DNA from: Bacteroidales bacterium
Lineage (GTDB): Bacteria; Bacteroidota; Bacteroidia; Bacteroidales; FEN-979
Length of the DNA: 37,503 nt
Reading direction: 5' to 3'
Assembly: GCA_030681475.1 (NCBI GenBank)
Contig: JAUXWT010000102.1
Coordinates: 1-37,503, forward strand
The notes below the pieces were generated by a model. That model was not told the origin of the DNA, ran no database searches, and worked only from the letters and a program-made list of their open reading frames with translations. Shown in pieces: positions 1 through 37,503 of the stretch; positions within the stretch are counted from its first letter, which is position 1, and each line of letters begins with the position of its first letter. The position numbers were made by a program, and so were the translations under genes.

Positions 1-460
1 GCAGAATTTTGTCAGGGCAATTGAAGAAAGCAACTTTGAGCCCGAAGCCATTTCAGGTGTCGCGACCGGTGGCATTGCCCAGGGAGCGCTCATAGCCCAG
101 GAACTTGGGTTGCCTTTTTCTTATGTACGTACAGGGAAGAAGGAACATGGTCTTACAAACCAGATCGAAGGAGAGGTTCGGGATGGTCAACGCATCGTTG
201 TTGTCGAAGATCTGATTTCAACCGGAGGTTCCAGTTTAGGCGCCGTGGAAGCATTGCGTGACGCCGGCTGTAATATCAAAGGGATGCTGGCCATCTTCAC
301 CTATAACCTCCCAAAAGCCGAAAAAGCTTTTCAGGATGCAGGATGTTTCTTGATCACCCTGACCGATTATGACCATCTTGTTCAGAAAGCGCTTGAAATC
401 GGATACATCTCCCAGGATGATATCCAGGCGCTTCAGGAGTTTAAAAAATCCCTTGGTTAG
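1..460 (+). CDS. pyrE: Orotate phosphoribosyltransferase, C-terminal part (5' end outside window)
   Basis: The frame is open from base 2 to the TAG at 458-460, giving about 152 codons of an enzyme that is usually near 210 residues, so the N-terminus lies before the window. PyrE converts orotate and PRPP to orotidine 5'-phosphate in cytosolic pyrimidine synthesis. The PRPP-binding signature VVVEDLISTGGSS is intact (bases about 208-246), and ATGGIAQGALIA upstream fits the orotate PRTase core. An internal TTG at 110 can look like a start but lies inside the conserved domain. The stop overlaps the stop of the convergent gene by 4 bp. Identification is confident; regulation cannot be judged without the 5' end. 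Confidence 0.93.
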   Translation, partial: QNFVRAIEESNFEPEAISGVATGGIAQGALIAQELGLPFSYVRTGKKEHGLTNQIEGEVRDGQRIVVVEDLISTGGSSLGAVEALRDAGCNIKGMLAIFTYNLPKAEKAFQDAGCFLITLTDYDHLVQKALEIGYISQDDIQALQEFKKSLG

Positions 461-3312
461 AGTTTAACGACTTTCCCGAAGCCATTACCGACCTTTACGA
501 TATAAGTGCCACTTGACAGGCCGCTCAGGTTGACTATTGTGATAACATTGCCTTTGGGCTGGTTGCCAAGAGTGTAATTGATAAGCATTCGTCCGGTAAG
601 GTCGTAAACGGAAAGGTCTAACCTCCCTGATTTTTCATTGACATAACTGATATTCAGGTTATCCTTGACAGGGTTTGGACTCAGTTTCAGTCCGTTGATT
701 GTCCTTAATTCACCCTGAACGGGATCAATGCCAACCGTGGCATGAGAAGTTTCCATCCATAACCCGCGACCATATGTAGCAACGTAGATCACGCCTGTGT
801 TAAGAATGTGGTAATCCTTCATCACCTGCTGACGGATATCCATCACAGCTACATCTCCGATATTCTGGATATCTGCTGCCCACTGCGGTGTGGCTGAACC
901 AAGATTGGTGGTTGTGAATATACCAAAATCAGTTCCAACTATGGCAGTATTATTGTCAGTCATTTCCAGTAACCCACTGTAAACAGGTGTCTTTGGAAGG
1001 TTGCTTTGCACAGATTTGAACAATGGAGCAGGGTCATTGCCATTCTGGGTATAATAAACGTAGTCCTGGTTCCCGGAGTTGCCGAGTGCAATCAGTACCA
1101 TGTTGGAATTATTTGGATTGATTGAGATAGAACTAACGGTGCGACCGGCAAAAGGAGTATTTGTAAATACTGAATCAACAAGGACACACTGAGAACTTGC
1201 GATATTGGCTGTAGCAGAGTCATATGCATTGATAATTCCCGAAATGCGGATCAATCTTCCTTTATAGGTTCCTGCCCACAGGGTGTTGAGATCGGCCGAG
1301 ATCGCCAGGGTTGAAACATGATCGGTAAGATCAAGGTTCTTGAAAATAAGATAATAGGTTGCAACCTTGTTCAGTTTAAGGGCATCCATGGTCATGAAAA
1401 TACCCTTTGCGACGTTCAGTGAATCTCCATAAAGGAAGAACCGGCTGGCAATAGGATCGGCTACAATAATACTATCCCCCTTGGGAATAGGGGCTGTTGT
1501 GTGATAAGGGAATAAAAAATTGTTGCAAGCGCTTCTGATCATAATCGTTGTGTCAGCAGGTATGGGATTCGGGTCGGCAAAATACTTAACGCTGTCCCTG
1601 GTAATACCCATCACCTGACCCTGGTTGAAAGTCTCCCACAGGCGCATGGGTATCCGATCGGTTGAAGTTGCAATTGCGTTGACACCCTTTGAAAACAGGT
1701 TATAATAGTTGATATCTGTGAAATCCTGCCGGCGTATCTTCACATTTCCCTCCTGAGAATAAATAGCGACACGTGAATCAATACTTGACCATTCACATGA
1801 TCCTCCATTCCCGGCGTAATTGGCAGGTTGGGGCTGGAAAGCGGCCGGGAGAGAACTGGCATCCTGCCGCCATATCTGATATCCGTTGGTGGAAAAACTA
1901 ACCTGGGATGGACTAAAATATCCCAATGCCAGGGTTCCGATCCGATCGCCCCCACCCATTGCATATCCTCGCTGAGCAGAAAAGGAGACCGTGTTAAACT
2001 GGCTGGTCTGAAGATTCTTGTTGCTTGTTTGAAAAGTGACTCCATTCGCTCCTATTGAAGCAATACTCACACCTCCGTCAGTGGCCATGACCACCTGGTT
2101 GGCGTTGTTGGGCCGGAATGTATAACAATGATGGTAAAGTGGTGCATAGGAGGGGCTGTAAGCGCCGAATGTCCCGAAACTCATCTTCTCCCAATTGTAA
2201 AAACCTGTCGAGAGGATACGCTCGCCGTACCACATATTCAAACCACCTAGAAACAGTTTATAGGGATCATTTGGAAAAACAGCCAATGTATTGGAATAAC
2301 AGCCATTACCAACACCGTAAGGTTCAAATGTCGGATTGTTTGGAAACACTATAGACCAGGTTGCGCCTTTATTTGTTGAGCTGTAAACATTCAGCAACTT
2401 TCCATCAACACCCGCTAAACTTGCATACATGACGTTAGCATCAGATGGAGCGATGGCAAAAACCATCCAGCCAAATCCACCGGTCGGGAGTGCGTCGGGC
2501 ATACCGGTGGTGAGGGTAACCCATGAGTTCAGGTTGCCTTCCACAGCAATGTAGGCAGAATCACCAACAGCGGCAAGAACGGTACCATCGGAACCGACAC
2601 AAACATCCGTAGCATAACCTGATTTGGATTTCATCCAATCATCGCCGTTATCGCTGTAATATAATCCCCCGATTGTAGCGGCGTATAAACGACCAGAGTG
2701 AGGTGCAATTGCGATTTTGGTCACCCCTTTAAAATCAGGGTTACTTTGTGTGGCCGGGATAACGCTGAATGGACCACCACCAAAGTAGCGGTAGATTCCA
2801 TTTCCGCTGTAATTCACTGTTTTACAAGTAGTCACTCCGGTTGCGGCGTATATAGTTCCATTTGATGCCTGTACCAGTGAAGAGACTTTTTGTATGACAT
2901 TATTTTCAACAGACATCTGCATCCAGGTGAGGCCAAGATTGATCGATTTCCAAACTCCGCCATTGGCGGCTCCGGCAAGAATGGTCAAACCTGTAGGATC
3001 GGTATTGTCGAATATGGCGCTCCAGGTCATGCCTGGATAGTTGTCCGGGCCTAAGCTCAACCAATCCAGACCTATCGCGCCATAGGTTGATTTTACCCTG
3101 AGCGCTTCCGTTTGTTGACCGGCATTGAATACATCCAGTGGATTAACCATGCCGGTGTGCTGATTGGCACGAACGCTTTCCAACCAGGATCCGCCAAATT
3201 TCCGGGTATCAGGATTATCGGGATGGCCAGCCATCGACAACAAAGAAAAGAAAAGAAAAGAGAAACTTAATAAAGTTGCGGTCAGGCTAATGGGTAAAAA
3301 TCTTTTTTTCAT
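457..3312 (-). CDS. Secreted BNR/sortilin-like beta-propeller protein with T9SS type A C-terminal domain
   Basis: This 951-residue protein has a clear signal peptide (MKKRF, then a Leu/Phe/Ser-rich core, cleavage near SMAG). The body is rich in repeats of the 'VWKSINLGLTWMQ' and 'YSSTNKGATWSIV' kind. These are Asp-box-like motifs of BNR/sortilin propellers, and 'VATYGRGLWMET' near residue 865 is typical of them. The last 80 or so residues (LKLSPNPVKDNL, SVYDLTGRML, LSSGTYIVKV) form a T9SS type A sorting domain, so the protein is expected to cross the outer membrane and be anchored or released. No catalytic residues could be assigned; an adhesive or binding role is as likely as an enzymatic one. 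It is probably monocistronic, with its own promoter-like site about 100 bp upstream. Confidence 0.85.
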   Translation of the reverse strand: MKKRFLPISLTATLLSFSFLFFSLLSMAGHPDNPDTRKFGGSWLESVRANQHTGMVNPLDVFNAGQQTEALRVKSTYGAIGLDWLSLGPDNYPGMTWSAIFDNTDPTGLTILAGAANGGVWKSINLGLTWMQMSVENNVIQKVSSLVQASNGTIYAATGVTTCKTVNYSGNGIYRYFGGGPFSVIPATQSNPDFKGVTKIAIAPHSGRLYAATIGGLYYSDNGDDWMKSKSGYATDVCVGSDGTVLAAVGDSAYIAVEGNLNSWVTLTTGMPDALPTGGFGWMVFAIAPSDANVMYASLAGVDGKLLNVYSSTNKGATWSIVFPNNPTFEPYGVGNGCYSNTLAVFPNDPYKLFLGGLNMWYGERILSTGFYNWEKMSFGTFGAYSPSYAPLYHHCYTFRPNNANQVVMATDGGVSIASIGANGVTFQTSNKNLQTSQFNTVSFSAQRGYAMGGGDRIGTLALGYFSPSQVSFSTNGYQIWRQDASSLPAAFQPQPANYAGNGGSCEWSSIDSRVAIYSQEGNVKIRRQDFTDINYYNLFSKGVNAIATSTDRIPMRLWETFNQGQVMGITRDSVKYFADPNPIPADTTIMIRSACNNFLFPYHTTAPIPKGDSIIVADPIASRFFLYGDSLNVAKGIFMTMDALKLNKVATYYLIFKNLDLTDHVSTLAISADLNTLWAGTYKGRLIRISGIINAYDSATANIASSQCVLVDSVFTNTPFAGRTVSSISINPNNSNMVLIALGNSGNQDYVYYTQNGNDPAPLFKSVQSNLPKTPVYSGLLEMTDNNTAIVGTDFGIFTTTNLGSATPQWAADIQNIGDVAVMDIRQQVMKDYHILNTGVIYVATYGRGLWMETSHATVGIDPVQGELRTINGLKLSPNPVKDNLNISYVNEKSGRLDLSVYDLTGRMLINYTLGNQPKGNVITIVNLSGLSSGTYIVKVGNGFGKVVKL

Positions 3313-3415
3313 ATCACTCTTTTTTATTTGAATTATATGTTTCTGAAATTAATATTTTCTAGACCCTGGATAATCAATGGATTGCGAACTACAAAACCAT
3401 TTCATTTTAAACGAA

Positions 3416-3447
3416 CAAATATAAAGTAAAAAAAGTATCCTGCAAAA
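3416..3447 (-). promoter_or_regulatory. Promoter-like site for the T9SS propeller gene
   Basis: Read on the minus strand, a TTTTG (3447-3443) is followed after 19 bp by TATATTTG (3423-3416). This matches the Bacteroidota form TTTG-N19-21-TAnnTTTG. It lies about 100 bp before the ATG at 3312. A 6-bp inverted repeat (CCTGCA 3439-3444 / TGCAGG 3458-3463) overlaps the -33 element and could be an operator or chance. Nothing else stands out in 3313-3513. Confidence 0.5.
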
Positions 3448-3513
3448 TTATTTTACCTGCAGGTTGTTTTCTTCTGCGAAAGACAATAATTAACCGTTAA
3501 AAGGAGTCCGGTA

Positions 3514-4278
3514 TCAGATTTTTTCCAGAGATGTTTCAGGAAGCCAACCCACACTGCCGTTGGCAATCCGTATCTCATACCATCCACTGATGTTGTCAAG
3601 GAGACTTACTTTGGCGCCTTCATGCAGCACAAAAAGGTCTGTGCTTTTATCGTCAGGGGAACTTTTCACGGTAATGGTTGGCGCAAAAACGATGGCTTCA
3701 TTGGTCAGTTTACTGTAACGATAACCATTCCAAGCAAATATCAGGGCAAATGCAGTTAAAATGAACAGTCCGTTACCTAACCAAAAGCCAATTTTTCGCA
3801 GAAGCAATACACGTGAGGCGATATACAGGAGGAGGCTGAATAACCCGGCAATAAACATGCAAACACCCATTATTGCCCAAATGTCAACAGAAAATATCTG
3901 CACAACGCCGGTAAACCACCTTTTATAAAACACGACGGGCAGGGGTTCAATTTTATCGGAAATCTTCGTATTGGCTACAATGAGATTAAAGTTTATATCT
4001 TCATTTCCGGGATCAAGACGCCTTGCGCGTTCATACCAGAGTATAGCGCTCGCGTAATCATTCATTTTAAAATAGGTGTTACCAACATTGTAAAACAGTT
4101 CGGGGGATTCATATCCTGCATCCACGACCTTTTTATATTGTTCAGCAGCCATCGTATAGGATCCCGCCGAATAAGCCTGATTGCCCCTGACAATATTGTC
4201 ACGTTGTACTGATCCAAAGCTTGTGAACGAAACAACCTGTACCAGGAGTAAAATTAGACAAAGTTTCATATGCATCAT
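3514..4278 (-). CDS. batE: BatE: TPR, membrane and SH3-domain protein
   Basis: This 254-residue protein has an N-terminal signal or anchor (LCLILLLVQVVSF). TPR-like helices follow at about residues 27-100 (QAYSAGSYTMAAEQYKKV; ELFYNVGNTYFKMNDYASAI). Hydrophobic segments lie at about 135-160 and 165-190, and a bacterial SH3-like module at the C-terminus contains NGSVGWLP. This is the usual BatE plan. It is the last gene of the Bat unit. Its ATG overlaps the TGA of batD as ATGA, which points to translational coupling. Two further ATGs at 4275 and 4269 are possible starts. Bat proteins are thought to act at the envelope in stress or aerotolerance, but no biochemical activity is established. Confidence 0.88.
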   Translation of the reverse strand: MMHMKLCLILLLVQVVSFTSFGSVQRDNIVRGNQAYSAGSYTMAAEQYKKVVDAGYESPELFYNVGNTYFKMNDYASAILWYERARRLDPGNEDINFNLIVANTKISDKIEPLPVVFYKRWFTGVVQIFSVDIWAIMGVCMFIAGLFSLLLYIASRVLLLRKIGFWLGNGLFILTAFALIFAWNGYRYSKLTNEAIVFAPTITVKSSPDDKSTDLFVLHEGAKVSLLDNISGWYEIRIANGSVGWLPETSLEKI

Positions 4279-6173
4279 CTCAATTCCCTTTCCATTTTTG
4301 CGATTATTTCGAGCGCTTCATTGTAAATTCTCTCCATATTCACATTTTTTTCTCCGGGTGCAAAACGGGAAAATTCAGTATTATTCAGCGTGTCGATAAA
4401 TTGCAAAATAATAGCTTCACTAACGTTTTTGCTTATCAGCGCATCGTGTACCGAATCAACGCTGAGTTCGGCAATGGAAATACTGAATTTATCGCTTAAA
4501 TAGCCCCAGAGCGCCTGGGAAATGGCAATATAAAAATTGTCCTGATGACCGGTTTTTTGAAATTCCTCGGCTTTCTTTAACCTATTACGGGCAATTTTTG
4601 TCGCCCTGATATTCTTCATCAGGACGGTGTCGCTGCGCCGGGCCGCCAGTTTGCGCCACAATAACAAAAAGACCAGAAATAGTATCAGCGGAACAACAAG
4701 AAGCAGCCAGAATCCTAAAGACATAAAGAAACGGGAACCTGCAATTGCCAGGCTGAATTTAGCATCTTTGATATGCCTGATATCACTGCCAATATATTTT
4801 ATATCCTCCTTGTTGGCTCCGGAATAAGTAAGTACTGCTCCGGGTTCGTCACTCCCCTTTTCCACATCCAAATTAAACTCAGGACTGCTTAGTGAAACAT
4901 ACCGGTTTTTATCCAGATCAAAATAAATGAAAATAATAGGTTTTATGGTGAATTTACCAGGCTTGCGTGGAATTAAAAGATATTCGAACACCTGGTTTCC
5001 TGAAATCCCGGAAGCGCTGGTTTGCACATTACTGGTCACCTTGGGTTCATAGTTCTCAAAATCGGGAGGAAAAACAACATCCATCTTATCGATAAGTTGA
5101 ATATTTCCCTTGCCGCTTACAGTACATTTCAGTGTAACGGCTTCATTGGTTTTCAACCTGGTTTTGTCAACCTCTGACTGAAATGTAAAACTACCTACTG
5201 CGCCACTGAAGTCTGCTGGTTTACCCTCTTCCGGGAGTGGTTTGACCATGATGATCAATGGATTCGATTTCAGTTTTTTTTCTACGTTGGAAATTCCGGA
5301 ATTGAAAAAAGAATCACTGAAGAAATCATCAAAAAACGGATCGCCGGTTTTTGTTTTGGATTGCCTTCTGACCTGGGCGACGCAATTCAACTCGAGCGGA
5401 TCGATGACAAGCCTGCCACTTTTAAGGGGGAATAATGCCATTTTCCTGATATCTGCCACAATATATTGCTCACCGTCAATGATTTGGGTAGTCTGCTGCA
5501 GTTTGTCATTTTCTTTCAATAAATTCTGCGACCAAAAGCCTGAAAACGAAGACAGTTTGGTGATGTTAATCTGCGCGATCGGTACTTTTGTAAATATTTT
5601 GTATGTTATTACGATCCCCTCACCTTGAAGGGGATTGGAATTTGAGGCAAATGCCTTGATATACACATCATTGGTGTTTCCTGCGACTGCTGCTGGTTGC
5701 GATCCGCCCTGGTTCTGATTTCCTGAACCATGCATTTGAGGAGCGGAGGAATTTGTACTTTTAACCACCTTGATGGAGAGCGTATTCGAAGTGATTTGCT
5801 TTCCATTCGCAGTAACTGTCGCCGCGGGTATTTCAAAAGTCCCTTCCCTGGAGGCTTGTAATAAGTATGTGAACGTGTAGGTAATTGACATTGTGGTACT
5901 GCCATTAACGAACCGCACGCTGGAACTTTGGCTGGTATTGGGACCGCTGAGCACGTTAAAACCCTGAATATTTGGTCCCCGGAAACCGCTGCCCTGTGCG
6001 TTAAGCGTATAAATAAGGGTGAATGTTTCACCAACAGCCACAACCTGCTTTGTCTGGCCCGTAAGCTGAACATCCTGGCCGTACCCGACTGTTACCGACA
6101 GGACAATAAAAACGAATAAAGAGAAAATAGTTCTGTAAAGCATACCTTTCAATTCATTACCAATCCTTTTCAA
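4275..6173 (-). CDS. batD: BatD: periplasmic beta-domain protein with one membrane anchor
   Basis: This 632-residue protein has an N-terminal signal sequence and a long beta-rich periplasmic part (VQLTGQTKQVVAVGETFTL, then repeated 'SNPLQGEGIVITYKIFTKV' and 'KTRLKTNEAVTLKCTVSG' segments typical of BatD). A transmembrane helix lies near residues 480-508 (FWLLLVVPLILFLVFLLLW), followed by a cytosolic tail of about 120 residues. The start at 6173 overlaps the end of batC by 17 bp. The in-frame ATG at 6143 (MLYRTIFSLFVF) would give a more typical signal peptide and a 13-bp gap, so the start is uncertain. By context it should act with the VWA proteins BatA and BatB at the inner membrane. Confidence 0.88.
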   Translation of the reverse strand: MKRIGNELKGMLYRTIFSLFVFIVLSVTVGYGQDVQLTGQTKQVVAVGETFTLIYTLNAQGSGFRGPNIQGFNVLSGPNTSQSSSVRFVNGSTTMSITYTFTYLLQASREGTFEIPAATVTANGKQITSNTLSIKVVKSTNSSAPQMHGSGNQNQGGSQPAAVAGNTNDVYIKAFASNSNPLQGEGIVITYKIFTKVPIAQINITKLSSFSGFWSQNLLKENDKLQQTTQIIDGEQYIVADIRKMALFPLKSGRLVIDPLELNCVAQVRRQSKTKTGDPFFDDFFSDSFFNSGISNVEKKLKSNPLIIMVKPLPEEGKPADFSGAVGSFTFQSEVDKTRLKTNEAVTLKCTVSGKGNIQLIDKMDVVFPPDFENYEPKVTSNVQTSASGISGNQVFEYLLIPRKPGKFTIKPIIFIYFDLDKNRYVSLSSPEFNLDVEKGSDEPGAVLTYSGANKEDIKYIGSDIRHIKDAKFSLAIAGSRFFMSLGFWLLLVVPLILFLVFLLLWRKLAARRSDTVLMKNIRATKIARNRLKKAEEFQKTGHQDNFYIAISQALWGYLSDKFSISIAELSVDSVHDALISKNVSEAIILQFIDTLNNTEFSRFAPGEKNVNMERIYNEALEIIAKMERELR

Positions 6174-6840
6174 TTCCGGTTACCTGAACTTTCGCCTTCT
6201 GTTTCTTTACTTTTTGCAAGGTCTTTTTTTCATCATTTTTTAGTGCCTCCAGCATCCTTTCCGCATCATTTTTACTGATTTTTCTTTGATCCTGGGGTTG
6301 CTGTTGTTGATCATTCTTTTGATTCTGATCTTTTTGATCCTTTTGATCCTTTTGATCTTTTTTATCCTCTTTCTTATCCTTGTCCTCCTGATTTTGCTGC
6401 TGCTGTTGCTGCTGTTTTTTCAGCATCATTTTGGCGTACTCCAGATTATATTTGGTATCAAGGTTTTTAGGATTGTTCATCAGTGCATCTTTATACGCCT
6501 GAATACTCTTCTTATACTCTTTAGACTGCAGGTAAGAATTCCCGAGATTATGCAACACTTTTGACTGTACGTTGCGATCTGATTTTTTTTCGGCTAAGTT
6601 ATTATATATCTTCGTGGCCTCTTCATAGTTGTTGTTTTTATAAACCGCGGTACCAAGGTTGAAACGCCCCTTTTCCGACTCCTTGTTCAGCTCCAGCGCC
6701 TTCCGGTAATCCTTTTCTGCCTCTTTAAAATTGCCGGATTCAAATTTCCGGTTTCCCTGACGCAACAAAGAATTCTCCTTTTGTGAAAAAGAGTCAACGC
6801 CGGAAAGTATAAAAAGTACTATTAAAAAAACGTATTTCAT
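6157..6840 (-). CDS. batC: BatC: exported TPR protein with Q/K/D low-complexity tail
   Basis: This 227-residue protein has a short signal peptide (MKYVFLIVLFILSGVDSFS). Three TPR units follow at about residues 25-140 (NRKFESGNFKEAEKDYRKAL; GTAVYKNNNYEEATKIYNNL; GNSYLQSKEYKKSIQAYKDAL). Then comes a strongly hydrophilic run at about 145-190 with a Q7 stretch and repeated K-D-Q triplets. The final part (ISKNDAERMLEALKNDEKKT) is conserved in BatC-like proteins. It starts 2 bp after batB, so the two are cotranscribed. The tail makes an antisense Leu/Ile-rich open frame that is not a gene. It probably acts as a scaffold for the BatA/B/D proteins (inference from TPR content and synteny). Confidence 0.87.
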   Translation of the reverse strand: MKYVFLIVLFILSGVDSFSQKENSLLRQGNRKFESGNFKEAEKDYRKALELNKESEKGRFNLGTAVYKNNNYEEATKIYNNLAEKKSDRNVQSKVLHNLGNSYLQSKEYKKSIQAYKDALMNNPKNLDTKYNLEYAKMMLKKQQQQQQQNQEDKDKKEDKKDQKDQKDQKDQNQKNDQQQQPQDQRKISKNDAERMLEALKNDEKKTLQKVKKQKAKVQVTGIEKDW

Positions 6841-6842
6841 TA

Positions 6843-7874
6843 TTACTTAATGTCAAAAGGTTTAAATCGCCTCATCCATATTGTTTTACGTTCAAAAACA
6901 AATAGGTCCAGGATCAGCAGAAAAAGGGCCAGGGCAACAAAATACTGAAACCGGTCTTCGTAATCGCTGAACTGTTTTTCTTCGATCTCTGATTTTTCTA
7001 TCTTACTGATATCATTAAAAATCTTGTTGAGCCCGGTTTCTGAGACTGTGGCGCGCACATACATCCCTTTGCCGATACTTGCAAGTCGTTGCAGCAGGGT
7101 TTCATCCAGTTTGCTCATGATGGTCTGGCCCTCCCGGTCTTTCCGGTACCCGGTCTGGATATTGCCGTTATACACCGGGATTGGTGAACCTTCCGGCAAA
7201 CCCATTCCAATGGTATAAATCGTAATATTCTTTTTATTTATTGCATCGGCCTTATCAAGCACTTCACCTTCATGATCCTCGCCGTCGGTAATCACAACAA
7301 TGGCCTTGTTGTGCTTTGACTCTCCAAAACCGTTGGCAGCAACCTCGAGCGCCTCGGCAATGGCCGTTCCCTGGGTGGGGACAATACCGGTATTGATCGA
7401 AGATGTAAACATTTTAGCCGCGGCATAATCAGTGGTTATAGGTAATTGAGTATATGCCTTACCTGCAAATATAATTATTCCCAAGCGGTCACCTTCCAGA
7501 TTATCGATCAGTTGAATGATCGATTGTTTTGCCCGTTCAAGACGATTGGGCTTAATATCCTGTGCCATCATCGAATTGGAAACATCAAGGCATATCATAA
7601 GGTCAATGCCCTTCCGTTTGACCTTTTCGAGCTTCGAACCTGTTTGGGGATTGGCCAGGGCAACGATCAGGCTGGCGAGAACCCCCATAAGCAAAAAGTA
7701 TTTCAGGATAAATTTCCTGACCGAATAATCAGGCATAAGTTGCCTGATCACATGCCAATCGCCGTATTTTGCCAGCGTCCTTCTTTTCCACAACAGAAAT
7801 AAAACAAGCAACGCTGCGAAAAACGGGATCAACGCAATCAGATAAAAATAATATATGTGAGCGAAACGGAACAA
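6843..7874 (-). CDS. batB: BatB: von Willebrand factor A membrane protein
   Basis: This 343-residue protein has two N-terminal transmembrane helices (about residues 8-28 and 58-76), a VWA domain at about 85-290 and a C-terminal helix (FQYFVALALFLLILDLFVF). The metal-site motif DVSNSM (DxSxS) is intact, as are the later Thr (TTDYAA) and Asp (VVITDGEDHEGE) of the MIDAS. The reading frame has no upstream ATG and begins with TTG at 7872-7874, giving MFRFAHIYYFYLI. That matches how BatB proteins normally begin, so I take this as the real start. The 71-bp gap to batA is filled with short repeats and is the loosest junction inside the core bat genes. Confidence 0.9.
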   Translation of the reverse strand: MFRFAHIYYFYLIALIPFFAALLVLFLLWKRRTLAKYGDWHVIRQLMPDYSVRKFILKYFLLMGVLASLIVALANPQTGSKLEKVKRKGIDLMICLDVSNSMMAQDIKPNRLERAKQSIIQLIDNLEGDRLGIIIFAGKAYTQLPITTDYAAAKMFTSSINTGIVPTQGTAIAEALEVAANGFGESKHNKAIVVITDGEDHEGEVLDKADAINKKNITIYTIGMGLPEGSPIPVYNGNIQTGYRKDREGQTIMSKLDETLLQRLASIGKGMYVRATVSETGLNKIFNDISKIEKSEIEEKQFSDYEDRFQYFVALALFLLILDLFVFERKTIWMRRFKPFDIK

Positions 7875-7879
7875 GGAAA

Positions 7880-7944
7880 AAGTTTTAAGTTTTAAGTTTT
7901 AAGTCATCTGTCATTCGTAATTCGTCATTTTTAATTCGTAATTT
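7880..7944. repeat. Low-complexity micro-repeats in the batA-batB spacer
   Basis: Three perfect 7-bp AAGTTTT units run 7880-7900, followed by AAGTCAT. A second word, ATTCGTAA or ATTCGTCA, then recurs at about 7913-7943. The repeats fill almost the whole spacer, and no hairpin or reading frame explains them. Confidence 0.8.
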
Positions 7945-7945
7945 G

Positions 7946-8941
7946 CTAGGGTATATTTTTCAAATACAAGTACCGCAGCAGTAACTCCAGCACAAGAAAA
8001 ATGAAAGCAAGTAAGACAAGTGGCGGAAATTCTTCCTTCTTTTTTCTGAACTCGGTAACATCGATCTTCGATTTTTCCATTTTATCAATTTCCTGATAGA
8101 TGGACCGGAGCTTTGCGTTGTTTGTAGCCCGGAAATACTTCCCATCTGTACCTTTGGCGATTTCCTGTAACAATGGCTCATCTATTTTCACCTCCATCAT
8201 CTGGGTCTGCATCCCAAAAGGGGTCTGAACCGGGTAAGGCGCCTGCCCCATGGTACCAATACCAATAGTGTAAATACGTATGCCATAGAGCTTTGCTATT
8301 TCGGCTGCCGACCTCGGATCAAGCGCGCCCATATTGTTAACGCCATCCGTAAGCAGGATAATCACCTTACTGACAGCTTTACTTCCGCGAAGCCTGTTAA
8401 CAGCCGTTGCAAGACCATCACCCAAAGCAGTGCCATCGTCAATGATACCACTGTGTATGTCGCGGAATAGATTTTTTAAAACAGCATGGTCAGTGGTCAG
8501 CGGGCATTGGGTAAAAGTCTCTCCGCTGAAGATCACAAGCCCGATCCGGTCATTCGGACGGCCATCAATAAACTCAATGGCCAGATCCTTTGCAGCCTCC
8601 AGCCGGTCAGGTTTGAAATCCATGGCCAGCATCGACCCGCTGATGTCCAATGCGATGACCAGGTCGATGCCTTCAACGCTGATATCCTGCCGGCTCAGGC
8701 TTGTTTGAGGCCTGGCAAGTGCAACGATAAGTAACGCGATCGCCAACAGCCTCAGTACATAAAGTGCGTGGTAAACGTAAATTTTCAGATTACGCCCGAC
8801 CTGTGCAAATCCTTCAGCCGTGCTGATCTGTAAAGCTGCGGTATATTTTTTTCTCCGGTAATAATACCAGACTACCAGCAACGGAATAACCAGAAGCAGA
8901 AAAAGATAGCCGGGATTACCGAAGGTTATTTGTTTTAACAT
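7946..8941 (-). CDS. batA: BatA: von Willebrand factor A membrane protein
   Basis: This 331-residue protein opens with MLKQITFGNPGYLFLLLVIPLLVVWYY, the BatA type of N-terminal anchor. A second helix lies near 58-75, the VWA domain spans about 90-290, and a helix near the C-terminus (LVLLAFIFLVLELLLRY) closes it. The MIDAS is complete: DISGSM, CPLTTDHA and ILLTDGVNN. It shares the Bat VWA layout with batB and presumably forms a complex with it (inference). The gene starts 2 bp downstream of the BatD-like gene, consistent with one transcript from moxR. Confidence 0.92.
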   Translation of the reverse strand: MLKQITFGNPGYLFLLLVIPLLVVWYYYRRKKYTAALQISTAEGFAQVGRNLKIYVYHALYVLRLLAIALLIVALARPQTSLSRQDISVEGIDLVIALDISGSMLAMDFKPDRLEAAKDLAIEFIDGRPNDRIGLVIFSGETFTQCPLTTDHAVLKNLFRDIHSGIIDDGTALGDGLATAVNRLRGSKAVSKVIILLTDGVNNMGALDPRSAAEIAKLYGIRIYTIGIGTMGQAPYPVQTPFGMQTQMMEVKIDEPLLQEIAKGTDGKYFRATNNAKLRSIYQEIDKMEKSKIDVTEFRKKKEEFPPLVLLAFIFLVLELLLRYLYLKNIP

Positions 8942-8943
8942 TT

Positions 8944-9891
8944 TCAGTTATTTGTTGTTTCCTGCACGAAGTCAATACCATCGCTCAGACTCTTTTCGTT
9001 TTCCATAGCCAGGGGTTGAACTTTGGCAAATTTAACCATATCGGCCAATATCAAAAGATTAGTCAACTTATCCAGTGTCGCAGAGGGGCACATCTGAACA
9101 TTTCCAAGGCTTTCGGTAATTTCCGTTGTCGTTTGTTCGAGTGCAGGGACTTTGAATTTATTTTCAATATAACTTCTGAGAATTTCCGTAAGTTCAGAGT
9201 GGTATTCCTTTACTCTGCCACTCTGCCAAAGTTTTTTTATCCGGAGTTTTTCAAGTTCCCGCAGGGCCAGTTCATGTGGCAAAAGAACCTCCTTTGGCTT
9301 CAAAATAAAAAGCGGTTCCTTCTTCCTTCGTTTGTTCAGGTACCATATCGTAATGATTATCAATATGATTACACCAATAGCCGCCAAAATCCATGGCAGC
9401 ATTTCCCGGAAAGTAACAGGAACTTTCAAAGGGCCGATGATTGGTTTGATTGCCTGTGTTGTATCTACTTTTACCGTATGCACAGCCAGCAACATCATGG
9501 GTGTGGCGGAAATAAAGCCGGTAGTATCCGGTAAAGTCCTGTGTTTGAATGGTATTTGAGGGATCGTATAAAATCCGGAATCGTAGCAGGTCAGGTTTAG
9601 CTGCTGCGTGAAAGTGACCGACTTTTTATCCTCGGTAAAAGATGTGTCAATCTTTCCCCTGCCAATCACTGTTATTGCACCAATAATCGTATCGGGTAAA
9701 AATGGCCAGAGTACCTGCGATGTTGATGGGCCGGTGTATTTCAAAGTCAATCCGACATGATCGCCAATGAGCATGGCGTTGGTATCAAGTTTTGCCGAAA
9801 CGGTCACCTCCTGCCCGTAACTTGCGCTATGTGCGGACAGAAAAATGAATAATATGCAGACTCCTATAAATCTCATCCCCCGTTCAATCAT
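8944..9891 (-). CDS. BatD-like / DUF4381-like membrane protein of the Bat operon
   Basis: This 315-residue protein has a signal peptide (MRFIGVCILFIFLSAHSASYG from the second Met) and a beta-rich periplasmic part up to about residue 160. One transmembrane helix follows (MLPWILAAIGVIILIIITIWYL, about 164-186), then a basic stop-transfer (NKRRKKEP) and a helical cytosolic tail of about 125 residues. The tail (ALRELEKLRIKKLWQSGRVKEYHSEL, cut here to its key helix, then ILRSYIENKFKVPALEQTT) resembles that of BatD and DUF4381 proteins found between DUF58 and VWA genes. It overlaps the upstream DUF58 gene by 4 bp (ATGA) and precedes batA by 2 bp. Function unknown; it is likely a BatD paralogue in the same complex. 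Confidence 0.8.
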   Translation of the reverse strand: MIERGMRFIGVCILFIFLSAHSASYGQEVTVSAKLDTNAMLIGDHVGLTLKYTGPSTSQVLWPFLPDTIIGAITVIGRGKIDTSFTEDKKSVTFTQQLNLTCYDSGFYTIPQIPFKHRTLPDTTGFISATPMMLLAVHTVKVDTTQAIKPIIGPLKVPVTFREMLPWILAAIGVIILIIITIWYLNKRRKKEPLFILKPKEVLLPHELALRELEKLRIKKLWQSGRVKEYHSELTEILRSYIENKFKVPALEQTTTEITESLGNVQMCPSATLDKLTNLLILADMVKFAKVQPLAMENEKSLSDGIDFVQETTNN

Positions 9892-10763
9892 CTTCTTGCA
9901 CCTCTTTTTCTGAATAATCCCAACAATGGTTTAATATAGTCCTGATCGGTTGTCACTTTTGCCACATCAACCCCGCTGCGTAAAAATGTCTCGGCAAGAT
10001 ACTCCTGATGAGCCTTGTACCAATTGTTATACTGCCTCCGTACCTTGCGGTCTGAAGAATCGATCCACAATTGCTTTTTGGTCTCCGCATCAACCGCCCG
10101 GATTAGCCCGACATCGGGTAACTCAAGTTCGCGCTCATCAAAAATTCTGACGGCAATAAGGTCATGTTTTTTATTCGCGATTTTTATGGCATCATCAAAA
10201 CCCCTGTCAAGAAAATCACTCAGCATGAATGCAGTACATCTCTTTTTAATGGCATTTGTAAGGAAACGTAAAGGTTCTGTGAGGTTGGTTCCCTGTTGTT
10301 GCGGCCTGAATTCAATTAATTCGCGGATAATCCTCAAAATATGGGATGTGCCTTTTTTGGGAGGAATAAACTTTTCGACTGTTTTACTAAAAAAGATCAC
10401 ACCGACCTTATCATTATTCTGGATGGCGCTGAACGCTAGTACTGCAGCAATTTCAGTGATCACCTCCTGTTTGAATGTTTTTTTTGTACCGAAGTGATTG
10501 GATGCGCTGACATCGATCAACAGCATCACCGTAAGTTCGCGTTCCTCATCGAAGACCTTGATATACGGGTGGTTGAACCGGGCGGTAACATTCCAGTCGA
10601 TGTTCCGGATATCATCACCATGTATGTACTCGCGCACTTCAGAAAATGCCATTCCGCGACCTTTAAATACAGAATGATACTGACCGGAGAAAATTTGATT
10701 GCTCAAACCCCTGGTCTTGATCTCAATTTTACGTACCTTTTTAAAAAGTTCAGCAGACTCCAT
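9888..10763 (-). CDS. DUF58 (VWA-like) protein of the MoxR/Bat cluster
   Basis: This 291-residue protein has no signal or membrane helix. It carries the DUF58 hallmark at about residues 45-65: GMAFSEVREYIHGDDIRNID followed by WNVTAR. A VWA-like fold follows with LLIDVSASNHFG, whose DxSxS metal-site residues are present, and ends in a pattern typical of the family (GVDVAKVTTDQDYIKPLLGLF). MoxR ATPases and DUF58 proteins are regularly neighbours and are thought to form a chaperone-like pair in metal insertion or complex assembly. The exact client here is unknown. It lies 42 bp after moxR and its stop overlaps the next start as ATGA. Confidence 0.9.
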   Translation of the reverse strand: MESAELFKKVRKIEIKTRGLSNQIFSGQYHSVFKGRGMAFSEVREYIHGDDIRNIDWNVTARFNHPYIKVFDEERELTVMLLIDVSASNHFGTKKTFKQEVITEIAAVLAFSAIQNNDKVGVIFFSKTVEKFIPPKKGTSHILRIIRELIEFRPQQQGTNLTEPLRFLTNAIKKRCTAFMLSDFLDRGFDDAIKIANKKHDLIAVRIFDERELELPDVGLIRAVDAETKKQLWIDSSDRKVRRQYNNWYKAHQEYLAETFLRSGVDVAKVTTDQDYIKPLLGLFRKRGARR

Positions 10764-10805
10764 TTAAATTAAATAGTGAAGTGGTGAAACAGCGAAATAG
10801 TGAAA
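10764..10805. repeat. Short direct repeats in the moxR-DUF58 spacer
   Basis: The 42-bp spacer is made of imperfect repeats of an AGTGAAnn word: AGTGAAGTGGTGAAACAGCGAAATAGTGAAATTA at about 10773-10806. It contains no clear promoter or terminator. It resembles the other word-like spacers in this window (7880-7944, 12902-12980, 23817-23848). Confidence 0.6.
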
Positions 10806-11798
<993 letters not shown>

Positions 11799-11818
11799 AT
11801 TATTATTTTTTGAGATTG

Positions 11819-11848
11819 CAAATTTATACAATGAAAAATTCCCAACAA
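11819..11848 (-). promoter_or_regulatory. Probable promoter of the moxR-bat operon
   Basis: On the minus strand TTG (11848-11846) is followed after exactly 19 bp by TAAATTTG (11826-11819), a full match to TAnnTTTG. It lies about 20 bp before the ATG at 11798, implying a very short leader, and it decides the moxR start. The rest of the spacer up to rlmH (11849-11917) is AT-rich with nothing else recognised. Confidence 0.6.
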
Positions 11849-11917
11849 TACCAATGATGTTAATATTTGTTAACCATTACGTTAAAAAATTGTTAAAGCA
11901 ACCTTGGATTCAGAACT

Positions 11918-12391
11918 TCATTCATGGTGATAAGACTCACCACGGATGATGGTGAGGCCCCTGTAAAGCTGTTCTGTAAAAAAAAGTCGTACCATCTGAT
12001 GAGAAAACGTCATTCGGGATAAAGAAAGTATGGCTGATGCTCTTTTTTTTATTATTGGATCAAATCCAAACGGCCCTCCGATTACAAATACGAGGTTTTT
12101 ATTGCCTGATAAAAACTGCCTGTTCAAAAACGAAGCAAATTCAACCGAACTCATCTCTTTGCCATGTTCATCCAGTAAAACGATTACATCACCAGGTACA
12201 AACCGTTTACTGATCAACACAGATTCAGCGGCACTCTGTTCGGCAATCGAAAATCCGGCGCTGTTTTTTAATCCTGCTATTTCGACGATTTCAAAAGGAA
12301 CGTATCTTTTGATCCGGGTCTCATATTCACGAATCCCTGTTTTAAGAAATTCCTCCTCTGTTTTACCGCAAAATAGTACTTTGATTTTCAT
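11918..12391 (-). CDS. rlmH: RlmH, 23S rRNA pseudouridine-1915 N3-methyltransferase
   Basis: The protein is 157 residues from the ATG at 12391 (MKIKVLFCGKTEEEFLKTGI), matching the usual 155-160. It is a SPOUT methyltransferase that modifies pseudouridine 1915 in helix 69 of the large-subunit rRNA. The SAM-site motif FVIGGPFGFD and the C-terminal SLSRMTFSHQMVR and QLYRGLTIIRGESYHH are typical. A longer frame to 12412 adds only MHLCRRI, has no homology I recognise, and would put the start inside the likely promoter. The gene is divergent from the DUF4783 gene with an 81-bp spacer. CATCTTTG on the minus strand (12409-12402) is a near match to the -7 box. Confidence 0.95.
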   Translation of the reverse strand: MKIKVLFCGKTEEEFLKTGIREYETRIKRYVPFEIVEIAGLKNSAGFSIAEQSAAESVLISKRFVPGDVIVLLDEHGKEMSSVEFASFLNRQFLSGNKNLVFVIGGPFGFDPIIKKRASAILSLSRMTFSHQMVRLFFTEQLYRGLTIIRGESYHHE

Positions 12392-12430
12392 AATTCTGCG
12401 GCAAAGATGCAAAAATCAACTGTTTTTTTG

Positions 12431-12438
12431 TATGTTTG
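12431..12438 (+). promoter_or_regulatory. -7-like box upstream of DUF4783-nadC
   Basis: TATGTTTG matches TAnnTTTG and lies 35 bp before the ATG at 12473. No TTG is found 19-21 bp upstream, so the match is only half of the consensus. With the rlmH box at 12402-12409 it would make a compact divergent promoter region. Confidence 0.35.
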
Positions 12439-12472
12439 TATTTAATTTTCTTACACTTTATCCCGTATGAAT

Positions 12473-12883
12473 ATGAAAAAGACATATTTCAACCTGATCA
12501 TCCTGATATTACCAATTATGGTCTGCACGGGATTGATCGTCCCGGGGCCTGAGGAAACTGCGGCACAGGTCACCGCCGCCATTCAGGCTGGAAACGCGGC
12601 AGAGGTTGCGAAAAATTTCAATGCCATGGTCGACCTTACTCTTCCGGGGTATGATGACAGTTATAGTAAAACCCAGGCCGGCCAGATCCTTAAAGACTTC
12701 TTTAGCCAAAATACGGTTAAAGGTTTTAAAATAACACGACAGGGCTCTTCGCCCGATGGGTCACATTACAATATCGGCAGTCTTGAAGCCGGGAAAAAAG
12801 TTTACCGCGTTTATTTCATCATTAAAGCGGTAAACGGCCAAAACCTTGTTCAACAACTACAAGTACAGGAAAATACTCAGTAA
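12473..12883 (+). CDS. DUF4783 domain protein, exported
   Basis: The protein is 136 residues from ATG 12473 (MKKTYFNLIILILPIMVC). It has an N-terminal hydrophobic signal and a small NTF2-like alpha/beta domain (VTAAIQAGNAAEVAKNFNAM; YSKTQAGQILKDFF; HYNIGSLEAGKKVYRVYFII). It matches DUF4783, a Bacteroidota family often found directly before nadC, as here. Its function is unknown; the fold suggests binding of a small ligand or a partner. A Cys lies near the end of the signal, but the residue before it is Val, so a lipobox is not supported. An ATG two codons upstream is also possible. Confidence 0.82.
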   Translation: MKKTYFNLIILILPIMVCTGLIVPGPEETAAQVTAAIQAGNAAEVAKNFNAMVDLTLPGYDDSYSKTQAGQILKDFFSQNTVKGFKITRQGSSPDGSHYNIGSLEAGKKVYRVYFIIKAVNGQNLVQQLQVQENTQ

Positions 12884-12901
12884 TTTGATTCAATACTCCG
12901 T

Positions 12902-12980
12902 CACCCTATCACCTTGTTACCCTGTCACCTTGTTACCCCTGTCACCCTGTTACCCTGTCACCCTGTCACCCTGTCACCCC
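12902..12980. repeat. 8-bp tandem repeat (CACCCTGT-type) before nadC
   Basis: About 9.5 copies of an 8-bp unit run in register, with variants CACCCTAT, CACCTTGT, TACCCTGT and CACCCTGT. One copy is 9 bp long (12934-12942). The array lies wholly between DUF4783 and nadC, ending 20 bp before the nadC ATG. It can be read as a Leu/Pro/Val-rich N-terminal extension of nadC from 12914, but it is not part of the enzyme. Confidence 0.9.
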
Positions 12981-13000
12981 ATAATATTATCCACTACCCA

Positions 13001-13834
13001 ATGACCATTGACGAAATTATCACCTATGCCCTTTCCGAAGATATTGGCGAGGGAGATCACACAACCCTTGCAACAATATCTGCCGCCAGCCTTGGGAAGG
13101 CAAGATTACTGGTAAAAGACAACGGAATATTATGCGGTGTTGATCTGGCGGAAAGAATTTTCATGATGGTGGATCCAACGCTCATATTAGAAATATATTT
13201 CCGCGACAGGGCGCAAATCAAAAAAGGTGATATAGTATTTAACGTGACCGGGAAAAAAGCATCCATCCTCAAATCAGAAAGACTGGTGTTGAATTTCATG
13301 CAACGGCTCAGCGGGATATCCACTGCGACAAACCGGTTGGTGAAAATGCTTGAAGGATTAAACACCAAATTATTGGATACCCGCAAAACAACTCCCCTGC
13401 TCCGGGAACTCGAAAAATATGCGGTCAGGACCGGTGGGGGAGAAAACCACAGGATGGGGCTCTATGATATGGTTATGATAAAGGATAACCATATAAACTA
13501 TGCCGGTGGGATCGTACAAGCCATTGATGCCGTTGAACAATACCTTAAACAGACTGGTAAAAAACTTAAAGTTGAAATTGAAGTCAGTAATTTTACTGAA
13601 TTGCAACAAGTTATGGATCATGGGAAAGTTGACCGGATCATGCTTGACAATTTTACGATCAACGACTTAACGGGGGCTGTTAAAAAGATCGATGGACGAT
13701 TTGAAACCGAAGCCAGTGGTGGTATTACAGAAGGCACCCTTCGTGGTTACGCCGAAACCGGGGTGGATTACATTTCAATGGGGGTGCTCACCCATCAGAT
13801 AAAAAGTCTGGATATGAGCCTCAAGGCCGATTAA
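13001..13834 (+). CDS. nadC: Nicotinate-nucleotide pyrophosphorylase (carboxylating)
   Basis: The protein is 277 residues from the ATG at 13001 (MTIDEIITYALSEDIGEGDH), where NadC homology begins. The enzyme makes nicotinate mononucleotide from quinolinate and PRPP in de novo NAD synthesis. Diagnostic stretches are LNFMQRLSGISTATNRLV, LLDTRKTTPLLRELEKYAV, RTGGGENHRMGLYD, MIKDNHI and EIEVSNFTEL, and the C-terminal ETEASGGITEGTLRGYAETG then VDYISMGVLTH. All substrate-binding Arg, His and Lys residues in these motifs look intact. nadA and nadB are not in the window. The next gene begins 12 bp later after GAGGTG, so it is likely cotranscribed. Confidence 0.97.
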   Translation: MTIDEIITYALSEDIGEGDHTTLATISAASLGKARLLVKDNGILCGVDLAERIFMMVDPTLILEIYFRDRAQIKKGDIVFNVTGKKASILKSERLVLNFMQRLSGISTATNRLVKMLEGLNTKLLDTRKTTPLLRELEKYAVRTGGGENHRMGLYDMVMIKDNHINYAGGIVQAIDAVEQYLKQTGKKLKVEIEVSNFTELQQVMDHGKVDRIMLDNFTINDLTGAVKKIDGRFETEASGGITEGTLRGYAETGVDYISMGVLTHQIKSLDMSLKAD

Positions 13835-13846
13835 AACCGAGGTGCC

Positions 13847-14773
13847 ATGCCTGCTAAAAAAAACTTTAACGAACGATTTACAACATGGTATCCGGTGGCC
13901 TGGTTAGTAAAGATCTCCAAACAACTAACCCTTCCCGGGCTCGACGGGATTCCGCTTTATGATGTAGCTGTTTTTTTCTACCGTGGATTGACAGAGGGTT
14001 ACATCACTTCTCGCGCAGCCGCCATATCATATTCTATTTTCCTGGCCATATTTCCATTCCTGATCTTTTTATTTACGATCATCCCCTTTGTGCCAATAAA
14101 TAATTTTCAACAAGCGTTGTTAGGGATCATCGAGGAGTTCCTGCCAAGGATGGCGTTTGAACCGGTAAGGGAAACCATTATCGACATCGTAACCAGGCCA
14201 AGGAGCAGTCTGTTGATCATCAATCTTATCTTGACACTTATTTTTTCAACCAATGGAGTAAACAGCCTGATCGAGGCCTTTAACAACACCTATCACGATC
14301 TCGAAACACGATCAAGTGTTAAGCAGTACCTGGTGTCAATTATTATCGTTCTGATCAACAGCTTTTTATTAATAATCTCCATCGGACTGATCACTTTCGG
14401 ATCGTCGCTTTTATCATGGATTATTCCGTATGGCAAACAGGACAGTGTCATTGTGGTGTTCCTTTTTCAACTGGTGCGATGGCTGATCATCCTTGGCTCG
14501 CTATTAATGGCCATCTCAATTGTTTATAACCTTGCGCCGGTAAAACAAAAATCCTTCCGGTTCATATCAGCAGGCTCATTGCTTGCTACCGGCCTGATTA
14601 TTATTACAACACTCGGGTTTAATTTTTATGTTGACAACTTCTCCAGTTACAATGCCCTTTACGGTTCACTGGGGACATTAATGATCGTATTGGTTTGGAT
14701 CTACATCAACGCGATCAGTCTGATCGTGGGTTTTGAGCTTAATGCCAGTATCAGGACGGCCAGGAAAGAGTAA
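13847..14773 (+). CDS. YihY/BrkB-family multi-pass membrane protein
   Basis: This 308-residue protein has about six transmembrane helices. It carries the family motif 'GYITSRAAAISYSIFLAIFP' near residue 50 (in most members 'A...L.Y...LSLFP') and the later 'FSTNGVNSLIEAFNNTYH' and 'NFYVDNFSSYNALYGSLGT' blocks. The family was once called ribonuclease BN but is now regarded as a membrane protein of unknown transport role. A GAGGTG sequence lies 6-11 bp upstream of the ATG, an unusually good ribosome-binding site for this window. It converges on the flippase gene with a 32-bp spacer that holds no visible terminator. Confidence 0.88.
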   Translation: MPAKKNFNERFTTWYPVAWLVKISKQLTLPGLDGIPLYDVAVFFYRGLTEGYITSRAAAISYSIFLAIFPFLIFLFTIIPFVPINNFQQALLGIIEEFLPRMAFEPVRETIIDIVTRPRSSLLIINLILTLIFSTNGVNSLIEAFNNTYHDLETRSSVKQYLVSIIIVLINSFLLIISIGLITFGSSLLSWIIPYGKQDSVIVVFLFQLVRWLIILGSLLMAISIVYNLAPVKQKSFRFISAGSLLATGLIIITTLGFNFYVDNFSSYNALYGSLGTLMIVLVWIYINAISLIVGFELNASIRTARKE

Positions 14774-14805
14774 GGCTGAAGGATTTTCACAAAATTGTCC
14801 TCAAA

Positions 14806-16257
14806 TTATCTTCCGATAAATTTTCTGACAATGGGTATCACCTCTTTCCGGTAGGCGAAGTAGATGAGAATCAACGCCAGAATAAACTGTCCGATCTGTG
14901 CGATGAACTTTAACTCAGCAGGTGTGAATATCTCTGTAACAATAACCACAGCGATATAAATGATCGGTGTGTAGAAAATCTTCCATGCATTAAGTTTGAA
15001 CGAATAGACTTTTCTTGATTCAAGATACATCAGAAGCGCCTGCAGGGGTTTAACCATGAAATTTGTCCAAACAGCGCCAATGATGCCGAAGTAATGTATG
15101 AGAATGATTCCCGCAACTACATTGAAGATGGCGCTTATGATAAAAACACGGGGCAGCGCGGCTGTTCGCTTGAAGTACATCAATGGGGCTAAAAACATAT
15201 AAAACCACACGCGCGTTGCATAGCCCGCAGCCAGAATTGCAAGAAAACCAAAAGCCTGATAATAAATTGGTTTATAAACAACTAATGGGATAATTACTGG
15301 TACAATTAGTACGAATAATGGGATTATGAACAAAAAAAGCGCTGTGATGCCATTGTAATAACGGTTTATCTCAGTATTACTTTCGTTCAGATTTTTATCT
15401 TTCCAAATGCCGTAAATTTTAGGATTCACCGTATTTATTAAGCCGGTCATGACAAGGTCAAGACCGATCACGAGTTTCACAGCAATGTCGTAGATTCCAA
15501 CATAGGTTGTGTCGCCCAGCATGCGTGCAATGAGAAACCGGTCCACATAGGAAACCACCCATGTCAATAAGGCATAAATAATGATCGGTGAACTATACGA
15601 AACAATTTTACTCAGATAAACCGGGTTCCAGGAAAGTCCGTATTCCCGACCAACCAGGGTAAGGGATACTGATGCCACTAAAACAGCAGGGATCAGTCGT
15701 CCGAGAATAGGTCCGTACAAAGTATAGGGAAACAGGTATAGAAGTGCGAGAGAACCTCCAATCGTCAGTACAAAATTGGAGATGTTGAGCCAAAAAAATC
15801 TTACCGGCCGTTGTTGATTGATCAACAGACTTGAGTATGTTTTAAAAATGCTGTTGAACACTCCGGATATGATCGTGAAGAGTCCAAAAGGTAAAAATTC
15901 AATGAAATCACCGGTTTTAAATACAAAATTGAAAAGACGGAGTCCACCCAATGAAAATATCATGAAGGTAATAGCGCCAAGCATGGCAACTCCGATGAAT
16001 ACAGTACCTATAAACTCACGGACCTTTTGTTTATCATCCTTGTAATCAAAATACATTACCCCTGCCGACATATCCATCCCGTAGGAGGAAATAATCTGGA
16101 TCAGATACATCAGGGCAATGTACATGGCATTCACCCCGAACTGCTGCGGAGTGAGGTATGCTGTAAACCATGGCAGCAATAAAAAACCAGATGCATAGGG
16201 TAACGCCCCAATAATTGAATATATCAGTGATGATTTGAAAAAGCTGCGGGAGATCAT
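14806..16257 (-). CDS. Oligosaccharide flippase (Wzx/MATE-type)
   Basis: This 483-residue protein has about 12-14 transmembrane helices throughout. The N-terminus (FKSSLIYSIIGALPYASGFL, then LPWFTAYLTPQQFGVNAMYI) is typical of polysaccharide flippases, and the C-terminal half has the 'FLAILAAGYATRVWFYMFLA' region of the family. Such proteins move lipid-linked glycans across the inner membrane for O-antigen, capsule or glycoprotein synthesis. It stands divergent to an FkbM methyltransferase and GT4 gene, which supports a glycan role. A full polysaccharide locus with polymerase and initiating transferase is not in the window. The substrate cannot be predicted. Confidence 0.87.
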   Translation of the reverse strand: MISRSFFKSSLIYSIIGALPYASGFLLLPWFTAYLTPQQFGVNAMYIALMYLIQIISSYGMDMSAGVMYFDYKDDKQKVREFIGTVFIGVAMLGAITFMIFSLGGLRLFNFVFKTGDFIEFLPFGLFTIISGVFNSIFKTYSSLLINQQRPVRFFWLNISNFVLTIGGSLALLYLFPYTLYGPILGRLIPAVLVASVSLTLVGREYGLSWNPVYLSKIVSYSSPIIIYALLTWVVSYVDRFLIARMLGDTTYVGIYDIAVKLVIGLDLVMTGLINTVNPKIYGIWKDKNLNESNTEINRYYNGITALFLFIIPLFVLIVPVIIPLVVYKPIYYQAFGFLAILAAGYATRVWFYMFLAPLMYFKRTAALPRVFIISAIFNVVAGIILIHYFGIIGAVWTNFMVKPLQALLMYLESRKVYSFKLNAWKIFYTPIIYIAVVIVTEIFTPAELKFIAQIGQFILALILIYFAYRKEVIPIVRKFIGR

Positions 16258-16306
16258 TATTTTGTTTCTGGTTTTTACGCAGTAGGGTGAAACATTATAA
16301 TATTTG

Positions 16307-16314
16307 TATATTTG
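16307..16314 (+). promoter_or_regulatory. -7-like box upstream of the FkbM gene
   Basis: TATATTTG matches TAnnTTTG and lies 76 bp before the ATG at 16390 in the divergent 132-bp spacer. No TTG is seen at the right distance upstream, so support is weak. Confidence 0.3.
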
Positions 16315-16389
16315 GTGCTGAAAAGAATAATGGCATTCATATAGATTCTGTCTCTCTGTCGAATAAATTGTTACGCAAATATCAACAAA

Positions 16390-17304
16390 ATGATTGAGCT
16401 GCGGCTTTTGTTTTATAAAGTAATTTACACTCCGAAGATAAATTACGTTTTAAGAAATATTAATAAAATTATTTCAAAAATCCTGCCAGGGGTTCCCAAA
16501 TTACCTCCATCCGGAATCATACACCTGCAGCTTGACCGTGGGATACTAAAGATTAAAACAAACCAGACCAACTATTTAACTCATTTGGTCTTTTGGGAAG
16601 GATTTTCAAACTTTGAATATACTGAGTTGTTTCTTGATCTCATTAAAAACATTAATACTTTTTATGATATTGGCGCTAATATCGGGTATTATTCCCTACT
16701 GGCTTCTGTTCAGAATCCAGCCATACAGGTGTATAGTTTCGAACCCGCCACCGGACCGTTGTACTATTTGCGAGAAAATATTCAATTAAATAAACTGCAA
16801 AACATTAATGTCGAGCCCATTGCGCTTTCTCATATCATTGAAGGCCAAATCGAATTCTACGAAATTCATAATAAAAAATATTCCTACCTTCAGTACAATT
16901 TAGCCGGAGAAGGCAATGCCGGAAGTCAAATATCCGGCAGAAACTTTGTTGTCAATAAAGTCCCCACAACTACGCTTGACCATTATTATACCTCCCACAG
17001 TGAAAACCCGGTAGACCTGATTAAAATGGACACGGAAGGCACTGAACATCTCATCCTGGAGCATGCATCGCTGATCTTAGGAAAAATCAAACCAATAATT
17101 ATTTGTGAAACTCTTTATAATACTATTGAAATGGACCTGGAAAGATTGTTGCTGAATTACCATTATAATTTTTACAATCATGTTCCAGGTGGATTGATGA
17201 AAGTTGAAACACTAATTAGAACAGTTGACAATGGTGTTAGAAATTGTTTCTTTGTTCATCCTGATCGTTTTCATTTGATTGAGAAGTATATTATAAAAAA
17301 TTGA
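16390..17304 (+). CDS. FkbM-family SAM-dependent methyltransferase
   Basis: This 304-residue soluble protein has SAM motif I as FYDIGANIGYYSLLAS near residues 91-106, followed by VYSFEPATGPLYYLRENIQL and LIKMDTEGTEHLILEHA, the characteristic FkbM blocks. Family members O-methylate sugars or related hydroxyl groups in glycans and natural products. With the flippase and GT4 next door, methylation of a surface glycan is the likely role (inference). The region is more AT-rich than the Bat operon, as often seen in transferred glycan genes. Confidence 0.88.
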   Translation: MIELRLLFYKVIYTPKINYVLRNINKIISKILPGVPKLPPSGIIHLQLDRGILKIKTNQTNYLTHLVFWEGFSNFEYTELFLDLIKNINTFYDIGANIGYYSLLASVQNPAIQVYSFEPATGPLYYLRENIQLNKLQNINVEPIALSHIIEGQIEFYEIHNKKYSYLQYNLAGEGNAGSQISGRNFVVNKVPTTTLDHYYTSHSENPVDLIKMDTEGTEHLILEHASLILGKIKPIIICETLYNTIEMDLERLLLNYHYNFYNHVPGGLMKVETLIRTVDNGVRNCFFVHPDRFHLIEKYIIKN

Positions 17305-17348
17305 TTTCATCATTGAGGTAAATACTTTTCAGGCGAAAATATTTAGTC

Positions 17349-18401
17349 TTGAAACCAAAAGTAATATACATAACCTTCGCCAGATCTTCGTTTGTTGAAG
17401 TTGATATTGCAATTCTGACCAAACGATATAATTTAATACTCAACATGTATCAATGGCAGAAAAAATGGTTGCTGCCTCTCTTTTTGATTCATCAGCTTGG
17501 TTTTTTATTGAAAAATGCCCGCTCCACTAAGATCATAATTGTTTCATCCGGAGGATATTGGTCACTCATCCCCGTTGTTTTCGGGAAACTTTTTTCAATC
17601 CCTGTATATATAATTCTTAACGGATCCGATTGTGCCTCATTACCTTACGTGAACTATGGGAATTTAAGAAAATCGATCTTAAGGAATTTCTGCAGGCTTT
17701 CATTCAAACATGCAGACATGTTGCTTCCGGTTAGTGAGTCATTGGTTTTAACCCAAAACACATATTTTTCCAGTAAAAATATCGACTATCAAGGTTACAA
17801 GCATTTTTTTCCGCATATTACAACAGACTATAAGGTTGTTTATAATGGACTGGATTACAATTTCTGGAAAAAAGACAACACCATTGAAAAGGAAAACAAT
17901 TCCTTTATTTCTGTTTTTTCTTCAAGTCAGTATCTTCTGAAAGGAGGAGATTTAATCCTATCTGTTGCACGTCGATTTCCGGAGTGCAAATTTTATATGG
18001 CTGGGTTGAAACAACCTCCGGATGTCACCTCAATAAGTCCGAACATTTATTTTCTTGGTTATTTAAATCCTTTGGAATTGAAAGATTACTACAATAAATG
18101 CCAATTTCATTTTCAGTTGTCAATCTTTGAAGGGTTTGGATGTACATTATGTGAAGCCATGTTATGCCATTGTATTCCAATTGGTTCTGATGTAAATTTT
18201 ATCCCTGAGATCATTGGTGACGCAGGATTCATCTTAGAACACAGAGACGTTGACCTATTGGATGAACTGATCCGTAAGGCACTCCGTTGTGACAAGAAGG
18301 AAGCTCGCGGGAAGATTGCACGAAAAAGTGTCATAGATAACTTTAGCATTGAAAATCGGGAACTCCAATTGATCTCGCTGATTGAACAAAAGACAGCTTA
18401 A
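17349..18401 (+). CDS. GT4-type glycosyltransferase with TTG start
   Basis: This 350-residue protein is a GT-B fold enzyme. The N-terminal half has 'IIIVSSGGYWSLIPVVFGKL' and 'IPVYIILNGSDCAS'. The C-terminal half has 'ISVFSSSQYLLKGGDLILSV' and the retaining-GT E-x7-E motif in FEGFGCTLCEAM. No ATG fits: a stop (TAA, 17319-17321) lies upstream in frame and the first usable codon is TTG at 17349, giving MKPKVIYITFARS. It follows the FkbM gene by 44 bp and precedes the next gene by 15 bp, so all three are probably one transcript. Donor and acceptor are unknown. Confidence 0.85.
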   Translation: MKPKVIYITFARSSFVEVDIAILTKRYNLILNMYQWQKKWLLPLFLIHQLGFLLKNARSTKIIIVSSGGYWSLIPVVFGKLFSIPVYIILNGSDCASLPYVNYGNLRKSILRNFCRLSFKHADMLLPVSESLVLTQNTYFSSKNIDYQGYKHFFPHITTDYKVVYNGLDYNFWKKDNTIEKENNSFISVFSSSQYLLKGGDLILSVARRFPECKFYMAGLKQPPDVTSISPNIYFLGYLNPLELKDYYNKCQFHFQLSIFEGFGCTLCEAMLCHCIPIGSDVNFIPEIIGDAGFILEHRDVDLLDELIRKALRCDKKEARGKIARKSVIDNFSIENRELQLISLIEQKTA

Positions 18402-18416
18402 ATTAGACCGTTTTCT

Positions 18417-20324
18417 ATGAAAACACATTTACCGATTTCGTTACTGACACTGATGCACTTTGAATTTCTTTTTTTGCTATCATTGTACGGTACATCAATG
18501 GCTCAGGTTAATGCTGAATTCCATATTCCTGACACCGTTTGTGTCAACAGTCCTGTTACAATCACAAACCTGACTACAGGGGGCTCAACTTACTTTTGGA
18601 ATTTTTGTTCCGGTAATGCCAACAAAGACCCCAATGCAACGAATATAGGTAATCCGGGAGGCTTGTTAAGTGTTCCCACCTACATTACATTAGTTAAACA
18701 GGAAAACGATTTTTTTTCATTTGTCTCATGTCAGGGAGTTGGGGTAATCCGGTATTACCATGGAGCATCCTTTAAGAACAATCCGGTTAATTGGGAAACT
18801 CTTGGAACCTTTGGATTGCTAAGCATAAACGAGGAAGGAATCCAGATAAAAAATGATAATGGAAAATGGATTGGGTTTGTATGTTCAGATACGCGTTTGA
18901 TTCGGCTTGATTTTGGAGCATCCTTATGGAATACACCAACCGCAAGTGTGGTAAATAATATCCCTCCTCAAAATATGCTGCATGGGTTAGCAATAGTCCA
19001 GGAAGGAATTAACTGGGTTGGATTTGCAACATGTTCCTTGGGGAACAAACTTGTAAGATTTAATTTTGGAGAGAGTCTGCTGAATACCCCGGTCTATACA
19101 GACCTTGGAAATATTGCCGGATTCAATGCTCCAGGTGCAATTTGTTTGCTTTTTGAAAATAATAATTGGTATGCAATTATTATTGCGGGATATTCTACTC
19201 TGGCAAGATTCAATTTTGGAAATTCTCTGTTAAACAATCCTGTGGCTGTGAACCTTGGAAATCCAGGAGGTTTCAATATTTCAGTAGGACTGACAATAAT
19301 CAGGGATTGCGGAGTCACAACTGGGTATTGGGTTAATTATCAATCATATGGAGAGATCGGGAAATTGAATTTTAATGGAGGGATCGCAGGTATCGTTACC
19401 GGACAAGTGCTTGGAAATCTTGGTCAATTAGCTAAACCACATAGTTTTTCGGAAATATTCAGGGGAAATGACACTTTATTTGCCTATATCACCAATAGAG
19501 AAAACGGGACACTTACACTGTTAACCTTCCCTCCGTGCAATAATGCATCAATTCCTTCTTCCAACCTATACAATCCTACAGTAATAACTTATTATCAACC
19601 AGGGGTTTACAATGTCAGGCTACTTGTTAATGAAAATCTTCCAACACAGGTCAGCATTTGTAAAAACATCACCGTGATCAACAAGCCTGGTAACAAGTTG
19701 GTTGACATTACGCTCTGCATGGGTGATTCATTATTTGCAGAAAAGAAATGGCAAACCTCTCCGGGGATTTATCATGACACCATTCATTATGCTACCGGAT
19801 GTGATAGTATTATAGTTTCAAACCTTAATTTTACGCCCAAATTCCCTGTTGATTTAGGGTTAGATACGATAATTTGTAATGGAAGTACTATTTTATTACA
19901 ACCGGAAGTTCCATTTGCTCAGTATTTGTGGCAAAATGGATCTACCGATTCTATATTCCTGGCAACTGCTCCTGGTCTTTACTGGGTTATTGTCACCAAG
20001 CAGATGTGCAGTACCCGCGATAGTATTTCCATCGAAGGATGTACCTCTCCGGTATGGTTCCCGAATGTATTCACTCCAAACAGGGATGGTATAAATGAAA
20101 TTTTTCATCCCATTGGCCAGGGAGTTTCAAAATTTTCTATGATGATTTATAACCGATGGGGAGAACAGGTTTTCGTAAGTTCTGAGTTTAGCGTGGGTTG
20201 GGATGGTCGTTACAGGAATTCCGATGCATCAGATGGGATTTATTATTATATTGCTACGTTCGAAATGGACTTTAAACCGAATGAAACTCTCATATCACGT
20301 GGATCTGTGACTCTCTTGCGATGA
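18417..20324 (+). CDS. Secreted repeat protein with gliding-motility-type (T9SS type B) C-terminal domain
   Basis: This 635-residue protein has a signal peptide (cleavage near SMAQ) and a short PKD-like start (VCVNSPVTITNLTTGG). About five repeats of a 'LxRFNFGxSLLNxPVxxxLGN' unit follow between residues 105 and 345, probably a propeller. Two Ig-like segments come next (VDITLCMGDSLFAEKKW; VDLGLDTIICNGSTILLQP). The end (FPNVFTPNRDGINEIFHPIG, then YNRWGEQVF, WDGRY, SDGIYYYIATFE) is the gliding-motility-associated C-terminal domain, a type B T9SS signal. Type B cargo is often handled by a partner of the PorP/SprF family, but none is in the window. It follows the GT4 gene closely. Function unknown; likely a surface adhesin. 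Confidence 0.87.
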   Translation: MKTHLPISLLTLMHFEFLFLLSLYGTSMAQVNAEFHIPDTVCVNSPVTITNLTTGGSTYFWNFCSGNANKDPNATNIGNPGGLLSVPTYITLVKQENDFFSFVSCQGVGVIRYYHGASFKNNPVNWETLGTFGLLSINEEGIQIKNDNGKWIGFVCSDTRLIRLDFGASLWNTPTASVVNNIPPQNMLHGLAIVQEGINWVGFATCSLGNKLVRFNFGESLLNTPVYTDLGNIAGFNAPGAICLLFENNNWYAIIIAGYSTLARFNFGNSLLNNPVAVNLGNPGGFNISVGLTIIRDCGVTTGYWVNYQSYGEIGKLNFNGGIAGIVTGQVLGNLGQLAKPHSFSEIFRGNDTLFAYITNRENGTLTLLTFPPCNNASIPSSNLYNPTVITYYQPGVYNVRLLVNENLPTQVSICKNITVINKPGNKLVDITLCMGDSLFAEKKWQTSPGIYHDTIHYATGCDSIIVSNLNFTPKFPVDLGLDTIICNGSTILLQPEVPFAQYLWQNGSTDSIFLATAPGLYWVIVTKQMCSTRDSISIEGCTSPVWFPNVFTPNRDGINEIFHPIGQGVSKFSMMIYNRWGEQVFVSSEFSVGWDGRYRNSDASDGIYYYIATFEMDFKPNETLISRGSVTLLR

Positions 20325-20433
20325 TATATAACGATTGGAACGACAGTTTGGGGGGAAGATTAGGAAGAGAACTAGACAAAATTGCTGAACAGAACCAATT
20401 CTATTGATTGGGATCTGTAATAAAAAAGGAATA

Positions 20434-22776
20434 ATGAAAATTAATGGCTTATTAGTAACCCTTCTTTATTTTCAATCGATTGCTTTCGTGTCGTTGGGTC
20501 TTGAGAATAATAACAGTGTAGATCTAAAACTGATTGCAGATTCCCTGAATAAAAATGCAGAAATATCACTAGCTTATGATCTCGAACATTCGAAAAATTT
20601 AGCCGAAGAAGCTCTTAAATTATCAAAACAGATAAATTATTCAATAGGTCAGGTAAGTGCGCTAAAAACATTGTCGGCTTACTGTTTTTATAAAGAAGAC
20701 TATATCGCAACACTTGAATTTTATTTTAAATTAATCGAAGAATCAGAACGAAGTTCTAACATTGAATCTCTTGTGTGGGTTTATATCAGTTTAACCCATT
20801 TTTTTATCCTTACCAAAGATTTTGAATTGGCAGAAAAATATCATCTCATTTTGACCCGGATTGCCCAAAAATCAATTGATCCTTCGTTACATGTCCCTGC
20901 TTTTTGGAATCATGCGGCATATTGCCTGGCTAGAGGGGATTACGATCTTGCCATCCGTTACCTTTACCTCTGTTTTCCGTATTTTCATAAAGCACAAGGC
21001 CTTAGCCGGGAAGGGAGCGTTTATAAATCCCTGGGGGATGCATTTCTGCAAAAAAAAAGATATACCAATGCAGAATATTATTACCGCCTTGCTATTGCAA
21101 TTTATTCCCGTAATCAGGACCTCACCGAACTGGCTATCATTTATACCCGGATCGCTCATATATATCAGTTGCTGAATAATGTCAAACAGAGCCTGGAATT
21201 CAATCTTTCAGCCCTGAGATTTCGTGAGCAGACAGGCAATACCAGATTGATCGCATCTTCCTGTCTGAACGTTGGAGAATCCTACAGGTTGCTCGGCAGA
21301 AAAGACTCTGCCCGGTTTTACATATATAGATCACTGCACCTCGCAAAAAACATTAACAATTCTATTCTGCTTGAAGCAATATATGAGACACTTTGTCGCT
21401 TTGCAAAAAAAGAAAACAGATACGCGGATGCGCTGGAGTATTTCAAGGCCAAGTCGGAATACAGGACAAAAATAAACCAGGATAGAACCCGGTGGGAAAT
21501 TTTAATCCTTGACGCGAACCGCACCATCAGAGCCCGCGAAGAACAAAATGATATCATAAAACAGGAAATTGTGATTCAGGACCTCCGGATAAAAAATCGA
21601 CGGATTAAACTGTTTTTATACGAGGTTGCATTTCTGACCATGCTCTCCGTGATCTTTTTCATAGAAGCGATTGCGAGGAAAAACCGAAAACGGAAGTATG
21701 AATTAACAGAATTAAATACCCGCCTGAGTCAGGAAATTAAGGATCGTATCGAAGCTGAGGTGAGGCTCAACCGGAGCGAAGAGTTGCAGCGATTCCTGGC
21801 AGAAAATACGGTTGATGTTATTTCACTGTTGGATGCCAATCTGCGCAGGTTATACATCAGTCCATCAAGCGAACAATTCTATGGATACAGCACCAGGGAA
21901 ATCCTTCAAATGAAAAGTCCATTGGATCTGATAGATCAATCTTATCATACCCTTGTGAATCAGCATCTGCTTGAACTGGGCAGTTCGAAAAAATCAACAC
22001 AGTTTATCTACAAAGCGAGGCGAAAGGATGGTTCGGCTTTTTGGGCTGAAGCAAATATCAATCCCGTTCTGGATACTGAAACAAGTGAGGTGCAAAATGT
22101 GATTAAAGTGGTGCGCGATATTTCTGAACGGATGAAACATCAAGAAGAACTGGCCGAAAATTCCAGGCAAAAAGAGTTCCTTCTCCATGAAATTCACAAT
22201 CGTGTCAAAAATAACTTTGCCATTCTTGTCAGTCTGATGAATATGCAACACGACCAATCGGTCAACCCGGATTTGAACAGATCTCTGAACGATTTACAAT
22301 TAAGGGTTCGTACCATGTCACTTGTTCATGAACAGCTTTACCTGACTCAGGAAATACACACCATTCCCTTTGGGAATTACCTGCTTCATCTTGCTCAAAT
22401 TATTTCAAGCTCGTTCAGCAACAACCACGTTCAGTTGAAAACAGAAATACAAACCTGCAATGTTCCCATAGAAATGGCATTGCCTCTGGGCCTTATAATT
22501 AATGAACTCATTACAAACGCGTACAAATACGCTTTTCCAGACGAACGGACCGGTACCATATGGGTTAAACTACTCCCTGAGGACGAAGAGAAATTCTGTA
22601 TCACGATCTGTGATGACGGTGTTGGCCTGGCGAAGGATTTTCCCATGAATAAATCCGACACTATGGGATCACAGATCGTGAGGATATTGGTCGAGCAAAT
22701 TGAAGCAATCTTCGAAGTTTCCAACAATGGGGGCGCCTGCTACCGTATTGTCTTTTCAACAACCCAAGCAGAATAA
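20434..22776 (+). CDS. TPR-PAS-HisKA_2 hybrid sensor histidine kinase
   Basis: The protein is about 780 residues from ATG 20434, which is preceded by AAAAAGGA. It has a signal or anchor (INGLLVTLLYFQSIAFVS) and an extracytoplasmic TPR array at about 30-370. A transmembrane helix lies near 390-412, then a short coiled coil. A PAS/PAC module spans about 453-570 (FLAENTVDVISLLDANLRRL; VVRDISERMK). A HisKA_2 dimerisation domain carries the phospho-acceptor His in EIHNRVKNN (about residue 588). A HATPase_c domain follows with N-box NELITNAYKYAF and G-box DDGVGLA. HisKA_2 kinases often signal through separate response regulators, and none is adjacent; the nearest is at 32659-33327. The frame extends to a TTG at 20404 but the ATG is better. 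Confidence 0.9.
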   Translation: MKINGLLVTLLYFQSIAFVSLGLENNNSVDLKLIADSLNKNAEISLAYDLEHSKNLAEEALKLSKQINYSIGQVSALKTLSAYCFYKEDYIATLEFYFKLIEESERSSNIESLVWVYISLTHFFILTKDFELAEKYHLILTRIAQKSIDPSLHVPAFWNHAAYCLARGDYDLAIRYLYLCFPYFHKAQGLSREGSVYKSLGDAFLQKKRYTNAEYYYRLAIAIYSRNQDLTELAIIYTRIAHIYQLLNNVKQSLEFNLSALRFREQTGNTRLIASSCLNVGESYRLLGRKDSARFYIYRSLHLAKNINNSILLEAIYETLCRFAKKENRYADALEYFKAKSEYRTKINQDRTRWEILILDANRTIRAREEQNDIIKQEIVIQDLRIKNRRIKLFLYEVAFLTMLSVIFFIEAIARKNRKRKYELTELNTRLSQEIKDRIEAEVRLNRSEELQRFLAENTVDVISLLDANLRRLYISPSSEQFYGYSTREILQMKSPLDLIDQSYHTLVNQHLLELGSSKKSTQFIYKARRKDGSAFWAEANINPVLDTETSEVQNVIKVVRDISERMKHQEELAENSRQKEFLLHEIHNRVKNNFAILVSLMNMQHDQSVNPDLNRSLNDLQLRVRTMSLVHEQLYLTQEIHTIPFGNYLLHLAQIISSSFSNNHVQLKTEIQTCNVPIEMALPLGLIINELITNAYKYAFPDERTGTIWVKLLPEDEEKFCITICDDGVGLAKDFPMNKSDTMGSQIVRILVEQIEAIFEVSNNGGACYRIVFSTTQAE

Positions 22777-22779
22777 ATT

Positions 22780-23811
22780 ATGAGTAATCAACACAAAAGA
22801 ATCACAATTATCGGAGCAGGAACCATTGGAACTGCACTGGGGAATATACTTGCAGAATCAGGCCAGGATGACATTCTTCTTCATTCCATCGAACAGCAGG
22901 TTGTGGAGGATATTAACCGGTCACATATCAATTCAAAATATTTTCCAACCCTGAAGTTGCATCCAAACCTGTTTGCCACCACGGATGACAAAATGCTTGA
23001 ATCCAGTAAGATCATCTTTCTGGCAATTCCATCCGTGGTGATGATCGATTACCTGAAAAAACTTCAAATTCATCTCAGACCGGATACGATCCTGATCAAC
23101 CTGGCCAAAGGATTTGGAGTTGGCAACAGAACAATCCTCGAAGGTCTGAAAGAGCAGTTTCCCAACCCCTTATGTACAATGAAAGGTCCCAGTTTTGCCC
23201 GGGAAATCTTAAACCGTTCACCAACCGGTTTTACGCTTGGTTACCAGGATCCGGATCATATCCTGATCGTCAGGACGCTATTCAGGAACACAAACATTCA
23301 TCTTGATTTTTCCGATGATATCCGCGGCGTGGAGATTCTCAGCATTCTTAAAAACATATATGCTGTTGTTATGGGGATCGTTGACGCACAATTCAATTCC
23401 CCCAACCTGCGGTTCCTTATCCTGACCAAAGCATTTCAGGAGATGCGTAAAGTATTATTGTCGTTCGGAGGCCGGTCAGATACCTTATTTAATTACTGCG
23501 GAATTGGTGACTTTACCCTCACCTCATTAAACGACCTCAGTCGCAACCGAACACTCGGACTCCTTATCGGAAAAGGATTTTTTACCGAACATGTATCGCA
23601 TGAACTTGTATTGGAAGGAAAAACTGCCGCGAATGTCTTCTATCAGGAAATTTCAAAAACAATGGTTGTCGAAGATCATTTTCCCATCATTGCCGAACTT
23701 TACCGTATCTTCCAAAGCAATTACGACATCTCACTTTTTGTCAATAAAATTCTTGAGTTCCCCGGATCTTGCCCTGCCCGGGATTTGGATTGCTTGACGA
23801 AGCACGATTAG
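22780..23811 (+). CDS. Divergent glycerol-3-phosphate dehydrogenase-like protein (GpsA family)
   Basis: This 343-residue protein has an N-terminal Rossmann fold with GAGTIGTALG, then INLAKGFG and the GpsA signature KGPSFAREI. The catalytic Lys-Asn pair is kept in ILKNIYAVVMGI, and the substrate-binding SRNR motif is present. However, the usual 'GDNxKAAL' block reads NSPNLRFLILT, and AGxGDL reads CGIGDFTLTS. The normal reaction is NAD(P)H-dependent reduction of dihydroxyacetone phosphate for phospholipid synthesis. Given the changes this may be a paralogue with another substrate. It starts 3 bp after the sensor kinase and is probably translated from the same mRNA, an odd pairing. Confidence 0.8.
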   Translation: MSNQHKRITIIGAGTIGTALGNILAESGQDDILLHSIEQQVVEDINRSHINSKYFPTLKLHPNLFATTDDKMLESSKIIFLAIPSVVMIDYLKKLQIHLRPDTILINLAKGFGVGNRTILEGLKEQFPNPLCTMKGPSFAREILNRSPTGFTLGYQDPDHILIVRTLFRNTNIHLDFSDDIRGVEILSILKNIYAVVMGIVDAQFNSPNLRFLILTKAFQEMRKVLLSFGGRSDTLFNYCGIGDFTLTSLNDLSRNRTLGLLIGKGFFTEHVSHELVLEGKTAANVFYQEISKTMVVEDHFPIIAELYRIFQSNYDISLFVNKILEFPGSCPARDLDCLTKHD

Positions 23812-23816
23812 ACTAA

Positions 23817-23848
23817 AATCGTAAATCAATAATCGTAAATCGTAAATC
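23817..23848. repeat. AATCGTAAATC micro-repeats before ssrA
   Basis: The word TCGTAAATC occurs three times in 32 bp (within 23819-23848), filling the spacer between the GpsA-like gene and the ssrA promoter. It resembles the TTCGTAATT words at 7913-7943. Confidence 0.7.
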
Positions 23849-23855
23849 CTTTTCG

Positions 23856-23863
23856 TATCTTTG
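23856..23863 (+). promoter_or_regulatory. -7 box of ssrA
   Basis: TATCTTTG matches TAnnTTTG and lies 11 bp before the mature 5' end of tmRNA. A short 5' precursor removed by RNase P would explain the distance. No clear -33 element is seen in the repeat-filled spacer. Confidence 0.5.
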
Positions 23864-23874
23864 CGGTCATTTTC

Positions 23875-24245
23875 GGGGCTGACTGGTTTTGACAGCCAGG
23901 GAGTGGAATTGTAAGCATGCCGAGTGTTCGTGAGCAGGCCTCGTTAAAAGTCAGCTTTCACAGCCATTAACTGGCGACAATTATTCTTACAGACTTGCTG
24001 CTTAATTTTAGAAATTAAGCGCGTCTTGTCTCCCGGAAAACCATTCTCAACGGTGTTCCGGACGAGGCATCGCAAATGTTGAGATAGTCGGGTCATTGTT
24101 CCGCTGATCCGATGAAATAACAGGAACTAAGGAGTCAGTTGGTTTGCCACTGACCGGCCGGCTCCCGACAATTAACGAGAGGCTAAGCATGTAGAAACCA
24201 TTTTTGCTACTGGTTTGGACGAGGGTTCGAATCCCTCCAGCTCCA
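23875..24245 (+). ncRNA. ssrA: Transfer-messenger RNA (tmRNA), tag ending GDNYSYRLAA
   Basis: The RNA is about 371 nt. The 5' end GGGGCTGACTGGTTTTGACA and the 3' end GGACGAGGGTTCGAATCCCTCC then AGCTCCA form the tRNA-like domain; GGGGCTG pairs with CAGCTCC with one G-U. The 3' CCA is not encoded (CAA follows the discriminator base). The tag frame is read as GGC GAC AAT TAT TCT TAC AGA CTT GCT GCT TAA (23973-24005), giving GDNYSYRLAA. A perfect 9-bp hairpin (GCTTAATTT-TAG-AAATTAAGC, 24000-24020) overlaps the stop codon. Together with SmpB (not in the window) tmRNA rescues stalled ribosomes and marks the product for proteolysis. The resume codon is inferred from related tags. Confidence 0.96.
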
Positions 24246-24293
24246 CAAAGTGCAGTAAATCAGATGTATTGACCATTCATTATAGTCCTTGCA

Positions 24294-25040
24294 ATGTTGT
24301 TAGGTAAAAAGATTATCGTTGTTCTCCCGGCTTATAATGCCGGGAAAACAATGGCTCAAACCATAGCAGAGATTCCGTTTGACCTTGTGGATGAATATGT
24401 AGTTGTGGATGACGCCAGCACCGACAATACCATGGAAGTTGCCAACGCCCTTCATGTAAAAAACCTCATCAGACATGACAGGAACAAAGGATATGGCGGG
24501 AATCAAAAGACTTGTTATAATACTGCCCTTGAGTTGGGCGGTGATATCATCATCATGTTGCATCCCGACTACCAGTACACCCCGAAACTTATCCCTTCAA
24601 TGGCCTATCTGATTGCCAGTGGCCTGTATCCGGTGGTCATTGCTTCACGGATCCTTGGAAAAGGCGCGCTCAGAGGTGGAATGCCCATGTATAAATATAT
24701 TTCAAACCGGCTCCTCACCTGGATCCAGAATTTGTTGATCAATCAAAAACTATCTGAATACCATTCCGGCTACCGCGCTTTTTCACGTGAAGTGCTTGAA
24801 ACAGTCAATTATCAGGCCAACTCCGACGACTTTGTTTTCGACAACCAGATGCTTGCCCAAATTTTCTATTCCGGGTACGAGATCGCGGAAATAACCTGTC
24901 CTACCAAATACTTTGAAGAGGCATCCTCCATAAATTTGAGACGAAGCATCAAATACGGTCTTGGTGTCCTGAAAACATCATTCGGCTATTTCCTGCAAAA
25001 GAACAGGTTGGTTTCGCTTCCGATGTACAGGCCCAAATAG
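24294..25040 (+). CDS. GT2 glycosyltransferase, polyprenol-phosphate-sugar-synthase-like
   Basis: This 248-residue protein is a GT-A fold enzyme without membrane helices. The nucleotide-sugar site shows LPAYNAGKTMAQTI and VVVDDASTDNT. The NKGYGGNQKTCY and MLHPDYQYTPKLIPSM blocks replace the usual DxD with HPD-x-Q, as in many bacterial DPM1-like enzymes. The later YHSGYRAFSREVLE is also typical. Such enzymes move a sugar from a nucleotide donor to polyprenyl phosphate, or act on glycans directly. It ends 6 bp before the first TMTC-like gene, which suggests it supplies the lipid-linked donor that GT-C type transferases use (inference). The start ATG lies 48 bp after ssrA. Confidence 0.87.
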   Translation: MLLGKKIIVVLPAYNAGKTMAQTIAEIPFDLVDEYVVVDDASTDNTMEVANALHVKNLIRHDRNKGYGGNQKTCYNTALELGGDIIIMLHPDYQYTPKLIPSMAYLIASGLYPVVIASRILGKGALRGGMPMYKYISNRLLTWIQNLLINQKLSEYHSGYRAFSREVLETVNYQANSDDFVFDNQMLAQIFYSGYEIAEITCPTKYFEEASSINLRRSIKYGLGVLKTSFGYFLQKNRLVSLPMYRPK

Positions 25041-25046
25041 CCCCGT

Positions 25047-26750
25047 ATGGCAACCAAAAAGAAGATCATCAGCGAAAAAGAAAAATTCTTGAACTGGAAG
25101 ATCCTTCTGATCATTGCGGTGTGTTTTATTGCCTTCATCCCTTCACTGAAAAACGATTTTGTAAATTGGGACGACATTGTTTATATCATGAACAATGACA
25201 TGATTACAACCTTTTCCTGGCTGAACCTGCAGAAAATGTTTTCCTCCTTCTTTATGGGAAATTACCACCCGCTTATACTCCTGAGCTTTTCATTCGACTT
25301 TCACCTTTTTCAATTCGATGCGCACGGGTATCACGTTCATAACCTGGTGTTGCATATGATCAATACCTTCCTCGTATATATGTTTTTTTTCAACCTGATG
25401 AAAAAGAACATTAATGTGTCTGCTACAATCGCGCTGCTATTTGCTATTCATCCCATGCATGTTGAATCTGTTGCCTGGGTTTCGGAGCGAAAAGACCTGT
25501 TATATACTGCCTATTTTATGCTGTCATTGATCGCCTATCTGCGATATTTGAATAAAGGCAAATCGTCGTTTTATTTCCTTTCTCTGCTTTTTTTCATTTT
25601 TTCATTGCTATCAAAAGCTCAGGCTGTCACGCTGCCTTTGGTGTTGTTCCTGTCAGACTATTTGTTATCCCGGAAATTTGAATGGAAAAATCTTCTGGAG
25701 AAAATTCCTTTTTTGGTTTTATCGCTGATTTTTGGGATTACCGCCGTCTTTGCCCAAAAAGCAAATGGCTTTTTAAACCCTCTCGATATACCAGTGTACC
25801 AAAGTCTCTTTTACGCTCCATATGGAGTTTGCATCTATTTGTTTAAATTCGTTCTTCCGGTTTACCAGACTGCTGTTTACATATACCCAACCACGCTCGC
25901 AGGAGAAGTGCCGTTCTATATCTATTTTTCACCCATTATTCTTATATTTGTTGCGATTGCAATATGGAAAACCTGGAAAAACACCAGATATATCACTTTC
26001 GGCCTGCTGTTCTTCCTGACAACAATATTACCGGTTCTGCAGTTCCTGCCGGTTGGCCCTGCAGTGGTTTCTGAACGCTATACATACATACCCTACCTTG
26101 GATTGGCTGCAATCGTTGCAATTTTATTCTGGGAAAAAATACCGGCAATGGAAGTCCGGTGGAGAAATATTTTTAAAGCTGGCGCCAGCTTGCTGATCCT
26201 GATTCTCATCATACTCACATGGAACCGTAACCTTGTATGGAGGGACAGTGTTACTTTATGGACGGATGTCATGGAAAAAAATCCAAGGTGTATCTCCGCC
26301 TATATCAACAGGGCCTTTATTTTCAATGAACAAAAGCAATATGATGAGGCGCTTCAAGACTGCACGGATGGTTTGAAGATCGATTCAACAAACTTTACTT
26401 TATATAAGAACAGGGGAATCGCTTATGGCATCATCGGAAAGCATGGCCTTGCCCTTTCTGATTATTCCAGTGCGATCAAATACAACCCCAACGATTATGA
26501 TTCCTACCTTTACCGGGGCATCCTTTTAACCGATAAATTCGCAAAACATGATTCGGCAATTTCGGATTTTAAGAAATATCTCAGCCATTCACCGGATAAT
26601 CTTAATGCAACCTTCAATTTAATTGTCGCAAATTATAATAAAGGGAGCTTTGACAGCGCCAGGGTCTATTGCTTAAAAGTAATCGCTTTGGATCCGGGTA
26701 ATGCACAAGCCCGACAGTTGCTGGAAACAATTGATAAGCTAAAACCATGA
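25047..26750 (+). CDS. TMTC-like multi-pass membrane protein with C-terminal TPRs (class A, copy 1)
   Basis: This 567-residue protein has about 9-11 transmembrane helices up to residue 395, then about three TPRs (SAYINRAFIFNEQKQYDEAL; YKNRGIAYGIIGKHGLALSD; YNPNDYDSYLYRGILL). The first non-cytoplasmic loop has the acidic motif FVNWDD, and a second conserved block reads HPMHVESVAWVSERKDLLYT. The later SERYTYIPYLGL corresponds to the ER-x-x-Y-x-P-S-x-G motif of TMTC proteins. In animals TMTC1-4 O-mannosylate cadherin domains; bacterial relatives are common but mostly uncharacterised. It is linked to the next gene by a 4-bp ATGA overlap and follows the GT2 gene by 6 bp, so three genes probably share one transcript. 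Confidence 0.83.
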   Translation: MATKKKIISEKEKFLNWKILLIIAVCFIAFIPSLKNDFVNWDDIVYIMNNDMITTFSWLNLQKMFSSFFMGNYHPLILLSFSFDFHLFQFDAHGYHVHNLVLHMINTFLVYMFFFNLMKKNINVSATIALLFAIHPMHVESVAWVSERKDLLYTAYFMLSLIAYLRYLNKGKSSFYFLSLLFFIFSLLSKAQAVTLPLVLFLSDYLLSRKFEWKNLLEKIPFLVLSLIFGITAVFAQKANGFLNPLDIPVYQSLFYAPYGVCIYLFKFVLPVYQTAVYIYPTTLAGEVPFYIYFSPIILIFVAIAIWKTWKNTRYITFGLLFFLTTILPVLQFLPVGPAVVSERYTYIPYLGLAAIVAILFWEKIPAMEVRWRNIFKAGASLLILILIILTWNRNLVWRDSVTLWTDVMEKNPRCISAYINRAFIFNEQKQYDEALQDCTDGLKIDSTNFTLYKNRGIAYGIIGKHGLALSDYSSAIKYNPNDYDSYLYRGILLTDKFAKHDSAISDFKKYLSHSPDNLNATFNLIVANYNKGSFDSARVYCLKVIALDPGNAQARQLLETIDKLKP

Positions 26751-28678
26751 AATTTCAACTGATCAAGCATACGCCTCATCTCCTGATATTTCTTTTGGCA
26801 TTTCTGCTTTATGGAAATACACTGACTCATGACTATGCTTTGGACGACCTGATTGTCATCAAAGAAAATTCATTTACAAAAAATGGTTTTGCCGGAATTA
26901 AAGATATATTTAGCTTTGATTCATTTACAGGTTTTTTTGGCGCCGAGAAAAAACTTGTTGCCGGCGGAAGGTACAGACCCTTATCCATTGCCACTTTTGC
27001 AATCGAATATGAATTATCCGGCGGATTAAACCCCTTTTTAAGTCACCTGATCAATATCCTGCTTTACGCATTTACAGGGATTCTTATTTTCATGATCCTT
27101 TCCAGACTGATAAAGACTCCCCCCGGAAAACCCTGGTACATCGGCATACCTTTCATTGCATCCGCTTTATTTATAGCACACCCTGTTCATACCGAAGTGG
27201 TTGCCAATATCAAAGGCCGGGACGAAATTCTGGCGTTCCTGTTCCCGCTGATAACCGTGTGGCTTACCGTTCGCTACTTTTCTGAACGGAAACCAATCCT
27301 GTTGATCGGCGCTAACCTGTTTTTCTTTCTAGGCCTGTTGTCAAAAGAGAATGCGATAATGTTTGTTGTCCTTACACCTTTAACTATCTACTACTTTACA
27401 AAGACTCCCCTGATGAAAAACGTGACTGTTGGTGTCTCATTTTTACTGACTGCATTAATTTTTGTTTTTGTAAGGTTTCTTGTATTGGGTTATATCAACT
27501 CCGGCGAATTACCAAGAGAATTATTGAACAACCCATTCCTCGACGCAACACAGGGCGAAAAATTTGGCACGATCTTATACACACTAGGGCTTTATGTTAA
27601 ATTACTTTTCTTCCCACATCCGCTAACGCATGATTACTATCCGTATCATATTCCCCTGGTCCCCCTGTCCGACTGGAAAGCTATTCTTTCCTTTGTTCTG
27701 TATACAGGGATGATCTTTTATGCAATATTGAGATTCAAATCCAAGGATATTATCTCCTATGGTATTTTCTTTTACCTGATCACACTGTTTATAGTTTCGA
27801 ACATGCTCTTTCCGGTCGGAACATTTATGAATGAGCGGTTTATCTATATGTCATCACTTGGTTTTACTATAATAGTGGCTTGCCTAATATCGGATAAACT
27901 CTTCAGGGTTATTAAAAAAGAGGGTTTATTCAAGCAATTAGCGACCGGCATTTTACTTATCACCCTGATGCTGTTTACGATTAAAACCTATACAAGGAAC
28001 AAAGCATGGAAAGATAATTTTACCCTCTTTACCACAGATGTACTTGTTTCGGAAAACAGTGTGAAATGTAACATTTCAGCCGGTGGCGATTATCAGAAAA
28101 AAGCCGGAACGGAAACTGATCCGGCTAAACAGGCAGAATACTACGGGCTCTCCATGCAATATCTTGAAAAAGCAATCAAAATATACCCTAAAGCCATCAA
28201 TGGACTTGTATTATATGGAAATGGGTTGACTCTGTATAAAAAAGATTATAAGGGGGCAATTGAACAATATTTTAAGGTACTGGCTTTTGACCCATTCAAT
28301 AAAAATGCTTATACCAATACCTTGCAGGTTTTGGGGTCACTGGATAATGGTATGGAATCTGACTACAAAGTAAGGATTTTAAAACAACTATATGCAATAA
28401 ATCCCGAAAACCCGGATGTGAACTATATCCTTGGAAAATTATACGGCCAGTTCAGGGGAAACCTTGACTCAGCATCCTATTTCCTCGAACGTTCAATAAA
28501 TTTCAATTCAGGGAACATTGCTGTTTTTAAAGACCTCGGAATCGTTTACAGCATGAAAGGTGAATATGCCAAAGCATTGGATGTTTTCTCAAGAGCACAG
28601 AAACTGGATCCATCTGATCAGCAGATCCGTCAAAACATCCAGGTTACCTATAACATTATGAATCAAAAGAAAAAGTAG
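26747..28678 (+). CDS. TMTC-like multi-pass membrane protein with C-terminal TPRs (class B, copy 1)
   Basis: This 643-residue protein has about 10 transmembrane helices, then TPRs from about residue 445 to the end (YLEKAIKIYPKAINGLVLYG; GIVYSMKGEYAKALDVFSRA). The acidic loop motif is DYALDDLIVI, then GGRYRPLSIATFA. The second block, HPVHTEVVANIKGRDEILA, closely recalls the HTEAV-x-x-IVGRAD motif of animal TMTC proteins, and NERFIYMSSLGFT is the third. Class B thus looks closer to TMTC than class A. Its start overlaps the class A stop as ATGA. It converges on the second class B gene with only 9 bp between stops, leaving no room for a separate terminator. Confidence 0.83.
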   Translation: MKFQLIKHTPHLLIFLLAFLLYGNTLTHDYALDDLIVIKENSFTKNGFAGIKDIFSFDSFTGFFGAEKKLVAGGRYRPLSIATFAIEYELSGGLNPFLSHLINILLYAFTGILIFMILSRLIKTPPGKPWYIGIPFIASALFIAHPVHTEVVANIKGRDEILAFLFPLITVWLTVRYFSERKPILLIGANLFFFLGLLSKENAIMFVVLTPLTIYYFTKTPLMKNVTVGVSFLLTALIFVFVRFLVLGYINSGELPRELLNNPFLDATQGEKFGTILYTLGLYVKLLFFPHPLTHDYYPYHIPLVPLSDWKAILSFVLYTGMIFYAILRFKSKDIISYGIFFYLITLFIVSNMLFPVGTFMNERFIYMSSLGFTIIVACLISDKLFRVIKKEGLFKQLATGILLITLMLFTIKTYTRNKAWKDNFTLFTTDVLVSENSVKCNISAGGDYQKKAGTETDPAKQAEYYGLSMQYLEKAIKIYPKAINGLVLYGNGLTLYKKDYKGAIEQYFKVLAFDPFNKNAYTNTLQVLGSLDNGMESDYKVRILKQLYAINPENPDVNYILGKLYGQFRGNLDSASYFLERSINFNSGNIAVFKDLGIVYSMKGEYAKALDVFSRAQKLDPSDQQIRQNIQVTYNIMNQKKK

Positions 28679-28687
28679 TTATCGTTT

Positions 28688-30616
28688 TTACCTCATTTCC
28701 GATAATTCCTTTACACGTGCCATGTTTCCCATGTTATAATAGGATGCCGAGAGGTTTTGCCTTATTTTTACATCTGCCGGATTTATCTTCAGCGCTTTTT
28801 CAAGATAAAATGCAGATTGTCTGAAATTTCCCTTCATGGCATAGGCAACGCCAAGATCACTCAGGCAATCCAGTTTTGTACTGTCGATCATCGTTGCCCT
28901 GACAAGGTTGCTAATGGATGAATCGGGTAAATTCAACTCCTTGCCGAAAACAAGTCCTTTGTTATAATACGTTTCGTACTTTTCACCTGCAGCTTTTATT
29001 AACAGATTATAATATTTTATTTTCAGGGCAGGTTCATTCAATCTGTTTACAGAAACAAAATAGTTGTTGAACGCTTTTTCATAGGACTTGTTGATCTCAA
29101 GTGTTTCGATATACATATCCAGAGCCCGCTCATACTCTCCGTTTTCATAATAAGCATTTCCAAGCAAAAAGGTCTCTGTGGTGGTCTTGTTCATTGATGC
29201 AGCCTGTTCGAGATAAGGGATCGCCCGTTGTGCAAGCATCTTTTTTTCAGCGTTACTGGTGGCCATTTCTGCCTTTAACAATAATTCGTGCCCGGCCCCT
29301 TTGGTAATAACGGCGCTGTTTACAGAAGTCTTCACATCCTGCGTGTACAGTGTAAAACTATCCTTCCAGTCAAAGTTGCGGGAGATCGTTTTTCCGGAAT
29401 AAAGGAGCAATAAACCTGCAAAGCCATAGGGCAGTAACTTTGTCATTTTACTCTTTTCTGCAGCCCGGATCAATATCCAGGCAATCGCAACGGCAAAGCC
29501 GACCGATGGAATAAATGTAAACCGTTCGCCCATAAACGGACCTATAATAAACAGGATATTCGAAACGGGAAATAGTGCGCCGAGATAGAAAAGTAAACCG
29601 AAACCTGCAATATTTCTGCGGTAAGTAAGAAAAATCGCTGCCACAGTGAGTCCTGCATAAAGTAACAATGGCAGTATTGCCCGAACATCGGTCAGTCCGA
29701 CATATGGAATATAAAACGGATAATAATCGATGGTGAGCGGATGTGGCACAAATAATAATTTCAGATAAAGCCACAGGGTGTAAAATGTTGTTCCATATCG
29801 TTCCGAGAACCCGGATGCGTACATGAATGAATTGCTTAAGATATTATCCTCCATGGACGGTTTAGCGCTCCATCCCAGTACACTCTGCCTGATGAGCATG
29901 AATATGATAAAACCTGCAAGTAAACTCACTGTGGTAATTCCGGCCGACTTGCGGAATATTGCCGTGCTTCTGAAACAATAAATTGAAACAGGGATCAAAA
30001 CAAGCATCGGTGCGGCGCTCTCTTTTGACATCAGGGCAAGAAATAAGAATAGTCCCCCATAAAATAAATATGTCGGTTTAGGTTTGTCAGCATACCGGAT
30101 GATCGAATTCCATGCAAGCAATCCAAACAGCAATGCCATCAATTCATCACGGCCTTTAATATTCGCTGTAACTTCAGTGTGGATCGGATGGGCTGCAAAG
30201 ATCAAAGCCCCCATCAGTGACAGACTGAGAAAATAATCCCTGAATTTTTTAAACACTAATTTTTCCTTAAACAAAGCAGCAAGCACTTTGAATAACAGCA
30301 TACAGATCAACCCGTAAAGGATCACGTTTACAAAATGGCTTATAAAAGGATTTGCGCCGAAAAACTGATATTCCGCGCTGAAGGTTATCAAAGAAAGTGG
30401 CCGGTAACGGCCACCCCTGAAAAGGTTTTTTTGTCCCGTGAAACCAGTAAAACTATCATTAAACAAATGGCCGAAAATTCCAGTCAATCCCTCTGTTGTA
30501 AACCGGTTGCCTGCTATAACACTGAAATCATCATAGGCATATTTATTTGGCAGCGTGTTTAAATAAATAGCGGTCCCGAACAGAAATATAAATAATGGCA
30601 AATAGGATTTCTTCAT
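28688..30616 (-). CDS. TMTC-like multi-pass membrane protein with C-terminal TPRs (class B, copy 2)
   Basis: This 642-residue protein is clearly paralogous to the class B gene it faces. It shares KYAYDDFSVIAGNRF, FTGFTGQKNLFRGGRYRPLS, HPIHTEVTANIKGRDELMA, HPLTIDYYPFYIPYVGLTD and GERFTFIPSVGFA, in the same order and at nearly the same length. TPRs occupy about residues 455-640 (GNAYYENGEYERALDMYIET; GVAYAMKGNFRQSAFYLEKA). Its start overlaps the stop of the upstream class A gene by 4 bp, as in the plus-strand pair. All proposed motif acids are intact, so it does not look decayed. Acceptor and donor are unknown. Confidence 0.83.
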   Translation of the reverse strand: MKKSYLPLFIFLFGTAIYLNTLPNKYAYDDFSVIAGNRFTTEGLTGIFGHLFNDSFTGFTGQKNLFRGGRYRPLSLITFSAEYQFFGANPFISHFVNVILYGLICMLLFKVLAALFKEKLVFKKFRDYFLSLSLMGALIFAAHPIHTEVTANIKGRDELMALLFGLLAWNSIIRYADKPKPTYLFYGGLFLFLALMSKESAAPMLVLIPVSIYCFRSTAIFRKSAGITTVSLLAGFIIFMLIRQSVLGWSAKPSMEDNILSNSFMYASGFSERYGTTFYTLWLYLKLLFVPHPLTIDYYPFYIPYVGLTDVRAILPLLLYAGLTVAAIFLTYRRNIAGFGLLFYLGALFPVSNILFIIGPFMGERFTFIPSVGFAVAIAWILIRAAEKSKMTKLLPYGFAGLLLLYSGKTISRNFDWKDSFTLYTQDVKTSVNSAVITKGAGHELLLKAEMATSNAEKKMLAQRAIPYLEQAASMNKTTTETFLLGNAYYENGEYERALDMYIETLEINKSYEKAFNNYFVSVNRLNEPALKIKYYNLLIKAAGEKYETYYNKGLVFGKELNLPDSSISNLVRATMIDSTKLDCLSDLGVAYAMKGNFRQSAFYLEKALKINPADVKIRQNLSASYYNMGNMARVKELSEMR

Positions 30617-32610
30617 TTACTTTTATTCTTTAATCCTTCAAGGTATGATTCATCAACTGCGTAATTTGCCGATTTTGCCTTCAGCGCATATTGGTATGCC
30701 TTCGCAAAATCCTGCTGAGCCTTAAAGATCACGGAACTATTATAATAGGCATTTCCATTCGAAGGATTCAATTTAAGACACCGTGAGTAGTCATCCAGGG
30801 CTTCCCGGTTTCGCCTTAACATATAATAACAAGTTCCTCGTTTGAGAAAATAATCATCATTTTCGGGATTCTTATCAATCAAATTGGTATAATCATTTAC
30901 AGCATCTTCATACCTGCCCATCTCCAGAAGCGTATATGCTTTGTTTAAATAAACTCCAATTACTCCGGGTTTGAGTAATAAAGCTGTTTCGTAATCTCTC
31001 AAAGCAAAATCAAATTGTTTAGCCTTTGCATAGGTAATTGCCCGGTTAAAATAGGTTTCAGGATTAACGCTATCGAGTGCAATGGATTTTGAATATGCAT
31101 CAAGCGCTTTTTCGGTTTCATTCCTTAATCCATAGATGTTTCCCATATTGCTGAAAGCACGCGGGTCGTCGGTTTTCAATCTAATGTAGATATTATAATC
31201 TTCAAGCGCTTTATCTGTAATATTTTGCGAACCATAAAAATTACCGCGGTTTTTATAAGATATTTCCGCCTGTGGGTATTTCGAGATAACATCAGTCCAT
31301 AAGGTTTCTGAATTTTTCCACACCTTGATTTGGTCATTGGCTACTATTCCTATCACGACGGCAAATAATATCAATGCACTTGCCAAAATCCAGCGAGCCT
31401 TGTATAATACGTTTGCCTTACCTGTAAACCCCTGATCAACGTACCAGGCAATAATATAAAACAAGCCAATTGATGAAACATAGGAGTAACGGTCTGCCAT
31501 AATAGCGCTGCCAACCGATACAAATTGCAACACAAGGACAAGGGAGAATAAATAGAAAAGAAAACCGAATAGAACGACCCTGGTGAACCGGGCAGAATAA
31601 AACGCCAGTCCGCCAAGGATTATCGCGATCACCGGCGAAAGATAAAATATCATCGGGAGTCCACCTGATTGGCTCAGTTGCGGGTAAGGGTAAAATGCCG
31701 CCAGGTCCCAGGGGACAATCAACTTAATTAAATACATCACAAATCCATACGTTGCAAACATCAACCGCTGTATCATGCTAAAAACTTTAATATCAGCGAT
31801 AGCATCTTTCGATTGGATAAAAACGGTGATTAATCCGAACACTACCGAAAGGATAAAAAACGGTACTTTCTCCAACCAAAGCCGCATTGAAAATTTACGC
31901 CCCTGAATATAATCGATTGCCACTAAAATCAACGGAAATACAACAGCAGATGGCTTTGAAAGCAGGGAACATATGTAGATTACAAAAATAACCGGTAAAT
32001 ATTTCAATGCCCCTTTTTCAATGTACTTCAAGTACATGATCAAACCGGCCATAAAGAAAAATGTATAGAGTACATCTTTCCTTTCAGCGATCCAGGCCAC
32101 CGACTCAACATGCATCGGATGAATTGCAAAGAGAAGCGATGTAATGATTGCCACCAACAGCCTCCTTCTGGCAAGCAGGAACACGAATATAAAAACAAGT
32201 GCAATGTTGAAAAGATGCAGGATAATGTTTGTCACATGAAATCGTGCAGCCCTGGATTCTATGTGTTTGTCAGACAAAGTATTGCTTTCTGAGGCGTAAT
32301 AATAATCAATGCCAAGTGAGATCATGGTAAGCGGATGGTAATTGGATGCGGAAGGATTTGAAAAAAAATATTTGATGTTTTCTCCGCTTAACTTCTTCAC
32401 ATGTGGGTTTTCCAGGACATAGGTCGGATCATCCCAGTTGGTAAATCCGTATCTGATCGCCGGACTATAAAGAAGCCAGGTAATTATCAATATACCAGCC
32501 AATGGTATAATAAAATACCACACAGGTTGTGTTTTATCTGCTTTTTTCTTTGCCGGAAATGATCCTGTTCCTTGTGCTTTTTTATTTGGAACCTTAGTAT
32601 TCTGTTTCAT
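30613..32610 (-). CDS. TMTC-like multi-pass membrane protein with C-terminal TPRs (class A, copy 2)
   Basis: This 665-residue protein has a Lys-rich N-terminal cytosolic tail of about 30 residues, then a helix (VWYFIIPLAGILIITWLLY) and about 10 more. Motifs match class A: FTNWDDPTYVLENPH, HPMHVESVAWIAERKDVLYT, and ADRYSYVSSIGLF in the ER-x-x-Y position (Asp-Arg here instead of Glu-Arg). At least five TPRs fill residues 440-650 (NMGNIYGLRNETEKALDAYS; YLNKAYTLLEMGRYEDAVND; YLKRGTCYYMLRRNREALDD), more than in copy 1. It lies 48 bp downstream of the response regulator and may be cotranscribed with it. Confidence 0.83.
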   Translation of the reverse strand: MKQNTKVPNKKAQGTGSFPAKKKADKTQPVWYFIIPLAGILIITWLLYSPAIRYGFTNWDDPTYVLENPHVKKLSGENIKYFFSNPSASNYHPLTMISLGIDYYYASESNTLSDKHIESRAARFHVTNIILHLFNIALVFIFVFLLARRRLLVAIITSLLFAIHPMHVESVAWIAERKDVLYTFFFMAGLIMYLKYIEKGALKYLPVIFVIYICSLLSKPSAVVFPLILVAIDYIQGRKFSMRLWLEKVPFFILSVVFGLITVFIQSKDAIADIKVFSMIQRLMFATYGFVMYLIKLIVPWDLAAFYPYPQLSQSGGLPMIFYLSPVIAIILGGLAFYSARFTRVVLFGFLFYLFSLVLVLQFVSVGSAIMADRYSYVSSIGLFYIIAWYVDQGFTGKANVLYKARWILASALILFAVVIGIVANDQIKVWKNSETLWTDVISKYPQAEISYKNRGNFYGSQNITDKALEDYNIYIRLKTDDPRAFSNMGNIYGLRNETEKALDAYSKSIALDSVNPETYFNRAITYAKAKQFDFALRDYETALLLKPGVIGVYLNKAYTLLEMGRYEDAVNDYTNLIDKNPENDDYFLKRGTCYYMLRRNREALDDYSRCLKLNPSNGNAYYNSSVIFKAQQDFAKAYQYALKAKSANYAVDESYLEGLKNKSK

Positions 32611-32658
32611 TGGCTAACAATTCGTATTTCAGCATATATTGCAATTTTTTAACTGTTT

Positions 32659-33327
32659 TCAATGAATTAACAGTCCATTTTCAACTGCCACTTTTACCAG
32701 TTGGGCTGTATTCCGCAATTTCATTTTCTTGAATAAATTGGATTTGTGCCTTTCCACTGTTTTATTGCTGATGAACATCTTATCGGAGATCTCTTTAGTA
32801 GAATACCCGTCGGACAAGTAACCGATAATTTCAATTTCCCTGGGGGTGATATTCCGGAAGTCAACTGCACCAACTACTGCTTCAGAGGCATAGTCGCGCA
32901 ACATTACCCTGGAGCATAAACTGCAAAAATATGTTTTTCCACTGTTAACTCTAATGATCCCTTCGCGAAGTTCATCAACTGTGCAATTCTTTGATAAAAA
33001 ACCTTTTGCCCCGTGTTTTAGCATCTCTTTAATAAAAAACGGATGGTTATGTCTCGACAGGGATATAACTTTTACCCAAGGCACTTTTTCATCAATAATC
33101 CGTGTAACTTCGATACTGGTCAGTCCGGGCTTTTTAATATCCAACAAGATCACATCAGGTTTGACGACTTCGAGTTTTTTCAACAACTCATTTCCGTCAG
33201 AAGCGGTACCTGTGATTTCAAAATCTCCAAAAGATTCGATGAGCGAAGTCAGCGAATGAAGTATAATCCCCTGGTTTTCAGCGATCATTATCCTGATCTT
33301 GCCATTATCACCGTGAAGGTTTTCCAT
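32659..33327 (-). CDS. NarL/LuxR-type response regulator with atypical acidic pocket
   Basis: The protein is about 222 residues from the ATG at 33327 (MENLHGDNGKIRIMIAENQG). The receiver domain has the phospho-acceptor Asp in VILLDIKKPG, a Ser in ISLSRH and the Lys in KGFLSK, but the usual Asp-Asp pair near the start reads Glu-Asn (AENQ). The C-terminal LuxR-type HTH is canonical: ITPREIEIIGYLSDGYSTKE, MFISNKTVERHKSNLFKKMK. The frame runs on to 33516, but that 63-residue extension has no homology and lies across a promoter-like site. It may control the TMTC-like pair downstream. The missing acid may weaken Mg-dependent phosphorylation. Confidence 0.88.
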   Translation of the reverse strand: MENLHGDNGKIRIMIAENQGIILHSLTSLIESFGDFEITGTASDGNELLKKLEVVKPDVILLDIKKPGLTSIEVTRIIDEKVPWVKVISLSRHNHPFFIKEMLKHGAKGFLSKNCTVDELREGIIRVNSGKTYFCSLCSRVMLRDYASEAVVGAVDFRNITPREIEIIGYLSDGYSTKEISDKMFISNKTVERHKSNLFKKMKLRNTAQLVKVAVENGLLIH

Positions 33328-33455
33328 GTCATGGTCAAATTTAACAATTTTTAACTTTACTGAAGCCTTATCATTTAGATTAATTGTTATACTTTTGATA
33401 AAAAAATATAGAATGTTAATCAGGCATAAAGGAGTAATATGTGAATATAATCTTG

Positions 33456-33487
33456 CAAAAATAATAAAAATACGAGATTTCGGACAA
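33456..33487 (-). promoter_or_regulatory. Promoter-like site for the response regulator
   Basis: On the minus strand TTG (33487-33485) is followed after 21 bp by TATTTTTG (33463-33456), a match to TAnnTTTG. It lies about 130 bp before the ATG at 33327 and would exclude the longer frame starting at 33516. Confidence 0.4.
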
Positions 33488-33568
33488 TTGATGACATAAT
33501 TCTCAAAATGATGCAAATTTTTTTAAAAAATTGAACCATTTAACAACTTTTTTTTTTAATTTCGTCTA

Positions 33569-33598
33569 TTGTTTATATTAAATTTAAAACTAAATTTG
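33569..33598 (+). promoter_or_regulatory. Promoter-like site for the SprB-repeat gene
   Basis: TTG (33569-33571) is followed after 19 bp by TAAATTTG (33591-33598), a full match to the Bacteroidota consensus. If used, it would leave a 5' leader of about 270 nt before the ATG at 33876, containing the hairpin at 33773-33785. Confidence 0.5.
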
Positions 33599-33772
33599 TC
33601 AACAAAATATCAGTCTTTCAGCATGTTATGTAATCACTCTAACAAAACATGCCAGAAAGGGTTAAATATTAGATATTTGTTGAATTTATCTTGTAATGAT
33701 GAGAAATTTCTTTACACACAAATAATTTTAATGACATGCCGGTAACTAAGATATACATCCTGCTGGAACCAC

Positions 33773-33785
33773 CGCCGTAGCGGCG
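33773..33785 (+). other. Small GC-rich hairpin in the SprB leader
   Basis: CGCCG-TAG-CGGCG is a perfect 5-bp stem with a 3-nt loop, standing out as a GC island about 90 bp before the start codon. No U-run follows, so it is not a typical terminator. It may be a leader element or chance. Confidence 0.35.
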
Positions 33786-33875
33786 ACGAAGATTGTTTCA
33801 TTTTATCTGAATACATCAACCCCACTATATTTTACCCATTATTAAATAAACCTAGTTTAAACTAATCAATTAATT

Positions 33876-36800
33876 ATGAAAACACTTTACCTGAAGACAA
33901 CAATGAAGTTGATAAGGCTCTTACCGGTCTTAATATTCTTCATGCTGGCATTGTCGTACAATGCCAGATCACAGTTTGCTTCACCAAACCCGGTGTGTTA
34001 CGGACAGCCAATTTACCTGTTCTGTTCCTTATCGGGATGTGAAGTAGCTGGAGCTACTTATACCTGGACCAATGTTAGCGGCTCCTGGATTTCCACTGAC
34101 CAAAACCCGATAATTTTACCTTTTACCACGGGTTACGCAGAAGACAGGTTTTTCCTTCAAGTACAATTCGCCCCACCCCCGGGAGGTTTTTCCGGAGGTA
34201 CGGTTAAAGTGAATTTACTCCCCGGAGTTTCTGTCACCGGAACCGCTACCAATATTCTATGTTATGGCTTATCAACCGGTTCAATCAACATCACCGCAAC
34301 CGGTGGAAATCCCCCTTACACATACTTATGGAGTAACGGTTCAGTATCAAAAAACCAAACCGGGTTGGCAGCCGGCACCTATTCCGTTACTGTAACTGAC
34401 CTGTCTGGTTGTTTCAACGATACCCAAAGTTGGACGATTACTCAACCAAGCGATCTCATTCTTACCGGAGTGGTGTCGCCTGTGTTGTGTAATGGAGCCA
34501 GTACCGGGTCTGTAGATATATCTGTTTCGGGTGGAACACCCGGTTATGGTTATCTGTGGAGCAACGGAGCCGTTACACAGGATATCATTAATCTGGCAGC
34601 GGGTGTTTATACTGTTACAGTATCTGATGCAAATAATTGTAAAAAGATCAACAGTTATACTGTTACACAATCTTCGGCAATTATCCTAACAGGCACCCCA
34701 TCTCCTGTTTTATGTAATGGGGGCAGTTCAGGATCTGTAGACATTTCTGTTTCAGGCGGAGTCACACCTTACGGTTACTTATGGAGTAATGGAGCAGTGA
34801 CAGAAGACATCAGCGGATTGACTGCGGGTACTTATACAGTTACCGTGACAGATGCAAATAGCTGTACAACCTCCAATTCGTGGACGGTTACACAACCTTC
34901 AGCGCTATCGCTGACCGGTACGGCATCGCCCGTGCTTTGTTTTGGTGGTAGTACTGGAGCCGTAGATATTACCGTATCCGGTGGAACAATGCCTTACGGT
35001 TACATGTGGAGCACTGGTGCAATCACTGAAGATATCAGCGGACTGACTGCAGGTTTTTACACAGTTACCGTAACTGACGGCAATGCCTGTACAATGATGA
35101 TGAGTTATGAGGTTACCGGACCAGTGGCAGCACTTAATGCAACAGCAAGTGTGACCAATATTGACTGCAACGGCAATCATAATGGCACTATCAACCTTAC
35201 GGTTACAGGTGGCACTCCTGCTTATGCTTATGAATGGAGCAACGGATCAGTCACTGAAGATCTCACCGGCTTGTACCCGGGCACCTATACCGTAACTGTA
35301 ACCGATGCGAACGCTTGTTTTACCACAGGTAGCTGGATGATCTCAGAACCATCCGACATCTCCTGGTATGGCAGCGTTACAAATGTTAGTTGTTATGGCG
35401 GCAGCGATGGGCATATTGAAGGTGGCGCCGATGGCGGTACACCTCCTTATACCTATCAATGGAGCACTGGGGCAACAACCCAGAACATCGCCAATTTAAC
35501 TGCTGGCACATACACCGTAACCGCTACAGATGCAGTTGGTTGTTACACATTTACATCAAGGATTATCGGACAGCCCTCTGAACTGGTTATAGCCCAGCAG
35601 GCAGTAATTACAGATGTATCCTGCAACGGCGGCAGCGACGGAGCTATTGATATTTCAGTCTCCGGCGGAACCCCTGCATATACTTATATGTGGAGCAATG
35701 GGGAAACCTCGGAAGATATCGGCGGATTAGTTGCCGGTATGTACGTGGTTACTGTTACCGATGCTAACGGTTGTCAGAATTCAGCTTACTGGATGGTAAA
35801 CGAACCAGCGGCGCTTTCACTTACCGGCCAGGCATCTCCTGTGCTTTGTAATGGCGGCAGCACCGGTTCAATTAACATCTCTGTTTCAGGCGGAACTCCT
35901 GCTTACGGGTATATGTGGAGCAATGGCGCTATGACCGAGGACATTACAGGCTTAACTGCCGGTGTTTACACGGTTACCATAACCGATGCAAATGGTTGCA
36001 AAATTTCGGATTTCTGGACGGTTGCTGAACCTTCAGCGCTGAGCCTTACCGGCACTGCAACACCTGCTTTGTGTAACGGAGGAAGTTCCGGTACTATTGA
36101 CATTTCGGTTTCCGGCGGTACCATGCCTTATGGTTACTTATGGAGCAATGGAACCATGTCAGAAGACGTCAGCGGATTGGCTGCCGGTTTCTATACCGTA
36201 ACAGTTACTGATGACAATGGTTGTCAGATTTCCGACACATGGCAAGTTACCGAACCTTCTGCCCTTTCACTTACCGGCATGGCATCGCCTGTGTTGTGTA
36301 ATGGAGGCAGCACCGGATCGGTAGACATTACTGTTACTGGTGGTACTATGCCTTACGGTTACATATGGAGCAATGGCGAATCATCAGAAGACATCAGCGG
36401 ATTAACTGCAGGCACCTATTCTGTAGTGGTAACTGATGCAAATGGTTGCCAGATCTTCGACTACTGGATGGTTACAGAACCATCTGCGCTTTCACTTACC
36501 GGCACATCAACTCCTGTATTATGCTACGGAGGAACGACCGGTACTATTGACATCACAGTTTCCGGCGGTACAATGCCTTACGGTTACTTGTGGAGCAATG
36601 GCGCCATGACAGAAGACCTTAGCGGTTTAACTGGAGGTGTTTATACGGTTACTGTTACTGATGGTAACGCGTGTATGATCACATTGGACTTCACGGTATC
36701 AGGTCCTCAGGAAGCTCTCCTCGCAACTGCGGTTGTGACCAATATAGATTGCAACGGCAATCATAATGGAACGATCGATCTTACTGTTTCCGGAGGTACT

Positions 36801-37503
36801 CCTGCCTATGGTTACGAATGGAGTAACGGAGCAATCACCGAGGATCTCTCAGGTTTGTTCCCGGGTACTTACACCGTAACTGTAACTGATGCAAATGCCT
36901 GTATTACAACAGGTAGCTGGATGGTTTCAGAACCTTCGGATATCTCCTGGTATGGCAGCGTTACCAATGTAAGTTGTTACGGCGGTAGCGATGGTTTTAT
37001 CGAGGGCTCTGCCCTTGGCGGAACTCCTCCTTATACTTATTTATGGAGCAATGGTGAAACCACAGAGAATATCTATAACCTCACTGCAGGCACTTATACT
37101 GTAACTCCTACCGATGCAGCAGGTTGCTATACCTTTACATCCAGGGTGATCGGTCAACCCTTTGAACTGCTTATTTCACAAGGAACAATCGTTACGAATG
37201 TTTCATGTTTTGGCGGCAGCAACGGAGCAATCGACATCACCGTAACCGGAGGTACAATGCCATACGGTTATATGTGGAGCAATAGTGACACAACAGAAGA
37301 TATCAGCGGGTTAAATGCAGGTATCTACAATGTAACTGTTACTGATGCACACGGTTGCCAGACATATGGCGAATGTAATGTTGAGGAAGCCCCTGCGCTT
37401 ACACTTACCGGCACACCAACACCTGTGTTATGTAATGGAGGCAGTTCCGGTTCAATCGACATCATGGTCGCTGGCGGTACAATGCCATACGGTTATGCAT
37501 GGA
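33876..37503 (+). CDS. Giant SprB-repeat surface protein, N-terminal part (runs off window)
   Basis: The frame is open without a stop from ATG 33876 to the window end, about 1209 codons. It starts with a signal peptide (MKLIRLLPVLIFFMLALSYN from the second Met, cleavage near ARSQ), then an Ig/PKD-like domain (VCYGQPIYLFCSLSGCEVAG) to about residue 115. From there, repeats follow the SprB plan: C-x-G-G-S-x-G-x-I-D-I, GGT-P-Y-x-Y-x-WSNG, a -D-(I/L)-x-x-L-x-x-G-x-Y-T-V-T-V-TD block and a final NGC. Fourteen are complete and a fifteenth begins. SprB in Flavobacterium is a mobile gliding adhesin secreted by T9SS. Here adhesion is likely; gliding cannot be judged. A type B C-terminal domain is expected beyond the window. 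Confidence 0.9.
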   Translation, partial: MKTLYLKTTMKLIRLLPVLIFFMLALSYNARSQFASPNPVCYGQPIYLFCSLSGCEVAGATYTWTNVSGSWISTDQNPIILPFTTGYAEDRFFLQVQFAPPPGGFSGGTVKVNLLPGVSVTGTATNILCYGLSTGSINITATGGNPPYTYLWSNGSVSKNQTGLAAGTYSVTVTDLSGCFNDTQSWTITQPSDLILTGVVSPVLCNGASTGSVDISVSGGTPGYGYLWSNGAVTQDIINLAAGVYTVTVSDANNCKKINSYTVTQSSAIILTGTPSPVLCNGGSSGSVDISVSGGVTPYGYLWSNGAVTEDISGLTAGTYTVTVTDANSCTTSNSWTVTQPSALSLTGTASPVLCFGGSTGAVDITVSGGTMPYGYMWSTGAITEDISGLTAGFYTVTVTDGNACTMMMSYEVTGPVAALNATASVTNIDCNGNHNGTINLTVTGGTPAYAYEWSNGSVTEDLTGLYPGTYTVTVTDANACFTTGSWMISEPSDISWYGSVTNVSCYGGSDGHIEGGADGGTPPYTYQWSTGATTQNIANLTAGTYTVTATDAVGCYTFTSRIIGQPSELVIAQQAVITDVSCNGGSDGAIDISVSGGTPAYTYMWSNGETSEDIGGLVAGMYVVTVTDANGCQNSAYWMVNEPAALSLTGQASPVLCNGGSTGSINISVSGGTPAYGYMWSNGAMTEDITGLTAGVYTVTITDANGCKISDFWTVAEPSALSLTGTATPALCNGGSSGTIDISVSGGTMPYGYLWSNGTMSEDVSGLAAGFYTVTVTDDNGCQISDTWQVTEPSALSLTGMASPVLCNGGSTGSVDITVTGGTMPYGYIWSNGESSEDISGLTAGTYSVVVTDANGCQIFDYWMVTEPSALSLTGTSTPVLCYGGTTGTIDITVSGGTMPYGYLWSNGAMTEDLSGLTGGVYTVTVTDGNACMITLDFTVSGPQEALLATAVVTNIDCNGNHNGTIDLTVSGGTPAYGYEWSNGAITEDLSGLFPGTYTVTVTDANACITTGSWMVSEPSDISWYGSVTNVSCYGGSDGFIEGSALGGTPPYTYLWSNGETTENIYNLTAGTYTVTPTDAAGCYTFTSRVIGQPFELLISQGTIVTNVSCFGGSNGAIDITVTGGTMPYGYMWSNSDTTEDISGLNAGIYNVTVTDAHGCQTYGECNVEEAPALTLTGTPTPVLCNGGSSGSIDIMVAGGTMPYGYAW
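34240..37503 (+). repeat. SprB tandem repeats with a 7-unit higher-order period of 1584 bp
   Basis: The Trp codon of each WSNG-type motif falls at 34329, 34557, 34782, 35007, 35235, 35460, 35691, 35916, 36141, 36366, 36591, 36819, 37044, 37275 and 37500. Unit lengths are 225, 228 or 231 bp. From the fourth unit on, unit n and unit n+7 are always 1584 bp apart and carry the same subtype sequence: for example CNGNHNG in units 5 and 12, and SDISWYGSVTNVSCYGGSDG in units 6 and 13. Confidence 0.93.

Follow-up and report, generated by a model that had tools for sequence, protein, structure and literature searches.

The stretch of DNA analysed here (37,503 nucleotides, called "the window" below) comes from an uncultured Bacteroidales bacterium, and it encodes four related membrane proteins as two facing gene pairs, A1>B1> <B2<A2. 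Synteny and gene trees together show that this array is two convergent operons that were put together gene by gene, and the symmetric layout turns out to be incidental. As to function, we lean slightly towards a reading in which the array supplies the membrane proteins of a locus for periplasmic glycosylation, one that transfers sugar from a lipid carrier to exported acceptors, the leading candidate acceptor being a giant adhesin encoded beside it.

The locus and its four membrane proteins

The relevant features of the window are as follows:

22780..23811, + strand: G3PDH gene, a conserved left neighbour presumed to lie outside the mechanism
23875..24246, + strand: tmRNA gene between the G3PDH and GT2 genes, a syntenic landmark
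24294..25040, + strand: GT2, polyprenyl-phosphate-sugar-synthase-like (PF00535 match)
25047..26750, + strand: A1 (class A, 567 aa), GT-C-like membrane protein with TPRs at its C terminus
26747..28678, + strand: B1 (class B, 643 aa), TMTC-like membrane protein that has DUF1736, with TPRs at its C terminus
28688..30616, - strand: B2 (642 aa), the other class B protein, its gene converging on that of B1
30613..32610, - strand: A2, second class A protein, not the sister of A1, 665 aa
32659..33516, - strand: LuxR-type response regulator (family matches), first gene of the right operon
33876..37502, + strand: 5' portion of the gene for a giant SprB-repeat adhesin, truncated where the contig ends

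An earlier sequence-only reading of the window had described the four long ORFs (A1 and B1 forward, B2 and A2 reverse), the 4 bp ATGA overlap of A1 and B1 (26747-26750), the like overlap of B2 and A2 (TCAT at 30613-30616, which is ATGA on the minus strand), the 9 bp between the two B stops (28679-28687) and a set of class motifs (A1 HPMHVESVAWVSERKD, A2 HPMHVESVAWIAERKD, B1 HPVHTEVVANIKGRDE, B2 HPIHTEVTANIKGRDE); all of these are present. The B2-A2 overlap is not conserved: gaps of 25-46 bp separate the two genes in the four relatives where B2 stands next to the A2 orthologue. The annotation of the window places GT2 6 bp before A1, with the tmRNA gene (detected in eight of the 11 relatives' loci searched), the response regulator gene and the adhesin gene also around the array. 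Family matches to the response regulator begin only at residue 73, so its true start is probably near 33300; its orthologues occupy the same place in relatives. A consensus promoter scan gave 42 sites (29 +- 5 in shuffled sequences) and a terminator scan nine (10 in shuffles), and neither is relied on here.

All four proteins resemble membrane proteins of the GT-C type, and their C-terminal parts have TPRs. The domain search found TPR matches in each of them, PMT_2 above its cut-off in A1 (27.1 versus 26.1), and TMTC_DUF1736 (PF08409) in B1 at 28.1 bits, above the cut-off of 27, and in B2 at 22.6, below it; it found no match to the MIR domain in the four. At E <= 1e-3 TMTC_DUF1736 is matched by 31 and PMT_2 by 28 of the 52 class B proteins, and PMT_2 by only two of the 21 class A proteins. 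Seven of 220 related ORFs (a set that includes the window's four genes and duplicate loci) could not be assigned clearly to one class, yet an A versus B profile alignment spans almost their entire length (E 2e-69). The earlier description of two old classes of TMTC-like GT-C/TPR proteins is supported, except that strictly TMTC-like proteins are found in class B only.

The latter distinction comes from the TMTC motifs M1-M7 (PMC7801869), whose placement on the A and B alignments is our own. Class B has D33 D34 (M1), Y76 R77 P78 (M2), K200 E201 (M4) and E363 R364 (M7) in 52 of 52 proteins; the S-H-K-S part of M2 is absent, so that only the YRP of SHKSYRP is left, and in 49 of 52 proteins M4 carries N/S in place of T/Q. 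M3 reads R-D-E (R in 51 of 52) where TMTCs have RxD, and M5, placed here inside the DUF1736 match, reads D-Y in all 52 where TMTCs have DW. By this alignment class B is a group that retains the core residues of the putative TMTC-type active site. In class A, D42 D43, Y73, P75, R148, D150, K190 and R344 are present in 21 of 21 proteins (corresponding to DD, Y.P, RxD, the K of M4 and the R of M7), but an E follows K190 in none of the 21 and the aligned M5 region has no conserved D. Class A is, as aligned, without both predicted metal-binding acids (the M4 E and M5 D), and for this reason we file it as a GT-C/TPR relative and not as a TMTC.

The predicted models of B1 and A1 are confident (mean pLDDT 90.3 and 87.6, respectively), and when 11 transmembrane helices are read from them by hand, M1, M3, M4, M5, M7 and the TPRs are all predicted to fall on one side of the membrane. 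Lysine and arginine number 15 in 47 residues inside versus four in 142 outside in A1, and the contrast is weaker in B1 (14 in 55 versus 13 in 169), a moderate positive-inside signal. The TPR and GT-C parts are about equally conserved between orthologues (64-86% and 67-83%, respectively, in 12 pairs). Foldseek searches returned only TPR-type proteins among the 50 matches listed, so the GT-C fold assignment rests on the Pfam matches and motifs. When the GT-C parts of the four proteins were combined in a profile, it found no relative among solved structures, its three matches being at chance level (E 0.6).

Two convergent operons put together gene by gene

Gene order and content vary among relatives; only three of the 13 array-bearing genomes of the genus have the core in precisely the A>B> <B<A form, and synteny within the genus shows that A and B genes have been gained, lost and reordered. 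The trees were built from 56 rows for A and from 64 of 111 rows for B (from L137 on, every fourth was retained), after duplicate copies of loci, ORFs shorter than 450 aa and scores below 60 had been left out. A1 and A2 lie in distant clades; forcing them into one clade costs 121 log-likelihood units (AU p 6e-7), a rejection that holds under this model and sampling and for which the groups compared were named after the tree had been seen. The inverted duplication of a two-gene operon proposed earlier from the symmetry is thus contradicted by the A genes. For the B genes, sisterhood of B1 and B2 is not rejected (p 0.69), the tree constrained to hold them together scoring 9.75 log-likelihood units above the unconstrained one; they may be old sisters, and B may have undergone an inverted duplication on its own. 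The sequence-only reading had taken sister A copies and sister B copies as the sign of a local duplication, and only the B half of this expectation survives. It had also held that the layout would be coincidence if each copy grouped with distant orthologues and A-B linkage were lacking elsewhere. This is mostly what was found, yet A-B adjacency recurs in G019, G026 (a second genus of the family) and G094 (another family). By synteny and trees, the two operons, one headed by GT2 and the other by the response regulator gene, won and lost their A and B genes independently.

The GT2 gene, the adhesin gene and the proposed mechanism

GT2 is a constant companion of the array: it lies within 120 bp of the first A or B gene in all 13 array-bearing genomes of the genus and is 82-92% identical among them. 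Its best NCBIfam matches, all below cut-off, are AglJ, PpgS, dolichyl-phosphate hexose transferase and PgfS. In six other families a GT2 gene adjoins a B gene (G073, G075, G111, G123 and G127) or an A gene (G054); the G073, G075, G123 and G127 pairs were picked because their coordinates already matched, and eight other GT2 loci examined yielded one adjacency, that of G054. Among 106 one-per-family genomes, GT2 orthologues and GT-C matches are distributed 40 (both), 11, 17 and 38 (neither) (Fisher 9e-7).

The SprB gene lies beyond the response regulator gene in 11 of the 11 cases visible in the genus. In the window it follows A2 and the regulator and is divergent from them, and its counterpart in G018 encodes a protein of 2850 aa that has a T9SS sorting domain and 28 SprB repeats. 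Sorting tails of this type are very numerous in G018 (of 364 candidates 150 were scored, and these gave 150 matches), so a T9SS neighbour says little by itself and was dropped as evidence in its own right. Outside the genus no SprB-GT-C neighbourhood was noticed among the matches listed. Numbers of SprB and GT-C genes in the 106 genomes, each a count of "at least", are correlated (Spearman 0.48, p 2e-7); we prefer this rank correlation to contingency tables (presence, 50/23/7/26, p 7e-6; SprB >= 10 with GT-C >= 3, 18/28/12/48, p 0.049; SprB >= 40 with GT-C >= 4, 14/4/8/80, p 7e-9) because the cut-offs of the tables were picked after the data had been viewed. Shared ancestry, genome size or lifestyle may underlie both the GT2-GT-C and the SprB-GT-C co-occurrence.

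In the mechanism we propose, GT2 would place a sugar on polyprenyl phosphate in the cytoplasm, as its family suggests, and a flippase would bring the lipid-sugar to the outer face of the membrane. The A and B proteins would be TMTC-type GT-C enzymes whose active site and TPR domain both face the periplasm, and would hand the sugar over to exported acceptors that the TPRs may select (they may instead select a partner). The most likely product of GT2 is a lipid-phosphate sugar used in this way, and the leading candidate acceptor is the giant type IX-secreted SprB-repeat adhesin, with TMTC/cadherin and Streptococcus Pgf/Cnm as models.

TMTCs are described as a eukaryotic O-mannosylation family, with paralogues that target different strands of repeated adhesion domains. 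TMTC1-4 (CAZy GT105) are described as O-mannosyltransferases of cadherin EC domains, and the array resembles them in its GT-C region with DUF1736, its DD, YRP, R.., KE, D and ER residues, its C-terminal TPRs on the active-site side (here as predicted from the model), its several paralogues and, if the candidate target is correct, adhesion proteins as acceptors (PMC7801869; PMC13123603). It differs in being bacterial, in its clustering with GT2 and in the missing metal-binding acids of class A. In Streptococcus mutans the Pgf proteins (PgfS, PgfM1, PgfE and PgfM2) modify the adhesins Cnm and WapA, and an adhesin gene is co-transcribed with genes for a GT-A glycosyltransferase and PMT-like membrane proteins (PMC5856776). 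Glycosyltransferase, PMT-like membrane-protein and adhesin genes occur together here as well, and GT2 has its below-cut-off PgfS match. Unlike Pgf, the present locus has TPRs and T9SS (Pgf is without T9SS, and the parts of PMC5856776 drawn on here mention no TPRs for it), and A1, A2, B1 and B2 have no PgfM-family match at E <= 0.01; a YfhO protein at the far end of the G018 locus has PgfM matches far below cut-off.

The general O-glycosylation system of Bacteroidota, the same phylum, transfers glycans with mannose in the protein-proximal core to Ser/Thr at D-S/T motifs in the periplasm, and its OTase is given as undiscovered in PMC12871550. Periplasmic Ser/Thr transfer is also what we propose, but the SprB ORFs are poor in the D-S/T motif (14 in 14445 aa). 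A/B as the universal Bacteroidota O-OTase was rejected, because 49 of the 106 family-representative genomes have no A/B profile match (E <= 1e-6). The locus is a candidate for a second protein-glycosylation route in the phylum, the transferase of the known route still being missing. PMT/POMT protein O-mannosyltransferases share the GT-C clan and use a lipid-phosphate-mannose donor; they have a MIR domain (PMC7759382), where the array proteins have TPRs. A bacterial POMT homologue, and TMTC-like genes in protists, are mentioned in PMC8724618. Among the literature matches listed, in a search with subscription papers mostly outside its scope, none on bacterial TMTC-like proteins described such arrays, and none, by title and start of abstract, treated such transferases together with SprB.

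More tentatively, the locus could be a bacterial counterpart of cadherin O-mannosylation, in which one lipid-phosphate-sugar synthase feeds several TMTC-like GT-C/TPR transferases, each TPR domain directs the sugar to a defined site in the Thr-rich repeats of giant type IX-secreted SprB adhesins, and lineages vary their surface by gain and loss of transferase genes at this single locus. A bacterial version of this animal glycosylation thereby becomes testable, and expanded bacterial TMTC relatives, tied to GT2 in several families and near a giant adhesin, offer a genetically simple test of acceptor choice.

Alternative readings of the array

Three-component Gtr systems also combine a GT2 enzyme with a GT-C protein, and by the same logic A and B could modify a polysaccharide, either lipid-linked or on the surface (O antigen or exopolysaccharide), the adhesin gene being a mere neighbour. 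Flippase-like, FkbM methyltransferase and GT1 genes of polysaccharide type do lie to the left in the window (14806-18401), but in those relatives that show this flank none can be made out to the left of the kinase, judged by gene size and order only. Moreover, C-terminal TPRs and DUF1736 are features of TMTCs, which modify proteins. We regard the polysaccharide reading as possible but clearly less probable than protein glycosylation. An inverted duplication of the A-B operon is very improbable: the symmetry itself invites it and the possible sisterhood of the B genes would fit duplication of B alone, but it is opposed by the rejected A1+A2 clade and by the different gene orders and contents of relatives.

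POMT1 and POMT2 form an obligate heteromer, and A and B might likewise work as an obligate pair kept in two versions, with A as a regulatory or metal-free half; the acids missing from class A would agree with this, as does the presence of A beside B in 10 of 15 family loci (assigned by identity >= 54%). We consider it improbable, since G013 and G016 have B1 without an adjoining A1 (some A gene still adjoins B2), in G004 four A genes are seen without any B up to the contig end, and in a survey of the best 80 of 89 B loci, with B1 as query, all 64 usable loci from outside the family lack an A gene adjoining B (65 were counted, and one without a called B gene was excluded). The heteromeric pairing suggested earlier therefore finds no general support, but A1 and B1 may be local partners, because their coupling is kept in four of the 13 array-bearing genomes, with the 4 bp overlap itself in the relatives G018, G002 and G001.

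Two protein classes in an inverted array

The sequence-only reading described an inverted A>B> <B<A array, and its four ORFs, two 4-bp overlaps and 9-bp gap are all located as claimed:

25047-26750, + strand, A1
26747-28678, + strand, B1
28688-30616, - strand, B2
30613-32610, - strand, A2

The window is the complete contig C101 of a 4.24 Mb assembly (98.7% complete, 111 contigs). Among named relatives of B1, the nearest (best 80 of 89) belong to MAGs from uncultured Bacteroidales or Bacteroidetes, and lakes are the likely source of most, as read from isolate names. An additional B-type gene lies away from the array on contig C5 of the same genome (L003 478-2529), 8 bp from an ORF that is presumably rsmA-like, and array-less genus members also carry B-type genes. 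A solitary B gene is followed by a dprA gene in two fetched loci (L196 10760-12980 and L148 11157-12266), the former also with an alkaline phosphatase gene; ORFs of comparable size occupy the dprA position in many other Saprospiraceae loci.

All four array proteins have C-terminal TPRs. A1 matches PMT_2 above the cut-off, and TMTC_DUF1736 is matched above it by B1 and below it by B2; in larger sets, 31 of 52 B proteins match DUF1736, and PMT_2 is matched by 28 of 52 B proteins versus 2 of 21 A proteins. The A and B profiles align over almost their entire length (E 2e-69), so the two classes are branches of a single family. AlphaFold gave good models (mean pLDDT 90.3 for B1 with 52 sequences, 87.6 for A1 with 21), which were read manually as having 11 membrane spans, the number PMC7801869 reports for TMTC, together with juxtamembrane helices. 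On that reading motifs M1, M3, M4, M5 and M7 and the TPR domain lie on the same membrane side. Lys/Arg residues contrast clearly in A1 (15 in 47 residues on the opposite side versus 4 in 142 on the motif side) and moderately in B1 (14 in 55 versus 13 in 169). The fold-search matches listed are TPR-type and so argue neither for nor against a GT-C fold.

Compared with the TMTC motifs given in parts of PMC7801869, the B proteins keep DD, YRP, K-E, D-Y and E-R-F in 52/52 and R-D-E in 51/52, and the A proteins keep DD, Y.P, RKD, the M4 Lys and the M7 Arg in 21/21. The Glu following the M4 Lys is found in 0/21 A proteins, whose M5 region has no conserved Asp. These two acids are metal ligands in the TMTC models, so B resembles a metal-using TMTC relative; A appears, by its motifs, to resemble a metal-free or non-catalytic variant.

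The GT2 partner

The GT2 gene preceding A1 (24294-25040) has below-cut-off matches to AglJ, PpgS, dolichyl-phosphate hexose transferase and PgfS, and its product resembles polyprenyl-phosphate sugar synthases. It has the highest conservation among the compared genes, 91–92% identity in relatives G018, G002 and G001 versus 70–76% for A1 and B1, and it adjoins the first A/B gene, at most 120 bp away, in 13/13 array-bearing genomes. In five other families (G073, G075, G111, G123 and G127) GT2 immediately follows a B gene with gaps of -14 to 41 bp; four of these cases were chosen because their coordinates already agreed, and the fifth was already part of the locus set. Adjacency was found in one of eight other GT2 loci fetched, that of G054 (a sixth family), where GT2 follows an A-type gene after a gap of 84 bp. 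Of the 51 family representatives that carry a GT2 orthologue (E <= 1e-70), at least 6 have it next to A/B. GT2 orthologues and GT-C matches co-occur (40 both, 11 GT2 only, 17 GT-C only, 38 neither; Fisher 9e-7). A tmRNA gene (23875-24246) is flanked by G3PDH and GT2 in the window, and of the 11 loci searched in relatives, 8 contain a tmRNA (L105, L106, L107, L109, L113, L084, L087, L090).

History of the layout

The locus was found in 13 of 19 genus genomes (G000-G004, G011-G018). Three of these, the window's genome, G018 and G002, have the A1>B1> <B2<A2 core, the latter two with an extra A gene ahead of the regulator beyond it.

Other arrangements in the genus
G016, G013: B1> <B2<A
G003, G012: B>B1>A1> <B2
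G011: B1>A1> <B2, up to contig end
G014: GT2>A1 and, on a separate contig, B1>A1> <regulator
G004: three A1-like genes and one other A, up to contig end
G015: dispersed genes
G001, G017: array divided between contigs

In trees of 56 A proteins and 64 of 111 B proteins every window gene clusters with its genus orthologues. With groups defined after the trees were inspected, constraining the A1 and A2 groups to one clade lowers the log-likelihood by 121 units (AU p 6e-7), and the same constraint on B1 and B2 yields a tree that scores 9.75 units above the free-search tree (p 0.69). A1+A2 is thus rejected and B1+B2 is not, and gene orders vary, so the symmetry does not reflect the inverted duplication of a two-gene operon that had been suggested; the B gene by itself may have duplicated long ago. 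A lies next to B in 10 of 15 family loci, and A-B adjacency recurs in G019, G026 and G094 (the last in a different family), but A adjoins B in none of the 64 usable non-family B loci (80 loci from named genomes, best 80 of 89); one non-family B locus has an A gene elsewhere in it. The symmetric layout is incidental, and the locus is of real interest.

The neighbouring adhesin and a proposed role

Beyond the response regulator, ORF 33876-37502 contains 15 SprB repeats, each passing independently, and its G018 counterpart, 2850 aa long, combines 28 SprB repeats with a T9SS sorting domain. C101 ends and contig C41 of the same assembly starts (L207 1-4716) inside SprB ORFs whose summed length approximates that counterpart; the two are probably a single split gene. 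All 11 array-bearing genomes whose contig is long enough (G004 and G011 are not among them) carry a SprB gene past the regulator. Genus genomes have 9–119 SprB matches in the 13 array-bearing members versus 0–7 in the 6 others. SprB and GT-C counts, both capped, correlate in 106 one-per-family genomes (Spearman 0.48, p 2e-7) and also among the 50 genomes where neither is zero (0.41, p 0.003), figures that ignore ancestry, genome size and lifestyle.

Gene identities, conservation, GT2 coupling and neighbourhood are direct observations, and beside them we propose that GT2 would make a polyprenyl-phosphate sugar, that A/B would transfer the sugar from this donor at the periplasmic face, and that the TPRs may bind acceptor or partner. 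Orthologues (12 pairs) are about equally conserved in TPR (64–86%) and GT-C parts (67–83%), and B1 and B2 are more divergent in their TPRs (28% identity) than in the GT-C part (44%), which would fit a role of the TPRs in setting specificity; A1 and A2, 38% identical in both, do not follow. The adhesin is a putative target, given its neighbourhood, the co-occurrence and analogies with two known systems. In one, TMTC paralogues act on different strands of cadherin domains (passages of PMC13123603); in the other, Pgf, a glycosyltransferase and PMT-like proteins act on Cnm, an adhesin whose gene lies alongside theirs (parts of PMC5856776).

Ser+Thr make up 19–25% of nine SprB ORFs or ORF pieces. 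The D-S/T motif, whose exact letters in our count we take to be those of the Bacteroidota motif, is scarce in them (14 in 14445 aa versus about 73 summed from composition shuffles), with repeats non-independent and some pieces perhaps from one gene; it is not depleted in the G015 piece. According to portions of PMC12871550, the Ser/Thr of the Bacteroidota motif is preceded by Asp and preferentially followed by hydrophobic residues.

Flanking features
20434-22776: TPR/PAS histidine kinase, framing the locus on the left
32659-33516: LuxR response regulator, framing it on the right
L113 13630-16923, L114 681-4433: 1097-aa and 1250-aa proteins, no Pfam match
L207 7017-9155: protein close to the SprB adhesin, three matches to cohesin
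L209 1577-4096 (G018): YfhO protein with sub-cut-off PgfM1/PgfM2 matches, far end of locus

The kinase and regulator both have counterparts in several relatives, and two-component control is possible. The 1097/1250-aa gene is extra in G003 and G012, where it separates B2 from the regulator. Beyond the SprB gene, G018 and C41 both have proteins with T9SS-tail matches (part below the cut-off), the triple-cohesin protein (scanned on C41) and a further GT-C/TPR gene pair.
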